This document shows, piece after piece, positions 1 through 64,000 of a DNA stretch of 64,000 bases. A program made the position numbers and the translations under genes. Origin of the DNA: Pseudofrankia inefficax (GTDB lineage Bacteria > Actinomycetota > Actinomycetes > Frankiales > Frankiaceae); assembly GCF_000166135.1 (NCBI RefSeq), contig NC_014666.1, positions 992,001 through 1,056,000 on the forward strand, given 5' to 3'. The first letter of the stretch is position 1; each line of letters starts with the position of its first letter. The notes under the pieces are model-generated. The model was given only the letters and a program-made list of their open reading frames with translations, was not told the DNA's origin and ran no database searches.

Positions 1-1225
1 GCAGCCCGACCACCGCGTAGGTCATCGCCAGTCGGTGGTCGGCGAGCGGGTCGAGCCGAGCGCCGCGCAGCGGTGCCGGCCGGATCGCCAGGCCGTCCTC
101 GGTGACCGAGATGTCCGCGCCGAGCCGGCCGAGCTGATCGGCGAGCGCCCCGAGACGGTCGGTCTCCTGCAGCCGCAGGTGCGCGATGCCCCGCAGCCGG
201 GACGGCGAGTCCGCGAGCACCGCGAGCGCCGTCAGCACCGGGGCGGCCTCGCCGACGTCACCGAGGTCGGCGTCCAGACCGTGCAGCCCGTCCCCGCCAC
301 GCACCCGCAGGCCCTCGGGAGTCAGCTCCGTGTGCGCGCCCATCGCCTCCAGCAGCCCGGGCAGCATCCGACCGGGCTGGGTGGTCACCGCGGGCCAGTC
401 CGGGATCGTCACCTCGCCGCCGGTGGCGACCGCGGCGGCGAGGAACGGCGCCGCGCTGTTGAGGTCCGGCTCGATCGCGCGGTCGTAGGCCCGCAGCGGG
501 CCGGGCGTGACCCGCCAGGTCGGCGGCTTGCCCGTCGGGTCCGCGGGATCGCCGGGCTCGGTCTCGACGGTCGCGCCGGCCGCGCGCAGGTCGGTGACCG
601 TCATGTCCAGATACGGCCCGGACGGCAGCCGGCCGCCGACGTGGCTGACCTCGACGCCCTGGTCGTAGCCGGGCGCGGCCAGCAGCAGGCCCGAGATCAG
701 CTGGCTGGAGTCGGACGCGTCGACGGTCACCGCGCCACCGGTGATCCCGCCGCGGCCGCGCACGACCAGCGGCATGGTGTCGCCGTCGACGACGGCGCCC
801 AGGGCGCGCAACGCGTCGAGCAGCGGGGTCAGCGGCCGGTGGCGCATCCGCGGGTCGCCGTCGAACGTCACGTCGCCGTCGGTCAGCGCGGCCAGCGCCG
901 GGGTGAACCGGGCGACGGTGCCCGCGTTGCCGCAGTCGATCGCGGTCGGCGTCCCGTCCCGGCGGCCCAGCCCGCCGCGGACCACCCACGCGGACTCGTC
1001 CTGGTCGATCCCGACGCCGAGCGCGCGCAGCGCCCCGGCCATCAGGACGGTGTCCCGCGAGCGCAGCGCGCCGCGCAGCCGGGAGACGCCGTCCGCCGCG
1101 GCGGCGAGGACGAGGGCGCGGTTCGTGCCGGACTTGGAGCCGGGTACCCGCACCACAGCCCGCACGGGGCCGTGGGCCGTCGGTGCCGGCCAGGGGTCGG
1201 CGGGGACGCGCGTCGCTGTCGTCAC
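1..1225 (-). CDS. aroA: 3-phosphoshikimate 1-carboxyvinyltransferase (EPSP synthase), 3'-truncated by window edge
   Basis: EPSP synthase transfers the enolpyruvyl group of PEP to shikimate-3-phosphate in chorismate synthesis. The frame reads from a GTG at 1225 and is still open at base 1, giving 408 codons; about 30-35 C-terminal residues are missing compared with the usual length near 430. Visible family motifs are PGSKS (residues 28-32, substrate-binding Lys), CGNAGT, GDPRMRHRPL, SSQLISGLL and, close to the edge, DHRLAM. It lies 18 nt downstream of a methyltransferase gene on the same strand, so the two are probably co-transcribed. The identification is firm; only the C-terminus is unseen. 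Confidence 0.95.
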   Translation of the reverse strand, partial: MTTATRVPADPWPAPTAHGPVRAVVRVPGSKSGTNRALVLAAAADGVSRLRGALRSRDTVLMAGALRALGVGIDQDESAWVVRGGLGRRDGTPTAIDCGNAGTVARFTPALAALTDGDVTFDGDPRMRHRPLTPLLDALRALGAVVDGDTMPLVVRGRGGITGGAVTVDASDSSQLISGLLLAAPGYDQGVEVSHVGGRLPSGPYLDMTVTDLRAAGATVETEPGDPADPTGKPPTWRVTPGPLRAYDRAIEPDLNSAAPFLAAAVATGGEVTIPDWPAVTTQPGRMLPGLLEAMGAHTELTPEGLRVRGGDGLHGLDADLGDVGEAAPVLTALAVLADSPSRLRGIAHLRLQETDRLGALADQLGRLGADISVTEDGLAIRPAPLRGARLDPLADHRLAMTYAVVGL

Positions 1226-1243
1226 GCCCCCTATTTTGCCCGG

Positions 1244-2092
1244 CTAGCCGGGGCGGCGAGCCGAGGCGATGAGGTGGATGCCGATGGACTCGCCCTCGCG
1301 CTCGGCGGCGAGCTCGACCTCGGTCCGGACGAGGGTGGGGAATGACGACATGTCGGCGGCCAGTGCGCGCTTGACGGCCTCCGCCGACAGCACGCTGCGC
1401 GGCCTGACCCAGTCGACCTCGAGGCCCGCGCTGGTCAGCACGGCCTTGAGCTCCTCGGGCCAGAAGCACCGGGTGATCGTCCCGTCCTCGGCCGGGACCA
1501 GCACGACGTCCGCCCGCGGCACGTCGGACAGCTCGGCCCACCGGTGCTGCTCGGCCAGCCGGGCGAGCCCGAGCAGCAGCGAGTCGACGCACAGCAGCAG
1601 CTGGCCGCCCGGGCGCAGCAGCCGGTAGATCTCCTCGAGGGTGGCCTCGGTGGCCAGGCAGAACGACAGCGCCCGGCCCTCGGCGAGGACGGCGTCGAAG
1701 GAGCCGGGAGCGAACCAGTCGAGACTGCGGGCGTCGCCGGCCACCCGCAGCAGGGCCCCCGGCGCCAGCCGGGAGTCGGGATGCTCGGCCGCGCGCCGCA
1801 CGTCGGCCGCGGCCCGGGCCGGGGCGGGCTGCCGCGGGTCGCCGACAACCCGGATCACCCGGTGCCCGGCGGCCGCCATCTGGTGGGCGAACCTGTCTCG
1901 TTGGCCGGACACGTCGAGGACCCGGGAGGGCACGGGCGGCAGCCACTGCCTCAGCTGAACCGAGGCGACCTCGTCGTAGAACGACCAGTAGGGATCGTCG
2001 CTGCCCGCGGGAGCCTCACAGACGACCGTGGGCGCGGCGGGGCGTCGCTCCGAAACCACAAGTTCCGGCTCGGCGCCGGGACCAGACAGCAT
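1244..2092 (-). CDS. class I SAM-dependent methyltransferase-like protein
   Basis: This 282-aa protein has a Rossmann-type methyltransferase layout: a degenerate motif I (RVLDVSGQRDRF, near residue 57), an acidic strand with DARSLDWFAPGSFDAVLAEG (motifs II/III) and RLLRPGGQLLLCV (post-motif III). Motif I lacks the usual GxGxG, so SAM binding may be altered. The substrate is unknown. The ATG at 2092 follows a GGTAGGA ribosome-binding site. The stop is 18 nt before aroA, suggesting an operon. Methyltransferase-fold membership is well supported, catalysis less so. Confidence 0.75.
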   Translation of the reverse strand: MLSGPGAEPELVVSERRPAAPTVVCEAPAGSDDPYWSFYDEVASVQLRQWLPPVPSRVLDVSGQRDRFAHQMAAAGHRVIRVVGDPRQPAPARAAADVRRAAEHPDSRLAPGALLRVAGDARSLDWFAPGSFDAVLAEGRALSFCLATEATLEEIYRLLRPGGQLLLCVDSLLLGLARLAEQHRWAELSDVPRADVVLVPAEDGTITRCFWPEELKAVLTSAGLEVDWVRPRSVLSAEAVKRALAADMSSFPTLVRTEVELAAEREGESIGIHLIASARRPG

Positions 2093-2416
2093 GAACCATT
2101 CCTACCCTTCGAAGGGCCGCGATGCGAGGCATGTCACACACCAGAGCCGGAAGTCTCCGACGACCACGGACTTGCGATCACCTGTGCCCCGGCGACCCGG
2201 ACCGCGTCCGGCGGCACCGCCGTCGCGGATCGGCCGGCGTGTCGCCGTTCGTCGATCCACGCCACGTCGTCCCGCGCCACGCCGTCCCTGCCCGCCCGCA
2301 TGCCCTCTCCCACTGACCACATGTCCGTTCCCGCTCCGCGCCCGGCGGACATCGCCCCGACGGGCCGCGCCGAGGTCCCTGTGACCTCGCAGGCCGCTGT
2401 GCGCGGCACTACCGCT
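2093..2416. other. intergenic region between divergent genes
   Basis: About 320 nt separate the methyltransferase (minus) from the alpha/beta hydrolase (plus). It should hold both promoters, but I could not assign convincing -35/-10 elements. An in-frame ATG at 2300 could extend the hydrolase by 39 residues. Confidence 0.4.
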
Positions 2417-3136
2417 ATGACCACCAAGACCCCGCCCGAAACCGTCCTATCTGTCGACGGCGGGGCGCTGTTCGTGGTTCCCGGCGTCGAGCGCCCTGTC
2501 ACCGCAGGCAGCGAGGCCAGCGGCCGCAGCCTTTCCGCCGAAGCCGTCGATGGCCCACCGGTGGTGGTGCTGCTGCACGGCGCGGGCTCCGGAACCCAGA
2601 CCCCCGTGCTGCTGCGGCTGGCCGAGCGGCTCGGCGACGCAGGCGTCACCGTCGCCCGCCTCGAGATGCCCTACCGGGTGGCCGGCCGCAAGGCCCCGGA
2701 CCGGGCCGCGCGCCTGGACTCCGTCCTGACGGCCGCCGTCGAGGCGCTGGGCCGTCCGTCGCGGCTCGCCCTGGCCGGGGCCTCGATGGGCTCCAGGGTG
2801 GCGGTACGGACCGCTCGCCAGGTCGGGGCGCGGGGGGTCGTGGCTCTCGGCTTCCCGCTGAACCCGCCCGGCGACCGGCCTTCGCGCCAGGACGAGCTTT
2901 CTGGGGCGGGGGTGCCGGTCCTGGTCCTGCAGGGGGAGCGGGACTCGTTCGGCCGGCCGCGGGCCGATCCGGCGCGTGAGATCCAGGTGGTCGTGATCGC
3001 GCGGGCCGACCACTCGTTCAAGGTCCGGGTCCGCGACGGCCGGCCGGCCACCGAGGTCGTCGACGAGGCTGCCGGCCTGGCATCCGACTGGCTGGCCCGC
3101 CGCGTCCACGGGCATCCGGACGGCGCCCGCGGGTGA
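2417..3136 (+). CDS. alpha/beta hydrolase of the KANSL3/TEX30-like family
   Basis: The 239-aa product has the alpha/beta-hydrolase core: an oxyanion strand [11 protein letters not shown], the nucleophile elbow LAGASMGSR (G-x-S-x-G), the acid-bearing strand [12 protein letters not shown], and a late ADHSFK that supplies the His. This order matches the small KANSL3/TEX30-like hydrolases, whose bacterial substrates are not known. I use ATG 2417; an in-frame ATG at 2300 is an alternative. The stop is followed directly by a SigR-type promoter and sigR, so the gene abuts the sigR operon but probably has its own control. Confidence 0.8.
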
Positions 3137-3147
3137 TCGCGCCGGCC

Positions 3148-3174
3148 GGGAATCCACCGGCGGCCCAGACGGTT
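3148..3174 (+). promoter_or_regulatory. SigR-type autoregulatory promoter upstream of sigR
   Basis: GGGAAT at 3148-3153 is followed by exactly 18 nt and then GTT at 3172-3174. This matches the SigR/SigH-family consensus GGGAAT-N18-GTT completely. Transcription would start near 3180, about 30 nt before a TTG start that has a GGAGG site, which parallels the sigRp2 promoter of Streptomyces. Confidence 0.75.
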
Positions 3175-3210
3175 GGCGAGTGTGCAAGCAGAGGTCACGG
3201 AGGTCCGACA

Positions 3211-4179
3211 TTGACGCCTGAGAGCCAGTTGTTCCGGCAGGTAGCCGCGCCGGTGGCGGTGGGCGGTTTCGTCCCGCGGCCGGTCATCGGGGGCGCTTCG
3301 CCGTCAGGCGCACTCCCGGTTGGCGGGGTATCGTCCCCGAAGAAGGCCGGTGAGAGCCGCTCGGCGCAGCCGCTCGCGCGATGGGAAGACGTAACGGGCC
3401 AGAACGCCCCGACGGGGCCGGAGCATCTGGCGGCCGAGGACATCGCGACGGTGACGGCGGCGAGCGGTCCGTGGGCCGCTCCGACCGTTGACGCGAAGTC
3501 AGCCGTCCAGCGGCCCGCGACGCAGGTCCGGGGGGTCGTTCCTCCCGGCTCTCCGAGCGGTGAGGGAGTGATCCTGGTCGACGAGACCACCGAGGCGCGG
3601 GGCGCGCGATTCGAGCGCGACGCCCTTCCGTACCTCGACCAGCTGTACGCGGCCGCGCTGCGGATGACGCGCAACCCGGCCGACGCCGAGGATCTCGTCC
3701 AGGAGACCTTCGTGAAGGCGTTCGCGGCGTTCCACCAGTTCCAGGAGGGCACCAACCTCAAGGCCTGGCTGTACCGCATCCTCACGAACACCTTCATCAA
3801 CAGCTACCGGAAGCGGCAGCGCCAGCCGCTGCAGAGCCCGACCGAGCAGGTCGAGGACTGGCAGCTGGCCGAGGCGGAGTCGCACACGTCGACCGGTCTG
3901 AAGAGCGCCGAGGCCGAGGCGCTGGAGCATCTGCCTGACAGCGACATCAAGGACGCACTGCAGGCGTTGCCCGAGGACTTCCGCATGGCCGTCTATCTGG
4001 CCGATGTAGAGGGTTTCGCCTACAAGGAGATCGCTGAGATCATGGGCACCCCCATCGGCACGGTGATGTCCCGGTTGCATCGGGGTCGGCGCGGTCTGCG
4101 CAACTCGCTGGAGGAGTACGCCAGGGAGCGCGGGCTGGTTCCCGCCGGCTCCACCGGGAGCGAGGGCGGTGCTTCGTGA
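3211..4179 (+). CDS. sigR: thiol-oxidative-stress ECF sigma factor SigR (long isoform from TTG; short isoform from GTG 3568)
   Basis: SigR directs RNA polymerase to disulfide-stress genes and is held inactive by RsrA. The sigma-2 region ([24 protein letters not shown]) and sigma-4 region ([30 protein letters not shown]) are nearly identical to Streptomyces SigR. The conserved protein begins about residue 120 of this frame, near GTG 3568 (203 aa, weak RBS). Upstream, TTG 3211 has a well-placed GGAGG site and lies just after a perfect SigR promoter, so I annotate the 322-aa form as the induced isoform, equivalent to SigR' of Streptomyces. The extra 119 residues are low in complexity. The stop overlaps the rsrA start (GTGA). 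Confidence 0.93.
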
Positions 4180-4472
4180 GCTGCGGCGAACCGCACGAGA
4201 TCGACTGTCGCAAGGTTCTCGACGCGGTGTTCCTGTATCTCGACAACGAGTGCGACGGCAGTCAGCAGAACCTGATCCGGGCTCATCTCGACGAGTGCTC
4301 GCCGTGCCTGCGCGAGTTCGGCGTCGAGCAGGAGGTGAAGCTGCTCGTGGCGCGCAAGTGCGGCGGCGAGCGCGCTCCTGACTCGCTACGGGTCAGTCTG
4401 ATGGCCCGCCTGCGCGCGGTCCGGGCCGAGGCGAGGACGGACGCCGGCGCCCCGGAGATCCACGCCGAGTAG
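4176..4472 (+). CDS. rsrA: redox-sensing zinc anti-sigma factor RsrA
   Basis: This 98-aa zinc-containing anti-sigma protein binds SigR and releases it when its cysteines form a disulfide. The ZAS motif H-x3-C-x2-C is present as His37, Cys41 and Cys44, with Cys3, Cys11 and Cys62 at positions that match Streptomyces RsrA closely. The GTG start at 4176 overlaps the sigR TGA, a translational-coupling arrangement expected for a sigma/anti-sigma pair. A strong hairpin follows the stop. Confidence 0.93.
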
Positions 4473-4480
4473 ACCGAGTG

Positions 4481-4523
4481 ACGACGAACGCCCCGCGGCT
4501 CAAGCCGGCGGGGCGTTCGTCGT
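4481..4523 (+). terminator. terminator hairpin of the sigR-rsrA operon
   Basis: A perfect 16-bp stem pairs 4481-4496 with 4508-4523. The 11-nt loop can itself pair GGCT with AGCC. It starts 8 nt after the rsrA stop. There is no T-tract, which is common for actinobacterial terminators. Confidence 0.8.
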
Positions 4524-4542
4524 TCCGACGCGACTCAGCCAT

Positions 4543-4676
4543 GATCCCGACCCTGGACCGGGCCAGTCCCAGACTTACAGGTACCGGAGACTGAGGTTGG
4601 GGAGGGCGCTCTAGGCGCCCGACCCAGGCGGAGCGGGCGAAGGGCCCTCAGGGCCCGGTTCCGCCCGATCGCCTCA
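4543..4676 (+). repeat. interspersed palindromic element, copy A
   Basis: This is copy A of an element also seen at 14921-15030, 16757-16884 and (inverted) 59497-59629. It holds CCCGACCCTGGACC at 4546-4559, a GGGCGC/GCGCCC hairpin at 4604-4620, a GGCGGAGCGGG block and a second hairpin (GGGCCC/GGGCCC). It lies between convergent rsrA and the bL37 gene and runs into the latter's stop codon. It is the most diverged copy at its right end. Confidence 0.65.
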
Positions 4677-4748
4677 GGCGTTCGGGCGCTTGCCGTGGTT
4701 GGCCTTGTTCTTCGCGCGGGCGCGCCGCTTACGCTTCTTCTTCGCCAT
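4674..4748 (-). CDS. 50S ribosomal protein bL37 (24 aa)
   Basis: The 24-residue product starts MAKKKRKRRAR and ends KANHGKRPNA. It closely resembles the very small actinobacterial ribosomal protein bL37 found on the mycobacterial large subunit, which shares the KANHGKRPNA ending. An AAAGGAG ribosome-binding site lies 8 nt before the ATG at 4748. The start is embedded in the 3' end of the upstream DUF5317-like gene, so translation may be coupled. It is easily missed because of its size. Confidence 0.85.
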   Translation of the reverse strand: MAKKKRKRRARAKNKANHGKRPNA

Positions 4749-5502
4749 GCCGCGATCTCCTTTCTCGGTCGTCGCCGCCATGCCGCTCGTCGCTGACATC
4801 AGCGGCCATCGTGCCACGCCGAGGCGTGGGAGTGACGCCCGCCGCCGGCCCGGCCGGCAGCGCGGCGACCGGCCGGCGACCCGCGGCCGAGCCGGCACCC
4901 GGGTCGGCGTCGGCGTCTCCCGCGGCCTGCGCCTGGCGGTGGCCGCGGCGGCGGTCGCGGGCCTCCCTACGGGCCCGCAGGGTCCGGCTCGCCCGCACCG
5001 GCGCGAGCCCGGCGAAGAGTCCGATCCCGGACGCGATCAGCACATCGCCGGCGCTGAGGGCCGCGGGCGCTCCCCAGAACGGAAACGCGATCACGTCCCC
5101 CAGGTAGCGCAGCCGGGTGTCATGGTCCGCGAGCACGTAGTGGTCCGACCGGGCCACGTCGGCCCGGTCGATCCCAGCCGAGCTGATCGCCGACGTCGAG
5201 ACCGGCATGCGACCGTGGTTCGCGCCGATGACGGCCGCGTTCAGCGCGAGACCGATGAAGAGCAGGAGCAGCCCGGGAATCCGCCGATTGGCCGCGGAGA
5301 GAATCGCGGCGAGCACGGCCGCCGCCAGCCAGCCGACGGTCTGGAGCCGGGGCGCGACCACGGCGACCACGAGCGCGAGGACGATCACGGCGGCCAACCA
5401 GCCGAGCCGTACCCGGACCCGCCCGAGCGCGTCCAGGGTCCCCCCGCGCAGCCGGGCGATCAGGAGACCGACCAGCAGGGCAAGGACGAGGAGAACGAAC
5501 AC
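4729..5502 (-). CDS. DUF5317-like integral membrane protein
   Basis: The 257-aa product has about five hydrophobic segments (for example MFVLLVLALLVGLLIARL at the N-terminus, then two closely spaced helices near residues 36-70 and another near 75-90) and a charged, probably disordered tail after residue 190. The pattern, including the short loop NRRIPGLLLLFIGLALNA and a motif GANHGRMPVS, fits the actinobacterial DUF5317 family of unknown function. The GTG start at 5502 is the furthest upstream. Its last 20 nt overlap the bL37 gene in another frame. Confidence 0.7.
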   Translation of the reverse strand: MFVLLVLALLVGLLIARLRGGTLDALGRVRVRLGWLAAVIVLALVVAVVAPRLQTVGWLAAAVLAAILSAANRRIPGLLLLFIGLALNAAVIGANHGRMPVSTSAISSAGIDRADVARSDHYVLADHDTRLRYLGDVIAFPFWGAPAALSAGDVLIASGIGLFAGLAPVRASRTLRARREARDRRRGHRQAQAAGDADADPGAGSAAGRRPVAALPAGPAAGVTPTPRRGTMAADVSDERHGGDDRERRSRHGEEEA

Positions 5503-5579
5503 ACCCGTAGTCTCCTAGCCCGTCCCCTTCTACCCCGCATCGACTGGCCGTCATCGCAGGTATTTGTCGGTTTTTCCCG

Positions 5580-5880
5580 CCCCCGCCCCCCGCCCGCGCT
5601 CGGCCTCGGCCTCGGCCCCGGGCAGGACCGGCCCCGGCTCGGCGTGGCCCGGCTCGGGCTCAGCCCGGTCCAAGGCCCGGCCGGTTCGGCCTCGGCTTGG
5701 CTCGGTCTGGCTCGGCCTCGGCGTGGCTCAGCCTCGACCCCGGTCGGTCCGGGGGCTGGCCTTGGTCTGACTCGACCTCGACCCGGGTCCCGGCCTCGGC
5801 CTCCGGCGGGTCCGTCCTGGACTCGGCTCGATCGGACTCGGCCTCGACCCGCTCCTGCCTCGGTCCCGGCCGGCGGAGCC
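5580..5880. repeat. degenerate CTCGGC/GGCTCGG low-complexity tract
   Basis: About 300 nt are dominated by imperfect iterations of CTCGGC, GGCTCGG and CCTCGACC. The period drifts between 6 and 12 nt. It could arise by slippage. No coding frame within it looks selected. Confidence 0.6.
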
Positions 5881-6354
5881 TGGCACGGCCGGGGGCCTGG
5901 CCGCGGCGCGGCCGGCGGGGCCTGCTCGCATCGCGGCGGGCCGGGACGCGGTGGCCTCAGCTTCACCGGGGCCGTGCCTGGTCAGGTTCGCGATCGCGTG
6001 CGGTAGCCGGGTTGTCTGGGAGTCGGAGTGTGGTCGGTGGTCGTCCGGGCGCCGTGTCAATTCTGGGCGGTCGCCCTCCGTGGCCGCCGTTTCCCCTGCG
6101 CAATTGGCGATCATCGCGCCCTGGCGCCGGCCCAGTTCTTCATGATCGTCGGTTGGGCAGGGGGAATCGTCGTTCGGTGCCCCGGTTTGTCGCATTTATC
6201 TCTGCGCAACTGGCGATCATCGTCGTGATCCACCGCCGGATCGTTCGAAGATCGCCAGATGGGTGGGCGGTTCGGCGGCTCGAACCGTCGCTCGCCTGAA
6301 GGACAAACCGTCCATCGCTTGAGCGATCGCCAGGGCGCCCCATCGCCCGCCGCG

Positions 6355-6443
6355 TTCCGCGGTGCGGGTGATCTCTGTGTTCCGCGGTGCGGGTGATCTC
6401 CGCGTTCCGCGGTGCGGGTGATCTCCGCGTTCCGCGGTGCGGG
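6355..6443. repeat. 25-nt tandem repeat, three full copies plus a partial fourth
   Basis: Copies begin at 6355, 6380, 6405 and 6430 with an exact 25-nt period; the core is TTCCGCGGTGCGGGTGATCT. The first junction differs at two positions (CTGTG instead of CCGCG). The fourth copy is cut after about 14 nt. Confidence 0.8.
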
Positions 6444-6748
6444 GCGCGCGGTGCGTATGGCGTTACGAGGGCGTGTCCGCCGATCGACGGGGATGGGGCT
6501 GATCTGACACACCGGCGCCACGGTCGGATCGGCGTGGGCGAGGCGGTCTACGCTGGCAAGCGGATCGGCAGGGGTCCGGGGCTTCGCGGGACCGCCCTGG
6601 CCGATCTGACCACGCTGATCCGGGTGACGCCGATCTGGGCGAAGGTCTGCCGGGTGATCTCGCCCGTCAGGCCCGGACGGGCCGGTCGAAAACCCGAGCG
6701 CCCCGACCCGTGCGCGTCCCGCGCACCCGTGCCCCGGAAGGGATGACC

Positions 6749-6976
6749 ATGGCCGAGGAAGTCCGCGCCGAGATGGTGGCGAACGTCTGGAAGGTTGTCG
6801 TCGGAGTGGGCGACGCCGTCGCGGCCGGGGACGCGCTGGTGATCCTCGACTCGATGAAGATGGAGATCCCGGTCATCAGCGAGGACGGCGGCACCGTTGC
6901 TCAGATCGCCGTTCAGGAGGGCGACGTCGTCCAGGACGGTGACCTCATCGCAGTAGTCGAACCCATGCCCGTCTAA
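6749..6976 (+). CDS. single-domain biotin/lipoyl-attachment protein (TB7.3-like)
   Basis: The 75-aa protein is a single biotinyl/lipoyl hammerhead domain with the modification motif SMKM near residues 33-36 (Lys35) and the flanking EVRAEMV start and GDLIAVVEP end typical of biotin carboxyl-carrier domains. It corresponds to mycobacterial TB7.3 (Rv3221c), which also sits beside the sigH-rshA pair. The carboxylase partner is unknown. I choose ATG 6749 because GGAAGGG is 7 nt upstream; an ATG at 6743 is possible. A biotin synthesis operon lies just downstream on the other strand. Confidence 0.85.
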   Translation: MAEEVRAEMVANVWKVVVGVGDAVAAGDALVILDSMKMEIPVISEDGGTVAQIAVQEGDVVQDGDLIAVVEPMPV

Positions 6977-7329
6977 GGGTCGCCGACTCAATGGCCCCAG
7001 CCCAACGGGTGGGGGCTGGGTCGCGCGTCTGGGAGCCGGGTCCCGGTGCCCGGAAGCCCGTCGGTCCTGCGCCATGATCGCGGCCGGCGGCCACGGGGTA
7101 GGAGTGCCGCCGCCCGCGCTGGCTCAGCGCTGCGAGGGCGCGGCACCTCATGCGCCACGGCCTGCGCCCCCAGAGCGCCGGGCCCCGGGCCCGAGCGCCG
7201 GCCTGCGGCCAGAACCTCCCGCGGACCGGCCCGCGGCGCCCGCGGCCCGGAGTCTGAGCCCCGGCGCCCGCGGCCGGACCACGCGGCCCGAACCCCGCGG
7301 CCCGAACCCCGCGGTCCGGCGTCAGCGGG
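6977..7329. other. intergenic region with a weak hairpin and GC-rich repeats
   Basis: An 8-bp hairpin (6996-7003 with 7013-7020, CCCAGCCC/GGGCTGGG) may terminate the biotinyl-protein transcript. From 7190 on there are repeated CGCGGCCCGAACCC and GGCGCCCGCGGCC units. No gene is seen. Confidence 0.45.
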
Positions 7330-7566
7330 TCAGTTGGGCGAGGTGCTGACGCCGTGTTCGGCGCAGCGGGCGGTCCAGCCGGTGGGGACGACCTGGACCA
7401 CGAGACGGCGCCGGCAGGTGGGGCAGTAACGCGGTGGTTCCAGGGCGCGGGCCGCGTCGCAGCGCTCGTGTGTGCCCGTTCCGGCTGGCTCGCCGCAGCG
7501 GTCGCAGTAGGGCGCGGACACCAGCGGCGTGGCGCTCGATGCCAGGGTGTCGTGCTCGGCGGTCAC
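7330..7566 (-). CDS. bsaP: biotin synthase auxiliary protein BsaP
   Basis: The 78-aa protein has six cysteines, including Cys21-x2-Cys24, Cys36, Cys48-x2-Cys51 and Cys68, and an SxPxC pattern resembling the small protein encoded after bioB in mycobacteria (Rv1590). That protein, BsaP, has been reported to be needed for biotin synthase activity through an iron-sulfur role. Here the GTG start at 7566 lies 17 nt after the bioB stop on the same strand, supporting a joint function. The assignment rests on position, size and cysteine spacing. Confidence 0.75.
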   Translation of the reverse strand: MTAEHDTLASSATPLVSAPYCDRCGEPAGTGTHERCDAARALEPPRYCPTCRRRLVVQVVPTGWTARCAEHGVSTSPN

Positions 7567-7583
7567 CTGTGCTCGTCCCGGGC

Positions 7584-8642
7584 CTAGAGCGTCGCCTGCA
7601 GCGACTTGATCGGCATCGACAGCCGGTCGAGCATGGCCAGGTCGGTGGTGGGGGACTGGCCCAGTGTGGTCAGGTAGTTGCCGACGATCACCGCGTTGAT
7701 GCCGCCCAGCATGCCGTCCTCGGTGAGATCGCCCAGCGTGATCTCCCGGCCGCCCGCGTAGCGCAGGATGGTGCGCGGCATCGCGAGCCGGTAGGCGGCG
7801 ATCGCCCGCAGGGCGTCCTTGGCTCCGACCACCGGCAGGTCACCGAACGGGGTGCCCGGCCGCGGGTTGAGGAAGTTCAGCGGTACCTCGTCCGGCTCCA
7901 GCACGGCGAGCTGCGCCGCGAGCTCGGCCCGCTGCGCGAGAGTCTCGCCGACGCCCAGGATCGCGCCGCAGCACAGCTCCATGCCGGCCGCGCGGACCAT
8001 CTGGCAGGTGTCGAGGCGCTCCTCCCAGCTGTGAGTCGTCACGACGTTCGGGAAGTGCGAACGGGCCGTCTCCAGGTTGTGGTTGTACCGGTGCACGCCC
8101 ATGGCGACCAGCTCGTCGACCTGGTCCTGCGTCAGCATGCCCAGGGAGCAGGCCACGTTGATGTCGACGGCGGCCCGGATCGCCGCGACGCCCTCGCGGA
8201 CCTGGGCCATCAGCCGGGCGTCCGGTCCGCGCACGGCCGCGACGATGCAGAACTCGGTCGCGCCGGTGGCGGCCGTCGCCTTCGCGGCCTCGACCAGGCT
8301 CGGCACGTCCAGCCAGGCGGAGCGGACCGGCGAGTCGAACTTGCCGGACTGCGAGCAGAAGTGGCAGTCCTCGGGGCAGCCGCCGGTCTTCAGGCTGACG
8401 ATGCCCTCGACCTCGACCTCCGGCCCGCACCAGCGGGTGCGCACCTCGTGCGCGAGCGCGAGCAGTTCCGGCACCGCCTCGTCGGGCAGCTCCAGCACGG
8501 CCAGCACCTGCGCCTCGTCGAGCCCGCGGCCCTCGACCAGAACCTGCGCGCGGGCGGTGGCGAGCAGCGCCGTCACGTCCGCCGGTAGCTCGGTCGCCGG
8601 CTGCTGGGCCGTCGGGCTGACGGTGGTCACAGGAGGGGTCAC
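7584..8642 (-). CDS. bioB: biotin synthase (radical SAM)
   Basis: BioB inserts sulfur into dethiobiotin to form biotin. The 352-aa protein carries the radical-SAM cluster motif as Cys89, Cys93 and Cys96 (CPEDCHFC), preceded by SLKTGG, and later [17 protein letters not shown] and NPRPGTP, all typical of BioB. The GTG at 8642 is preceded by a weak GGAG. It is followed by bsaP and lies 176 nt downstream of bioD, in the order bioF-bioD-bioB-bsaP. Confidence 0.96.
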
Positions 8643-8728
8643 AGGTTCACTCCAGCCGCCGGAACCGGCATTGGGTCAGTGGACATCGGGACAGTGTGTG
8701 CGGCGGGACGGGCGTCGGCGGGTCAGGC

Positions 8729-8759
8729 GAGCGCGGCTGGCGTAACGCCAGGCCCGCTC
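8729..8759 (-). promoter_or_regulatory. hairpin/palindrome in the bioD-bioB gap
   Basis: Arms of 14 nt flank a TAA loop (core CTGGCG-TAA-CGCCAG) with two mismatches. It sits in the only sizeable gap of the biotin operon. It could be a terminator/attenuator after bioD or an operator before bioB; the sequence does not decide. Confidence 0.4.
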
Positions 8760-8818
8760 ATTGTCCGACCCGGCGTGGCCGTGGCGCGCGTTCCTTGGAC
8801 GTGGTCTCTCGCACTCGC

Positions 8819-9559
8819 CTAGGGAAGATGGTCGCCGCGGAAGGCGGCCGGGTCGAAGGTGCCGCCCAGCGAGGACGCGAGTGACCGGCGGGCCAGTGTC
8901 CGGAAGGCCGCCTGGTCCAGCAGGCCCGAGCCCTCCGGGAGCGCCCCGGCCAGGGGCCGGCCGGCGACCCTCTCCAGATCGGCGAGGTTCGCGCGTTCCG
9001 CGAGCTCGGGCCGCCGCGGCCAGCTGCCGATCACCACGCCGGCCAGCTCCAGGCCACGGCGCTCCAGTGCCTCGAGGGTGAGTGCCGTGTCGCTCAGGGT
9101 GCCCAGGGCCGGCCTCGTCACGACCAGCACCGGCGCCTTCAGTACCTGGGCCAGGTCGGCCAGCGTCCGCCCGTCCTCGTCGTAGCGCACCAGCAGCCCG
9201 CCAGCGCCCTCGACGAGGACGAGCCGGTGCTCGGTCGACAGCTTGGCGACGGTGTCGGCGACGCCCGCGAGGTCGACGGCCGGGAGGCCGCGCAGGCGGG
9301 CGGCCGTCGCCGGGGCCAACGGGTCGGGGTAACGGGCCAGCTCGTGGACGTCGGTGAGCCCGGTCAGTTCCCGGACCAGGTCGGCGTCACCCGGCTCACC
9401 CGGCGCGACGCCGGTCTGGGCCGGCTTGACCACCGCGACCGAGCCGCCGGGCTCGCCGGCGGTCAACGGTCCGCGATCGAGCGCGAGTGCCGCCACGGCG
9501 GCCGTGGTGACGGTCTTGCCGACCCCGGTGCCGGTGCCGGTGACGACGAGGACGCTCAT
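8819..9559 (-). CDS. bioD: dethiobiotin synthetase
   Basis: BioD is an ATP-dependent carboxylase that closes the ureido ring of 7,8-diaminopelargonate. The 246-aa protein starts with the P-loop GTGTGVGKT (residues 8-16), followed by KPAQTG, VEGAGGLLV and an actinobacterial-style C-terminus. The ATG at 9559 overlaps the bioF stop by 4 nt, so the two are translationally coupled. No bioA is visible in the window, so the diamine precursor enzyme must be elsewhere. Confidence 0.95.
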   Translation of the reverse strand: MSVLVVTGTGTGVGKTVTTAAVAALALDRGPLTAGEPGGSVAVVKPAQTGVAPGEPGDADLVRELTGLTDVHELARYPDPLAPATAARLRGLPAVDLAGVADTVAKLSTEHRLVLVEGAGGLLVRYDEDGRTLADLAQVLKAPVLVVTRPALGTLSDTALTLEALERRGLELAGVVIGSWPRRPELAERANLADLERVAGRPLAGALPEGSGLLDQAAFRTLARRSLASSLGGTFDPAAFRGDHLP

Positions 9560-10743
9560 GACCGCCCGGCGGGCGTGCCCGCCGGCTGGGCCGCCCGCGC
9601 GGCGGCCAGCGCCGTGGCGAACAACGCGATGTCGTCGTCGGTCAGGTCGGCCCGCGCGGACAGCCGTAGCCGGCTCGTGCCCGGCGGGACCGTCGGCGGC
9701 CGGAAGCAGCCGACGGCGACACCGTGCTCCCGGCAGGTCTGCGCGGCCGCGACCGCGCGTTCCGGCTCGCCGAGCACCACCGAGACGACGGCCGCCGCGG
9801 GGGCCGGCGCCTCGGCGAGCCGGGCCAGCTCGCCGGCCCGGGCCCGGGACCGGGCTGCCAGTGCCGGAGTCGCGGCCAGCAGCCGCAGCGCGCCGAGCGC
9901 CGCGCCCGCGGCGGCCGGCGCCAGCCCGGTGTCGAAGATGAACGTGCGCGCCGTGTCGATCAGGTGATCACGGACCTCGACCGGCCCGAGGACGGCGCCG
10001 CCCTGGCTGCCCAGCGACTTCGACAGGGTGACGGTCGCCACGACGTCGGGTGCGCCGGCCAGCCCGGCGGCCGCGACCGCGCCCTCGCCGCGCGCGCCGA
10101 CGACGCCGAGCGCGTGCGCCTCGTCGACCAGCAGCACCGCGCCATGGCGGCGGGTGACCGCGTGCAGCTCCGCCAGCGGAGCCAGATCGCCATCGGCGGA
10201 GAAGACCGAGTCGGTCACCATCACCGCCCGCCGGTAGGAGCGCCCGGCCAGCGCGCTCTCGACGGCGGCGACGTCGAGATGTGGCACGATCGCGACCTCG
10301 GCGCGGGAGAGCCGGCAGGCGTCGACGATCGAGGCGTGGTTGTGCTCGTCGGACACCACGAGGTCGCCGGCCGAGACCAATGCCGTGAGCGCCCCCAGGT
10401 TCGCCGCGTAGCCGGAGGCGAAGACGAGGCCGGCGGCGAAGCCGGTGTGTGCGGCCAGCGCGGTCTCCAGCTCGGCGTGCAGCTCGGTCGTGCCGCTCAC
10501 CAGCCGGCTGCCGGTCGAGCCGGCGCCCCAGGCCCGCAGCGCGGCCACCCCGGCCTCGATGACGTCAGGGTGGCGGGACAGGCCCAGGTAGTCGTTGCCG
10601 GCCAGGTCGAGGCGGATCAGGTCATCCACCGCGGGCCGGGGCCGTACCGACCGGCGCAGGCCCGCGGTGCGTCTGGCCTGGGCGTTGACGTCCAGCCAGG
10701 CCAGTGGGGCGGGCGGCGCGCTCAGTCGTTCGTGCACGGTCAC
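9556..10743 (-). CDS. bioF: 8-amino-7-oxononanoate synthase
   Basis: BioF is a PLP enzyme that condenses pimeloyl thioester with alanine. Family signatures include GNDYLGLSRHP, GSGSTGSRLVSGT-like GAGSTGSRLVSG, VDEAHALGVVG and the PLP-lysine motif TLSKSLGSQGG. I start at GTG 10743 (395 aa, close to the usual 385) because TACAGT lies exactly 7 nt upstream, fitting a leaderless -10 box; a start 17 codons further upstream would overrun it. It is the first gene of the biotin operon. Confidence 0.94.
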   Translation of the reverse strand: MTVHERLSAPPAPLAWLDVNAQARRTAGLRRSVRPRPAVDDLIRLDLAGNDYLGLSRHPDVIEAGVAALRAWGAGSTGSRLVSGTTELHAELETALAAHTGFAAGLVFASGYAANLGALTALVSAGDLVVSDEHNHASIVDACRLSRAEVAIVPHLDVAAVESALAGRSYRRAVMVTDSVFSADGDLAPLAELHAVTRRHGAVLLVDEAHALGVVGARGEGAVAAAGLAGAPDVVATVTLSKSLGSQGGAVLGPVEVRDHLIDTARTFIFDTGLAPAAAGAALGALRLLAATPALAARSRARAGELARLAEAPAPAAAVVSVVLGEPERAVAAAQTCREHGVAVGCFRPPTVPPGTSRLRLSARADLTDDDIALFATALAAARAAQPAGTPAGRS

Positions 10744-10750
10744 GTCCGCG

Positions 10751-10756
10751 ACTGTA
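10751..10756 (-). promoter_or_regulatory. candidate -10 box for leaderless bioF transcript
   Basis: TACAGT on the minus strand is followed by 7 nt and the bioF GTG. The TANNNT form and spacing place the first transcribed base at or beside the start codon. No good -35 is seen. Confidence 0.45.
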
Positions 10757-11093
10757 TGTCGGCTTCGGTGGGCCTCGGGTAGCGCGCCGGGCACAGAACG
10801 GCGGGGCCTTCGCTGTGCGGGACAGCCGTTGCCGCCGATCCCACCGCGCGCTGGAGCCCGGCCCGCCGCGGTCGGATTCGTCCTGGTCAGCCACCGGGCC
10901 AGGCCGATCGACCGCGTTCGGCCGAGTCACGCGGCACGCGCGGTCGCGCCGATGCCTGGTTGGCCCGGACTGGGCTGGCGGGGGCGCTCACCCCGTTCGA
11001 CCAGCGGCGGCGACGGGCCGCGGCGGGCCGGCGCGGAGATCACCGGGGGCCTTGGTTGTTCAAGAGGCGGGTTCTTCTGGCAGTCTTCCGGCC
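10757..11093. other. divergent promoter region of bioF and pdtaS
   Basis: About 340 nt with no gene. Near its right end TTGTTC (11056-11061) and CAGTCT (11081-11086, 7 nt before the pdtaS GTG) may form a promoter for a leaderless pdtaS mRNA. Nothing else was recognised. Confidence 0.4.
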
Positions 11094-12569
11094 GTGGGAA
11101 CCCTCGCTGACATGCTGCACGCGAGCACCGACCTCCTTGACGAGGACATCGACCACCTGCACGCGCTGGTCGCGGACTGGGCGCTGCTGGCCGACCTGTC
11201 GTTCGCGGACCTCCTGCTCCTGGTTCCCAGCAGGACCTCCAGTGCACGGGCCGGCCGGGGCGGCCAGACCGAGTTCCTCGTCGTCGCGCAGGTGCGCCCG
11301 ACCACGGGCCCGACCGCGTACCACAACGACGAGGTCGGCAGCGTCGTGATCAACCGTTGGGTGGTGCGCAACGCCTGGCGGGAGCACCGGATCGCCCGCG
11401 AGGGCGAGCCCGAGTGGGACGGCGGCGTGCCGGTCAGGACCGAGGCGATCCCGGTTCGCCACGGCGACAAGGTGATCGCGGTGCTGGCCCGGGACACCAA
11501 CCTGGCCACCACCCGGACCCCGAGCGCGCTGGAGTCGGCCTACCTGCAGGGCGCGAACAACCTGGCGCTGATGGTGGCCGAGGGCCTGTTCCCGTTCCGG
11601 GGCAGCCCGGCCGAGCTGCCCGAGTCACCCCGGGTCGGCGACGGCATGATGCGCCTGGACGGGGCGGGGAAGGTCATCTTCGCCAGCCCCAACGCCCTGT
11701 CGGCCTACCGCAGGCTCGGCTACACGGGCAACGTCACCGGCGAGGACCTGCGCTCGGTGCACCGGGCGCTGAACCTGCCGGCCACCACCCCGGCCGTGTG
11801 GCACGCGATCGGCCGCCGTCGCCCGGTGGAGGTCGAGTTGGCCGTCGCCAGCACCGTCGTGCTGCTGCGCGCGATCCCGCTTTTCCCTGGCCAGACCCGC
11901 GAGGTCCTGGTCCTGGTGCGTGATGTCTCCGAGCTGCGCCGCCGCGAGGCCCAGCTGCTGAGCAAGGACGCGACGATCCGGGAGATCCACCACCGGGTCA
12001 AGAACAACCTGCAGACGGTGGCGGCCCTGCTGCGGCTGCAGATGCGCCGGACCAAGGTGGACGAGGCCAGGGACGCCCTCGGCGAGTCGGTGCGCCGGGT
12101 GACGTCGATCGCCCTGGTACACGAGACGCTGTCCCAGACGCTGGGCGAGTCGGTCCCGTTCGACGAGATCGCCGACCAGATCACGTCGGTCACCGTCGAC
12201 CTGGCGACCACCGGGGCGCGGGCGACGACGCGCCGGGTCGGCTCGTTCGGGATGCTGTCCGGCGCGCTGGCCACGCCGTTGGCCCTTGTGCTCTCCGAAC
12301 TTTTGCAGAATGCTGTCGAACATGCGTTCGATGGATCGGCGGGCTCGATCGAGGTCCGAGTGCGTCGGACGGCCAGCCGCCTCGATGTCGTCGTCGCCGA
12401 CGACGGTGCCGGCCTGCCGGACGACTTCCAGCTGGAGCACTCGCCGCGCCTGGGCCTGCAGATCGTGCGTCAGCTCGTGCTCGGCGAGATGCAGGGGACG
12501 ATCCGGCTGCAGGCCGGCGCCGGCCGTGGGACCGAGGCCTTGCTCTCGATCCCACTTTCTTCAATTTGA
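11094..12569 (+). CDS. pdtaS: two-component sensor histidine kinase PdtaS (GAF-PAS-HisKA_2)
   Basis: This 491-aa cytosolic kinase matches mycobacterial PdtaS (Rv3220c, about 500 aa), which phosphorylates the RNA-binding antiterminator PdtaR. The N-terminal GAF-like part opens MGTLADMLHAS and contains ADLSFADLLLLV; a PAS-like part spans about 180-285. The HisKA_2 box REIHHRVKNNLQ puts the phospho-acceptor at His299/300, followed by the ATPase N-box (LSELLQNAVEHAF) and DDGAGLPDDF. There are no membrane segments. GTG 11094 aligns with the family N-terminus. No pdtaR is nearby, as in mycobacteria. Confidence 0.9.
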   Translation: MGTLADMLHASTDLLDEDIDHLHALVADWALLADLSFADLLLLVPSRTSSARAGRGGQTEFLVVAQVRPTTGPTAYHNDEVGSVVINRWVVRNAWREHRIAREGEPEWDGGVPVRTEAIPVRHGDKVIAVLARDTNLATTRTPSALESAYLQGANNLALMVAEGLFPFRGSPAELPESPRVGDGMMRLDGAGKVIFASPNALSAYRRLGYTGNVTGEDLRSVHRALNLPATTPAVWHAIGRRRPVEVELAVASTVVLLRAIPLFPGQTREVLVLVRDVSELRRREAQLLSKDATIREIHHRVKNNLQTVAALLRLQMRRTKVDEARDALGESVRRVTSIALVHETLSQTLGESVPFDEIADQITSVTVDLATTGARATTRRVGSFGMLSGALATPLALVLSELLQNAVEHAFDGSAGSIEVRVRRTASRLDVVVADDGAGLPDDFQLEHSPRLGLQIVRQLVLGEMQGTIRLQAGAGRGTEALLSIPLSSI

Positions 12570-13161
12570 GTGTTTGGGGCTTGCGGGGCCGGGTATCCCT
12601 CCGCACGTGGAGTCTGTCGTCGATGAGCGCGCATCGAGCGCTCACGTTGCGTCAGGCTCTTCGCCGTTCCGAGTGACTGTGGGTGCCCCGCCGGTTCGGC
12701 GCCGCGCCGGGCTGGCGGCGTCAGTTTTGCCGGCCGACCCGACCTCGGAAAACGCATCGGCCGCTCCATCCGTGGCGCGCCGCGCGAAGACGGCGGCCGT
12801 GCGGACAGAACGGCCGAGAGTGCCGGCGTCCGAGACGCACCGAGTGGATGCGCAGCGTGACATGGGCACGGATGCAACTACCGCTGTGCCGCACACTTCC
12901 TCGGCCAGCGCTTCTTGCTGCTCTTTGTGGCCGGGCTTGGGAAAGCTCGGCGTTGTCGGATACCGGCCCATGGGCCCGTCGGCCGTGGATGTCTCGGCCG
13001 CCCGGGGAGGGGTGCGCCCTCGGGCCTCGTTCGTTGTCTCGTCGCTGGCAGGTGGCCAGCGGCTGATGGCCGATTCCTCAGACTTCCCGGACCGCCAACC
13101 TGCCCGACCGGCTACGCCGATCTGGCAGGAACCCTTCCGCCGATCCGGTGGGAACCCTGAC
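12570..13161. other. intergenic region between convergent pdtaS and whiB1
   Basis: About 590 nt with no gene. Long open frames cross it on both strands, but their composition is irregular and they show no domain. I saw no convincing terminator. Confidence 0.4.
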
Positions 13162-13407
13162 TCAGGCGGTGCGGACTCGCAGCACCTGCCGCTTGAGGGA
13201 ACGTCGCTCGTCTTCGCTCAGGCCACCCCACACGCCGGCGTCCTGACCGGTTTCGAGCGCCCAGTTCAGGCAGTCGGAGGTCACAGAGCAACGTCGGCAG
13301 ACGGCTTTGGCCTCTTCGATCTGACGCTCTGCGGGTCCGGTGGTCCCGATCGGGAAGAAAAGCTCGGGGTCCTCGTCACGGCAGAGCGCTCTGTGGCGCC
13401 AGTCCAT
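13162..13407 (-). CDS. whiB1: WhiB1-type iron-sulfur transcription factor
   Basis: The 81-aa protein is nearly superimposable on mycobacterial WhiB1. It begins MDWRHRALCRDEDPELFFP, has the four cluster ligands Cys9, Cys37, Cys40 and Cys46, the GVWGG turn at residues 58-62 and a basic tail (RRSLKRQVLR). WhiB1 carries a 4Fe-4S cluster reactive to nitric oxide and contacts the primary sigma factor. GGGAG lies 8 nt before the ATG at 13407. Its place after pdtaS repeats the mycobacterial order. Confidence 0.95.
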   Translation of the reverse strand: MDWRHRALCRDEDPELFFPIGTTGPAERQIEEAKAVCRRCSVTSDCLNWALETGQDAGVWGGLSEDERRSLKRQVLRVRTA

Positions 13408-14173
13408 GCGTCCTACTCCCTCTGTCGTTGCGGGCGACACTGCACATGAGACGGCTGGCCGGCCCCCCGGGTTGTGCCACGACCTGACGGTCTCGTGCAG
13501 AGGTTCTCTCTCTGCCCGCGGCGACTGACTCGGGTGTCGGCTAGCCGACGGTGTGCCTGACGACACTGTGTAACTAACGATCATGTGCACGCGTACGCCC
13601 GGGTGTATGTGGTCATCCACCTCGGACATTCGCCACCCTCCCACCGGAACGGGCAGGGGCGCAAGAACCTGCAAGCGCCTTCACACCATCTCTGGCCTGC
13701 ACTTGTCCGCTAGGGACACGGCGGACCACGACCGGAGGCGGTCGGGATGACTAGGAACGGCCATCTCGATGCCCTGTTGGCTATGGGCTGTTGGCTCCAT
13801 CGGTTGGGTGTTGTCGGGATAGTCCAAGTAGGCCATGCAGGATCATACGACAGGGCTCATGCCAACTAGGCATGGTCGGGACAGTTTTAGCTGGGCCGGT
13901 CTGAGCGCGGCCTCGGGCGGGGCGCTGCGGCCCACGGTCGGCCGGACGGCGGCTTGACGGCGATCGTCCGCACCTACTTGTTACACACTTCTTACCTCCC
14001 TCCCCTCGCGGCGTGTCGGGCGGGTGAGGCCGGCCGCCGCGGCTGGGGCGGGCCCGGCGGCGGAGGGCCGGGTGTGGGACCGATCCCGTCGAATCGTCCG
14101 CGCGGCAAAGCTGGCGCTCGCGGTGCAGGATGGCCTCGGGGGTCGTGGTCCGGTGATCGGTGGGGGAGGCTCC
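13408..14173. other. whiB1 upstream region and GDPD promoter region
   Basis: About 765 nt without a supported gene. The whiB1 leader and promoter must lie in the first 200 nt, which contain a weak CRP-like dyad (13552-13567). A perfect 6-bp palindrome CATGCC-N5-GGCATG is at 13858-13874. Stretches near 13560-13600 and 13830-13870 are AT-richer than the surroundings, as expected for promoters. Confidence 0.4.
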
Positions 14174-14914
14174 GTGGAGGTACTGGGGCATCGCGGCAGC
14201 CGGAGTCCCGGCCCGGAGAACACGGTCGCGGCCGTCGACGCGGCCTTAGCTGCCGGCGCGGACGGGGTCGAGATCGACGTCCGGCGCAGCGCCGACGGGG
14301 AGCTCGTGGTGGTTCACGACGCGCGGCTGCCCCGGCTGGGCGGGCGGGCTGTCCTGCGGCGTTCCACGGCCGAGCTGGCGGCCAGGGGAGTGCCGACGCT
14401 GCACGAGGTCCTGGACGTCTGGGCCGGGCGCGGCCGGATCATCATCGAGATCAAGAACCAGCCCGGCCAGCCGGACTTCGACGCACCCCGGGAGCAGACC
14501 GCGCAGGTGCTCATCGAGCTGCTGCGCGCCCGCGGCCTGACCGGCGCCGACAGCGGCGTCACCGTGTCGTCGTTCGACTGGTTCGCCATCGAGCGGGTGC
14601 GCGCGGCGGACCTCGGGGTGGCGACCGGATTCCTGACCATGCCCCGGATGGCGGTGAGCGGCGGCCTCGCCTACGTCCGCTCGGCCGGCCACCGCGAGCT
14701 GCACGCCCACACGTCCGCGGTGTTGGCCGCCCCGCACGCGGCCGAACTCGCCCACCGGGCCGGCGTCCGCCTGGTCACCTGGACTGTCACCAGCGACCGC
14801 GCCGCGCTGCGCCTACGCGACGCCGGCGTCGACGCGGTGATCTGCGACGACCCCGCGGACGTCGTCCGCGCCCTGAGCACTACCCCTCGCCCACTCACAA
14901 CCAAACCCAGCTAA
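14174..14914 (+). CDS. glycerophosphodiester phosphodiesterase
   Basis: GDPD enzymes hydrolyse glycerophosphodiesters to sn-glycerol-3-phosphate and an alcohol. The 246-aa product shows the full catalytic set: GHRGS (His6, Arg7), PENT (Glu15), VEIDV (Glu33, Asp35) and HD (His48, Asp49), then IIIEIKNQ and a C-terminal LVTWTVTS / VDAVICDDP. The GTG at 14174 has GGGGAGG upstream; GTG 14153 is an alternative. No signal peptide is seen, so it is probably cytoplasmic. A palindromic element follows the stop. Confidence 0.9.
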   Translation: MEVLGHRGSRSPGPENTVAAVDAALAAGADGVEIDVRRSADGELVVVHDARLPRLGGRAVLRRSTAELAARGVPTLHEVLDVWAGRGRIIIEIKNQPGQPDFDAPREQTAQVLIELLRARGLTGADSGVTVSSFDWFAIERVRAADLGVATGFLTMPRMAVSGGLAYVRSAGHRELHAHTSAVLAAPHAAELAHRAGVRLVTWTVTSDRAALRLRDAGVDAVICDDPADVVRALSTTPRPLTTKPS

Positions 14915-14920
14915 CCCACC

Positions 14921-15030
14921 GAGGGCGCTCAGCGCCCGAAGCAGGCGGAGCCGGGGTTCCTGACGGATCGACGGAGTCGATCTGGGAGGTCTGCAGAGGC
15001 GCGGAGCGCCGTTTCTGGCCGCCGCCCTAG
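14921..15030 (+). repeat. interspersed palindromic element, copy B
   Basis: Copy B holds the GGGCGCT/AGCGCCC hairpin (14923-14937), a GGCGGAGCCGG block, a GGCGC/GCGCC hairpin (14998-15011) and the ending GGCCGCCGCCCTAG. The final CTA is the complement of the TAG stop of the adjacent kinase gene. It lacks the CCCGACCCTGGACC left block. It lies between convergent genes. Confidence 0.65.
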
Positions 15031-16001
15031 GCGATGACGCGCAGGGCGGCGGGGTGGGAGGTAAGGGTGACCTCGGCGTGCTGGCCGAGGTACTCGCCAT
15101 CCATCTGGAACGGGGCCTCGGGGGCGGCGCGCAGCCGTACGACGTCGAGGTCGTGCTCCAGGACGACGTTGCGCCCGTGCGGCCCCCGGTCGCCCGTCAG
15201 CATCTGGCCGGTGATCCGCAGCAGGCTCGACAGGTGAAGCCGGCGCAGCGCCAGCAGATCGAGGCCGGTGTCGAACGACGCCTCCGGGCAGGCCCGCACC
15301 GGGCGGTCGCCCAGGTAGGTCCAGGGCACGGTGTTGCAGACGACGACGACGTCGACCTCGCGGTCCGCGCCGGCCGCCGAGTCGTCGTCCGCGGGCGCGG
15401 CGGCGGCCCGGTCGGGCTCCAGGTCCAGGGTGATGCGCGGGTGGCCGCGGCCGGCGCCGGCGCTGTAACGGGCCACCCCGCTGCGCAGGAACAGCCCGGC
15501 GCTGTTGCCCCGGCCGCCGGAGCGCTTGCGCTCGACCCGGCCGACGACCTCCGCGTCCAGGCCCATGCCGGCGCAGAAGGTGAACCAGCGGGACTGGTCG
15601 GCCCAGCGGGCGTGGCCGAGCCCGACCCGGCGGCTCCTGCCCTCGCGCAGGTGGGCGAGCAGCTCCCCGGTCGCCTCGACGGGGGAGGCCGAATATCCCA
15701 GCGCCCTGGCGAAGACATTGGTGCTGCCGCCGGGGACGACCGCGAGGGCCGGGGCATCCGGGTTCGGGCCGTCGCGCAGCAGGCCGTTGGCGACCTCGTT
15801 GACCGTTCCGTCGCCGCCGAGCGTGATGACGACGTCGATGCCGGTTTCGGTGGCGCGCTGGGCGAGCTCAGCCGCGTGCCCGCGTCCCTTGGTGATGACT
15901 GTTTCCACCGCGAGATCGGCCGACAGGGCGGTGACCAGGACGTCCCGGACCCGTTCCGTGGTCGTCGTCGCGGCGGGATTGACGACCAGGAGCCCTCGCA
16001 T
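15027..16001 (-). CDS. diacylglycerol kinase family lipid kinase
   Basis: The 324-aa protein has the DAGK catalytic fold: LLVVNPAA at the N-terminus, the nucleotide-binding GGDGTVNEVANG (residues 62-73), PGGSTNVFARALG and a late FQMDGEYLG-like segment shared with sphingosine/diacylglycerol kinases. It probably phosphorylates a lipid at the membrane; the exact substrate is not evident. It matches Rv3218, which follows whiB1 in M. tuberculosis. ATG 16001 is chosen; GTG 16010 is possible. Its stop lies in an interspersed palindromic element. Confidence 0.85.
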   Translation of the reverse strand: MRGLLVVNPAATTTTERVRDVLVTALSADLAVETVITKGRGHAAELAQRATETGIDVVITLGGDGTVNEVANGLLRDGPNPDAPALAVVPGGSTNVFARALGYSASPVEATGELLAHLREGRSRRVGLGHARWADQSRWFTFCAGMGLDAEVVGRVERKRSGGRGNSAGLFLRSGVARYSAGAGRGHPRITLDLEPDRAAAAPADDDSAAGADREVDVVVVCNTVPWTYLGDRPVRACPEASFDTGLDLLALRRLHLSSLLRITGQMLTGDRGPHGRNVVLEHDLDVVRLRAAPEAPFQMDGEYLGQHAEVTLTSHPAALRVIA

Positions 16002-16185
16002 GACCACCACGGTAGTACCGCGTCGCTTTCCGATGCTCGTATGCGGAATGTCTCACAATGTCGGCCGCGTAACAGAATGTCGCGAACTCGCCTGTCGGAC
16101 TTGACGCCATCTGCCTGCGGCTTACTGGTCAACTTCCCGAAACTGACGGTTTGACTCCTGTAGGCCCGAAGTCCGGCCCGAGCCG

Positions 16186-16191
16186 TAGGGT
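16186..16191 (+). promoter_or_regulatory. candidate -10 box for leaderless transcript of the 16199 gene
   Basis: TAGGGT lies exactly 7 nt before ATG 16199. The same hexamer and spacing precede the oxidoreductase gene at 26658. Confidence 0.45.
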
Positions 16192-16198
16192 CATCGGC

Positions 16199-16717
16199 AT
16201 GGGAAGTGCCGAGACGCCGGGCGCCGGGGGCCGGGATGCCGGGTCGAGCGAGCGGGCCGAGGCGAGCACCGACGACGGACCGGGTTCGGCCGCGGCGACG
16301 CCGTCCGACCCGCTGTCCGCGGTCAGGGCGACCTTCGCCGCGTTCGCCGGGGCGCCCCGCGCGCTCGCGGGGGCGGCGTTCCTGGTCGCCGTGCAGGGCC
16401 TGCTGCTCGTCGGGCTCGGGGTCTGGCAGGTGGTCCGAGGCTTCGGCCACCACATCGACAACCTGGGCCGCGCCGAGTTCGGCGGTGTGCTCTGCCTGGT
16501 CTGCGGCGTGGTCGTCGTCGGGCTGGCCCGCGCTCAGGTGGTCAGGCGGGCCACCTCGAAGACACCGATCGTCGTGATCGAGCTGCTGTGCCTCCCGGTC
16601 GGCTGGGCCATGCTCCAGAACGGCCTGCTCGGCTACGGCCTCCCCCTGCTGGTGGTGGCGGTAGCCACGCTCGCCCTGCTGGCCCTGGCGGCCTCCCGCA
16701 CGCCCCCAGTTGAATAG
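16199..16717 (+). CDS. small integral membrane protein of unknown function
   Basis: The 172-aa product has an acidic, Ala/Ser-rich N-terminal tail of about 45 residues and then four hydrophobic segments: about 60-80 (AAFLVAVQGLLLVGLG), 90-110 (VLCLVCGVVVVGLA), 125-140 (IVVIELLCLPVGW) and 145-163. I do not recognise the family. The ATG at 16199 lies 7 nt after TAGGGT, suggesting a leaderless mRNA. It converges on the sigma factor gene with a palindromic element between. Confidence 0.65.
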   Translation: MGSAETPGAGGRDAGSSERAEASTDDGPGSAAATPSDPLSAVRATFAAFAGAPRALAGAAFLVAVQGLLLVGLGVWQVVRGFGHHIDNLGRAEFGGVLCLVCGVVVVGLARAQVVRRATSKTPIVVIELLCLPVGWAMLQNGLLGYGLPLLVVAVATLALLALAASRTPPVE

Positions 16718-16756
16718 CCGACCAAAGTCACCGGGAAACGGGAAGCAACGCCAGGT

Positions 16757-16884
16757 CCCGACCCTGGACCGGTGCTGCCTCTGGATTCCGCCTGAGCTGA
16801 GGTTCACGTAGGGGAGGGCGCCCAGCGCCCGGACCAGGCAGAGCGGCCAGAGGCGCGGAGCGCCGTCGCTGGCCGCTGCCCTAG
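16757..16884 (+). repeat. interspersed palindromic element, copy C (most complete)
   Basis: Copy C contains all blocks: CCCGACCCTGGACC (16757-16770), GGGCGC/GCGCCC hairpin (16816-16830), AGGCAGAGCGGCC, the GGCGC/GCGCC hairpin (16852-16865) and the ending GGCCGCTGCCCTAG. The CTA at 16881 is the complement of the sigma factor's TAG stop. Confidence 0.7.
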
Positions 16885-18062
16885 TTGTCCTCCAGCAGGC
16901 CCCGGCGCAGCTGGGCCAGCGTGCGGGCGAGCAGGCGTGAGACGTGCATCTGGGAGATGCCGAGCTCGATCGCGATCTGGGACTGGGTCATGTTCCCGAA
17001 GAAGCGCAGCAGCAGGATGCGCTTCTCGCGCGGCGGGAGCTTCTCCAGCAGCGGCTTGAGCGACTCCCGGTACTCGACGCCCTCCAGCGACTCGTCCTGG
17101 ACGCCCAGGGTGTCGGCGACGGCCGGCGACTCGTCGTCACCCGAGTCGGGCGCGTCCAACGAGACGGCCGAGTAGGCGTTCGCGGACTCCAGGCCTTCGA
17201 GAACCTCTTCCTCGGTCATCTCGAGGTGAGCGGCGATCTCGGCGACCGTGGGCGAACGGCCCAGCTTCTGGGACAGCTCCGAGGTCGCCTTCGTCAGCGA
17301 GAGCTTCAGCTCCTGCAGCCGGCGCGGAACCCGGATGGCCCAGCCCTTGTCGCGGAAGTGGCGCTTGATCTCGCCGACGATCGTCGGGGTGGCGTAGGTG
17401 GAGAACTCGACGCCGCGCTCCGGGTCGAACCGGTCGACGGACTTGATCAGGCCGATGGTGGCCACCTGCACGAGGTCGTCCAGCGGCTCGCCCCGGTTGC
17501 GGAACCTGCGGGCGAGGTACTCGACCAGCGGCAGGTGCATGCGGACCAGCTGGTCGCGGATGGCGGCGCGCTCGGCGTCACCCTCCGGGAGCTCCACCAG
17601 CCGGGCGAACAGCGCGCGCGCATGGGCCCGGTCCGGTGACGAGGCCCGGTCGGACGGGCGCGGTTCCGCGCGCTCGCCGGCGTCGGACGCGGTCGCGTCC
17701 GCCTGCGGCGCCGTCGCGGTGTCGTCGTTCGTAGCGGCCTCGTTCACAGCACCCGCCCGCTCGCCATCCGTGAGGTCGGTGCCTTCGGGCTCGGTGTCGT
17801 CGGCGACCGCGGTCCGCGCCGACTGGCCTGGGTCGGTCGCCGTCGCGTCGGACGGGCCCGTGCCACTCGCGGCCGGGCTCTGGCCGCCGGCCGGGGCGCC
17901 CGCCTTCGTGTCGGAGCGTGACGCCGGCCTGGCCGGAACCGACCGGCGGGCGCCCGCGCCCTCGGGCGTGTCGGGGACGGCCTCGTCCGGACCGCCGGAG
18001 CGCTGGTTCAGGCTGGAGAACCGGTCTCTCGGGGTGGTCGGGGTACGGCCTGCCGAGGTCAT
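16881..18062 (-). CDS. SigB/SigF/SigG-family alternative RNA polymerase sigma factor
   Basis: This 393-aa group-3 sigma factor has regions 2 (LVEYLARRFRNRGEPLDDLVQVATIGLIKSVDRFD), 3 (GEIKRHFRDKGWAIRVPRRLQEL) and 4 (LPPREKRILLLRFFGNMTQSQIAIELGISQMHVSRLLARTLAQLRR), typical of the stress/sporulation SigB-F-G group. It carries an unusual N-terminal extension of about 130 residues, rich in Ala, Thr, Asp and Glu, that is likely disordered. The ATG at 18062 overlaps the stop of the anti-sigma gene by 4 nt. This rsbW-sigB-like pairing indicates control by partner switching. Confidence 0.92.
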   Translation of the reverse strand: MTSAGRTPTTPRDRFSSLNQRSGGPDEAVPDTPEGAGARRSVPARPASRSDTKAGAPAGGQSPAASGTGPSDATATDPGQSARTAVADDTEPEGTDLTDGERAGAVNEAATNDDTATAPQADATASDAGERAEPRPSDRASSPDRAHARALFARLVELPEGDAERAAIRDQLVRMHLPLVEYLARRFRNRGEPLDDLVQVATIGLIKSVDRFDPERGVEFSTYATPTIVGEIKRHFRDKGWAIRVPRRLQELKLSLTKATSELSQKLGRSPTVAEIAAHLEMTEEEVLEGLESANAYSAVSLDAPDSGDDESPAVADTLGVQDESLEGVEYRESLKPLLEKLPPREKRILLLRFFGNMTQSQIAIELGISQMHVSRLLARTLAQLRRGLLEDN

Positions 18063-18586
18063 GAGGTCCCCACGGCGCCGAGCTTCGCGCCCAGCTCGCT
18101 CGGCTCGGCGCTGCGGCTGCGGACGTGGCCGGCCGGCGGCTCGCCCAGGTCCGCCCGGTCGCCGCGTCGTTTGGCCAGCTCGATGGTGACGCGGTGGCCG
18201 GGGCCGGTGGAGCTGGAGACCTCGCCGGCGAGGGCGCTGAGGACGGTCCAGGCGAAGGTGTCCTTCGACGGCGGCTCGCCGTCGAGGCTGTCGACCGAGA
18301 CCGTGACCCGCATCAGGCCGGGGGACAGGCTGAAGACGCACTCCAGCGCGGAGCCGGGAACCGCGGAGACCAGCAGCAGCGCGGACGCCTCGTCCACGGC
18401 GATCCGCAGGTCCTCGATGTCCTCGAGGGTGAAGTCGAGGCGGGCGGCGAGCGAGGCCGTCGCGGTACGCAGAACGGTCAGGTAGGCACCGGCGGCCGGA
18501 ATTGTGAGCTGCACGACGTCGCGCAGGCCGCCACCGTGGACGCCGCTGGAGTTGCCCGTGCCATCGGCTGAAGGCGTCGGATCCAC
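18059..18586 (-). CDS. anti-sigma factor, RsbW-like serine kinase
   Basis: The 175-aa protein has a GHKL ATPase core with the N-box EDIEDLRIAVDEASALLL (around residues 55-70) and a later TGPGHRVTIEL segment. The G-box is less clear. RsbW-like proteins sequester SigB-family sigma factors and phosphorylate an STAS anti-anti-sigma protein; no such antagonist is visible nearby. The GTG at 18586 follows a GGGGG tract, and the gene is coupled to the sigma gene downstream. Confidence 0.85.
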   Translation of the reverse strand: MDPTPSADGTGNSSGVHGGGLRDVVQLTIPAAGAYLTVLRTATASLAARLDFTLEDIEDLRIAVDEASALLLVSAVPGSALECVFSLSPGLMRVTVSVDSLDGEPPSKDTFAWTVLSALAGEVSSSTGPGHRVTIELAKRRGDRADLGEPPAGHVRSRSAEPSELGAKLGAVGTS

Positions 18587-19089
18587 GTTCTACCCCCAGT
18601 GCTGCGTCGTTCCGGTGGCGAGATCTCGCCGCCGGCGGTGAGTTCGAGTTGTCGTCCCCCGGATGGGCACGTACCTAACGCCTACATCATCCGGCCCCGC
18701 GGCCGGCTCGTCGCGGCGGGCGTCCAGCGGTCCACGTACAGCCACCGGGCGGCCAACCGACGGCCGTGCGTGCATGGCGGGCCGCTGCGTCGCGGCGCTG
18801 GTCTCGTCGGGTTCCTGGGTCGCTGGGCGGCCGAGCGGGCGCTCGACCTCGGGTCCGGGAGCAGGGGCCCAGCTGGTCCGCGGGGACAGTCGCTGGGGAA
18901 CCGACTCCCCCGTCGCTATGGCACGGACCGTTTCGTCGGCCGCCGGCCCAGGGCCGGCTGCCAGGGCGCACCCCGCCGCGCGACATCCTCGTGCGGTGGC
19001 CGGTGGGGCGCCCGCTGTACCCACGGTACCCACGCGGAGCGGGGTGGCGCAGGTCGGCCGATCAAACGCCGTGGGCACGTTGTTGTCGG
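18587..19089. other. intergenic region
   Basis: About 500 nt upstream of the anti-sigma/sigma pair and downstream of the acetyltransferase. Several open frames run through it on both strands without recognisable domains. I see no clear repeat or hairpin; a SigB-type promoter match was looked for and not found. Confidence 0.35.
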
Positions 19090-19620
19090 CTAAGTGGGGA
19101 TCCGGCGATCTGTGGCCGGGTCGGCGTCGGTCGCCGCGAGCGCGGCGATACCGTCCGCGCCCAGCCGCCACGTCGTCCAGCCCTCCATGGGCGCCGCGCC
19201 CAACGTGCGGTAGAACGCCTGCGCCGGCGTGTTCCAGTCCAGCACGTCCCACTCGAGCCGCTGGTGGCCGCGGTCGCGCGCGATCGCGGCGAGCCGGGCC
19301 AGCAGCGCCCGGCCATGCCCGCCGCGGCGGTGCTCCGGCGCGACGAACAGGTCGACGAGAAACGACCCGGTCCGCCCGGTCCAGGTCGAGAACGTCTCGT
19401 GCCAGATCGCGAACCCGACGACCAGGCCCGCGGGCTCCGGCTGGTCCGCGTCGTCCGCGACGGCCACCAGGGCGCCGGCGGACGGTCGCGCGCCGAACAG
19501 CGCCTCGGTGAGGTCCGGCTCGGTCATCTTCACCGCGTCCGGCTCGCGTTCGTACTCCGCGAGTGCCTGGACGAGCCGAAGCACCGTCGCGACGTCACCC
19601 GGCTGGGCTGGGCGGATCAT
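19090..19620 (-). CDS. GNAT family N-acetyltransferase
   Basis: The 176-aa protein has the GNAT layout: an N-terminal MIRPAQPGDVATVLRLVQALAEYE, a central ETFSTWTG, the acetyl-CoA-binding LVDLFVAPEHRRGGHGRALLARLAAIA (residues about 88-114) and the C-terminal WDVLDWNTPAQAFYRTLGA. The last motif resembles diamine (spermidine/spermine-type) acetyltransferases; the substrate is not certain. AGGAGA lies 7 nt before the ATG. It is downstream of sodN, separated by that gene's terminator. Confidence 0.88.
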   Translation of the reverse strand: MIRPAQPGDVATVLRLVQALAEYEREPDAVKMTEPDLTEALFGARPSAGALVAVADDADQPEPAGLVVGFAIWHETFSTWTGRTGSFLVDLFVAPEHRRGGHGRALLARLAAIARDRGHQRLEWDVLDWNTPAQAFYRTLGAAPMEGWTTWRLGADGIAALAATDADPATDRRIPT

Positions 19621-19644
19621 GGTCGTCTCCTGGGGCTGGCGGGG

Positions 19645-19685
19645 AAAACGACGTCCCCGGGCGCCTGGGGCACCCGGGGACGTCG
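19645..19685 (-). terminator. Rho-independent terminator of sodN
   Basis: On the minus strand a perfect 13-bp stem (19685-19673 with 19661-19649, arms CGACGTCCCCGGG) is followed directly by TTTT. It lies just after the sodN stop and just before the acetyltransferase start. Confidence 0.85.
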
Positions 19686-19700
19686 GCAGAGCAGGCGAGA

Positions 19701-20099
19701 TCAGGCAGCGGCCTTGGTCTCCCAGAAGACCTTGGCGATCTCGTCGATCTTGTCGATCAGCTTCTGGCCGTCGGCCGGGTCGACCGAGCCCTTGGCGCCC
19801 GCCGCGCCGGCGGCCTTGGTGGCCTGCCAGAACAGGTCGTGCAGCTCCGGGTACTTCTCCAGGTGGTTCGGCTTGAAGTAGTCGGTCCACAGCACCCACA
19901 GGTGGTGCTTGACCAGGTCGGCCCGCTCCTCCTTGATGGAGAGCGCACGCGCCCGGAAGACCGGGTCCTCGTTGCCCTGGTACTTCTCCTGGATCGCCTT
20001 GACCGACTGGGCCTCGATCCGGGCCTGCGCCGGGTCGTAGACGCCGCAGGGGAGGTCGCAGTGCGCGCTCACCTGGGTCTTGGGATGCAGCAGGCTCAT
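19701..20099 (-). CDS. sodN: nickel superoxide dismutase, with N-terminal propeptide
   Basis: NiSOD converts superoxide to oxygen and hydrogen peroxide. The 132-aa precursor has a 12-residue leader ending in SA, then the nickel hook HCDLPCGVYDPA, so processing would expose His1 with Cys2 and Cys6 (His13, Cys14 and Cys18 of the precursor). The remaining helical domain is the usual 117-120 residues. AGGAAGGA precedes the ATG. The maturation protease gene sodX is divergent, 175 nt away, rather than co-directional as in Streptomyces. Confidence 0.96.
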   Translation of the reverse strand: MSLLHPKTQVSAHCDLPCGVYDPAQARIEAQSVKAIQEKYQGNEDPVFRARALSIKEERADLVKHHLWVLWTDYFKPNHLEKYPELHDLFWQATKAAGAAGAKGSVDPADGQKLIDKIDEIAKVFWETKAAA

Positions 20100-20274
20100 G
20101 CCGCCGTCCTTCCTCGCACGATCGTCGCGTCGGGGGCACGGGCGGTGCGCGAACCGAGCGCGCCTGCGCGGGCCGATCCGTGCTTCGCGCGCCTGGCCTC
20201 CCGCGCGGGTCGCGCGCGGCGGCTGGCGTGCGGGGGCGCCGGCCCGTGTCCCCACCTTCTGGCAACCTACCTCT

Positions 20275-20601
20275 GTGCGGCCTTGCATTCCCGTGCGGGC
20301 GGTCTCCGTCCGCGGTGCGTCGATGGTCCCGACCTTGCGCGACGGCGACGCCTGCCTGGTCTGGTGGGGCCGGGCGCCGCGGCCCGGTGACGTGGTCGTC
20401 GCCCGGCTTCCCGACGGCCGCGGGCTCGGCGTGAAGCGCGCGGAGTTCGCCGACCCGGACGGCAGCTGGTGGCTGCGCTCCGACAACGTCGGCGTCGGCA
20501 CGGACAGCGCCGCCTTCGGCATGGTCCCTGGTCAGGACGTGCTGGGCCGCGTGCTGGTGCGTTACTGGCCGAAGCCGGCCTGGCTGCGCAGGTCGGCGTA
20601 G
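20275..20601 (+). CDS. sodX: nickel-type SOD maturation protease, S26 signal-peptidase family
   Basis: The 108-aa protein has the S26 signatures: the nucleophile motif GASMVPTL (Ser16), GDVVVARLP and the general-base Lys in LGVKRA (Lys54), then a GDNVGVGTDS-like DNVGVGTDS stretch. Unlike LepB it has no N-terminal membrane anchor in the chosen form. It probably removes the SodN propeptide in the cytoplasm. GTG 20275 is chosen by family length; the RBS is poor. Its last 40 nt overlap the convergent rfbC gene. Confidence 0.85.
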   Translation: MRPCIPVRAVSVRGASMVPTLRDGDACLVWWGRAPRPGDVVVARLPDGRGLGVKRAEFADPDGSWWLRSDNVGVGTDSAAFGMVPGQDVLGRVLVRYWPKPAWLRRSA

Positions 20602-21179
20602 AACGCCTGGCAGGCGGCGTACGACGGCAGCAGCCCGGCGGCCTCGGCCTCCTTGAGGGTGGGGGCGACGGCGTCCTTGTCCGACAGCAGCGGGGTCAGG
20701 TCCGCCGGCCAGGGCAGCCCGAGGTCGGGGTCGAGCGGGTTGATGCCGCGCTCCCGACCGGGGGTGTATGGCGTTGAACACAGGTAGGAGACCTGCGCGC
20801 CGTCGGTCAGCGCGATGAACGCGTGCCCGAGGCCTTCCGCGAGGTAGATCCCCTTGCGGTCGACGTCATCGAGCTGGACGGCGGCCCACTGGCCGAACGT
20901 CGGCGAGCCGACCCGGATGTCGATCACACAGTCCAGCACCCGGCCGGACACACAGGTGACGTATTTCGCCTGGCTCGGTGGCACGTCTGCGTAGTGCACC
21001 CCGCGCAGCGTCCCCGCCCTGCTGATGCTGTGGTTGCCCTGGGCCAGCCCCAGCGGGTGGCCCAGGGCCTTCTCCAGCGCGTCGGCGCGGAACCACTCGA
21101 GGAAGGTGCCGCGGCTGTCGGTGTGCTGTCGTGGGGTGAAGACCCACGCGTCCGGTACGGACAGTTCGGTGACGTCCAC
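20562..21179 (-). CDS. rfbC: dTDP-4-dehydrorhamnose 3,5-epimerase (RmlC/RfbC family)
   Basis: The 205-aa cupin matches RmlC: DSRGTFLEWF, the catalytic-base region GTLRGVHYAD (His62), SGRVLDCVIDIRVGSPTFG, LAEGLGHAFIAL and YTPGRERGINPLDPDLGLPWP. It converts dTDP-4-keto-6-deoxyglucose to the L-lyxo isomer for rhamnose-type sugars. The other rhamnose genes are not in the window, so it may serve another deoxysugar. TACGGT lies 8 nt before the GTG at 21179, suggesting a nearly leaderless mRNA. Confidence 0.92.
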   Translation of the reverse strand: MDVTELSVPDAWVFTPRQHTDSRGTFLEWFRADALEKALGHPLGLAQGNHSISRAGTLRGVHYADVPPSQAKYVTCVSGRVLDCVIDIRVGSPTFGQWAAVQLDDVDRKGIYLAEGLGHAFIALTDGAQVSYLCSTPYTPGRERGINPLDPDLGLPWPADLTPLLSDKDAVAPTLKEAEAAGLLPSYAACQAFYADLRSQAGFGQ

Positions 21180-21269
21180 GCTTGCGGACCGTACCGGTTC
21201 GCCCGACCGGCCGTACGCCCAGGCCTCCCGGCGATCCGTGGGCGCCGCCGTGGCTCAGAACACCCTGGC

Positions 21270-22115
21270 TCAGAGCACCTTGGACAGGAAGGACTTCGTC
21301 CGGTCATGCCGGGGGTTGACGAGGACCTGGTCGGGTGGTCCGGTCTCGACCACGACGCCGCCGTCCATGAACACGACGGTGTCGGCCGCCTCGCGGGCGA
21401 AGCCCATCTCGTGGGTGACGACGACCATCGTCATGCCCTCCGTGGCGAGCTGCCGCATGATCGCCAGCACCTCGCCGACGAGCTCCGGGTCCAGCGCGGA
21501 CGTGGGCTCGTCGAACAGCATCAGCTTGGGCCGCATCGCGAGCGCCCGGGCGATCGCCACCCGCTGCTGCTGGCCGCCGGACAGCTGGGACGGGTAGGCC
21601 TCGCAGCGGTGGCCCAGGCCGACCCGGTCCAACAGGGCGCGGGCGCGTTCCTCGACCTCCGAGCGCTTCTCGCGGCGCACCCGCAGCGGCGCCTCCATGA
21701 TGTTCTCGAGCGCCGTCTTGTGCGCGAACAGGTTGAACCGCTGGAAGACCATGCCGATCTCGGCCCGCCGCTTGGAGACCTCGCGCTCGCGCAGCTCGTG
21801 CAGCTTCCCGCCGTGCTCCCGGTAGCCGACCAGGTCGCCGTCGATCCACAGCCGGCCGGCGTCGATCTTCTCCAGGTGGTTCATGCAGCGCAGCACCGTG
21901 GTCTTGCCGGAGCCGGACGGCCCGATCAGGCAGAGCACCTCGCCGGGGTCGACCCGCAGGCTCACCCCGCGCAGCACGTGGTTGCGCCCGAACGACCGGT
22001 GGACGTCCTCGGCGAGCACCATCGGGGTGATCCCGGCAGGCATCGTTCCCGCCGTCTCGCTCCCGGCCATCGTGGTCCCGGCGGTTGTGGTCCCGGCGGT
22101 TGTCTGGTCGGTCAT
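21270..22115 (-). CDS. amino-acid ABC transporter ATP-binding protein (polar amino acid type)
   Basis: This 281-aa ATPase energises the importer. It has Walker [11 protein letters not shown]-loop VFQRFNLF, signature LSGGQQQR, Walker [14 protein letters not shown] and H-loop VVTHEMG. The first 30 residues are a Thr/Ala/Gly repeat (TTAGTT-like units) encoded by a short tandem repeat. The ATG overlaps the permease stop by 4 nt. It is the last gene of a substrate-binding/permease/ATPase operon of the glutamate/glutamine/histidine group. Confidence 0.93.
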
Positions 22116-23101
22116 GCCATCCCCCCGCTCCCGTCGCGACTGCCGTACGTGACGCTGACCAGGGCCGCCTGGCGCCGCACGGCCGGGTCGTAGCGGCGTT
22201 CCAGGAAGTACTGGCCGACGCTCAGGACGGAGGTCAGCACGAGGTACCAGATCGCGGCCACGATCAGCAGCGGGATCGTCTGGTAGTTGCGCGCGTAGAT
22301 CAGCTGGACCGAGTAGGTCAGCTCGATGACCGCGATGATGCTGACCAGTGAGCTGGTCTTGAGCATGGAGATCGTCTCGTTGCCGGTCGGCGGGATGATG
22401 ACCTTCATCGCCTGCGGCAGCACGATCCGGCGCATGGTCAGGCCGCGGCCCATCCCGAGCGCCTGCGCGGCCTCGATCTGTCCCTCATCGACCGCCGAGA
22501 TGCCGGCCCGTACGACCTCGGCCATGTAGGCCGCCTCGTTCAGCCCGAGGCCGAGGATGCCGGCCACGATCAGCGGTATCAGCTTGTTCGAGTCAGCCGA
22601 GGCGAACTCGGGCCCGAACGGGATCCCGACCGCGATCCGTGGGTAAAGAGCGCCGATCGTGCCCCAGAAGATCAGCTGAAGGAGCACCGGGGTGCCGCGG
22701 AAGAACCACGTGTACACCCATGAGACGCCGCTCAGCAGCGGGTTCGGCGACTGGCGCATGATCGCGAGCAGGACGCCGCCGACGATGCCGATGAGCATCG
22801 CGAAGAAGGTCAGGTAGACGGTCGCCCACAGGCCGCGCAGCACCGGCTCGGTGAACAGGTACTTCCAGACGATGTCCCACCGGAACCGGTGATTGGTGAC
22901 CAGGCCGTGGGCGCCCATGGCGACCAGCAGCAGGACGACGGCGGCCGTGACCCAACGACCCGGGTAACGAACGGGGACCGCCTTGATGGGGGTGGCGGAC
23001 GTCGTCGGCGGGGCGCCGTCCGCGGGCGCGGCGGCTGCCGCCGCGTCGGGGACCGGGGTCCCCGACGCGGCGCCCGTCACGTTGTCAGCTGGTAGCGCCA
23101 T
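22112..23101 (-). CDS. amino-acid ABC transporter permease (HisM/GlnP family)
   Basis: The 329-aa membrane protein has an Ala/Pro-rich N-terminal tail, then helices near residues 50, 92, 125, 185 and 275, and the HisM-type EAA loop [33 protein letters not shown] that contacts the ATPase. Only one permease is encoded, so it may act as a homodimer. The start at 23101 overlaps the binding-protein gene by 17 nt. Confidence 0.93.
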
Positions 23102-24020
23102 TGATCTGCGGGCTGGTGATGGCCCCGTCCTCGACGCCCCACTTGGTGAGGATCTGCTTGTAGGTGCCGTCGGCGATGAGCGCCTTCAGCGCGGTCAGCA
23201 GCGGCTGGGCCAGGCCCGAGTTCTTGGGGACCGCGATGCCGTAGGGCGCGGTGCCGTACGGGGTGCCGACCAGCTTCAGCTTGCCGTCGGAGAGCTTCAC
23301 CTGGTAATCGGCGACCGGGGAGTCGGCCATCGAGACCTGCGCGCGGCCCGAGGTCAGCGCGAGGTTCGCGCCGTTCTGGTCCGGGAACTGGCTGACGGTC
23401 ACGCCCGGCTTGCCAGCGGTCTTGCAGGTGCCGTCCTGCGCCGTGGCGTCGTCGGCCTGGGTGGTGCCCTTCTCGACGGCGACGGTCAGGCCGCACAGGT
23501 CATCGAGGGTCTTCACGGAGGCCGGCTTGTCGGCACTGGTGAAGAACGAGGTGCCGGCCGAGAAGTAGGTGACGAAGTCGACCTTGGCCTCGCGCTCCTT
23601 GGTGTCCGTGAACGACGAGATGCCGATGTTGTACTTGCCGGCGTCGAGGGCCGGGATGATGTCGTCGAAGCCGACGTTCTTGACGTCGACCTTGGTGCCG
23701 AGCGCGGTGCCGAGCGCCTTGATCAGGTCCGCGTCCATGCCGATGACGGTCTTGCCGTCGGTGTCGAAGAACTCGTTCGGCGCGTAGGAGGCGTCCGCGG
23801 CGGCGGTGAGCGTCTTGCCGGCGAGAGCGGCCGGCAGCGTGGCCACGGCCGAGGTGGCCGCACTCGGCGTGCTGTCGGCCGAGGAGCCGCCGCTGCTGCC
23901 GCCACAGGCGGCCAGCACGGCCGCCAGGCTCGCCACAGCGGTCGCGGCGAGCGTCCTGCGCACGGCGCGACGGCCGACGGCCAGGCCGCCGTCCAGGCTC
24001 CGGTGTTCTCGACTGCGCAT
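23085..24020 (-). CDS. amino-acid ABC transporter substrate-binding lipoprotein
   Basis: The 311-aa protein has a signal peptide with a lipobox (LAAC, Cys about residue 39), a Ser/Gly linker and the type-2 periplasmic-binding fold: LTAAADASYAPNEFFD, VIGMDADLIKALG, FDDIIPALDAGKYNIGISSFT, and FVTYFSAGTSFF. The fold and operon place it with polar amino-acid binding proteins; the ligand is not predictable. GGAGAGG precedes the ATG at 24020. It is the first gene of the transporter operon. Confidence 0.93.
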   Translation of the reverse strand: MRSREHRSLDGGLAVGRRAVRRTLAATAVASLAAVLAACGGSSGGSSADSTPSAATSAVATLPAALAGKTLTAAADASYAPNEFFDTDGKTVIGMDADLIKALGTALGTKVDVKNVGFDDIIPALDAGKYNIGISSFTDTKEREAKVDFVTYFSAGTSFFTSADKPASVKTLDDLCGLTVAVEKGTTQADDATAQDGTCKTAGKPGVTVSQFPDQNGANLALTSGRAQVSMADSPVADYQVKLSDGKLKLVGTPYGTAPYGIAVPKNSGLAQPLLTALKALIADGTYKQILTKWGVEDGAITSPQINGATS

Positions 24021-24739
24021 GCCGATCCTCTCCAGATTTCAACCGATACCCGACGGACGGCCCCACCGCGCCGGTCCAGACGGGCCGTCCGTGGCGGGGG
24101 CGGCTCGCGGACCGTGAGGTCCCCGGCCGCCGGCCGGGTGGTTCGGCTGGCTCGGTTGGCGCTCGGCTCGCGCCCTCCCCGTCCGGGCGTGCGGCCCGCG
24201 CTCGCGCGGTCCTGCCAGGCCGTTTCTGGGTCGGGCAGGCGACAACGGCGGCGCACGTCCTGGGCAATCACCCAAGCCTGGTGGCGTGTCAGTGGTGCTA
24301 CAGGGATGCTTCGTTCACGTTTCAAGACATTTCTCTTGCATGTCGTTGAGGTAAGCGTCCGCTGCGATCGGGCGATCGAAGCTGCCGGGCCGGTCGCCAA
24401 GGAAGGCCCACGACGTGCAATATTTGAACGGTGCCCCGGGCGACCCCCGGTCCCACCACCGCCTCCTCACGCCGGAGGCGGCGGCTCCCGCTGCTCGCCG
24501 ACCATCGGTCGGCTCCCCGGAAGCCGCGATGTCCGTCCGGAGGGATGCCGCCGGAACCCCGGAGTCGGGCCCAGCCCGACCACCCTGGGCGACCCCCGGA
24601 AGGACCGCACGAGCATCCGCCCTGACAGCCGATGGGCGAGCTCAGCACTTCCTGGACCTCCACCAGCAGTAGCCCCGACGCCGCGCCGAGCACGAGAACC
24701 ACGCCAGGCGACAGGGCGCCCGTAAACAGGAGCACTTCC
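24021..24739. other. divergent control region of the ABC operon and malic enzyme
   Basis: About 720 nt without a supported gene. An AT-richer stretch at 24300-24350 may hold a promoter. The malic enzyme leader contains a 13-nt direct repeat (24439-24451 and 24587-24599, GGGCGACCCCCGG) and a 7-bp hairpin (24564-24580, GTCGGGC/GCCCGAC). No known riboswitch was recognised. Confidence 0.4.
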
Positions 24740-25978
24740 GTGACAGCGACCGCAGACCACCAGACCTTCGACCAGATCTCCTCCTCCGTCGCCAGCGCCC
24801 CCGTCGCCGTCAGCCCGCGGGTGTCCGACGACGACCCGGTCTTCACGCTGCACCGTGGCGGCAAGATCGCTCTTGAGGTGACCTCCCCGCTGGAGAACGC
24901 CGACGACCTCTCGATGGCCTACACCCCGGGAGTCGCCCGGGTGTGCCTGGCGATCGAGGAGACCCCGGCGCTGGCGGAGGACTACACCTGGCGCGGCAAC
25001 CTGGTCGCCGTCGTCACGGACGGGACCGCCGTGCTCGGGCTCGGCGACATCGGCCCGGCCGCCTCCCTGCCCGTCATGGAGGGCAAGGCCGCGCTGTTCA
25101 AGCACTTCGCCGGGGTCGACTCGGTGCCGATCGCCCTGAACACCAAGGACGTCGACGAGATCGTCAACACGGTCGCCGCGATCGCCCCGAGCTTCGGCGG
25201 GATCAACCTGGAGGACATCTCCGCGCCGCGCTGCTTCGAGGTCGAGCGCCGCCTGCAGGAGCGTCTGGACATCCCGGTCTTCCACGACGACCAGCACGGC
25301 ACCGCGATCGTCGCGCTCGCCGCGCTGGAGAACGCGGCCCGGCTGACCGGTCGGCGCCTCGAGGACCTGCGGGCCGTCGTCTCGGGCGCCGGTGCCTCCG
25401 GCATTGCCGTGACGAAGATCATTCTCGCGGCCGGCATCGGTGACATCGCCGTCGGCGACCGCAAGGGCATGATCCACTCCGGCCGGACCGACCTGACCCC
25501 GGTCAAGGCCGAGATCGCCGCACTGACCAACAAGGCGGGGCTGTCCGGCTCGATCGAGGCGGCGCTCGCCGGGGCCGACGTCTTCATCGGGCTGTCCTCG
25601 GGCACCGTGTCCGAGGAGGCGGTCGCGACCATGGCGCCGAACTCGATCATCTTCGCCATGGCCAACCCCGACCCGGAGGTCCACCCCGAGGTCGCCCGCC
25701 GGCACGCCGCCATCGTCGCCACCGGGCGCAGTGACTTCCCGAACCAGATCAACAACGTGCTCGCCTTCCCCGGCGTCTTCCGCGGGGCGCTCGACGTGCG
25801 GGCGAGCCGGGTCACCGAGGGCATGAAGCTCGCGGCGGCGAAGGCGCTGGCCGACGTGATCGCGGACGAGCTCGCGCCCGACCACATCATCCCGAGCCCG
25901 TTCGACCGTCGGGTCGCCCCGGCCGTCGCCGCCGCGGTCGCCGCCGCGGCCAAGGCCGACGGGGTCGCCCGCCGCTAG
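24740..25978 (+). CDS. malic enzyme (NAD(P)-dependent, oxaloacetate-decarboxylating)
   Basis: The 412-aa enzyme converts malate to pyruvate with CO2 release. It has the short bacterial type: the YTPGVARVC segment, [30 protein letters not shown], the metal-binding [10 protein letters not shown], the Rossmann GAGASGIAV and the C-terminal [21 protein letters not shown] 24740 is preceded by AGGAG at 7 nt. An in-frame start 36 codons upstream is less likely. A strong terminator follows. Cofactor choice cannot be settled from the sequence alone. Confidence 0.93.
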
Positions 25979-25997
25979 GACTGTTCGATCGACGCAC

Positions 25998-26032
25998 TGA
26001 GGCCCGGCTCCATCTCCTGGAGCCGGGCCTCA
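25998..26032 (+). terminator. terminator of the malic enzyme gene
   Basis: A 14-bp perfect stem (25998-26011 with 26019-26032, arms TGAGGCCCGGCTCC) encloses a 7-nt loop, 20 nt after the stop. A CGTCTCT tail follows rather than a clear T-tract. Confidence 0.8.
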
Positions 26033-26116
26033 CGTCTCTGGCCCGCCAGCCGGCTCGGGCACCGAGGCAAGTCCCGCGGATCTCGCGCCTTTTGCGGGTT
26101 CCTGGGCGCGCCGCGC

Positions 26117-26425
26117 TCAGAGCCGGCCGCAGGCGCTGCAGGGGGCCTTGGCGGCTACGTCCTCGACCAGGCGCAGCGCGCCGCAGCCGGCGTAGGAGCA
26201 GGCGACGAAGTCGCCGTGCGGGACGACGAACACGGGCAGGCCGTCGTCGGAGAAGATGCGTGGCTCGGGCGTGGGCGCGTCGGCGGGTTGCCGGCGCCGC
26301 CAGCGGGGACGGCGCGCGTGCCGGCCAGCCGGCACCGGGGGTGCCGCCGAGGGGCCGGTCGCGGGCGGCACCGCCCTGGCGGCGGACAGTCCGGTCGGGG
26401 GCGACGTCGGTTCAGGAGCCACCAC
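26117..26425 (-). CDS. small protein with a C-terminal zinc-ribbon-like motif
   Basis: The predicted 102-aa product has a Pro/Ala/Arg-rich first half and a conserved-looking second half with IFSDDGLPVFVVPHGDF followed by four cysteines (CSYAGC and CSAC) resembling a short zinc ribbon. The function is unknown. The start is uncertain (GTG 26425 or 26422); the frame continues upstream without obvious coding character. It overlaps nothing real and lies between two plus-strand genes. Confidence 0.5.
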   Translation of the reverse strand: MVAPEPTSPPTGLSAARAVPPATGPSAAPPVPAGRHARRPRWRRRQPADAPTPEPRIFSDDGLPVFVVPHGDFVACSYAGCGALRLVEDVAAKAPCSACGRL

Positions 26426-26644
26426 GGTCAAGAGTCCAGCACATCCAGCGCCGGGCCGCGACCGGCGCCCCCCAAGAACCCGCGGGCCGCAGTGGCCGCA
26501 CCGTGGGCGCGCCGCGGGGCCGTTCGTCTCTGACTGTGGTCCAGGTCTGACTGTGGTCCAGGCCGGCCATGCCTCCTGGCGTCCGCCCGGACATGGCGGG
26601 TCCAGGCCGCGAGCACTGAGGTGGCATCGGGTGGGCGTCAGCCA

Positions 26645-26650
26645 TAGGGT
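26645..26650 (+). promoter_or_regulatory. candidate -10 box for leaderless oxidoreductase transcript
   Basis: TAGGGT lies 7 nt before GTG 26658, and GTGGCA at 26621-26626 gives an 18-nt spacer as a plausible -35. Transcription would begin at the start codon. Confidence 0.5.
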
Positions 26651-26657
26651 TTTGTCC

Positions 26658-27632
26658 GTGCTTGCCGCCGCCGCAGTGTCCATCAACCCCGACGACCCGC
26701 TGGCCGGCCTGGCCGTGGGGGAGCAGCCGGAGCCCGCCGCCCGGGACGGCTGGACGACGGTCTCGGTCCGGGCCGCGGCGCTCAACCACCACGACCTGTT
26801 CAGCCTGCGCGGGGTGGGCCTGCCGGCCGGGCGGCTGCCGATGATCCTCGGCTGCGACGCAGCGGGCGTCACCGCGGACGGGACCGAGGTCATCCTGCAC
26901 GCCGTGATCGGCGACCCGGCCGCCGGCGGAGGCGACGAGACGCTGGACCCCAAGCGGTCCCTGCTTTCCGAGCTGCACCCCGGCACGCTCGCCGAGCAGG
27001 TCGCCGTCCCGGCCCGCAACCTGGTGCCCAAGCCGGCGTCGCTGTCCTGGGAGGAGGCGGCCTGCCTGCCGACGGCCTGGCTGACCGCCTACCGGATGGT
27101 CTTCACCAAGGCCGGCCTGCCCGCCGACGGCGGCGGCAAGGTGCTCATCCAGGGCGCCGGCGGCGGGGTGGCCACCGCCGCGATCCTGCTGGCCAAGGCG
27201 GCCGGCCACACCGTCTTCGTCACGTCCCGCGACGAGGCGAAGCGCAAGCGCGCCCTCGACCTCGGTGCCGAGGCCGCCCTCGAGACGGGTGCCCGGGTGC
27301 CCGCCCGCGTCGACGCCGTCATCGAGACGGTCGGTGCCGCCACCTGGGGCCACTCACTGAAGTCGCTGCGTCCCGGCGGCACGGTCGTCTGCTCGGGCGC
27401 GACCAGCGGTCCGAACCCGCCGGCCGACCTCACCCGGATCTTCTTCCTGCAGCTCAACGTGCTGGGCTCGACGATGGGCACCCGCGACGAGCTGGCCGCC
27501 CTGGTCGCGTTCCTCGACCGCACCGGCGTCCGCCCGCTGATCGACGACGTCCGCCCGCTCGCCGACGCCCGCGCCTCCTTCGAGCGCATGTCCCAGGGCG
27601 AGCTCTACGGCAAGCTGGTACTCACGGTCTGA
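26658..27632 (+). CDS. zinc-binding alcohol dehydrogenase / quinone oxidoreductase family protein
   Basis: The 324-aa MDR-superfamily protein has the GroES-like N-terminal part (VRAAALNHHDLFSLRGVGLP, LGCDAAGV), the NAD(P)-binding VLIQGAGGGVATAAILLAKAAGH and a C-terminal GKLVLTV. It lacks the four-Cys structural zinc cluster, so despite the family name it is more likely a zinc-independent quinone-reductase-type enzyme. The substrate is unknown. The GTG start is supported by the adjacent leaderless-type -10 box. Confidence 0.88.
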   Translation: MLAAAAVSINPDDPLAGLAVGEQPEPAARDGWTTVSVRAAALNHHDLFSLRGVGLPAGRLPMILGCDAAGVTADGTEVILHAVIGDPAAGGGDETLDPKRSLLSELHPGTLAEQVAVPARNLVPKPASLSWEEAACLPTAWLTAYRMVFTKAGLPADGGGKVLIQGAGGGVATAAILLAKAAGHTVFVTSRDEAKRKRALDLGAEAALETGARVPARVDAVIETVGAATWGHSLKSLRPGGTVVCSGATSGPNPPADLTRIFFLQLNVLGSTMGTRDELAALVAFLDRTGVRPLIDDVRPLADARASFERMSQGELYGKLVLTV

Positions 27633-27689
27633 GTATCCATTCGAACCCGTTTGGTGAGACCGCGATCCAGCTGTAGCTTTTGCTCCCTT

Positions 27690-27707
27690 GACAGGTGTTG
27701 ACCTGTC
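27690..27707. promoter_or_regulatory. perfect 7-bp palindrome GACAGGT-GTTG-ACCTGTC
   Basis: It lies between the convergent oxidoreductase and toxin genes and overlaps a TTGACA sequence (27688-27693). It could be an operator or a small hairpin at the 3' end of both transcripts. Confidence 0.3.
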
Positions 27708-27810
27708 GAAAGTGGCGCCGGGTGCACCCGTCGTATGGCGGGACCCCGGCGTTCGCGTGTGCGGGAGTCAGCCCGGAGGCAGGCGCGTGTTGCCGTCTGC
27801 GGCCTTGCGG

Positions 27811-28080
27811 TCACGTCTCCAGTCTGACGAACTGGATGCTAATGATCTCTTGGCCCTCGTGCTGCGTCACGGTGTACCAAATTGTCACGCCGTCTGATGG
27901 CAGACGAAGCTCGTAGGAGCCAGGCAAAGGCTCATCATGGGGAAACGGGTCCGCGAGCGTCGGCACGGGCTCCTCCAACAGGTGGAAGACTGTCCGCTGG
28001 ACTACCCGCCGGGATGGCTGCGGGAGAGCTTCGATGTCCTGCCAGGATGATCCTGGAAAGCGTACGAGGCGATCACTCAC
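27811..28080 (-). CDS. RelE/ParE-like toxin of a type II toxin-antitoxin pair
   Basis: The 89-aa protein has the RelE/ParE pattern: an N-terminal helix pair (WQDIEALPQPSRRVVQRTVFHLLEEP), then the strands GSYELRLPSDGVTIWYTV and EIISIQFVRLE. Members inhibit translation by mRNA cleavage or poison gyrase; which applies is not evident. Its GTG overlaps the antitoxin stop by 8 nt. Its G+C content is clearly lower than in neighbouring genes, suggesting acquisition. Confidence 0.7.
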   Translation of the reverse strand: MSDRLVRFPGSSWQDIEALPQPSRRVVQRTVFHLLEEPVPTLADPFPHDEPLPGSYELRLPSDGVTIWYTVTQHEGQEIISIQFVRLET

Positions 28081-28270
28081 TGATACCCCACGCCTCGGCT
28101 AGCTCATCGCGGGAGAAGGTGGGTGCATCATCGCGTGGCCCGCGATCGGCCATGATCCGTGCCCTGGCAATGGATCGCCCAACTTCAAGCCGCAGCCGCC
28201 TCACTTCGGCTTTCAGGGATTCCAGCTCTGCTCGAGGGATGCTCACCATTTCAGATGCGTCGACGCTCAT
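28073..28270 (-). CDS. antitoxin partner of the RelE/ParE-like toxin
   Basis: The 65-aa protein has a helical middle (ELESLKAEVRRLRLEVGRSIARARIM) with coiled-coil character and a C-terminal part (FSRDELAEAWGISE) that may contact the toxin. It precedes and overlaps the toxin gene, the common antitoxin-first order. GGAG lies 6 nt before the ATG. No defined antitoxin family was recognised. Confidence 0.65.
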   Translation of the reverse strand: MSVDASEMVSIPRAELESLKAEVRRLRLEVGRSIARARIMADRGPRDDAPTFSRDELAEAWGISE

Positions 28271-28323
28271 GTGCGGCTCCTCGGCTCGGCGTCTACCAGT
28301 CTAGCCAGCTTGTAGATCACGAG

Positions 28324-28503
28324 TCAGAGGTCGGGGTCGTCGTCGGGGCGGGCTAGCCAGGTGGCGAGGGACTCGATCACGGACTCGTGCTCGGGGTGCA
28401 GGTCGACGAAGGTGCGCAGCGAGTCGGCGAGCCATTCGAGGGTGACGGTCTCCTCGCCGCGGCGGGCGGCCAGTTCCTCGATGCCCCGGTCAGTGAAGTA
28501 CAT
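28324..28503 (-). CDS. DUF6104 family protein
   Basis: The 59-aa product (MYFTDRGIEELAARRGEE, then LEWLADSLRTFVDLHPEHE) matches the small actinobacterial DUF6104 family, to my knowledge also found next to the 2-oxoglutarate dehydrogenase gene in Streptomyces. The function is unknown. GGGAG precedes the ATG at 28503. A longer open frame upstream runs through a large hairpin and is not likely to be coding. Confidence 0.75.
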   Translation of the reverse strand: MYFTDRGIEELAARRGEETVTLEWLADSLRTFVDLHPEHESVIESLATWLARPDDDPDL

Positions 28504-28542
28504 CTGCGCTCCCTGCCCAGATCGCCGTCTGCGGGGGGTTGC

Positions 28543-28621
28543 CTTGATCGCCGTTTTGGCCCTCGCGTGGTTGCGAGCGAGTCGCCGGAGCAACCATCAG
28601 AGGGCCAAAACGGCGATCAAG
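28543..28621. repeat. perfect 22-bp inverted repeat forming a long hairpin
   Basis: Arm 28543-28564 is the exact reverse complement of 28600-28621 (ATCGCCGTTTTGGCCC core). Inside, TGGTTGC (28568-28574) pairs with GCAACCA (28590-28596) around a 15-nt loop. It fills the gap between kgd and the DUF6104 gene. It may act as a terminator or processing signal, or be a small inverted-repeat element. Confidence 0.8.
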
Positions 28622-28636
28622 AAGCTGCGTAGGTGG

Positions 28637-31600
28637 CTAGGCGGCGAAGGCGGCCTCGATGAGGGCCTTCTGCTCCTTCTCGTGGACCTTGGACGAGCCG
28701 GAGGCCGGGGCCGCGGACGCCTTGCGGGAGACGCGGCGCAGCCGCAGCCCGGCCGGGAGGTGCTCGGGCAGGTGCAGGGCCACGTGCGGGTAGGCCCCCT
28801 GGTTCGCCGGCTCCTCCTGGACCCAGACCACGTCGGTCGCGTTCGGGTAGCGGCGCAGCGCCTCGGCGACCTCGGCGCCCGGGGTCGGGTAGAGCTGCTC
28901 GACCCGCAGCAGCGCGAACTGGCCCTTGTCGTCCCGGTGGGCCCGCGCCTCGGCCAGGTCCCAGTGGACCTTGCCGGCCGACAGCAGCACCCGGCGGACG
29001 GCCGACGGGTCGGTGATGGTCGCGTCGTCGATGACGGGCTGCCAGCTGCCGGCCGTCAGCTCCTGCACGCTGGCCGCCGCGGCCTTCAGCCGCAGCATCG
29101 ACTTCGGCGTGAAGACGACCAGCGGCCGGCGGACCGGCGACAGGGTGTGGCGGCGCAGCAGGTGGAAGTAGCTGGCCGGCGACGACGGCGCGGACACCGT
29201 CATGTTGTCGTCCGCGCACAGCAGCAGGAAGCGCTCCATCCGGGCGGAGGAGTGGTCCGGCCCCTGGCCCTCGTAGCCGTGCGGCAGCAGCAGCGTCAGC
29301 GCGTTGCGCTGGCCCCACTTGGCCTCGCCGGCCGAGAGGAACTCGTCGATGATCGACTGGGCGCCGTTGGCGAAGTCGCCGAACTGCGCCTCCCACAGGA
29401 CCAGCATGTCCAGCCGGGCGACCGAGTAGCCGTACTCGAAGCCCATGGCCGCGTACTCGGACAGCAGCGAGTCGTAGGCGTAGAACGTGCCGACCTGGCC
29501 ACCGTCCGCGCGGCGCAGGCTGCGCAGCGGGGCGTAGTCCTCGCCGGTGTAGCGGTCGACGACGACGGCGTGGCGCTGGCCGAACGTGCCGCGCCGGCTG
29601 TCCTGGCCGGTCAGGCGGACCGAGCGGCCGTCGAGCAGCAGCGAGCCGAAGGCGATCGTCTCGGCGCAGGCCCAGTCGATCGAGCCGTTCTCGATCATCT
29701 GCGCCCGGCGCTCCAGCTGCGGGCGCAGGCGCGGGTGAACCGTGAAGTCGGCCGGCAGGTTCACCTGGGTGTCGATGACCTGCTTGACGACCTCCAGCGG
29801 GACCGCCGTCGAGACCGCGGCCGCGGCGGCAGCGTCCTCGGCGGTGGTGACGATCCGCGGCTGTGGGGTGGGCTTGTCGCCGGTCGTGTCGCGGGTCTCG
29901 GCGAAGGCCTTCTCCAGCTCCAGGCGGTAGGTCTTCATCGCCTCCTCGGCCTGGTCGCGGGTGATGTCACCGCGGCCGATGAGGGCCTCCGTGTAGAGCT
30001 TGCGGACCGAGCGCTTCGCGGCGATCTCGTCGTACATGAGCGGCTGGGTGAACGACGGCTCGTCCATCTCGTTGTGGCCGCGGCGCCGGTAGCAGATCAT
30101 GTCGATCACGACGTCCTTGTGGAACGCCTCGCGGTAGTCGAACGCGAGCGCGGCCACCCGGACACACGCCTCGGGGTCGTCGCCGTTGACGTGGAAGATC
30201 GGCGCCTGGACCATCCGGGCGACGTCGGTCGCGTACACCGACGAGCGGCTCTCGGTGGGCGACGTGGTGAACCCGACCTGGTTGTTGATCACCAGGTGGA
30301 CCGTGCCGCCCGTGCGGTAGCCGCGCAGCTGGGAGAGGTTCAGCGTCTCGGCGACCACGCCCTGGCCGGCGAACGCCGCGTCACCGTGGACGAGGACCGG
30401 CAGGACCGTGAAGCCCTCGATGCCCTTGTTCAGGATGTCCTGCTTGGCGCGCACGACGCCCTCCAGGACCGGGTCGACGGCCTCCAGGTGCGAGGGGTTC
30501 GCGACGACCGAGACCGGGATCTGCTTGCCCTCCCGGCACTGGTAGTGGCCCTCGGCGCCCAGGTGGTACTTCACGTCGCCCGAGCCATGCGCGGTCTGCG
30601 GGTCGAGATGGCCCTCGAACTCGGCGAAGATCTGCCGGTAGGACTTGCCGACGATGTTCGCCAGCACGTTCAGCCGGCCGCGGTGCGCCATGCCGATGAC
30701 GACCTCGTCCATGCCGGCGCCCGACGCCCGCGAGAGCACCTCGTCCAGCAGCGGGATCGCCGACTCGGCGCCCTCCAGCGAGAACCGGCGCTGGCCGACG
30801 TACTTGGTCTGCAGGAAGGACTCGAACGCCTCGGCGGCGCCCAGGCGCTCCAGCACGTGCAGCTGCTCGGCCGGGTCGGGCCGCTCGGCGGAGCGCTCGA
30901 CGCGGGCCTGGATCCACTTGCGCTCTTCCGGCTCCTGGATGTGCATGTACTCGATGCCGACCCGGCGGCAGTACGAGTCGCGCAGCACGCCCATGACGTC
31001 GCGCAGGCTCATCATCCGGTGCGCGGCGAACCCGGCGACCGGGAACTCCCGGTCCAGGTCCCACAGGGTCAGGCCGTGACTGCGGATGTCCAGGTCGGGG
31101 TGGCTGCGGATGGTGAACTCGAGCGGGTTCGTGTCCGCCATCAGGTGGCCGCGGACGCGGAACGCGTGGATCAGCTCCTGCACCCGGGCCGAGTGGTCGA
31201 GGTCGCCCTCGTGGCTGGTCGGGATGTCGGTGATCCAGCGGACCGGCTCGTACGGGACCCGCAGGGAGCGGAAGATCTCGTCGTAGAACTCGTCCTCGCC
31301 CAGCAGCAGCTGGTGGATCCGGCGCAGGTACTCACCCGACTGGGCGCCCTGGATGATCCGGTGGTCGTAGGTGCTGGTCAGCGTGGTGACCTTGGAGATC
31401 GCCATCCGGGCCAGCGTCTCGGTGGAGGCGCCGGCGAACTCGGCCGGGTACTCCATCGCGCCGACGCCGATGATCGTGCCCTGGCCCTCCATCAGGCGCG
31501 GCACGGAGTGCACGGTGCCGATGCCGCCCGGGTTGGTCAGGCTGATCGTGACGCCGGAGAAGTCGTCGGCGGTGAGCTTGCCCGTCCGGGCCCGGCGGAC

Positions 31601-32374
31601 GATGTCCTCGTAGGTGCCCCAGAACTGGGCGAAGTCCATCGTCTCGGCGGCCTTGACCGCGGCGACGACGAGCTGGCGGCCCTTGCCGGTGACCAGGTCG
31701 ATCGCCAGGCCCAGGTTGACGTGCTCCGGCTGGACCAGCGCCGGCTTGCCGCCGACGGTCGCGAACGAGTTGTTCATCTCCGGGAAGGCCTCGAGCGCCT
31801 TCACCATCGCGTACCCGATGAGGTGGGTGAACGAGATCTTGCCGCCGCGCGAGCGGGCCAGGTGACGGTTGATGACGATCCGGTTGTCGATCATCAGCTT
31901 GGCCGGGACGGCGCGCACCGAGGTCGCCGTCGGCACGTGCAGCGACGTCTCCATGTTGGTGACGACCCGGGCGGAGGCGCCGCGCAGCGTGGTCGTCAGG
32001 GTTCCGGCGGCCGCGTCCGGAGCGGCGGGCGCCGCCGGCTTCGCGGCGGGCGGGGCCGGGGCGGCGGCGACGGGGGCCGGGGTGGCGACGGGAGCCGGCG
32101 TGACCGGAGCCGGGGCGGCCGCGGCGGCCACGGGCGGGGCGCTGGCCGCGGCCTCGGCGGGCGTCGGGGACACGGTTCCGACGGCCGCGCGCGCGCTTTC
32201 CGGGTCCGTGTGGTCGGTCGCCGTAGGTGCGCCCGGATGGTAATCGGACAGGAACTCACGCCATTCGGGTGACACACTCTCTGGATCCGCCAGGTACTGC
32301 TGGTAGATCTCGAAGACCAGCCACTCGTTGGTTCCGAAGTCGGGTCCTGACGCGGGTACCGTCGGTGCTGTCAC
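28637..32374 (-). CDS. kgd: multifunctional 2-oxoglutarate metabolism enzyme (Kgd/OdhA-type E1o-E2 fusion)
   Basis: The 1245-aa enzyme combines ThDP-dependent 2-oxoglutarate dehydrogenase/decarboxylase with a succinyltransferase domain in the TCA cycle. Order: an N-terminal segment ([16 protein letters not shown]), a Pro/Ala linker (about 75-125), the E2 acyltransferase with DHRIIQG (337-343), then the E1 part with [19 protein letters not shown] and [16 protein letters not shown]. This matches mycobacterial Kgd and corynebacterial OdhA in order and length. It lacks a lipoyl domain, as expected, and relies on one supplied by another protein. Start GTG 32374. Confidence 0.96.
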
Positions 32375-32785
32375 GGGGCCAATCGCCTCTATCCACGGTC
32401 TGACTTCACTAGCTTTTGCAAGATCAGAATGGTGCCTTCACGGGCCGAAAGGCGACCTTCGAAAGGCCCTTCGGTTCGCCTGTCCAGGCTACTCGCCGGG
32501 GTCGAACGCCCCCACGCGGCCCATTGCGGCATATCAGTATGCGGCCGGGGGCCCGACCCTCAACCCGGCCATTCGGGGTCTTCGTGGTGGCCAGACGTGG
32601 TCGGGTGACTCCCTTGTGGCATCCCGCGCCGGGTGCCTCGGCGCGCGGCGGCCCGCGCGCCTCCTCGCCGCGCTTTGTCGTCGCCATCCGTGGCGACGCG
32701 GCTACTCGTGGCTGTCCGATGCTGTGCGGTGTGAGTTTCCCGGCATCGTCGCGGCGGCGGCAACCGCGGCCGCCGCCGTGTCGGG
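32375..32785. other. divergent promoter region of kgd and the hydantoinase-like gene
   Basis: About 410 nt with no supported gene. The segment 32400-32470 next to kgd is AT-richer and is the likely kgd promoter area. No clear operator was found. Confidence 0.4.
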
Positions 32786-35143
32786 TTGACAGACCCGCTG
32801 GTGGCCCGCCGGACCGGCGGACGAACGCGGCGGTATGCGACGCTGCCCGCCATGGCGGCGGACGGGCGGGCGACGACGGACGGGCCGTGGCCCACGAACG
32901 GGCAGGCCCCGGGTGGCGGACCGAGCTGGGGCGCACAGTCGCGGGACGGGCGGGCCCCGGGCGGCTACCGGGTGGGCATCGACGTCGGGGGCACCTTCAC
33001 CGACCTCGCGGCTGTCGGGCCGGACGGCCGGACGATGTACGCGAAGGTGCCCTCGGTCCCGGCGGATCCCTCGGTCGCGGTCCTCGCGGCGCTGTCCCTG
33101 GCGTTCGAGCGGCGCTCCGGGCTCACAGACCCCGCCGCGAGGCCGATGACGGAGGCGCCGCCGGCAGGCTGGATCGAGCGGTTCGCGCACGGCACCACCG
33201 TCGCCACCAACGCGCTGCTCGAACGGGCCGGCGCGCGGACCGCCCTTGTCACCACGCACGGCTTCCGGGACGTCCTCGAGATCGGCCGGCAGAACCGGCC
33301 GTCGCTCTACGACCTGACCAGGGACCGGCCGGCGAGCCTGGTCCCACGCGAGCTGCGGTTCACCGTCCGCGAGCGGTGCGGGCCCGACGGGGTGCTGGAG
33401 CCCCTCACCGCCGCCGAGATCGACCGGGTGGTCGAGCGGGTCGCGGGCGTCGAGGGGCTCGCGGCGGTGGCCGTCTGCCTGCTGTTCTCGTTCGCGTGGC
33501 CGGAGCACGAGCTGGCCGTCGCCGACGCCCTGCGGGCCCGGCTGCCGGCGGTGACGGTCGTCGCGTCGAGCGAGGTGCTGCCGGCCTTCCGCGAGTACGA
33601 ACGGTTCGCGACCGCCGCAGCCGACGCGTACCTCACCCCGAAGCTGTCGTCCTACCTGACCCGGCTGCGCGGCCGGCTCGCGGAGGCGGGGATCGGCGAG
33701 CCACTGGTCATGCAGTCCTCGGGCGGGGTCGCCGCGCTCGCCGAGGCGGCCGCGCACGCCGCCACCTGCGTGCTGTCCGGGCCGGCCGGCGGCGTGGTCG
33801 GAGCGGCCTACGTGGCCGGGCTGTCCGGGGTCCGCGACCTGTTGACGTTCGACATGGGCGGCACGTCGACCGACGTCGCCCCGGTGCTCGACGGGCAGGC
33901 GCTGACCACCTCCGAGTCGGTGCTGGCCGGCGTCCCGATCATGCTCCCGACGGTGGACGTGCACAGTGTCAGCGCGGGCGGCGGGTCGATCGCCTGGGTC
34001 GACTCCGGCGGCGCCCTGCGGGTCGGGCCGGCGTCGGCGGGGGCTGACCCGGGACCCGCCTGCTACCAGCGCGGCGGGCACGAGGCGACGGTCACCGACG
34101 CGGATCTCGTGCTCGGCTACCTCGGCGACGGCGCGAGCCTCGGGGGCGAGGTCACTTTGTCGACGGCCGCCGCGACCGCGGCGCTGGAGCGTCTCGGCGC
34201 CCGGCTGGGCCTGTCCGCGCTGGCCGCGGCGGCCGGGGTGGTCGCCGTCGCCGACGCGGAGATGACCAGGGCACTGCGGGTCGTGTCCGTCGAGCGTGGA
34301 CTGGACCCGCGCGCGCTCGCGCTCGTCGCCTTCGGGGGTGCCGGCGGAACCCATGCCTGCGCGCTGGCCGAGGCGCTGGGGATGACGACCGTGCTGGTGC
34401 CGCGGGCCGCCGGGGTGCTCTCGGCCCTGGGCCTCGCCCTCGGCGACGTGCGTCGTGACCACGCCGCTCCGCTGCGTGGCCGCCTCGGGGAGGTCGATCT
34501 GGCCGGCGCGTTCGACCGGCTCACCGCGGCGGCGCTCCAGGCCTCCGCGGGCGCTGACGAGGCCGACCAGACGGCGCGGACGCCTCGACGCGGCGGGAGT
34601 GCCGGGACCGGGGCGCCCCGTGAGCCCGACGACGAGCTGCGGCTGGATCGTTGGGTGGACTGCCGCTATGTCGGGCAGGCGCACGAGCTGACGGTCTCCG
34701 CCGGCCCGACACCCGCCAGGAGCGGGGGCGACGCCGAGCCGGCCGAGGCCGAGCCGGCCGAGGACGTGAACCGGGCGTTGGCGGCGGCCGTGCGGACGGC
34801 GTTCGAGGCGGAGCACTCGCGCAGGTACGGGCACCTGGCGCCCGAGCGCGACGTCGAGGTCGTCGCCGTGCGGCTGGTGGCGACCCTGCCCGGGGTGCGG
34901 CCCGCGCTGGCCGCCGAGCCAGCCGACCCTGCGGCGCTCCGGTCCCGGCGCGGGGTCTGGCTCGACGGCGCGTGGCACGAGGTCGACGTGGTCGCCCGGT
35001 CCGCCCTCGGCGCCGGCGCCGAGCTGCCCGGCCCGGCGGTCGTCGAGTTCGCCGAGGCGACCACGCTCGTCCGCCCCGGCTGGACGGCGCGGGTCGACCC
35101 GGTCGGCACGCTGGTCCTCATGCACGGCCGTGACGATGTGTGA
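32786..35143 (+). CDS. hydantoinase/oxoprolinase A-type protein (HyuA-like)
   Basis: The 785-aa ASKHA-fold protein has Hydant_A_N (GIDVGGTFTD, about 64-73), the Hydantoinase_A core (MQSSGGV, SGPAGGVVGAAYV, FDMGGTSTDVAPV, GGGSIAWVDSGGALRVGP) and FGGAGGTHACALAEALG. Relatives hydrolyse 5-oxoproline or N-methylhydantoin, or carboxylate acetone/acetophenone with ATP. The usual B subunit is not adjacent, so substrate and activity are unclear. TTG 32786 gives the longest form; ATG 32852 is possible. Confidence 0.9.
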   Translation: MTDPLVARRTGGRTRRYATLPAMAADGRATTDGPWPTNGQAPGGGPSWGAQSRDGRAPGGYRVGIDVGGTFTDLAAVGPDGRTMYAKVPSVPADPSVAVLAALSLAFERRSGLTDPAARPMTEAPPAGWIERFAHGTTVATNALLERAGARTALVTTHGFRDVLEIGRQNRPSLYDLTRDRPASLVPRELRFTVRERCGPDGVLEPLTAAEIDRVVERVAGVEGLAAVAVCLLFSFAWPEHELAVADALRARLPAVTVVASSEVLPAFREYERFATAAADAYLTPKLSSYLTRLRGRLAEAGIGEPLVMQSSGGVAALAEAAAHAATCVLSGPAGGVVGAAYVAGLSGVRDLLTFDMGGTSTDVAPVLDGQALTTSESVLAGVPIMLPTVDVHSVSAGGGSIAWVDSGGALRVGPASAGADPGPACYQRGGHEATVTDADLVLGYLGDGASLGGEVTLSTAAATAALERLGARLGLSALAAAAGVVAVADAEMTRALRVVSVERGLDPRALALVAFGGAGGTHACALAEALGMTTVLVPRAAGVLSALGLALGDVRRDHAAPLRGRLGEVDLAGAFDRLTAAALQASAGADEADQTARTPRRGGSAGTGAPREPDDELRLDRWVDCRYVGQAHELTVSAGPTPARSGGDAEPAEAEPAEDVNRALAAAVRTAFEAEHSRRYGHLAPERDVEVVAVRLVATLPGVRPALAAEPADPAALRSRRGVWLDGAWHEVDVVARSALGAGAELPGPAVVEFAEATTLVRPGWTARVDPVGTLVLMHGRDDV

Positions 35144-35316
35144 TCGGATTCGGCAGAGAAAGGACTTTCGCCCCGTCGGTTGTCGCCGGGAACAGTGCGC
35201 CTGCCTGCGCCGTTACGATGGGCAAGCCGGTCCGCATCATGGCCCCCGGACCTAATATCTGTCGCTACGAGCGACCTTGCCCCGTGAGGCGACCTGGCGG
35301 GCCGGTGTTAAACGAT
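35144..35316. other. intergenic segment before a strong terminator, possible small RNA
   Basis: Between the hydantoinase stop and the terminator lie 173 nt with a TAATAT hexamer (35253-35258) and a 5-bp hairpin GTCGC-TACGA-GCGAC. No protein-coding frame is convincing. Confidence 0.3.
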
Positions 35317-35359
35317 CGAGGATCGCGTCCCCTCCCCGAGGGGGCGCGATCCTCGTTTT
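35317..35359 (+). terminator. intrinsic terminator with T-tract
   Basis: CGAGGATCGCG (35317-35327) pairs with CGCGATCCTCG (35345-35355); after a single bulged T, CCCC also pairs with GGGG. TTTT follows at 35356-35359. It is oriented plus. Confidence 0.9.
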
Positions 35360-35375
35360 CGGGGCCGTCGGGGGA

Positions 35376-36326
35376 TCAGGGCTGGCGGTAGTGGTCCCAG
35401 CCCTGGGCGCCCGCGAAGGGCGCGCCGTCCACCAGGACACCGGAACCCTCGGTGACCTCGCCGACGAGATGGGCGCCGGGTGGCAGCGTGACGTCTGGCG
35501 GTAGGCAGGCGACGAAGGCGTTGTCGTCACCGCCGGTCAGGACCCACCGCATGGGGTCCGCGTCGAGCGCGGCCGCGGCGGTGCGCAGCGGTTCCGCGAC
35601 CTCGAAGGCCGCGGCGCGCAGCTCCACCCGAACCCCCGAGGCGGACGCGAGGTGGCCGACGTCGGCCAGCAGCCCGTCGCTGACGTCGCACATCGCGGTC
35701 GCGCCGGCCGCGGCCAGCGCCAGCCCCGCCGCGTAGGGCGGCTGGGGGCGCCGGTGCGCGTCCAGCAGCTCCGCCGGCCCGTCCGCGCCCGAGTCGAGCA
35801 GTTCCAGGCCCGCCTGGGCCCAGCCGAGCCGGCCCGCCACGGCGACCTGGTCCCCGGGACGCGCCCCGGAGCGGCGCACGGCGGTCGCGCCGCGCAGATC
35901 GCCCAGCGCGGTGATCGCCAGCAGCACCCGGTCGGCCGAGCTCACGTCCCCGCCCGCGACGAACGCCCCGATCTCCGCGCACTCGTCGCGCAGCCCGTCG
36001 GCGAGCCGCAGTGCCCAGGAGACCGGCAGGTCACCGGGGGCGGCGAGGCCGACGAGCAGCCCGGTCGGCCGGGCGCCCATGGCCACCACGTCGCTGAGGT
36101 TCTGCGCCGCCGCCTTGCGGCCGACGTCGTAGCCGGACGAGTAGTCGCGGCGGAAGTGCCGGCCCTCCAGCAGCAGGTCGGTCGTGGCCACGACCCGGCC
36201 GTCCGGGGCGGCGAGCAGGGCCGCGTCGTCGCCGGGACCGATCAGCAGCCCGTCATGCGGCGGGAACCTGGCGGTGATCGCTCTGATCAGGCCGAACTCG
36301 CCAAGGTCGGCAAGGACCCCAGTCAT
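35376..36326 (-). CDS. thiL: thiamine-monophosphate kinase
   Basis: ThiL phosphorylates thiamine monophosphate to the diphosphate cofactor. The 316-aa protein carries the AIR-synthase-like motifs: GEFGLI, GPGDDAALL, TTDLLLEGRHF, AAAQNLSDVVAMGA, VAGGDVSSAD, VAGRLGWAQAGLELL, CDVSDGLLADVGHLA and a late LTGGDDNAFVA. ATG 36326 gives the usual N-terminus (MTGVLADLGEFGLI); upstream in-frame codons are Arg/Pro-rich. A 14-nt direct repeat spans the start codon. The product cofactor is needed by the nearby kgd enzyme. Confidence 0.94.
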   Translation of the reverse strand: MTGVLADLGEFGLIRAITARFPPHDGLLIGPGDDAALLAAPDGRVVATTDLLLEGRHFRRDYSSGYDVGRKAAAQNLSDVVAMGARPTGLLVGLAAPGDLPVSWALRLADGLRDECAEIGAFVAGGDVSSADRVLLAITALGDLRGATAVRRSGARPGDQVAVAGRLGWAQAGLELLDSGADGPAELLDAHRRPQPPYAAGLALAAAGATAMCDVSDGLLADVGHLASASGVRVELRAAAFEVAEPLRTAAAALDADPMRWVLTGGDDNAFVACLPPDVTLPPGAHLVGEVTEGSGVLVDGAPFAGAQGWDHYRQP

Positions 36327-37141
36327 CGGATGACAGTCATCGGGTGACGGCGGCGAAGCCGGGCGGGCGCACGCCGGAACTCTAACGTCGCGGGTCACCC
36401 GCGCGCCGCGTCCCGGCCGGCGCACGGGGAGCGGCGGGCGGCCCGCGGAATGGCCGGCCCGCGGTGCGAGGTCGGGCCGGGCACGGAATGGACGTGGGCG
36501 GTTTGGCCGGAATTGCCCGGTGGTCTCGGCGGGACCAGCCGTCCGCGGTGAATGGCGACCAGATGGCGCGGGGCTGGTCTCGCGGGGATTCAGCTGCGCC
36601 TTTCAAGAATTCCTGTGGGCGCCGCCCGGGCCGCTGGAGAAATCTCGCGGCGTGGTACCGGAATCGCGGGCCGAAATGTGCTCGTACGCGCTCGGCGTGA
36701 TGCCCGGACGCGTGCTGACTGTTCCGTTTCGTGAGGGTCGTCGCGGTTCCGGGCTCCGTTGCCTGAGCCGACGGGACCGCCGACGGGCCGCGCACTCCGG
36801 CGCGCGGCGCCCGTGGCGGCGGCGACCGGCGCTTCTCGGCACAAGTGCTCATCCACAGTCAACTGTTCCGTTCTGGCGGCAGGTTCGACGTTCATCCGCC
36901 TGGACTTCCGGGAATGCCGGCGATAGCAACATCGCTGACATCTCACCGTCATATGGCGCTGGGACTCTGACGCCCGTGCCGCTCGACTTCCCCTGCCGCC
37001 CGTGTCACCCGGCGGCGTCGGTCGTGGACGCCTCGGGGCCCAGCCCGTGCCGCCGGAGCCGGCCAGCCCGCCCGTGGGTGGATCCGCGCGCCGCGCCGGT
37101 GGTAGGCCGGCGGCCCGGGCGCAGGCGACGGTAGGGCGCCC
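36327..37141. other. divergent intergenic region, thiL / acetamidase
   Basis: About 815 nt. It begins with a tandem 14-nt repeat (36321-36348) at the thiL start. The part 36600-36960 is less GC-rich than coding DNA. Open frames across it have no recognisable domain. No clear promoter or RNA gene was identified. Confidence 0.4.
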
Positions 37142-38809
37142 GTGGCACTGCAGCCAGGGAAGGGGAAGGTCGACGGCAAGCACTACCTGCCTTCGACCCC
37201 TGAGACGGTGCGGTGGGGGGAACTGCCCACCGCCCGCACCCGACCCGTCCTCACCGTCGACAGCGGGTCGACCGTCACCATCGACACGGTCAGCCAGGAG
37301 GGAATCCTGGAGGACCAGGGCCGTGACCCCGACGCGTTCTTCGGCCGGCACGGCGTCACGTCCTCCGAGGTGCTCGACGACGCGCGGGCCATCGCCGCGT
37401 CCGGCATCCCGCACCGCTTCGGGGTCGACGGCCCGCACGTCGTGACCGGTCCGGTGTACGTGCGCGGCGCCGAGCCGGGCGACGTGCTGCGGGTCGAGAT
37501 CCTTTCGCTGCTGCCGCGGGCCCGGTACGGGATGATCTCCAATCGGCACGGGCAGGGCCTGCTCGCCGGCGAGTTCCCCGAGGGCCCGACGCCGGACCAG
37601 GACGCCGACGCGCGCCACTGGCAGGGGTTCCGCACCGTCGGCAGCTTCTGCGCGGTCGAGCGCCGCAGGGGCAAGCTGTTCGGCGTGCTCGACGCGGTGG
37701 CCGGCGGCGCCAGGGTCCGCTTCCCACTCAACCCGTTCATCGGGATCATGGCGGTCGCCGTCGATCTCGGCGGTGAGCCGGGCGGCGACGCCGGCGCCGA
37801 CCAGGAGGCCGGCACCGCGACGGTCCCGTCCACGTCGGTGGGGCTGCACGGCGGTGCCCTGGACTGCCGCGACCTCGGTATGGGCGCCCGCCTCTACCTG
37901 CCCGTGCAGGCGCCGGGCGCCCTGTTCGCGGTCGGCGACCCGCACTACGCGGCCGGTGACGGCAAGATCGGGCTGACCGCGCTGGAGGGCCCGCTGCGGG
38001 CCACCGTCCGGCTCTCCGCGCTGCGGGAGCCGGCGGCCAGGGCGGCGCTCGGGTCGCTGCGGGAGCCGTTCGTCGAGACGGAGGCGTCCTGGCTCACGCT
38101 GGGCCTGGACGTCGACGCCACCGAGGCCATCCGGCGGGCGGCCCGCTCGGCGGTGCTGTTCCTGTCCAGCCGGCTGAGCCTGGACCGGGCCTCGGCGCTG
38201 GCCTACCTGTCCGCAGCGGCGGACTTCGGGATCAGCCAGCTCGTCAACGGCGTGCAGACCGCCTACTGCCGGATCCGGCGATCGGACTTCACCGAACCGC
38301 CGCCGCCCCGGCCGCGGCTGCCGCGGGCCGCGCTGGGCCGGCTGGTCGGCACCGGCGACGACGTCGCCGGTTATGACGGCGCTGGTTACGACCTTCTTGA
38401 CGGTTCCGGCCCGGACGGCCTCGGGATCGAGGGTGACGCGGACGACGAGGTGCTCGACCGCGCGGCGCGCGCCCAGGACGACGGCGACGCCCCTCGGGAG
38501 GATGACCGGGTCGGCCTGCCGCGGGCGGCCGTCCGCCGGAAGAAGAGCAACGGTCCGGCCCCGCTCGCCGCCGGCGCCGACGAGCGGGGTGGCGGCGCGA
38601 GCGATCACCGAGGTGACGCCGGGCCGCGCGGCCAGGACGAGCCGGACGAGCCGGAGCGCCACACGGCCGGCCCGGACGGCGGGTCGGCCGCTCCCGCGCC
38701 ACGCGTCGCCGACGAGGTTCCCGGCTCGCTGCCTCGGCAGGTCACCTCAGGGGCGTCCCGCCGGCCACTGCGCCGCAGCGAGACGCCGACCCCGCCGGCG
38801 ACGGGCTGA
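37142..38809 (+). CDS. acetamidase/formamidase family protein with a disordered C-terminal tail
   Basis: The 555-aa protein has the FmdA/AmdA fold over about residues 15-400: KVDGKHYLPSTPETVRWGE at the N-terminus, VTGPVYVRGAEPGDVLRVEIL, GMGARLYLPVQAPGALFAVGDPHYAAGDG and the DFGISQLVNGVQTAYCRI segment. Relatives hydrolyse formamide or acetamide to ammonia and acid. The last 130 residues are acidic/basic, low in complexity and unusual for the family. The GTG at 37142 is the annotated start. It converges on the large helicase gene. Confidence 0.88.
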   Translation: MALQPGKGKVDGKHYLPSTPETVRWGELPTARTRPVLTVDSGSTVTIDTVSQEGILEDQGRDPDAFFGRHGVTSSEVLDDARAIAASGIPHRFGVDGPHVVTGPVYVRGAEPGDVLRVEILSLLPRARYGMISNRHGQGLLAGEFPEGPTPDQDADARHWQGFRTVGSFCAVERRRGKLFGVLDAVAGGARVRFPLNPFIGIMAVAVDLGGEPGGDAGADQEAGTATVPSTSVGLHGGALDCRDLGMGARLYLPVQAPGALFAVGDPHYAAGDGKIGLTALEGPLRATVRLSALREPAARAALGSLREPFVETEASWLTLGLDVDATEAIRRAARSAVLFLSSRLSLDRASALAYLSAAADFGISQLVNGVQTAYCRIRRSDFTEPPPPRPRLPRAALGRLVGTGDDVAGYDGAGYDLLDGSGPDGLGIEGDADDEVLDRAARAQDDGDAPREDDRVGLPRAAVRRKKSNGPAPLAAGADERGGGASDHRGDAGPRGQDEPDEPERHTAGPDGGSAAPAPRVADEVPGSLPRQVTSGASRRPLRRSETPTPPATG

Positions 38810-38875
38810 CTCGGGCCGGCTGACCGGGTCGACGTCGGCTGGGCCGCCCGGCTGGGCGGCTGCCGTGGTGGCGCG

Positions 38876-41800
38876 CTAGCCGAGGTCGTCGTCGAGCCCG
38901 TCCTGGTCGGACAGCGCCATGGGCCGCCAACCGGCCGTGGGCGCCGTGGCGACCGGGCCGGAGCCGACGGCCGGCGCGCCGTCCTCCCGCGATGGCGCGG
39001 AGCCGTCCACCGGAGTGATGCCCGCGGCGGCGAGGCGGGGCCACAGGCTGGCCAGGGCCGCGACCGGGTCCGACTCGAAGTCGGACTGGCGGACCCGCCA
39101 GAACGGCCAGCCGGCCCGGCGCAGCTGGCGCTCCCTGGCGAAGTCGTGCGCGACCTGGGCCGTGGTCTCGACCGCGTCCCCGTCGCACTCGACCGCCAGG
39201 CGGGCCCGGCCACCGGCGACCACCAGGTCGATCCGCCGGCCGTTCACCTCCACCTGCGGGGTCACCTGGTAGCCGGCGCTCGTGAGCTCGCGGAACACCC
39301 GCTGCTCGAACAGCGAGTCGAACCGAGGGTGCGGGATGTCCGGGGCGACCTCGTCGAGGCGCGGTGGCTCCTCGACCGCCCGCTCGTCGGCCTGGCTGTG
39401 CGCCAGCACGAAGGACAGGTAGCTGTGCCGCAGGTCGCCGGGGTCGAGGTCCTCGAGCCCGGCGGAGTGGAAGAGCCAGACCTGGTCGCGAGCGCGCGAG
39501 GCGGCGACGTTGAACCGCCGCTGGTACTCCTGGCGGGTCAGCGCGATGGCCGGCGCGCCCGGCGCGACGACCATCGACAGGAACACAACGTCCCGCTCGT
39601 CGCCCTGGAAATCCGGCGGGGTGCCGACCCGTAGCCTGCGGCGCAGCTGTTCGGCGGCCGGCAGCCGCGCCCCCAACAGCGCGCGGATCAGCTCGGCCTG
39701 GCCGGTGCCCTGCAGGACCACGACACCGAACGAGGCGCCGTCATAGCGCGGGTCGGCCGCGCACTCCAGCACCTGCGCGACCAGCGCCTCGGCCTCGGCC
39801 GGGTTGCGCAGCCCGGCGCCCTCGCCCGTCGTGTAGCCGTGCGGGACGTGCCGGGCCCGCAGCGGAGGCAGCCGGTCGGCGCCGAACTGGCGCAGCGGCA
39901 CCAGCGGCGCGTCCCGGTAGAACATGGCCGACGACCACTCGATGATCTCCGGCATGCAGCGGAAGTGCTCGCGCAGCCGGATGACCTCGCCGAACCGGGT
40001 TCGCAGCAGGCTGAACAGGCTGGAGCGCGGGGTGAACGAGACCCGCAGCCAGGCGGGCAGGTCCGGCAGCAGCGCGTCCAGCCGGCGGAAGATCGGGTCC
40101 AGCTCGTCGGCGTCGTCGGACGCCCAGCCGGCCGGCGGGCCGGCGTGGTCGAGACCGCCACCGCCGGCCTCCGCGACGAGGGCCCCGCGGCCGAGGGTGA
40201 CCGGCGGCGTGCACTGCCGGTCGTCGCCGACGATGATCACCCGGGGTGCGAGCCACAGCAGGAACAGGCTGTCCAGGCCGGCCTGGCTGCCCTCGTCGAC
40301 GATCACGACGTCGAAGCTGTCGCGGACGGCGGGGATCGTGGACAGCACCGCGCCGATCGGCATGACCCACGCGGGAACGGCCGTCTGGGCGATCGCCATC
40401 GCCTCCCGGGCAGCCTGCCGGTAGCGCTCCGCGTGCCGCCCGGACCGGCCACCGGCCCCGACGGCGTCGGCGTAGGCACGCAGCGCGGCCGACTCGCGGG
40501 TACCCATGCGTTCCAGGCAGTGCTGCCAGGCCTTGGCCCCGGCGAGCTGGGCCGTCGCCGCGGCCACCGCGTCCTCGGCGGCGTCGAGCTGGGCGTCGAG
40601 GTCGGGCAGGTCACGGGCCCTGCCCGTCCCGGCCGCGTCCGCGTCGGCGAGCCAGCCGGCGGCCAGGCCCCACGACCAGGCCGCCTCGAAACGGGCGAGC
40701 CGGCGCGGCCACGTGGCGTCGCCCGCGGGCGGCGGGGAGTCGGGCTGGGCCGCCGCGGCGACCAGCAGCTCGGCGAGGGCCGGGTGCGCGGCCGTCAGTC
40801 GACCGAGCAGGTCCACCCGTCGGGCGGTGGCCCGGCGGGCCGCGGCCGCGTCCAGCAGCCGGCGGCGCGCGACGCGGTAGCCGGCCAGGTCCCGGGCCGC
40901 GAGGGTGGCCGCGACCTGGCGCAGCTCGGCCGGGAAGGCCGGCCGCCCGGCGGCGGCCAGCACCTCGGAGCGCAGCCGGTCGATCTCCCCCTGAGCCTGC
41001 GTGGCGGCGAGTCGCAGCCGGGCCAGGGCGACGGCGTCGACCAGGTCGTGCAGCGTGTCGGTCGAGCTCAGGTCGACAAGCCCGGCGCCGACGGAAGGCG
41101 CGGCGGGATCGGCCTGGCTCGGGCGCGCGGCCTTCTCGGCCTCCAGCGACGCGAGCAGGGTGCGGATCTGGTCGCGAGCCGTGACGACCGTGACGATCGC
41201 GCCGAGCGCGTCGTGGGCCTCGGTGAGCCGAGCGAGCCGGGCCTCGGGCGCGGCGGCGTCCCCGGCCGGCCCGTCGAGCGGGGCCCGGGGCTCGAAGCCG
41301 ACCATGACGCCGGCGAGCGCCCAGGCCCTGGCCACGGCGTCGATAGCGACCTCGGCCCGCAGCCTGGCGAGCACCAGGTCAAGCAGCTCAGCGGTGGTCG
41401 GCGCGAGCCCGTCGACCGTCGTCCCGTCGAGCAGGTCGGCGGCGTCCTTCTGCGCCCGGGACCGGAACATCCGGCGCAGGTTGCCGCCGTCGTCCAGATG
41501 CCCGCGCAGGGCCTCGCCGACGGCGAGCAGCCGCGCGGCGGGCGTGGCGGTGGGGTCGGCGGGCACCACTCCGGCGGCCGCGGCGGCGGTCACGTCGGCG
41601 GGCAGGCTGACGGCGCGCAGCCCGAGCGTCGCGAGCGCCTCGGTCGCCTCGTCGAGCGCGGAGGCGGCCGACGTGACCTTCGCCCAGACGGCGGCGTCGC
41701 GGCCGATGAGGGCGTCGTCCAGCGCTCGTGGCAGCCAGGGCGCGTGCCGCGCGGTGCGGCGCGCCCCCTCCAGCGCGCGGGTGACGGTGCCCACCGCGGC

Positions 41801-44020
41801 CGTGAGCCGGTCCAGGCCGGTCGCGTCAAGGACGCCCAGCGCGGCGGCGGCCGCGCGGACGGCCGATCCCGTCGCGGAGCGGGTGGCCGCTCCCGCCTCC
41901 GCCGCCGTGTCCCGCTCGCGTTCCAGCAGCCGTTCGAGGGCCTCGACGCTGGGCAGGGACACCGGGCCGAGGTCGGGATCGCCGGGCTCGACGCTGGTCA
42001 GGCCGTCGTCGGGCCAAGCGTCGCCGGGCCAAGCGTCGCCGGGCCAAGCGTCGTCGGGCCGGTCGTCGCCGCCGTACTGGTCGGCGTCGTCCGGACCGCC
42101 GGCGCTCAGGGGCCGCCGGCTCGCGGCGCCGGGCCCGTTGGCGGCCCGCAGCAGCGCCCACAGCTCGGTGGCCTCGGCCGCGCTCAACGGGGGCGCGGGT
42201 GGGGCGCCGGTCGGGGACTGGGCGGTGCCCGCGCCCCGGTCGCCCGCCATGGCCTCGTCAGGGCCGTCGTCCTTGAGCAGCGGTGCGTCCGTCAGGGGAA
42301 CCGGGCGCGGCAGCCAGCCGTGCTCGGCCCGCTCCCGCTGGACCCTGGCGGCGATCGCGCCGCGGGTGCCGGACCAGCCGGGGGCGACCTCGCTCGCCGG
42401 ATGGCCGATCGCCTCGGCGGCTCGCTGGAGCTGGATGGCCGCGGCCAGCTCGTCCCGGCGGGCCACGGCGGCGTCCCTGCGCTTGCGGGCGGCGTCGATG
42501 CGGCGGGCCTGGCCGCCGGGGTCGTAGGCCGCCTTCTCGGCGGCCAGGGCGCTGACGCTGACCGTGAGCTCGTCGGTGCCTAGCCCCTCGGTGTCGGTGA
42601 TCGACACGCACAGGCGCCGCAGCGACTCGGGCAGCTTGTCGCGCAGCACCCGCAGCGCCTGTGCCTTCTGGCTGGTCACCAGGACGCGCTGGCCCTCGGC
42701 GAGCAGGGCCGAGACCAGGTTGGCGATCGTGTGGGTCTTGCCGGTGCCCGGCGGCCCCTCGACGACCACGCCGCTGTCGTGGCGCAGCCGGGCCACCACA
42801 TGCGCCTGCTCGGGGTTCGCCGGCAGCGGGAACAGCGGATCGTCGGACAGCTGGCTGGGGCTCGCGGCGCCCTCGGCGGCCAGCCACGCCAGCCGCTCGT
42901 CGGCCTCCAGCGTCTCCACCAGCTGGACGAGGCCCAGCGGCGGGCGGCCGTCCCCGCGCAGCGCGTCGAGCATCTGCTCGTAGTAGGTGAGCAGCGCGGC
43001 CTGGCCGCGGGCGCGCAGCACGATCGCCGGGGCGAGGTCGATCCGCGGCCGGTCGGTCGGCGGCCCGGACGGCTGCCAGGACGAGTGGTAGCCGTCGTGG
43101 CCGACGTCGAGCGCGACCGTCAGCCAGTCCCGCAGCAGCCGTTCGTCGTCCCCGCCCAACGGGGCCGCCGGCCGGGCCCGCAGCCGCTCGTGCAGCGCGT
43201 TGGTGCGCTCCTCGTGGAAGACGGCGAGGCCGTCGAGCAGCGGGCCGTCCTCCAGCCGGGTCGCGACCCCGTCCGGGACGCGCAGCCGGATCGCCGAGCT
43301 CACCGGGTCGATCTCGACGGCCAGCCGGGTGGTCAGCAGGTGGCGCCGCAGCGTCCGGCCGTCCGGGGCGCGCCAGGACAGCAGGCCGGTGGCGAGCACC
43401 AGCTCCAGCCCGTCGCCCTCCTGGGCGAGCCGGCCGGCGACGCTGTGCAGCGTGCCGTGCAGGGTGCGCCTGTCGGCGTCGGCCCGGGCTCGGCCGGCCC
43501 AGATCTGCCAGGTCGGCAGCCAGTCCTGGTAGGCCTCCGGCACCTCCGGGCGGTCGACCAGGCGGACCGGCTCGGCGAACCCGTCGGTGACCGGCTGGCC
43601 GCCGGGGCGCAGCGGGATGCCGTCCGGCCAGACCCCGTCCGGCCAGCCGCCCGGGTCCCCGCCGGACCAGCGCAGCTGGTCGGGGGCTCGCGCGCTCGTC
43701 TCGCGCAGCGGCGGCGAGTCGGACGGGAGGTCACCCGGCTCGGGCAGCACCACCCAGCCGGCGAGCGCGTCCGGCAGCGGCGGCGGCGAGGGCAGCACGG
43801 CCGCGGCCGGCGCCTCCAGCACGACCTCGCCGGCCGTCGCGTGCTCGAACAGCGACAGGCCGCCGGGCAGCTCGGCGAGCCACAGGGCCAGCGGGTTGTC
43901 CTCGACCCGCGTCACCTGGTCAGCCTGGGACTGCGCCACCTCGTGCAGGAACCGCACCATCCGGTGACACCGGTTGGTAAGCATCGCGAAGCGTTCCCGC
44001 TCAGCCGCCGCCGTCTCCAT
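38876..44020 (-). CDS. large SF1 helicase with C-terminal restriction-endonuclease-like domain
   Basis: The 1714-aa protein has Walker A GPPGTGKTH (about 423-431), a very long Ala-rich helical insertion (about 520-1220), then helicase motifs: VIVDEGSQ (Walker B), GDDRQ, EHFRCMPEIIEW, FQGDERDVVFLSM and NVAASRARDQVW, typical of Upf1-like SF1 enzymes. The C-terminus (about 1564-1665) is a restriction-endonuclease-like fold (EQRVFRELTSAGYQV, RRIDLVV, LAVECDGD, then FWRVRQSDF) of the Vsr/MTES_1575 kind, with putative catalytic Glu1572, Asp1598 and Glu1611. Such fusions include antiviral candidates. ATG 44020 has GGAGG 5 nt upstream. It is divergent from an EndoQ-UvrD fusion. Confidence 0.85.
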   Translation of the reverse strand: METAAAERERFAMLTNRCHRMVRFLHEVAQSQADQVTRVEDNPLALWLAELPGGLSLFEHATAGEVVLEAPAAAVLPSPPPLPDALAGWVVLPEPGDLPSDSPPLRETSARAPDQLRWSGGDPGGWPDGVWPDGIPLRPGGQPVTDGFAEPVRLVDRPEVPEAYQDWLPTWQIWAGRARADADRRTLHGTLHSVAGRLAQEGDGLELVLATGLLSWRAPDGRTLRRHLLTTRLAVEIDPVSSAIRLRVPDGVATRLEDGPLLDGLAVFHEERTNALHERLRARPAAPLGGDDERLLRDWLTVALDVGHDGYHSSWQPSGPPTDRPRIDLAPAIVLRARGQAALLTYYEQMLDALRGDGRPPLGLVQLVETLEADERLAWLAAEGAASPSQLSDDPLFPLPANPEQAHVVARLRHDSGVVVEGPPGTGKTHTIANLVSALLAEGQRVLVTSQKAQALRVLRDKLPESLRRLCVSITDTEGLGTDELTVSVSALAAEKAAYDPGGQARRIDAARKRRDAAVARRDELAAAIQLQRAAEAIGHPASEVAPGWSGTRGAIAARVQRERAEHGWLPRPVPLTDAPLLKDDGPDEAMAGDRGAGTAQSPTGAPPAPPLSAAEATELWALLRAANGPGAASRRPLSAGGPDDADQYGGDDRPDDAWPGDAWPGDAWPDDGLTSVEPGDPDLGPVSLPSVEALERLLERERDTAAEAGAATRSATGSAVRAAAAALGVLDATGLDRLTAAVGTVTRALEGARRTARHAPWLPRALDDALIGRDAAVWAKVTSAASALDEATEALATLGLRAVSLPADVTAAAAAGVVPADPTATPAARLLAVGEALRGHLDDGGNLRRMFRSRAQKDAADLLDGTTVDGLAPTTAELLDLVLARLRAEVAIDAVARAWALAGVMVGFEPRAPLDGPAGDAAAPEARLARLTEAHDALGAIVTVVTARDQIRTLLASLEAEKAARPSQADPAAPSVGAGLVDLSSTDTLHDLVDAVALARLRLAATQAQGEIDRLRSEVLAAAGRPAFPAELRQVAATLAARDLAGYRVARRRLLDAAAARRATARRVDLLGRLTAAHPALAELLVAAAAQPDSPPPAGDATWPRRLARFEAAWSWGLAAGWLADADAAGTGRARDLPDLDAQLDAAEDAVAAATAQLAGAKAWQHCLERMGTRESAALRAYADAVGAGGRSGRHAERYRQAAREAMAIAQTAVPAWVMPIGAVLSTIPAVRDSFDVVIVDEGSQAGLDSLFLLWLAPRVIIVGDDRQCTPPVTLGRGALVAEAGGGGLDHAGPPAGWASDDADELDPIFRRLDALLPDLPAWLRVSFTPRSSLFSLLRTRFGEVIRLREHFRCMPEIIEWSSAMFYRDAPLVPLRQFGADRLPPLRARHVPHGYTTGEGAGLRNPAEAEALVAQVLECAADPRYDGASFGVVVLQGTGQAELIRALLGARLPAAEQLRRRLRVGTPPDFQGDERDVVFLSMVVAPGAPAIALTRQEYQRRFNVAASRARDQVWLFHSAGLEDLDPGDLRHSYLSFVLAHSQADERAVEEPPRLDEVAPDIPHPRFDSLFEQRVFRELTSAGYQVTPQVEVNGRRIDLVVAGGRARLAVECDGDAVETTAQVAHDFARERQLRRAGWPFWRVRQSDFESDPVAALASLWPRLAAAGITPVDGSAPSREDGAPAVGSGPVATAPTAGWRPMALSDQDGLDDDLG
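42011..42060 (-). repeat. 15-nt in-frame minirepeat in the helicase gene
   Basis: Three near-identical 15-nt units (GGGCCAAGCGTCGCC on the plus strand) start at 42011, 42026 and 42041 and encode repeated DAWPG pentapeptides in a disordered part of the helicase insertion. Confidence 0.75.
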
Positions 44021-44282
44021 CCACCCCTCCCGCCTGGATCCCCGAATCATCCTCTACGTCGCCGTCGTCCTCGCCGGCCACCGGGTCGGGCGGCCGTCCG
44101 GCGTGCCACCGGTGGGACGGCTTGGGTCGGTCTTGGCCGGCGCGGGCGGGCCGGCCGGCTGGCGTCGTCCTCGGGTGGCCCGGGCCGGGGGCGGGACCGT
44201 CGGCTGATCGAGGTCACGGGAGAATGGGGCCGCCCGGGTGGCGATGGCGCCGCGCGTGGGCGGGTGACCCCGGTCGGGCGGC
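44021..44282. other. shared upstream region of the two helicase genes
   Basis: The 262 nt between the divergent genes must hold both promoters. It is very GC-rich; I could not assign -10 or -35 boxes with confidence. Confidence 0.35.
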
Positions 44283-47200
44283 GTGGTGGGAGGCGTGGCG
44301 GGCGTGGCGGATGACGGCGGCGAGCTGGACGGGATGCCCGCCGAGAGCGGCCCGGCGGGCGCTTCGTCGGCGCCGTTCTACGTCGACCTGCACGTGCACT
44401 CGAAGTACTCGCGGGCGTGCAGCCGCGACTGCGACCTGGAGCATCTGGCCTGGTGGGCGGCCCGCAAGGGGATCCGGGTCGTCGGAACAGGGGACTTCAC
44501 CCACCCGGCGTGGGCCCAGGAGCTCGAGGACAAGCTGGTGGCGGCCGAGCCTGGGCTGTTCCGGCTGAGGCCCGACCTGGAGCAGGACGTGCTGCGGCGG
44601 CTGCCCGCGTCCTGCCGGACCGCGACCCGGTTCCTGCTGTCCACCGAGATCTCGACGATCTACAAGAAGGGCGACAGGACCCGGAAGGTCCACCATCTGC
44701 TCTACGCCCCGGACCGGGAGGCGGCCGGCCGGATCACCGCGGCCCTCGCCCGGATCGGCAACCTCGCCGCCGACGGCCGACCGATCCTCGGGCTCGACTC
44801 CCGGCACCTGCTCGAGATCACCCTCCAGTCCGACCCGGGCAGCTACCTCGTCCCCGCGCACGTCTGGACCCCGTGGTTCGCGGTCCTCGGCTCGAAGTCC
44901 GGGTTCGACGCCGTCGACGACTGCTACGACGACCTCGCGCACGAGGTCTTCGCCCTGGAGACCGGGCTGTCCGCCGACCCGGAGATGTTCTGGCGGATCT
45001 CCGGGCTCGACCGGTACCGGCTCGTGTCCAACTCGGACGCGCACTCGCCGCCCATGCTCGGCCGCGAGGCCACCGCGCTGTCCTGCGACCTGGACTATTT
45101 CGCGATCAAGGATGCGCTCCGGACCGGGGCCGGCTACACGGGGACCGTCGAGTTCTTCCCGGAGGAGGGGAAGTACCACCACGACGGCCACCGGGCCTGC
45201 GGCGTGCGCTTCACGCCCGAGGAGACCAAGGCGTCCGGCGGTGCCTGCCCGGCCTGTGGCAAGCCGCTGACCGTCGGCGTGCTGCACCGCGTCGACGCGC
45301 TCGCCGACCGGGAGACGCTCCACGTGCCGGCGACGGCCGGGCAGGTGCGCTCGTTCGTCGCGCTGCCGGAGATCGTCGGCGAGATCCTCGGGGTCGGGCC
45401 GAAGAGCAAGGCGGTGGCGACGCAGGTCGGCTCGCTCGTCGAACGGCTCGGCCCGGAGCTGGGCATCCTCGGCGACGTCGAGCTCGCCGCGATCGGTGAG
45501 GCAGGCTCGGCGGAGCTGGTCGAGGCGGTTGGCCGGCTGCGCCGTGGCGAGGTGCTGCGGGAGGCCGGCTTCGACGGCGAGTACGGCGTGATCCGGATGT
45601 TCGCCCCCGGCGAGCTCGGCGGCGAGGCGGCGACCCTGTTCGACCTGGCGCCGACCGTTCCGGCCGCGAAGCCCAGGCGAGCGGCCGTGCCAAGCCCGCG
45701 CCAGCCACCGAGTCCGGCCTCGGCTGAACGGGCCTCGTCTGAGCCGGCCTCGTCTGAGCCGGCCCTGGTCGAGCCAGCGGTGGCGGAGCCCGTCACGGTG
45801 AACCCCGCCGTGGCGGAGCCTGCCGGCGAGCCGGGGACGCTGGAGACGGCCGGGCTGGCCTCCGCCGGCGGGTCGGCGTCCGTCCTGGACGGCCTGGACG
45901 CCGACCAGCGCGCGGCGGCGGCCGTCACCGCTGGTCCGCTGGTGATCCTGGCCGGGCCCGGCACGGGCAAGACGCGGACGCTGGTACACGCGATCGCGCA
46001 CCGGGTGCGGGAACGGGGCGTCCCGGCCGGGGAGTGCCTCGCCGTCACGTTCACCCGGCGGGCGGCCGACGAGCTGGTGGAACGCCTCGACCAGCTGCTC
46101 GCCGCGCCGCGGGCCGGTGGCGGGGACGGCCGGCCGGACCAGCGCGTCACGGCCACGACGTTCCACGGCCTTGGCCTGCTGGTCATCCGCGAGCAGCACA
46201 TCCGGCTCGCCCGGGGCCCGCACGTCCAGGTCGCCGACGACGCGGTCCGGGCCGAGCTGCTGGCCGAGGCGCTCGGGGACGCCGCCGGCACGGTCGCCGC
46301 CCGGGCCGCGGCCGCGCGGCGGATCGGCGAGCTCAAGCGACGCCGTTCGCTGGGGGACCAGGTACGCGGCGACGAGCTGGCCGGCGTCCTCGCCCGCTAC
46401 GACGCCGCGCTGCGCGAGCGCGACCTGGTGGACCTCGACGACCTGTTGGCGCTGCCGCTCGCCCTGCTGACCGCCGAGCCGGAGCTGGCCGAGGGCTACC
46501 GGCGCCGGTTCCGGCACGTCTGGGTCGACGAGTACCAGGACGTCGACGAGACCCAGTACCGGCTGCTGCGGGCACTGTGCCCGCCGGACGGGAACCTGAC
46601 CGTGATCGGCGACCCGGACCAGGCGATCTACTCCTTCCGGGGCGCCGACGTCGGCTTCTTCCTGCGCTTCGAGCAGGACTTCCCGGCCGCCCGGAGTGCC
46701 GCGCTGACCCGCAACTACCGCTCGACCGGGACGATCGTCGCCGCGGCCCGGCGCGCTATCGCGCCGGCCAGCTTCGTCCCCGGCCGCGAGCTGGTCGCGG
46801 TCCACCCGGACGGCCCGGACGCGCCGCGGTCGCCGGCCGGGCAGCCGGCCCCGGCCGGGCCGGGCGGGGCGCCGGTGCTGGTACGGGCCTGCGCTAGCGA
46901 GGCGGAGGAGGCGCTCGCCGTCGTCGACACGATCGAGGCGGCCCTCGGTGGAACCTCCTTCCACGCGCTCGACAGCTTCGCACCCGCCCAGCTGGAGGCG
47001 GGCCGGCTCGCCGCCGGCGGCCACCTGTCGTTCGCCGACATCGCCGTGCTGTACCGGACCGCCCGGCAGGCCGAACCGGTCATGGCTGCGCTGGCCAGGC
47101 GCGGCTTCCCCTTCCAGCGGCGTTCGCACGGGCCGCTCGCCGACGCGCCTGGCGTCGCCGCGCTGCTCGCCGAGCTGCGGGCCGAGCGCCGGGACGGCGC

Positions 47201-47912
47201 GGCCCGCTCGGTGTCCGCCGCGCTGCGCGACGCGGCGGCCCGGGCCGCCGAGCGGGCCACCGCCCGCGGCACGGTGCTCGCCACGGTCCTGGGCGCGGGC
47301 CAGCCCGAGCGGCCTGGGCCGCCGCACGAGCAGACTGATCCGCCGGGCGCCTCGTCCGAGGCGGAGATCCGGCTGGGCGTCGAGCTGCTGGCGCCGGCCG
47401 CGGCCTCGGCGGGGGACGACCTGGCCGGGTTCCTCACGGCGGTCTCGCTGGCCACCGAGGCCGACACCCTCGACCCACGTGCCGACCGGATCTCGCTGCT
47501 CACCCTGCACGCCGCCAAGGGCCTGGAGTTCGGCCTGGTCCTCATCGTCGGCTGCGAGGACGGCCTGCTCCCGATGACCTGGGGCCGGCCGTCGCGCCTG
47601 GGCGACAGGGCCGAGCCCGGCCAGGCCGCGACGGCTGGACCGGACACGGCCGTCGACGGTCGGGCCGGCGCGGCGACCGATCCGGCCCGCGGCCCACTGG
47701 CCGAGGAACGGCGGCTGTTCTTCGTCGGAATCACCCGGGCCCGCGGCCGGCTCATCCTGAGCCATGTGACCGTCGGCGCCGGCGGCACCGTCAGGCGGGC
47801 CCCGTCGCCGTTCCTGGCCGACCTCGACCCGCGTCTGCTCGACCGCGTGACGGGCCGTCCCGGCCAGCTCCCGCGGCAACGGCCGGCCGGCAAACAACTC
47901 CGGCTGCTCTGA
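44283..47912 (+). CDS. Endonuclease Q-like PHP nuclease fused to a UvrD/PcrA-type helicase
   Basis: The first about 440 residues of this 1209-aa protein resemble Endonuclease Q, which nicks DNA 5' to deaminated bases or abasic sites: PHP motifs DLHVHSKYSRA (His37, His39), GTGDFTHPAW (Asp71, His74), SNSDAHS, a four-Cys zinc element (about 307-330, ending CPACGK) and the helix-hairpin-like EILGVGPKSKAV. After an Ala/Glu/Pro linker comes an SF1A helicase: LAGPGTGKTRT (about 556), VWVDEYQDVDETQ, GDPDQAIYSFRGAD, TLHAAKGLEF and FFVGITRAR. This would couple damage nicking to unwinding. The GTG start is approximate. Confidence 0.88.
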   Translation: MVGGVAGVADDGGELDGMPAESGPAGASSAPFYVDLHVHSKYSRACSRDCDLEHLAWWAARKGIRVVGTGDFTHPAWAQELEDKLVAAEPGLFRLRPDLEQDVLRRLPASCRTATRFLLSTEISTIYKKGDRTRKVHHLLYAPDREAAGRITAALARIGNLAADGRPILGLDSRHLLEITLQSDPGSYLVPAHVWTPWFAVLGSKSGFDAVDDCYDDLAHEVFALETGLSADPEMFWRISGLDRYRLVSNSDAHSPPMLGREATALSCDLDYFAIKDALRTGAGYTGTVEFFPEEGKYHHDGHRACGVRFTPEETKASGGACPACGKPLTVGVLHRVDALADRETLHVPATAGQVRSFVALPEIVGEILGVGPKSKAVATQVGSLVERLGPELGILGDVELAAIGEAGSAELVEAVGRLRRGEVLREAGFDGEYGVIRMFAPGELGGEAATLFDLAPTVPAAKPRRAAVPSPRQPPSPASAERASSEPASSEPALVEPAVAEPVTVNPAVAEPAGEPGTLETAGLASAGGSASVLDGLDADQRAAAAVTAGPLVILAGPGTGKTRTLVHAIAHRVRERGVPAGECLAVTFTRRAADELVERLDQLLAAPRAGGGDGRPDQRVTATTFHGLGLLVIREQHIRLARGPHVQVADDAVRAELLAEALGDAAGTVAARAAAARRIGELKRRRSLGDQVRGDELAGVLARYDAALRERDLVDLDDLLALPLALLTAEPELAEGYRRRFRHVWVDEYQDVDETQYRLLRALCPPDGNLTVIGDPDQAIYSFRGADVGFFLRFEQDFPAARSAALTRNYRSTGTIVAAARRAIAPASFVPGRELVAVHPDGPDAPRSPAGQPAPAGPGGAPVLVRACASEAEEALAVVDTIEAALGGTSFHALDSFAPAQLEAGRLAAGGHLSFADIAVLYRTARQAEPVMAALARRGFPFQRRSHGPLADAPGVAALLAELRAERRDGAARSVSAALRDAAARAAERATARGTVLATVLGAGQPERPGPPHEQTDPPGASSEAEIRLGVELLAPAAASAGDDLAGFLTAVSLATEADTLDPRADRISLLTLHAAKGLEFGLVLIVGCEDGLLPMTWGRPSRLGDRAEPGQAATAGPDTAVDGRAGAATDPARGPLAEERRLFFVGITRARGRLILSHVTVGAGGTVRRAPSPFLADLDPRLLDRVTGRPGQLPRQRPAGKQLRLL

Positions 47913-48220
47913 CCTCGGCGAACGGGCCGGCGCAGGAAACTCACGTTACGGGTGGGTTGGCTCAACCCGTCCCCCACGAGGGCCGGGGCCGGCCTCCCCG
48001 ACCGGGCCCGCGCGAGTCGCGCGAGGTATGAAGGTTGGCGACACCAGGGCGCATCCCCCCAAAGAGCCCGCGAACCGCCCGGAAGGGCGAACGAGATCTA
48101 CGGAGTGCTGCGATCCTGAACCGACCGACCGGACCGTCGAGCGCCGCACCGTCGCGGGCCGGGCAGGACGCCCGCCCCGCCGGCGACGTCATGGTCGAAC
48201 GGGTCCCAAGAGACGTACCG
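47913..48220. other. intergenic region upstream of the AftD-like gene
   Basis: About 300 nt. A 15-nt palindrome CGCGCGA-G-TCGCGCG (48009-48023) is followed by TATGAA. In-frame codons upstream of ATG 48221 are open but Pro/Arg-rich and probably untranslated. Confidence 0.35.
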
Positions 48221-51200
48221 ATGACTGAGCCCGCGATCGCGCCGGCCGACGGCGTCGAGGGCGAACCGCCGGCCGACCGGACGCCGCGGTGGCCGCTCGG
48301 GGCCATCGCTGCCGGCCTGGTCACGCTGTTCATGCTCCAGGCGCCCGGTCGCCTGGTCGCCGATACCAAGATGAACGTGCCGCTCGACCCGCTGCGGTTC
48401 ATGGAGTGGGCGACCCACCTGTGGAACTCGTCGGCCGACTTCGGTTTCCTGCCGAACCAGTACATCGGCTACCTGTTCCCGATGGGCCCGTTCTTCCTGC
48501 TCGGGAAGGTCCTGGGCGTTCCCGCCTGGATCACCCAGCGGCTGTGGATGGCGCTGATCCTCACGGTCGCGGCCTGGGGCCTGGTCCGGCTCGCCGACGC
48601 GTTGCGGATCGGGCGGCCGTGGACCAGGGTCCTCGCGGGTGTCGCGTACGCCCTCTCGCCCGTGTTCATCGGGAAGGTCGGCGCCTCGTCGGTCGCGCTG
48701 ACCGGTGCGGCGATGCTGCCCTGGATCACGCTGCCGCTCGTGCTCGCGCTGCGCCCGGACGGCGCCGGCGGCATCGACACCGGCACCGCGGCCGGAACCG
48801 GTCCGGACGCCGAGGCCGCCGTGGCGCGCCGGCTGTCACCGCGCCGGGCCGCGGCGCTGTCGGGCCTGGCGATCGTCTGCACCGGCGGGGTCAACGCCAG
48901 CGTCACGCTGTGCGTCCTGGTCTGCCCCGCGGTCCTGCTGGTGTTCGCCGGCGGGTCGCGACGCGCCTGGGCGCTGCGCGGGTGGTGGGTGCTCGCCGTC
49001 TTCCTGGCGACCGCGTGGTGGCTGCTCGCCCTGATGACGCAGAGCCGTTACGGGCTGAACTTCCTGCCGTACACCGAGACCGCCGCGACCACGACGTCGC
49101 CGACGTCGGTCGCGGAGGCGCTGCGCGGCACCACGGACTGGCTGGCCTACCTGCGGGTGCCGGCGCCGTGGCTGCCGGCCGCCTCGGTGGACGTGACGAA
49201 CCCGGTCGCCGTGGTCGGCTCCGCCGTGGCCACCGCCATCGGGCTGTGGGGGCTCGCGCGCCGGGACCTGCCCGCGCGGCGCTTCCTCGTCGTCAGCCTC
49301 GCCGCCGGCATCGTCGCCGTGTCGGCCGCCTACCCGGGCCAGCCGGGCAGCCCACTGGCCGACGGCGTCCGCCACCTGCTCTCCGGGCAACTGGCCTTCC
49401 TGCGCAACGTCTACAAGTTCGAGGCGGTCTCCCACGTTCCGCTGGCGCTGGGGATCGCGCACGCCCTGCACGTCGTGTGCGCGCCGCGCGGGCGGGCGAG
49501 GGCCGACGCCGTGCGCGAGGTCCCAGCCTGGCGCCGCCGCCTCGCCGCGGCCGGCGGCCGGCTGCGCCCGGCCGGGCTCGACGCCGCGCTGCCGCGGCTG
49601 CGCCCGCGTTCGGCCATCGCCGGGGTGCTGGTGCTCGCGGCCGTGGGGACAGGCGTCATGCCGGCCTTCGACGGCCAGATGTTCCAGGCCGGCACGTTCA
49701 AGGAGGTGCCCGGCTACTGGCACCAGGCGGCGGACTGGCTCGCGAGCAACCCGTCCGGCGGTACCACGCTGGTCCTGCCCGCCAAGCCGTTTGGGGAGTA
49801 CGACTGGGGGCGCCCACTCGACGAGCCGATGGCCTTCCTGGCCAGCACCCCCTGGGCGGCCCGTTCGCTGATCCCGCTGGGGAACGCCGGGATGACCCGG
49901 TGGCTGGACGGCATCGAGCAGGAACTGGCCCTCGGGTCGGCCTCGGGGCTCGCCGACGCGCTCGCCCGCGAGGGCGTCGGCCAGGTCCTGATCCGCAACG
50001 ACATCTCCGACGAGGACTGGGACAACCCGCCGTCGACGAGTGAGATCTACCGTGCGCTTGCCAACTCGGGCCTGCGCCGTGCCGCGACGTTCGGGCCGAT
50101 GAAGACGGCCAGGCCGAGCGCCCGGGACCGACTGATCGCGGGGAAGGCGAAGCCCACCCAGAAGGTCCCCGCACTGGACGTCTGGGTTGTGCCGAACGGC
50201 GCCACCCAGGTCACCGCCTACCCGGCCGCCACCGCCATGGTCGTGTCCGGCGGTTCCGAGGCCACGGTGCAGATGGCCGCGCACGGGGTGCTCGGCACCG
50301 ACCGCGCCGTGGTGCTCGCCAACGATCTCTCGGGCCTGCCCGGCGCCCCGGATGACACCACCGCGCCGTCGGGAGGCCTGGTCCCGCCCGTGCCGGCCAG
50401 CGACATCATCGGGCCCACAACGGCGTTGGTCACCACGGACACCTACACCCGCCGTGAGACCGACTACGGCGTGATCCACAACGCGAGCTCCTACCTGCTC
50501 GGCCCGGACGAGAACGCCGCGGGCGAGACCGGGCCGCCGCACCAGTGGCTGGACGAGCCGGCCGACGGTCACCAGACCGTCGCCGCCTACGAGAACGGGG
50601 TCCAGGTCCGGGCCTCCTCCTACGGGTCGAAGCTGGTCGCCAGACCAGACGTCTCACCCGCGCAGGCCGTCGACGGGCTGCCCTTCACCTCCTGGTCCGT
50701 CGTCGCCGACCCGTCGAAGGGCTCCGTCGGCGGCTGGATCGAGGTGGACGTCCCCAAGGCGACCTCGGTGCCGTACATCGACGTGCAGCTGCTGGAGGAG
50801 GGGTCCTGGCGTCCGGCGGTCCAGGCCCTGCGGGTGACGACGAGCACGGGTTCGGTCGTCACCCCCGTGCGCCCGGACGAGACGACCCAGCGCCTGGCCG
50901 TCCCCGCCGGGGCGAGCACGTCGTTCCGGGTCACGTTCGAGAAGGTCACCCAGAAGCCGGGCTCGACCTACGGCGCCGGCATCCGCGAGCTCAGCCTCCC
51001 CGGCGTGCAGATCCAGCGCTACGTCCAGACCCCGTCGGACGCCGCCGGCCTGTTCACCGCCGGCGTCGGGCAGGTCGCGTACGCGTTCGACCGCGAGGCG
51101 GTGGACGTCACCGAGCCGTTCGGCGGCTCGGAGGAGCTCAGCCTGCACCGCCGGTTCGACGTGCCGCGGCCGATGAGCTTCGCCGTCCTGGGCACCATGA

Positions 51201-52324
51201 CGGGCGTTCCGTCCCTGACGGTCCAGTCGGCCGTCCCCGCTCCGGCGTTCCAGCTGCCGTGCGGGAAGGGCCCGGCGATGATCGTCGACGGGACCCGCTA
51301 CGAGCTGCGGGTCGAGGGCCAGCAGTCCGACATCGCCGCCGCGAAACCGCTGGGGATCGGGGTCTGCACCCCGGACGGGACGATCCCGCTGTCGGCGGGC
51401 CAGCACGACCTTCAGCTCGACGAGGCGGGCACCGGCCTGCTGATGTCGTCGTTGACCCTCGTCGGCGCGGGTGGCCAGATCAGCGCGGACACGGCGCGCA
51501 CCACGAAGGTCACCAGCTGGGGGTCCGAGCGCCGGACGGTCCAGATCGGGTCCGGCACGAGGGCGCTGCTGGCGGTCCACGAGAACGCCAACGCGTCGTG
51601 GACCGCGACGCTCAACGGGCAGAAGCTGACCCCGCTGCGGCTGGACGGCTGGCAGCAGGGGTGGATCGTGCCGGCCGGGTCCGGCGGCACCATCGTGATC
51701 GAGAACCTGCCCGGCTACTCCTACCGGACCAGGCTGCTCGTCGGTGGACTCCTGGCACTGCTCCTGCTCGCGCTGGTGCTCATACCCGCCCGCTGGCGGC
51801 TGCGGCGCTCGGTGGATCCCGACGGCTACCCGCGCTTCCTGAACCCGTGGGCGATGCCCGTGGTCGGGCGCCTGGCGCGGGTGCCCGGCTGGATCGCCGG
51901 TGGCCTGCTCGGGACGCTCGCCGTGTTCCTCGTCGCCGGCCCGGTCGCGCTCGCCGTCCCGGTCCTGGTGCTGGTCGGGCGGCGTTACCCGTGGGTGCTG
52001 GGAACGACCGGCCTGCTGTTCATGATCGCCTCGGGAGTGGGCGTCGCGGTGCGGTCGGACGCCGTTCCCACCTCGCACGCGGGCGCGTTCGGCCCGTTCG
52101 TCCAGACCTGCGGCGCGATCGCCCTGGCGGCCGTCGTGGCCGCTCTGGCGCTGCGCGGCGGTGCCCCACCCGGCGAGCCGGCGAACCCGGCTCCGCCGAG
52201 CGAGCCGGCGGATCCGATCCCGACGCAGGTGGCCGCGTCGCCGGAGGGCCCGCCGCCGGCCGCTCCCGTGGTCACCGACACGGCGGACGCGAGTGACACG
52301 CAGTGGATTCGGCGGCGAACGTGA
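48221..52324 (+). CDS. AftD-like alpha-(1->3)-arabinofuranosyltransferase family membrane protein
   Basis: The 1367-aa protein has about ten membrane helices in its first 450 residues, with the acidic loop LVADTKMNVPLDPLRFMEWATHLW after helix 1 as in GT-C glycosyltransferases, then a large extracytoplasmic part (about 470-1190) including a carbohydrate-binding-like segment (PDVSPAQAVDGLPFTSW), and a final group of helices. Length and layout match mycobacterial AftD, which adds arabinofuranose to cell-wall glycans; the sugar and acceptor here are unknown. ATG 48221 is chosen; ATG 48191 is in frame. The next gene is coupled. Confidence 0.85.
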   Translation: MTEPAIAPADGVEGEPPADRTPRWPLGAIAAGLVTLFMLQAPGRLVADTKMNVPLDPLRFMEWATHLWNSSADFGFLPNQYIGYLFPMGPFFLLGKVLGVPAWITQRLWMALILTVAAWGLVRLADALRIGRPWTRVLAGVAYALSPVFIGKVGASSVALTGAAMLPWITLPLVLALRPDGAGGIDTGTAAGTGPDAEAAVARRLSPRRAAALSGLAIVCTGGVNASVTLCVLVCPAVLLVFAGGSRRAWALRGWWVLAVFLATAWWLLALMTQSRYGLNFLPYTETAATTTSPTSVAEALRGTTDWLAYLRVPAPWLPAASVDVTNPVAVVGSAVATAIGLWGLARRDLPARRFLVVSLAAGIVAVSAAYPGQPGSPLADGVRHLLSGQLAFLRNVYKFEAVSHVPLALGIAHALHVVCAPRGRARADAVREVPAWRRRLAAAGGRLRPAGLDAALPRLRPRSAIAGVLVLAAVGTGVMPAFDGQMFQAGTFKEVPGYWHQAADWLASNPSGGTTLVLPAKPFGEYDWGRPLDEPMAFLASTPWAARSLIPLGNAGMTRWLDGIEQELALGSASGLADALAREGVGQVLIRNDISDEDWDNPPSTSEIYRALANSGLRRAATFGPMKTARPSARDRLIAGKAKPTQKVPALDVWVVPNGATQVTAYPAATAMVVSGGSEATVQMAAHGVLGTDRAVVLANDLSGLPGAPDDTTAPSGGLVPPVPASDIIGPTTALVTTDTYTRRETDYGVIHNASSYLLGPDENAAGETGPPHQWLDEPADGHQTVAAYENGVQVRASSYGSKLVARPDVSPAQAVDGLPFTSWSVVADPSKGSVGGWIEVDVPKATSVPYIDVQLLEEGSWRPAVQALRVTTSTGSVVTPVRPDETTQRLAVPAGASTSFRVTFEKVTQKPGSTYGAGIRELSLPGVQIQRYVQTPSDAAGLFTAGVGQVAYAFDREAVDVTEPFGGSEELSLHRRFDVPRPMSFAVLGTMTGVPSLTVQSAVPAPAFQLPCGKGPAMIVDGTRYELRVEGQQSDIAAAKPLGIGVCTPDGTIPLSAGQHDLQLDEAGTGLLMSSLTLVGAGGQISADTARTTKVTSWGSERRTVQIGSGTRALLAVHENANASWTATLNGQKLTPLRLDGWQQGWIVPAGSGGTIVIENLPGYSYRTRLLVGGLLALLLLALVLIPARWRLRRSVDPDGYPRFLNPWAMPVVGRLARVPGWIAGGLLGTLAVFLVAGPVALAVPVLVLVGRRYPWVLGTTGLLFMIASGVGVAVRSDAVPTSHAGAFGPFVQTCGAIALAAVVAALALRGGAPPGEPANPAPPSEPADPIPTQVAASPEGPPPAAPVVTDTADASDTQWIRRRT

Positions 52325-53943
52325 TCCAGACGACGTCGCGGCGCCGGGGCCTGACCCGCCGGCAGCTCATCGGCGCCGCCGGCCTCACGGTCGCGTCGGT
52401 CGGCGCGGTGGCGGCCTGCCACGAGCCGGGCAGCCCACCCGAGCCGCCGCCGAGCGGGGGGCCGCCGCTGACGACCGTGTTCGGCGCGCCGGGCTCGCTC
52501 GACGGGCTCAAGGGCTATCCGTCGACCGACCTCGTCGAGGTGCCCGAGCTCCGTTTCGGGGCCGGCCAGGCGGCCTTCATGTCGACCGTCGCGAGTGACG
52601 GCTCGGTCATCGTCGGCACCACCCCGTTCAGCGACGACCAGGCGCGCCCCACCAGCAACGACATGGAGATCGGGGTCTTCGCCCCGCCCACGCGGACGTT
52701 CACCCGGCTGGTCGTCCCGACGACCACGGGCCAGACCAGGACGGTGAGCACCGACCGGAACCTGCGGGGGATCGGCGGCGCCGACGTCAGCGACGTGCTC
52801 GCCGTCACCGACCCCGGGGGCGGCCAGCGGGTGCTCTTCGTCTCCGCGCTGCCGTTCCACGGCTGGGACTCCCGGACCTCGGGCCAGTACCCGTCGGTCG
52901 GCCAGCTCGTGCCGGGCCAGGACGGGTGGCGCTACGAACGGACGCTGTCCTGGACCGCCGACGAGCTCGCCGGCCGCGCCGAGCCGTGGACCGCGTCCCA
53001 GGCCTACCCCCAGGTCCCCCCGGCACCGCGGACGCCCCGGGGGCCCGTCTCGATCGCCCGACTTCCCCGCTCCGGGCACGTCGTGGTCGCCCAGTACTTC
53101 GGTGACCCCCGCGACGGCACCGACTCCGGCGCGCTGGCCGTGCTGGACCTGGACGGCCGGCTGAAGGCCTGGTGGCAGTACCCGCCGACGAAGCCGCTGG
53201 GCGTCCCGGTGGTGGTGAACCCCCGCGAGGTAGCGGCCGACCCGTCCAGCGAGCTGGACGACGAGCGGTTCGTGCTGATCAGCGACTGCCGGGACGGCGA
53301 CCACAAGACCCAGCCGTTCCCGATCCAGGAGTTCTCGTACTCGGCGACGGCCGGCCAGATCGTGCCGCGCAGCGGGGCCGTGCGCGCGGCGCAGGACGGC
53401 TCCCGGATGGAGACCGCCTGCTTCGACGCGGCCGGGAACCTGTACGTGGCGCGGACGAAGGCCGACGGGCTGAGCGCGGCCACGATGGCCGTGTATCCCA
53501 AGCTGGGCAGCGAGCGCGGCCTGGTGCGCCGGGCGCCCGCCGTCGGCGACTGGACCCAGACCTTCGGCGTCGAGTGCGCCCCGGACTACCTGGTGTCCGG
53601 GACGGACCGCGGCGGCCTGGTACGCAGCCTGACCATCGACCCGGCGACGGGCGTCGTCCTCGCCGTCGCGGTCGGCGGGCTGCTGCAGGCGGTACGCCCG
53701 GCCGGCTCGGGCGCCCAGATGACGTTCACGGTGGCGGCCTCGGTCGACCTCGGCCTCGGCAAGCTGCGCGAGTCGTCGAAGCGGTACGTCGGGGTGCGCC
53801 GCGGCGCGGTCGACTCCGACCGCCGGCTGCTCTGGCTGCCGATCAACCAGCTGGTCCTCGACGGCATGAAGTGGCCCTACAAGCCGTTCGCGCTCGACCA
53901 GTGGCTGGCCCAGGTGGACCTGCGCACCCTGCTCGGTTCCTGA
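52321..53943 (+). CDS. Tat-exported lipoprotein with beta-propeller-like repeats
   Basis: The 540-aa product starts with a twin-arginine-type signal (SRRRGLTRRQLIGAAG) ending in a lipobox (GAVAAC), so it is probably exported folded and lipid-anchored. The rest is beta-rich, with repeated segments such as GSVIVGTTPFSDDQ, SIARLPRSGHVVVAQYFGD and GNLYVARTKADGLSAATMAVYP that suggest a propeller. No enzyme motif is seen. Its GTG overlaps the AftD-like stop (GTGA), so the two likely act together at the cell surface. GTG 52303 is an alternative start. Confidence 0.7.
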   Translation: MIQTTSRRRGLTRRQLIGAAGLTVASVGAVAACHEPGSPPEPPPSGGPPLTTVFGAPGSLDGLKGYPSTDLVEVPELRFGAGQAAFMSTVASDGSVIVGTTPFSDDQARPTSNDMEIGVFAPPTRTFTRLVVPTTTGQTRTVSTDRNLRGIGGADVSDVLAVTDPGGGQRVLFVSALPFHGWDSRTSGQYPSVGQLVPGQDGWRYERTLSWTADELAGRAEPWTASQAYPQVPPAPRTPRGPVSIARLPRSGHVVVAQYFGDPRDGTDSGALAVLDLDGRLKAWWQYPPTKPLGVPVVVNPREVAADPSSELDDERFVLISDCRDGDHKTQPFPIQEFSYSATAGQIVPRSGAVRAAQDGSRMETACFDAAGNLYVARTKADGLSAATMAVYPKLGSERGLVRRAPAVGDWTQTFGVECAPDYLVSGTDRGGLVRSLTIDPATGVVLAVAVGGLLQAVRPAGSGAQMTFTVAASVDLGLGKLRESSKRYVGVRRGAVDSDRRLLWLPINQLVLDGMKWPYKPFALDQWLAQVDLRTLLGS

Positions 53944-53958
53944 GCCCCGAGCAGGGTG
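53925..53958. terminator. hairpin terminator with the stop codon in its loop
   Basis: A perfect 12-bp stem (53925-53936 with 53947-53958, CACCCTGCTCGG / CCGAGCAGGGTG) encloses a 10-nt loop containing the TGA stop at 53941-53943. It lies between two convergent genes and could serve both. Confidence 0.75.
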
Positions 53959-53973
53959 ACGCGCGGCGCCAGG

Positions 53974-54822
53974 CTACTTCTTGCGCAGGATCATCGCCAG
54001 GTTCCAGGTGACGATCTCACGCAGGCCCGGGATCCGCAGGATCGCCCGGCCCCAGTCGGGCAGGTAGCGCGGCATCGCGTCGACGATCTCGACGTCCATC
54101 CGGGTCTTCGCCCACGCCAGGGCGTCGGTGACGTAGACCGGGAAGAGGCTGCTGCCGTAGACGTTCTTCGGCGGGTGCCCGCGCAGGCGCTCGAACCGGG
54201 CCGCGGCGCGGTGGCCGCCGAGGTAGTGCCAGGGCGCGGTCTCGTGCCCGCCCCAGGGCGACAGCCACGAGGTGTAGCTCAGGAAGATCAGCCCGCCCGG
54301 CTTGGTGATCCGGACCAGCTCGCCGCACATCTTCCACGGGTCCGGCACGTGCTCCAGCACGTTGGACGTGTAGGTCAGGTCGATCGAGCCGGTGCGGAAC
54401 GGCATCTCCAGCGCGCTGCCGCGGACCCGGCCCGGGACCTCGATGCCGGCCGCGCCCATCTCCGAGACGTCGGGCTCGACCCAGTAGTAGCTGGCACCGG
54501 CGGCCCTGAAGGCCGACCGGAAGTAGCCAGGGCCGCCGCCGACGTCGAGGACGAGCTTGCCGGCGATCGACGTGTAGCGCTCCAGCTGGCGGACCGAGTC
54601 GGCCGCGATCAGCGAGTAGAAGCCGGCCGGGTCCACCGGCTCCTTGCGGTGGGCCAGCAGGAGCTTGGCCGACCGCTGCAGCCCCCAGCCGGGGTAGGGC
54701 AGGGCGACGACCGGCGGGTCCTCCGGCGTGACCTGGGGCTTCAGCTCGGCGGCGGCGCCGGCCTCCTCGACCGGGGCGGCCGAAGCCGCGCCGGACCATG
54801 CAACGGGCACCGTCTCAGGCAT
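53974..54822 (-). CDS. class I SAM-dependent methyltransferase (Rv0224c-like)
   Basis: The 282-aa protein has a full motif I (LVLDVGGGPGYFRSAF), the acidic strand YYWVEPDVSEM, SIDLTYTSNVLEHVPDPW and RITKPGGLIFLSYTSWLSPWGGHE, with GHPPKNVYGSSLFPVYV near the end. The latter two features are distinctive of mycobacterial Rv0224c, whose gene is in the same genomic area as aftD. The substrate is unknown; a cell-envelope lipid or glycan is a guess from context. ATG 54822 gives the shorter, better N-terminus. Confidence 0.88.
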   Translation of the reverse strand: MPETVPVAWSGAASAAPVEEAGAAAELKPQVTPEDPPVVALPYPGWGLQRSAKLLLAHRKEPVDPAGFYSLIAADSVRQLERYTSIAGKLVLDVGGGPGYFRSAFRAAGASYYWVEPDVSEMGAAGIEVPGRVRGSALEMPFRTGSIDLTYTSNVLEHVPDPWKMCGELVRITKPGGLIFLSYTSWLSPWGGHETAPWHYLGGHRAAARFERLRGHPPKNVYGSSLFPVYVTDALAWAKTRMDVEIVDAMPRYLPDWGRAILRIPGLREIVTWNLAMILRKK

Positions 54823-54917
54823 GCGGGCGACGATAACACCGCTTCTGTGTACGGTTCCTGGCCGGTTACCCCAGGGCGCCGACATGATCGTCTCCGTGGT
54901 CGCCGCGCGGGAGGGCG

Positions 54918-55709
54918 TCAGCCGTCGGCGGCGGTGGCGGGCGCCAGCCGGCTGACGGGGAGCCGGTCGGTGACCAGCCGGACGTCGTCGTCCCGGACGG
55001 TGCGCAGGGCCGCGAGGTAGTCGGCGCGGGCGATCTCGACGGCGCCGAGGGTGCGCAGGTGGTCGGTGGCCAGCTGGACGTCGTGCAGCCGCCCGCCCGC
55101 GGCGGCGAACCGCGCGTCCAGGTCCAGCAGTGCCACCTTGGACGCGTCGGTGCGGGCGTGGAACATCGACTCACCGACGTAGACGCCGCCGACGAGGATG
55201 CCGAACACCCCGCCGGCGAGCTCGTCGCCGTCCCAGACCTCCAGGCTGTGCGCCCAGCCAAGCGCATGGAGCCGGGCGTAGCCGGCCCGCAGCTCGTCGG
55301 TGATCCAGACCTCGGTGCCGGTCCGCCGGCAGCGTTCGACCACCTCGTCGAACCGCAGGTCCAGCGTGGTCGTCCAGCCGCAGGACCGGACCCGCCGGCG
55401 CAGCGAGCGGCTCGCCCGCACCGCCCCGGCGGGGATCACGGCCCGCGGGTCGGGGCACCACCACGGCAGCTCGGACATCCGGTGGCGCCGGCGCAGCAGC
55501 TGCGCGAGCCGGGGCGGCACCCCGGGGGGCAGGTCCTCGCTCGGCGGGGGGAGCGGCCACGGGAAGACGCCGGCCCGGTACGCGCCGATCAGCGCCGCCG
55601 GAGTGGGCCCACCGCCGACCACGACCGGGCCGTCCGGCGGGCCCGTGGCCAGCGGCAGCGTGTCCCACCAGCTCGGGGCGGGCGGGCTCGGGCGCGCGGT
55701 CAGGCTCAC
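54918..55709 (-). CDS. aat: leucyl/phenylalanyl-tRNA--protein transferase
   Basis: Aat adds Leu or Phe to N-terminal Arg/Lys of proteins, marking them for the ClpAP/S N-degron route. The 263-aa protein has ALIGAYRAGVFPWP, PWWCPDPRAVIP, TGTEVWITDELRAGYARLHALGWAHSLEVWDGDELAGGVFGILVGGVYVGESMFH and LDVQ-like HDVQLATDHLRTLGAVEI. Its GTG at 55709 overlaps the stop of the GGDEF-EAL gene by 4 nt, an unexpected pairing that implies co-translation. Confidence 0.94.
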   Translation of the reverse strand: MSLTARPSPPAPSWWDTLPLATGPPDGPVVVGGGPTPAALIGAYRAGVFPWPLPPPSEDLPPGVPPRLAQLLRRRHRMSELPWWCPDPRAVIPAGAVRASRSLRRRVRSCGWTTTLDLRFDEVVERCRRTGTEVWITDELRAGYARLHALGWAHSLEVWDGDELAGGVFGILVGGVYVGESMFHARTDASKVALLDLDARFAAAGGRLHDVQLATDHLRTLGAVEIARADYLAALRTVRDDDVRLVTDRLPVSRLAPATAADG

Positions 55710-57991
55710 CGGTGCGCGGCCGCCGGCCCACGGCCCGGGACGTCCGAGAGCAGCGGGGTGATGTCGACGGCCGGGCTCGGCTCGCCGATCAGGAAGCCCT
55801 GCGCCAGGTCGCAGCCGAACTCGCGCAGGAGGTCCAGCGCCCGCCCGGTCTCGACGCCCTCGGCCACCACCCGCAGCCCGAGCTGGTGCGCGAGGTCGAT
55901 CGTCGAGCTGACGATCTTGCGGGCCACGTCGTCGCACTCCAGCCGGCTGACGAACGACCGGTCGAGCTTGAGCACGTCGACGGGGAAGTCGCCGCCCAGG
56001 TAGCCGAGCGTCGAGTAGCCGGTGCCGTAGTCGTCCAGCGCGATGCCGACGCCCTGGTCGTGCAGCTGGCGCAGGACGGCGGCGGCCCGGCTCCGGTCGA
56101 GCATCAGCGTCGTCTCGGTCAGCTCCAGCTCCAGGGCGTCGGCGGCCAGCCCGTGGCGGGCGAGCACGCCTTCGACGTGACGCGGGAACGTGGCGTCGAG
56201 CAGGTCGGTGGCGGAGATGTTCACCGCCGCGGTGACGTCCAGGCCGACCTCCCGCCAGCACGCCAGCTGGGTGCAGGCCCGCTCCAGCACCGCGGTGGTC
56301 AGCGAGCTCATCAGCCCCGCGTGCTCGGCCAGTGGCACGAACGACGCCGGGGTGAGCAGGCCGCGCTCTGGGTGCCGCCAGCGGGCCAGCGCCTCCACCG
56401 AACGGACCCGGCCGGTGGCGATCTCCACCTTCGGCTGATAGTGCGCCTCGATCTGGTGCTCCCCGATCCCGACCCGCAGCGACTCGGTCATGGTGAACTC
56501 AAGCAGCGGGTCGAGGGCTTCCCGGGGGTCGAAGTGCTCGACGCCGGTGTGGTGGCGCTTCGCCGTGTACATCGCGATGTCGGCCCGGGCGAGCAGCTCG
56601 TCGGCGTTCGCCGCCTGTTCCGGGTAGATGGCCGTGCCGATGCTGGCCGTGACCGCCACCGTCAGCACGTCGACCTGGAAGACGTCGGCCAGCGCGGCGC
56701 GCACCCGGTCGGCGACCAGCTGGGCGCCCACGCAGTCGGTCCGTTCCAGCAGCACGGCGAACTCGTCGCCGCCGAGCCGGGCCAGCGTGTCCCCGGGCCG
56801 CAGCGCCGTGGCGATCCGGGCGCTCACCTCGGCGAGCAGCTGGTCGCCGACCCGGTGGCCGAGCGAGTCGTTCACCAGCTTGAACCGGTCGAGGTCGAGC
56901 AGCAGCAGGGCGAGCGGGTGACCCGTGGTGTCGGCCGCGGCGATCGCCGCGCGCAGCCGTTCGTCCAGGCCGCGCCGGTTGAGCTGGTGGGTCAGGTGGT
57001 CGGTGTGGGCCTGTTCCTTGGACTCGGCCAGCCGCTGGACCTCCAGGATGCTGAACCCCGCGCGCCCGAGGCCGGTCACGAGCGTCGCGGCCGCGAGAAC
57101 CACCGTGTACAGCGGCAGCCGCTCGGTCGCGCCCGCCACCAGGATGCCGATCGCGGTGAGCGTGAGGACCGACGGGACGATCATGACGGGCCAGCCGTTG
57201 GCCCGCACCCTGGGCGCCCGCGGCTGGCGCTGCCAGGCCGCGAAGGTCAGCATCAGCGCGGACAGCGCCCAGAAGGTGTCGGGCGGCCCGCCAGGGGAGA
57301 AGCCGCCGGAGCCCGTCGCGCTCGACGCCATCGTCGCGTCGGCGGCGACGAAGCACAGCAGGCCGCAGCCGAGCAGCCACCACACCCGCCCCGCCCGCCG
57401 GCCCAGCACGCCGAAGACGCTCACGACCATCAGCACCAGCAGCAGGTCCGCGAGCGGGTAGACCAGCGCGAGCACGACCTGGCCAGGGCTGAGCGCCGGG
57501 TCGTGGTGCTCGACCGCCTCCTTGAGCGCGCCGGCGAGCGCGGCGAACCCGAGCAGCCCGATGGCGCTGTCGAACAGCACGCTCAGCGGCAGCCGCAGCA
57601 CCCGGTGGCGCAGCAGGAGCAGGACCGAGGCGTAGCAGGCGGGGTAGAAGGCCAGCCAGCCGACGTCGGCGACCGAGGGGGACATCGCCACCTGCTGGCC
57701 GGCGCGCAGGTGCTCGGTGAGGCTGTACGCCAGCGTCGCGGCGCCGTAGCAGGCGAGGCCGCCGCCGAGGACGGCCCAGGGCAGCCGGTCGCCCCGGACG
57801 AGGACCGCCCGCGCGACGCAGAACCCGGCGGCGGCCAGGGTGAACGTGTCGCGCAGCGGCCACGCGACCGCCGTCAGGGTGGAGGACCCGGCGAAGGAGG
57901 CGACGGCCAGCAGCCCGACCGCGAGGACCATGAGGAGCTGGGCGACCCGGATCAGCCGGTACCGGCGCGACGGGGGCCCGACGGGAATCAT
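55706..57991 (-). CDS. membrane GGDEF-EAL protein (cyclic di-GMP synthesis/degradation)
   Basis: The 761-aa protein has about eight membrane helices over residues 15-305, then a GGDEF domain with intact LGGDEFAVL (about residue 407) and an EAL domain with EALARW, NISATDLLD, ELTETTLM, DDYGTGYST, LKLDRSF, AEGVET and QGFLIG. Both active sites look complete, so it could make and break cyclic di-GMP; the RxxD inhibitory site is not obvious. The start is an ATG at 57991. It is the first gene of a two-gene unit with aat. Confidence 0.93.
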   Translation of the reverse strand: MIPVGPPSRRYRLIRVAQLLMVLAVGLLAVASFAGSSTLTAVAWPLRDTFTLAAAGFCVARAVLVRGDRLPWAVLGGGLACYGAATLAYSLTEHLRAGQQVAMSPSVADVGWLAFYPACYASVLLLLRHRVLRLPLSVLFDSAIGLLGFAALAGALKEAVEHHDPALSPGQVVLALVYPLADLLLVLMVVSVFGVLGRRAGRVWWLLGCGLLCFVAADATMASSATGSGGFSPGGPPDTFWALSALMLTFAAWQRQPRAPRVRANGWPVMIVPSVLTLTAIGILVAGATERLPLYTVVLAAATLVTGLGRAGFSILEVQRLAESKEQAHTDHLTHQLNRRGLDERLRAAIAAADTTGHPLALLLLDLDRFKLVNDSLGHRVGDQLLAEVSARIATALRPGDTLARLGGDEFAVLLERTDCVGAQLVADRVRAALADVFQVDVLTVAVTASIGTAIYPEQAANADELLARADIAMYTAKRHHTGVEHFDPREALDPLLEFTMTESLRVGIGEHQIEAHYQPKVEIATGRVRSVEALARWRHPERGLLTPASFVPLAEHAGLMSSLTTAVLERACTQLACWREVGLDVTAAVNISATDLLDATFPRHVEGVLARHGLAADALELELTETTLMLDRSRAAAVLRQLHDQGVGIALDDYGTGYSTLGYLGGDFPVDVLKLDRSFVSRLECDDVARKIVSSTIDLAHQLGLRVVAEGVETGRALDLLREFGCDLAQGFLIGEPSPAVDITPLLSDVPGRGPAAAHR

Positions 57992-58627
57992 TCGGGGTGC
58001 CCGCCGTCGTCCGTGCTCCGGTCGCGCCGACAGCCGGCGCGCCGCGGACAGCGCGGGTTGGGTGCGCCGGGCCGGCGGCCCGTCCCGGAGGCACCGGACC
58101 TCGGGCCGGCGCCCGACACGTGGCGCTGGACCTGCTGGCGGACCCGGTTCGACATGCCCTAATTGTCGCCCATTCCGATTCGTTCCAAGCCGCTGGTGTT
58201 TCTCTGGCGACGCCGGTCTGTGCCGGTGTTGGGATCGGCCTTCTTCGGCTGAACCGGGCGTCCTTCAGCCGTCGCGCCGGGCGTCGTCGCGTCGCCGCAT
58301 CGGTCGCGCCCGAGGCATAGGTTGGGAGCGGAGACCACGTAACGCGGCCGGACCGTTCCGTCTCGACACCCGCCTCACCACGACACCTGCCTCGCAGGAC
58401 GTCCGGCGTGCCGCGGCACCGCCGCGCGACGACGCCCGTCGTCGCGACACAGCGCGGTGTGGGCGGTGCGGACCGCCGGCCCCGGCGCGTGGGAATTCCG
58501 CGGCTTGTTCATGGTGTTCTTTGCCGAGTACCCCGAGTAACCGATTTCGTTTTGCTTGTGAGTACTTGGTGAGGTGCGTTACTCAACCAGCGACTTAGGT
58601 CGCAACCGATGGGAAGGGCCACGCGCG
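57992..58627. other. intergenic region upstream of the LLM oxidoreductase
   Basis: About 640 nt. Apart from a SigR-like promoter at 58491-58518, I see no gene or repeat. A comparatively AT-rich stretch precedes the start codon (58515-58600). Confidence 0.4.
58491..58518 (+). promoter_or_regulatory. SigR-type promoter candidate upstream of the LLM oxidoreductase
   Basis: GGGAAT (58491-58496) is followed by 19 nt and GTT (58516-58518). SigR-family promoters accept 18 or 19 nt spacers. The predicted leader is about 100 nt. Confidence 0.5.
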
Positions 58628-59500
58628 GTGCGAATTGGACTCCAGATTCCCGACTTCACCTGGCCCGGCGGCCCGGCGCGCCTCGGCGCCGACCTCGCCG
58701 AGATCGCCAGGACGGCCGACGCGGCCGGCTTCGACAAGCTCGCCGTGATGGATCACTTCTTCCAGATCGCGTTCGTCGGCCCGCCGGAGAACGACATGCT
58801 CGAGGCCTACACCACGCTGGGCTACCTGGCCGCGATCACCGAGCGGGTCAAGCTGCTCACCCTGGTGACCGGCGCCGTCTACCGGCATCCGGGCGTGCTG
58901 GCGAAGACGATCACGACGCTGGACGTGCTGTCCGGGGGCCGGGCCTGGCTCGGCGTCGGCGCTGCCTGGAACGACGAGGAGTCCGTGGCCCTCGGCATCC
59001 CGTTCCCACCGGTCGCCGAGCGGTTCGAGCGGCTGGAGGAGACCCTCCAGATCTGCCTGAAGATGTGGTCGGACGACGACAGCCCCTACACCGGCACGCA
59101 CTTCCAGCTGACCCGGCCGCTGAACTCCCCGCAGAACCTCACCCGCCCGCACCCGCCGATCATGATCGGGGGTGGCGGCGAGAAGAAGACGCTGCGGCTG
59201 GTGGCCAAGTACGCCCAGGCCTGCAACCTGTTCGCCGGTCCCGACCTGGCCCACAAGCTGGACGTCCTGCGCGAGCACTGCGAGCGCGAGGGCCGGGACT
59301 ACGACGAGATCACCAAGACCTCCTACTTCGAGTTCGACCCGGGCGAGGACGGCAAGAACGTCGGTGCGATCCTCGCCGAGCTGGAGCGGCTCGCGTCCCT
59401 CGGGATCCAGGAGGTCATCGGCCGGGTCGTCGACGTCTCGAAGATCCGCCCCCTGGAGATCGTCGGCTCCCAGGTGATCCCGCAGGTCGCCGATCTCTAG
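58628..59500 (+). CDS. LLM class F420-dependent oxidoreductase
   Basis: The 290-aa luciferase-like TIM-barrel protein begins VRIGLQIPDFTWPGG and has FDKLAVMDHFFQ, LGYLAAITERVKLLTLVTGAVYRHP, KTITTLDVLSGGRAWLGVGAAWNDEE and RPHPPIMIGGGGEKKTLRL, all typical of actinobacterial coenzyme-F420 enzymes. The substrate is unknown. GTG 58628 matches the family N-terminus. Its TAG stop is formed by the CTAG end of an inverted palindromic element. A SigR-like promoter suggests induction by thiol stress. Confidence 0.92.
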   Translation: MRIGLQIPDFTWPGGPARLGADLAEIARTADAAGFDKLAVMDHFFQIAFVGPPENDMLEAYTTLGYLAAITERVKLLTLVTGAVYRHPGVLAKTITTLDVLSGGRAWLGVGAAWNDEESVALGIPFPPVAERFERLEETLQICLKMWSDDDSPYTGTHFQLTRPLNSPQNLTRPHPPIMIGGGGEKKTLRLVAKYAQACNLFAGPDLAHKLDVLREHCEREGRDYDEITKTSYFEFDPGEDGKNVGAILAELERLASLGIQEVIGRVVDVSKIRPLEIVGSQVIPQVADL

Positions 59501-59629
59501 GGCGTAGCGGCCGGAACGGGCGCTAAGCGCCCGCCGGCCGCTCCGCCGCTTCGGGCGCCAAGCGCCCTCACCAAGCTGGTTCGAGGTGGGCGACGAGAGC
59601 GGGGGCGGCGCTGGTCCAGGGTCGGGATC
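59497..59629 (-). repeat. interspersed palindromic element, copy D (inverted)
   Basis: Read on the minus strand, copy D has GATCCCGACCCTGGACC (59629-59613, identical to 17 nt of copy A), a GGGCGCTTGGCGCCC hairpin, GGCGGAGCGGCCGG, a GGGCGCTTAGCGCCC hairpin and the ending CGCCCTAG. The CTAG contains the TAG stop of the LLM gene on the plus strand. Confidence 0.7.
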
Positions 59630-59754
59630 TTGGCCGAGTTTTGGTCAGGTGCTCGTCTGCCTGGTGCCGGTCCGCTCGGTTACGTGGCTGGTTTGGTGGG
59701 GGACGTGGCCGGAAGGGACGGTTCCGCGGCGCAGGGGTCCGGCATGCTGGAATC

Positions 59755-61182
59755 GTGACCTCGGTGCCCGGAGAGACCCAGGAAGCGCGGGACCAGCAGC
59801 CGCGGGCGCCGGCGTCGGCGGAGCTGGCCGGCGGGTGGCGGGGCCGGCTGCCGCATCGGGCCTGGCTGGTGGCCGCGGTGACGTTCGTGGCGCTGGTCGG
59901 CGCCGCGGGCTTCCGGGCGGTGCCCAGCGTCTTCATCCTTCCGCTGCAGGACGAGTTCGGCTGGTCCCGGGCGACCATCTCGTCGGCCGTGTCGGTCAAC
60001 CTCGTGCTGTACGGCCTGACCGCTCCGTTCGCCGCCGCGCTGATGGAGCGGTTCGGCATCCGGCGGGTGGTTTCGGTCGCGCTGCTGCTCGTCGCCACCG
60101 GCAGCGGGCTGACGGTGTTCATGACGTCCACCTGGCAGCTGATCGCCTGCTGGGGTGTGCTGGTCGGGCTCGGTACCGGCTCGATGGCGCTCGTGTTCGC
60201 CGCGACCGTGGCCGGCCGCTGGTTCGAGCGGCGGCGCGGCCTCGTCGTCGGCGTGCTCACGGCGGGTGGCGCGACCGGGCAGCTGATCTTCCTGCCGGGC
60301 CTGGCCGCGCTCGTCGACCGGTACGGCTGGCGGACGGCGGCGCTGGTGGTGACGGTGGCCGCCGCCGCCGTCGTGCCGCTCGTGCTGGTCGGCATCCGGG
60401 ACTATCCCGGCGACGTCGGTCTTCGGCCCTACGGCGCCCGGCCGGAACCGGACGGGGCCCAGCTGGCCGCCGTCCGCCCGCCGGACGGAGCGCGTGAGGC
60501 CTCGGCCGCCGCGGCGGCGGGCGCGGCGGTGTCCGGGCTTCTCGGGGTGCTGCGCGACCGGGCGTTCTGGGCACTCGCCGGCGGTTTCTTCATCTGCGGC
60601 CTCAGTACCAACGGGCTGGTGGGCACCCACTTCGTCCCGGCCGCGCACGACCACGGGCTGCCCGAGGTCACGGCGGCCAGCCTGCTCGCCGTCGTCGGCG
60701 TGTTCGACATCGTCGGGACGGTCGCCTCGGGCTGGCTCACCGACCGCTTCGACAGCCGCCACCTGCTCGTCATGTACTACGCGCTGCGTGGCTGTGGGCT
60801 CGCCGGGCTCCCGTTGCTGCTCTCGTCCCGGCTGCACCCGAGCATGATCGCCTTTGTCGTCGTCTACGGGCTGGACTGGGTGGCGACGGTGCCGCCGACG
60901 ATCTCGCTGTGCCGGTCGGCGTTCGGGGAGCGCGCGCCGGTGGTGTTCGGCTGGGTGTTCGCGTCCCACCAGCTCGGCGCGGCGGTCGCGGCCATCGCGG
61001 CCGGCTGGGTGCGCGGCGCGACCGGCACCTACACCGCGGCCTGGTACGGCGCGGCCTTCCTGTGCCTGCTGGCGGCCTTCCTGTCGGCGACCGTCCCCGA
61101 CTCCCGCTCGACCTCCACCCCTGGCCGCCGGCGCGGGCGCCGGATCGCCGTCGACGCGCCGCTGCCCGCCCCCGGTACCTAG
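59755..61182 (+). CDS. major facilitator superfamily transporter
   Basis: The 475-aa protein has 12 predicted membrane helices in two sets of six, with a cytoplasmic loop of about 60 residues (GDVGLRPYGARPEPDG region). Helix 1 is in AAVTFVALVGAAGFRAVPSVFILPLQ and the loop 2-3 motif is ALMERFGIRR. The FGWSRATISSAVSVN segment is common in oxalate/formate- and monocarboxylate-type MFS carriers; the substrate is not known. GTG 59755 lies 6 nt after CATGCT, possibly a leaderless start. The gene may be independent of the upstream LLM gene. Confidence 0.88.
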   Translation: MTSVPGETQEARDQQPRAPASAELAGGWRGRLPHRAWLVAAVTFVALVGAAGFRAVPSVFILPLQDEFGWSRATISSAVSVNLVLYGLTAPFAAALMERFGIRRVVSVALLLVATGSGLTVFMTSTWQLIACWGVLVGLGTGSMALVFAATVAGRWFERRRGLVVGVLTAGGATGQLIFLPGLAALVDRYGWRTAALVVTVAAAAVVPLVLVGIRDYPGDVGLRPYGARPEPDGAQLAAVRPPDGAREASAAAAAGAAVSGLLGVLRDRAFWALAGGFFICGLSTNGLVGTHFVPAAHDHGLPEVTAASLLAVVGVFDIVGTVASGWLTDRFDSRHLLVMYYALRGCGLAGLPLLLSSRLHPSMIAFVVVYGLDWVATVPPTISLCRSAFGERAPVVFGWVFASHQLGAAVAAIAAGWVRGATGTYTAAWYGAAFLCLLAAFLSATVPDSRSTSTPGRRRGRRIAVDAPLPAPGT

Positions 61183-61431
61183 CCGACAGGCCTGGTGGAG
61201 CAGTTGCCGGTGTGTGGCGGCGCCCGGTGGGCAGGTAATCCTGGGTTCGCCCCGATCTGGGCCGGTTGCCGGCTTGCGGTGGGGCGCGATCTGTGGGAGA
61301 TCCAGAGCGGACCGGGCCGGAGTGCTAGCTTGTCGGGCGAGACGGGCGGCGCGACGGTGGGCCGGTCGGTGGGGTGATGCCAGGAGGTTGACCGCGCCAC
61401 GACGGCGCGTCGCAGCCGGACGGGAGTGCCC
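61183..61431. other. promoter region of the two-component system
   Basis: A TAGCTT hexamer at 61326-61331 may be a -10 box. No further structure was recognised in these 249 nt. Confidence 0.3.
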
Positions 61432-62337
61432 ATGCGGCTGTTGATCGTGGAGGACGACGACCGGGTCGCCGCGGCCCTGTCGGGCGTGCTGGGCCGCCAC
61501 GGCTTCGACATCGTGCGAGCCAGGACGGCCGCCCGCGCGCTGGACCTGATGCACACCCGGCCCGACCTGGTGCTGCTCGACCTGGGCCTGCCCGACCGGG
61601 ACGGCTTCGAGGTGTGCAGCCGGATCCGCAAGGTCTCCAACACTCCGGTGATCATGGTGACGGCGCGTTCCGACCTGTCGGCGCGCATCCATGGCCTCTA
61701 CCTCGGGGCCGACGACTACATCGTCAAGCCCTACGACCTGCGGGAGCTGATCGCCCGCATCCACGCGGTCGTCCGCCGCTCCCGGCCCGACCCGCTCGCC
61801 TCCGCCGACGGCGAGGCCGGTGCGCCGGCCGCTGGCGGAGGCCGGGCCGACGGGCTCGCGGGAGAGAACGCCGGCGACGTCCCCGGCGCCGCGGCGGTCG
61901 GCCGGGTGGTCGAGACCCGTGGCCTGCGCATCCACCTGGACGGCCGCGAGGTGACGGCAGGGGACGGGCGGGTCCTCGCGCTGACCCGCAAGGAGTTCGA
62001 CCTGCTCGCCGAGCTGGCCCGGGCGCCGGGTGTGGTGTTCCGGCGGGAGCAGCTGATCAGCGAGGTGTGGGGCTCGTCGGTCCAGTCGGCCTCGCGCACC
62101 CTGGAGGTGCACGTCGCGTCGCTGCGGGCGAAGCTCGGCGATCCGTTCGTCGTCCAGACGGTGCGCGGGGTCGGGTATCGGCTCTCGGCGGCGGGGGCTC
62201 CCGCGCCGCCGCCGCTCGGCGGCGACGGTGCCGCGGTGGGCGACGCGGCCGCGGTGCATGACGGCGCGGACGACGACGGCGTGGACGCGAGCGTGACCGA
62301 GCTCGCCACCGCGGCGAAACGACGACGGCGAGCCTGA
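61432..62337 (+). CDS. OmpR/PhoB-family response regulator
   Basis: The 301-aa protein has a receiver domain (LLIVEDDDRVAA with the acidic pair, phospho-acceptor Asp in LVLLDLGLPDRDG, VTARS, and the Lys in IVKPYD), an Ala/Gly linker, and a winged-helix DNA-binding domain (LTRKEFDLLAELARAPGVVFRREQLISEVWG, RTLEVHVASLRAKLG, VRGVGYRL). The C-terminal 45 residues are a low-complexity acidic/basic tail. ATG 61432 has GGGAG at 6 nt; GTG 61426 is an alternative. The kinase gene follows 7 nt later, so the pair forms an operon. Confidence 0.94.
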   Translation: MRLLIVEDDDRVAAALSGVLGRHGFDIVRARTAARALDLMHTRPDLVLLDLGLPDRDGFEVCSRIRKVSNTPVIMVTARSDLSARIHGLYLGADDYIVKPYDLRELIARIHAVVRRSRPDPLASADGEAGAPAAGGGRADGLAGENAGDVPGAAAVGRVVETRGLRIHLDGREVTAGDGRVLALTRKEFDLLAELARAPGVVFRREQLISEVWGSSVQSASRTLEVHVASLRAKLGDPFVVQTVRGVGYRLSAAGAPAPPPLGGDGAAVGDAAAVHDGADDDGVDASVTELATAAKRRRRA

Positions 62338-62344
62338 GCGAGCG

Positions 62345-63763
62345 GTGCGTGCCCGGCTGCTCGTGATCCTCCTGGCGCTGATGGCGACGGCGTTGGTCGT
62401 GCTCGGCGTGCCACTCGCGCGCAGCATGGCCGAGGGCCTGCAGCAGGACATGTTCTTCGACCGGCTCGGTGACACGAGCCGGTTCGCCGGTCTGGCCGGC
62501 CAGAACCCCGGTCCGGACGGCAACCGGACGCTGACCGACGAGCTGGTGCGCTACGACCAGGTGTACGGCATCACGGCCGTCGTCTACGGCCGCGACTCCT
62601 CCGTCCGGGCCGCGTCCCGCCAGACCGTCCCGGCCACCGACCCGCGGGTGCGCCAGCAGCTGAACGCGGCGCTGCGCGGGCGCGGCGGCGAGGATCCCGC
62701 GCAGATCTGGCCCTGGCAGGACCGGCCGCTGGTGATCGCCGAGCCGGTGCTGTCCGGCGGCGACGTGATCGGTGCCGCGCTGACCGTCTCACCGACCGGC
62801 CGGCTGCGCGGCGAGGAGCTGCGCCGCTGGCTGCTGCTCGGGCTGGGGGAGCTGGCGGCGCTGCTGCTGTGCGTCGCGGTCGCGCTGCGGCTGACCCGCT
62901 GGGTGCTGGCCCCGATCAACAGCCTGGACGCGGTGACGCACGCCATCGCCACGGGCCAGCTGTCGACCCGCGTCTCCGAGCGGGTCGGACCGCCGGAGCT
63001 GCGCCGGCTGGCGACGGCGTTCAACGAGATGGCCGACCACGTCCAGGAGGTCATCTCCCAGCAGCGGGCGTTCGTCGCGGACGCGTCCCACCAGCTGCGC
63101 AACCCGCTGTCCGCGCTGCTGCTGCGGATCGAGAACATCGGCCTGGGCCTGCCGGCCGAATGGCTCGACGAGCTGGAGGAGACCCGGACGGAGGGACGGC
63201 GGCTGACCGAGGTGCTGGACGAGCTGCTCGCGCTGGCCCAGGCCGAGCACGCGGCGGCCCGCCCGGCGGCGTTCGACGTGGTCGCGATGACCAGGGAGCG
63301 GCTCGCCGCCTGGCGGCTGGTCGCGGCGACCCGGCAGATCGCGCTCGCCCAGGCCGGGCTGTCCGAGGCGATGGGCTACGCCGACCGGACGGCGCTCGGC
63401 AGCGCGCTGGACGCCGTCGTCGACAACGCGATCAAGTTCTCGCCGACGGCGTCGACCGTCGAGGTGATCGTCACCCGGGCCGCCGACGCGATCCGGATCG
63501 TCCTCCGCGACCAGGGTCCCGGCGTCGCGGAGGACGAGCTGCCCGTCGTCGGTCGCCGGTTCTGGCGAAGTCCCCGCAACGTGAACGTCGGCGGCTCCGG
63601 CCTGGGTCTCAGCATCGCCAGCACGCTGCTGGGCGCCTCCGGTGGCGCCCTCTCGGTGGCCCTCGCCGAGCCCACCGGCCTCGCGGTGACACTGAGCGTG
63701 CCGCGGCGCCCGGCCGCTGACCTCGCCACGCCGCCCCAGCCGGCCAAGGTGCCGGCCTCCTGA
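62345..63763 (+). CDS. membrane sensor histidine kinase
   Basis: The 472-aa protein has an N-terminal helix (LLVILLALMATALVVLGVP), an extracytoplasmic sensor of about 135 residues, a second helix (LLLGLGELAALLLCVAVAL) followed by a HAMP-like region, the H-box FVADASHQLRNPLSALLLRIEN, an N-box DAVVDNAIKFSP, and G-boxes DQGPGVAEDELP and GGSGLGLSIA. It should phosphorylate the adjacent regulator. The signal is unknown. A TRAP/binding-protein-like secreted protein may follow. Confidence 0.93.
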   Translation: MRARLLVILLALMATALVVLGVPLARSMAEGLQQDMFFDRLGDTSRFAGLAGQNPGPDGNRTLTDELVRYDQVYGITAVVYGRDSSVRAASRQTVPATDPRVRQQLNAALRGRGGEDPAQIWPWQDRPLVIAEPVLSGGDVIGAALTVSPTGRLRGEELRRWLLLGLGELAALLLCVAVALRLTRWVLAPINSLDAVTHAIATGQLSTRVSERVGPPELRRLATAFNEMADHVQEVISQQRAFVADASHQLRNPLSALLLRIENIGLGLPAEWLDELEETRTEGRRLTEVLDELLALAQAEHAAARPAAFDVVAMTRERLAAWRLVAATRQIALAQAGLSEAMGYADRTALGSALDAVVDNAIKFSPTASTVEVIVTRAADAIRIVLRDQGPGVAEDELPVVGRRFWRSPRNVNVGGSGLGLSIASTLLGASGGALSVALAEPTGLAVTLSVPRRPAADLATPPQPAKVPAS

Positions 63764-63949
63764 GCCGGCCGCCTCAGCCCGCGCCCTGAGCCGGCCACCT
63801 GAGCCGGCCTCCGGGCGGTCGCCGCGGGGAGACTCGTGGGGCCGGGTTCACTGCCGCTCCATGTCCGCGACCGGAGACCGCCATCGGCGCGATGAAGGCT
63901 GCCCTACGGCGTGCCGCCCGGCACGCGTCGGGGACATTTGGGGGTCCTT

Positions 63950-64000
63950 GTGAACCGCCTTCGCATCATCTCGGCCGCGGCCGGGGCGATCGCCCTCACG
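63950..64000 (+). CDS. N-terminal fragment of a secreted protein, truncated by window edge
   Basis: A GTG with GGGGG 5 nt upstream opens a frame that begins MNRLRIISAAAGAIALT, a typical signal-peptide start (basic n-region, hydrophobic core). Only 17 codons are visible. A solute-binding protein sensed or controlled by the preceding two-component system is a guess from position only. Confidence 0.45.
   Translation, partial: MNRLRIISAAAGAIALT

Follow-up and report, generated by a model that had tools for sequence, protein, structure and literature searches.

The locus at positions 44,283 to 47,912 of the window, the stretch of 64,000 nucleotides of Pseudofrankia inefficax (contig NC_014666.1) that was analysed, raises the question of what would be accomplished by a single polypeptide that joins a nuclease of the endonuclease Q (EndoQ) type to a UvrD-type helicase. 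The accessible portions of published accounts present EndoQ as mainly archaeal and the step that follows nicking as proposed, not demonstrated; a helicase step after cuts by EndoQ and EndoV was proposed in 2015 (PMC4357722, in the part available). No description of an EndoQ-helicase fusion was found in the open-licence literature. The reading favoured here, to which we assign a probability of roughly 0.6, is that the protein is a bacterial alternative-excision-repair enzyme in which a single chain nicks at the lesion, unwinds the strand and docks on the clamp, and the joining of EndoQ to a UvrD-type motor suggests what the step after nicking is likely to be.

The fusion gene (44,283..47,912, + strand) begins with GTG and encodes 1,209 amino acids; an ATG at 44,334 is a possible alternative start, and conservation sets in near residue 32. 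Its G+C content by codon position (0.79/0.55/0.94) is as expected of a real gene in high-G+C DNA, the overall values being 76.0% for the gene and 73.8% for the window, and not the 72% given in the original prediction. That prediction had proposed an EndoQ-type nuclease and a UvrD-type helicase on one chain, and this architecture is confirmed by sequence and fold matches; the residues of the catalytic site and of the lesion pocket are intact. The positions it gave for His37/His39, for the zinc element and for the P-loop (GPGTGKT, residues 558-564) are correct, and the metal ligands, whose possible absence had been raised, are present. The fusion is not a product of chance, because relatives with an equal layout occur across many phyla, and a sequencing or assembly chimera is ruled out by the identical layout in many independent genomes.

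The EndoQ half (residues 32-440; 44,376..45,602, + strand), which comprises a PHP nuclease, a zinc element and a C-terminal helical part, was delimited with phmmer and an AF2 model. Its phmmer match in the PDB is PfuEndoQ (5zb8; E 3.4e-37, residues 35-439), and the model superimposes on that structure with a Z of 45.1 and an rmsd of 2.2 Å over 379 of 398 residues, so that structure comparison and phmmer both recover the full-length EndoQ fold of PHP, zinc and C-terminal domains. The helix-hairpin-like segment at residues 361-383 (45,363..45,431, +), a label that rests on no domain model, is placed by the PfuEndoQ alignment and by helices in the model. PHP motif I, DLHVHS (44,385..44,402, +), contains His37 and His39, the equivalents of Pfu H8 and H10, and PHP motif IV, Asp252-Ala-His254 (45,036..45,044, +), supplies those of D193 and H195; between them lie Glu122 (44,646..44,648, +; Pfu E76), His137 (44,691..44,693, +; Pfu H84), His193 (44,859..44,861, +; Pfu H139) and the pocket residues of Gly228-Leu-Ser230 (44,964..44,972, +; Pfu G169 and S171). 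The available part of the PfuEndoQ work reports that the E76A, H84A and H139A mutants are inactive, that E76 is a Zn ligand, that H139 also forms part of the lesion pocket, and that G169 and S171 exclude T and A and so select U/Hx (PMC8307549). The equivalents of these catalytic (E76, H84, H139), PHP-ligand (H8, H10, D193, H195) and pocket (G169, S171) residues occur without exception in the fused proteins aligned (98 of 98), a count taken over every usable fused protein in order to avoid the motif-chosen alignment A1 (the window protein plus 47 of 80 loci, all full-length, mostly chosen by PHP, P-loop and DExQ regular expressions, and with some near-copies omitted). The EndoQ half probably nicks DNA beside deaminated bases. 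Its substrate range could have shifted, because only 120 of 371 aligned residues are identical to PfuEndoQ and the score against NCBIfam TIGR00375, a hypothetical equivalog, is 124.2 bits, under the curated cut-off of 326.6, which just 1 of the 249 genomes sampled passes.

The zinc element (45,189..45,257, +), located by alignment to Pfu C249/C252/C268/C271, consists of His303-Cys306-Cys322-Cys325, and not of four cysteines. Since His-Cys3 sites are able to bind zinc, the element is treated here as a zinc-site variant. The first ligand is His303 in all 98 fused proteins and in 14 of 14 proteins of the same clade without a helicase in frame, and Cys in 27 of 27 proteins of the other bacterial EndoQ clade, while the remaining three cysteines are invariant in the fused, same-clade and other-clade proteins. 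A four-cysteine zinc site has been named as a possible signature of the EndoQ family (PMC4357722, in the part available); measured strictly against that signature, the clade of the fused proteins has His in place of the first Cys and would be worded "an EndoQ-like clade with a changed zinc site".

The helicase half (residues 530-1194; 45,870..47,864, +) is of the SF1 UvrD/PcrA type by Pfam and by fold. It matches PF00580 (E 4.1e-60) and PF13361 (E 3e-25), contains motifs I-VI of the SF1A class, and in the model aligns with DrUvrD 4c2t over 552 residues (Z 40.9, rmsd 4.1). The GPG-GKT of motif I (the P-loop, 45,954..45,974, +) and the D, E, Q and D of motif II, VDEYQD (residues 748-753; 46,524..46,541, +), are invariant in the 48 rows of A1, although the invariance of the PHP, P-loop and DExQ motifs in that alignment is partly a matter of choice, because its rows were selected by regular expression. 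The half does not score as an orthologue of PcrA, UvrD or Rep, since TIGR01073 gives 276.7 against a cut-off of 911.2 and the other NCBIfam equivalogs also fall below theirs. The spacing of motifs IV and V has a median of 263 in 47 fused rows versus 272 in 21 PcrA-type rows, and the idea of a shortened 2B region was dropped because this spacing is PcrA-like; the tail past motif VI has a median of 56 residues in 69 whole fused ORFs versus 127 in 13 PcrA-type rows. The half therefore shares with UvrD, PcrA and Rep the SF1 motifs, the UvrD fold and the near-PcrA spacing, but differs from them in being carried on EndoQ, in its short tail and in usually ending with a clamp-type motif. It is probably able to unwind the damaged strand, and the 3'->5' direction is a property of the UvrD/PcrA/Rep class.

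Between the two halves lies a disordered linker (residues 447-529; 45,621..45,869, +), with pLDDT below 50 over model residues 416-498. The protein ends in a pentamer of the beta-clamp-binding type, QLRLL (residues 1205-1209; 47,895..47,909, +), whose Q is invariant in A1, and EAATLF (45,624..45,641, +) is a degenerate internal motif of the same type, which reads QxxLF in many relatives and has no Gln here. C-termini of the QLxL[FL] or QLxL[IVM] type occur in 67 of 85 closed fused ORFs, and looser variants add 12 (79 in total), against 0 of 22 PcrA-type helicases, these 22 rows being drawn from 21 of 24 genomes and including at least four (L181, L182, L183, L187) that are cut or are other UvrD-like helicases; a null set of 1,620 ORFs, which includes spurious reading frames and is a rough yardstick, gave 2. 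The pattern Q..[LIMF][FL] occurs in the first 22 linker residues of 49 of 99 fused ORFs, a set to which the window protein does not belong, compared to a mean of 0.97 and a maximum of 6 in 500 rounds of shuffling, and both sets of motif counts overstate the number of events, as the fused rows are non-independent and many are from Frankia. The tail that carries the C-terminal motif has pLDDT below 50 and is flexible in the model, and a QLxLF-type motif in a flexible tail is the sequence arrangement of a clamp client. The final residue in Frankia-type fused proteins is L, V, I or M and not F, which by the consensus for such motifs makes for a weaker clamp ligand. A probable conclusion is that the fused protein ends in an attachment point for the DNA sliding clamp (DnaN). 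According to the available part of one report, the Tko and Pfu EndoQ enzymes have a C-terminal PIP box that binds PCNA, which stimulates them, and beta-clamp motifs had already been noted in bacterial EndoQ (PMC4858679); the fused tail has a DnaN-type motif where archaeal EndoQ has its PCNA tether. Bacterial EndoQ is not always tethered to the clamp in this way, since a clamp-type motif is found in the last 22 residues of 0 of 28 clade-B standalone EndoQ ORFs, all of one phylum (that of genome G333). The clamp motifs, like the breadth of the family and its likely single origin, had no place in the original prediction.

What the computation shows is the domain identities, the residue conservation, both motifs, support for a single origin and the co-occurrence with uracil-DNA glycosylases; the substrate, the nick position, the helicase activity and direction, the clamp binding and the order of the steps are inferred. 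The EndoQ half would flip out a nucleotide that is deaminated or abasic (uracil, hypoxanthine, xanthine or an AP site) and cut the strand at the phosphodiester bond on its 5' side, so that a 3'-OH remains. The nick would then serve as the loading site for the SF1A helicase half, whose 3'->5' movement along the undamaged strand would carry it beyond the lesion and away from the 3'-OH. In doing so it would displace the lesion-bearing strand as a 5' flap, with a polymerase extending the 3'-OH at the same time, and a flap nuclease and ligase would complete the repair. The C-terminal QLxLF-type tail, on its flexible stretch, would tie the enzyme to the DnaN clamp, a role comparable to that of the C-terminal PIP box by which archaeal EndoQ is held on PCNA, and the second motif found at the EndoQ-linker junction in many relatives could bind the second protomer of the dimeric clamp. 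The excision had been predicted to be "self-contained", which is overstated: the clamp motif points to an enzyme docked on the clamp, and a polymerase, flap nuclease and ligase would still be needed.

The components of this scheme have known counterparts. The fused protein has in common with characterized EndoQ enzymes (PfuEndoQ 5zb8 and 7k30, TkoEndoQ, and those of Methanosarcina and Bacillus) the whole fold, the PHP ligands, the catalytic and pocket residues, the zinc element and a clamp-type motif near the C-terminus, but it adds a helicase, its first zinc ligand is His clade-wide, and the clamp motif at its C-terminus, which follows the helicase, is of the DnaN type found in bacteria. UvrABC-UvrD and MutSLH-UvrD excision likewise proceed from a nick to removal of the damaged strand by a UvrD-type helicase, but in the fused protein a single chain would recognise the damage, make the incision and supply the helicase. 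Another parallel is the EndoQ/EndoV alternative excision repair put forward for Pyrococcus (PMC4357722, in the part available), in which a nick 5' of the lesion is likewise followed by helicase stripping of the damaged stretch; here, by contrast, the helicase is built in, and EndoV, which a two-cut model would require, is not supported as an obligate partner: EndoV matches are present in only 14 of 46 genomes and absent from 32, this genome among them.

The presence of uracil-DNA glycosylases (UDG) bears both on the role of the enzyme and on its substrate. The original prediction had asked about UDG redundancy, and redundancy is what is found: UDG-superfamily matches number four in this genome and occur in 42 of 45 related genomes (46 loci less L058), a set that includes two with EndoQ lacking a helicase in frame (G335, G337) and one with a split form (G310). 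Replacement of UDG by the fusion is thereby ruled out, and a non-redundant role is not evident because UDG matches are nearly always present; the best reading is that the fused enzyme adds to the uracil glycosylases. These glycosylases would generate AP sites, and the available parts of published work report AP sites and some oxidised pyrimidines among the substrates of PfuEndoQ (PMC8307549, PMC11354406). One alternative is that the same mechanism is directed mainly at AP sites, at oxidised pyrimidines or at some other small lesion, the protein then acting chiefly as a reserve AP endonuclease that can displace the strand by itself. The clade-wide change of one Zn ligand from Cys to His could be taken in the same sense, but the residues reported to select U/Hx over T/A are invariant, and this alternative is considered unlikely. 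The proposed fit of the enzyme to a high-G+C genome finds no support, nor does adaptation to high G+C in general, since the DNA of 101 fused loci (not whole genomes) ranges from 37 to 78% G+C and is below 50% in 19 of them. SOS control of the fusion gene is similarly unsupported by a simple pattern scan: GAAC-N4-GTTC-type and CTGT-N8-ACAG patterns within 400 bases upstream of the PHP motif were found for 1 of 99 fused ORFs (L002), and the same patterns have no match upstream of the window gene.

A second alternative, anti-phage or foreign-DNA defence, supposes that the EndoQ half nicks uracil-containing or modified phage DNA, which the helicase half would then break up, in loose analogy to Gabija (GajA-GajB), where a nuclease is also paired with a UvrD-like helicase. 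GajA is a TOPRIM/ATPase nuclease, so that Gabija differs in its nuclease family as well as in being two proteins, and the mobile defence context is not seen for the fusion. PADLOC GajB models match the fused protein (best E 9e-63), but the GajB matches listed are confined to the helicase half, and GajA is not among the best 25 of 51 PADLOC families for the fused protein (E 0.01) or among the matches of six neighbouring ORFs (E 1e-10). The divergent neighbour at 38,876-44,050, an SF1 helicase with an MTES_1575 nuclease domain, matches the candidate defence model PDC-S37, but no conserved operon or neighbour was detected in the flanks (up to 5 kb) of loci L001-L080 (blastp E 1e-12), where the widest neighbour groups reach 3 phyla and 3-6 loci. 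Defence is also consistent with a patchy spread (matches in 9 of 296 Actinomycetota genomes) and with the statement, in the available part of a review, that bacterial EndoQ may act in antiviral defence; against it, 29 of 35 genomes in the family to which this bacterium belongs have retained the gene, and the clamp motifs fit replication-coupled repair. Viral or plasmid carriage finds no support, because the EndoQ half has no match in phage or plasmid collections while the helicase half, as a control, matches 652 plasmid records at E 1e-5 (best about 3e-22 among the matches listed); the whole fused protein gave nothing against plasmids at E 1e-20, but the conclusion rests on the EndoQ-half search, and a pattern-seeded scan of IMG/VR produced 26 pattern matches, none of which was confirmed. 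Defence is accordingly judged quite improbable.

Alternative excision repair by the fused enzyme may be widespread. The layout is present in records from at least nine phyla, and in 63 of 80 loci one ORF with PHP, P-loop and DExQ motifs (by regular expression) spans the match, several of the other 17 being cut by contig ends or one letter off the PHP expression. This spread, together with the retention in the family, suggests that a repair route may have escaped notice in many bacteria, and judged by its sequence the fusion has the look of a DNA-repair machine that is compact, widely distributed and largely overlooked. In a tree of the EndoQ halves (119 of 143 rows, 24 near-duplicate or cut rows having been dropped, and the short ORFs L063, L079 and L149 and repeated loci left out beforehand), the fused proteins all fall in one starred clade, far from Pfu and 27 other standalone rows. 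The tree needs 11 changes between the fused and standalone states, read as losses, and some of the standalone rows (L139, L080, L077), which end abruptly, are possible frameshifts. The helicase halves form one clade apart from the 22 PcrA-type helicases (SH-aLRT 94, not starred, with few outgroups). In both trees a single fusion, with later losses of the helicase, is the favoured history, and a single origin of the fusion is likely. The weakest alternative, that the fusion is a mere expression convenience, with the helicase serving as an accessory motor in replication or recombination and the EndoQ half as a passenger that is seldom used, draws on the 12 clade-A rows without a helicase in frame, where EndoQ apparently works alone, but is very improbable in view of the invariant active-site residues in both halves and the 77 of 91 clade-A rows that are fused, even though the fused query used to find the rows favours fused ones. 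The two halves co-vary (r 0.86 over 67 proteins, compared to 0.13 for the best of 500 shuffles), as is expected of any two co-inherited genes, which makes the correlation silent on mechanism.

The excision-repair reading has a more ambitious form, which is tentative and for which we would give rather less than even odds: a widespread one-polypeptide excision pathway independent of glycosylases and UvrABC, in which two clamp motifs would grip both DnaN protomers and so hold nicking, unwinding and resynthesis in one complex. The inner motif would have been inherited from the EndoQ C-terminus, the other lying at the helicase C-terminus; in the window protein, where the inner motif is degenerate, one grip would be left.

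The gene at 44283-47912 (+) is an open reading frame of 1,209 residues with a GTG start, and its codon-position G+C (0.79/0.55/0.94) fits that of a real gene. The anatomy proposed in the original prediction, an Endonuclease Q (EndoQ)-like half joined to a UvrD helicase half, is borne out by sequence, domain and fold matches: the Pyrococcus enzyme (PfuEndoQ, 5zb8) matches residues 35-439 in a sequence search (E 3.4e-37), with 120 of 371 aligned residues identical; PF00580 (4.1e-60) and PF13361 (3e-25) match the second half; and an AlphaFold2 model built from 48 fused proteins (mean pLDDT 81.1, pTM 0.59) matches PfuEndoQ (Z 45.1, rmsd 2.2, 379 residues aligned), its dU-bound complex 7k30 (Z 43.5) and Deinococcus UvrD 4c2t (Z 40.9, rmsd 4.1, 552 residues aligned). 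The pLDDT is below 50 in the stretch between the halves (447-529) and in the final 16 residues.

As described in PMC8307549, E76, H84 and H139 of PfuEndoQ hold the catalytic zinc, their alanine mutants being inactive, while G169 and S171 act together with H139 to exclude T and A from the pocket. Pairwise alignment maps these five residues to Glu122, His137, His193, Gly228 and Ser230 of the window protein, which, like His37, His39, Asp71, Asp252 and His254, are identical in 98/98 fused proteins and in all 48 rows of an alignment of fused proteins partly picked by PHP, P-loop and DExQ patterns. Key residues are invariant in that alignment throughout helicase motifs I to VI, and its consensus also keeps, family-wide, a GGTSFHSxDSG-type stretch in the helicase half near window residues 889-897. 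The zinc site of the window protein is His303-Cys306-Cys322-Cys325; its histidine is found in 98/98 fused proteins and in 14/14 proteins of the same EndoQ clade without an in-frame helicase, and all 27 standalone members of the other bacterial clade have Cys there, so that the histidine marks the clade and not the fusion.

The window protein ends in QLRLL. Among the 85 fused ORFs whose C-terminus is closed, a clamp-type pentamer, Q[LM]x[LIF][FL], lies within the last 12 residues in 52, the same pentamer with a final I, V or M in 15, and a looser tail, Qxx(L/G)(F/L) or PxLF, in 12; the patterns used detect no tail motif in the other six, which include one with QLSLL farther inward (L025), one of masked sequence (L038) and one with QLALQF (L124). 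The tail motif occurs in 2 of the 1,620 further closed ORFs in these loci (at least 200 aa, many of them probably spurious frames) and in 0/22 PcrA-type helicases. When the last 22 residues are considered, a clamp-type motif is present in 4/15 ORFs of the fused-containing clade without an in-frame helicase (one gene being counted twice, as L086 and L154, and two split cases included) and in 0/28 standalone ORFs of the other clade, all from the phylum of genome G333; the tail is therefore above all a trait of the fused proteins. It does occur without a helicase, since two members of the fused clade that lack one, L068:4995-6314 and L086:1435-2931, end in QMNLF and QLSLL. Shiraishi and colleagues (PMC4858679) describe a C-terminal PIP box through which Thermococcus EndoQ binds PCNA (KD 55 nM), with stimulation of nicking, and beta-clamp motifs near the C-terminus of bacterial EndoQ homologues. 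A second clamp-type motif, Q..[LIMF][FL], lies within 22 residues directly after the EndoQ half in 49/99 fused ORFs, where 500 shuffles give 0.97 on average and never more than 6, and [LIM]F alone occurs in this stretch in 82/99 (shuffled mean 5.3); the window protein has EAATLF here, which lacks the Gln and keeps the hydrophobic part.

SF1A helicases of the UvrD/PcrA-type class move 3'->5'. The EndoQ half would nick 5' of the lesion, and a 3'->5' motor loaded on the intact strand at the nick would run toward and then past the lesion, so that the damaged strand comes off as a 5' flap and a clamp-bound polymerase has access to the 3'-OH; travel from the nick past the lesion is the geometry that EndoQ requires after cutting. 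A helicase removal step has already been drawn for Pyrococcus, with EndoV as second cutter (PMC4357722). EndoV matches occur in 14 of 46 genomes, among which the window's genome has none, and because EndoV is mostly absent the second cut would more likely be made by a flap nuclease. A repair role for the fusion, with a putative substrate for the nuclease half, a predicted motor activity of the helicase half and predicted binding to the clamp, is a reasonable reading, and is strengthened by the clamp motifs and by the conservation of active sites in each half. The redundancy with uracil glycosylase (UDG) that had been raised is present: the 8,815,781-base contig has four UDG-superfamily matches beside a single EndoQ match and eight PF00580 matches (the fusion gene among them), and 42/45 related genomes have a UDG match, so the proposed EndoQ-UvrD route would be an addition to UDG. 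The suggestion that the fusion is apt for a high-G+C genome is not supported. Standalone EndoQ, its clamp motif and the helicase step are each separately in print; no description of the fusion, its breadth or the paired clamp motifs was found in the open-licence papers searched.

In a 119-row EndoQ tree, all 77 fused rows fall with 12 standalone and two split rows in one clade (SH-aLRT 99), separate from PfuEndoQ and 27 other standalone rows. The tree requires 11 changes between fused and alone, most simply explained by one fusion after which the helicase was lost repeatedly; one standalone row, L086, branches outside every fused row (support 82). In the helicase tree the fused halves group as a single clade of 54 rows with SH-aLRT 94 (not starred), and the 22 PcrA-type helicases, drawn from 21 of 24 genomes searched, fall outside it. 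Distances of the two halves correlate across 67 proteins (r 0.86, shuffle maximum 0.13), as expected if the halves travelled together. Locus L127 carries a fused gene (652-4299, +) and a same-clade standalone EndoQ (11353-12687, -) about 7 kb apart on one contig; they are sister rows (SH-aLRT 96), perhaps through duplication and then helicase loss. At L143:3497-6820 (-) and L026:4857-8117 (+) a single stop in the linker separates EndoQ and helicase frames, which may reflect a two-gene split, decay or sequencing error.

The distribution was sampled as TIGR00375 matches, with frame length as a proxy for fusion and helicase content read directly in fetched loci only. Matches occur in 9/296 Actinomycetota genomes (five in frames of at least 1,088 aa, one at a contig end, one of 499 aa and two weak PHP hits), in 29/35 of the window's family (28 in frames of at least 1,156 aa), in 125/249 of the phylum of G333, Bacillota by the record title of L061 (at least 27 in frames of at least 982 aa), in 103/148 of the phylum of G319, probably Desulfobacterota from the tree neighbours of L036 (41 in frames of at least 875 aa), in 8/118 of the phylum of G323, Bacteroidota judging by L046 (all eight in frames of at least 1,004 aa), and in 3/121 of the phylum of G315, Chloroflexota judging by L032 (one frame of 1,071 aa). 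Fused tree rows are labelled Actinomycetota, Bacillota, Thermodesulfobacteriota, Myxococcota, Pseudomonadota, Chloroflexota, Planctomycetota, Bacteroidota, Balneolota, Verrucomicrobiota, Acidobacteriota and two candidate phyla; among these rows are many metagenome bins, in which contigs may be misbinned. The nearest named relatives are Frankia and Pseudofrankia.

No conserved neighbour of fusion genes was found in the flanks examined (at most 5 kb, loci L001-L080). Phage and plasmid collections yield no match to the EndoQ half, while the helicase half, as a control, matches 652 plasmids. An ARAGORN candidate tRNA-Ile (anticodon TAT) at 38335-38422 (+) is probably a false positive, since it overlaps long ORFs and the whole window contains no hit that attains an Rfam gathering score. 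Divergent from the fusion gene, 38876-44050 (-) encodes a 1,724-aa SF1 helicase-nuclease with AAA_11/AAA_12 and a C-terminal MTES_1575 restriction-endonuclease-like domain; it matches the PADLOC candidate PDC-S37 (E 1.8e-50; Hhe and Mko models weaker) and is possibly a defence gene adjoining a repair gene. Directly downstream of the fusion gene, 48035-52324 (+) encodes an AftD-like alpha-(1->3)-arabinofuranosyltransferase (PF11847, E 3.2e-209).
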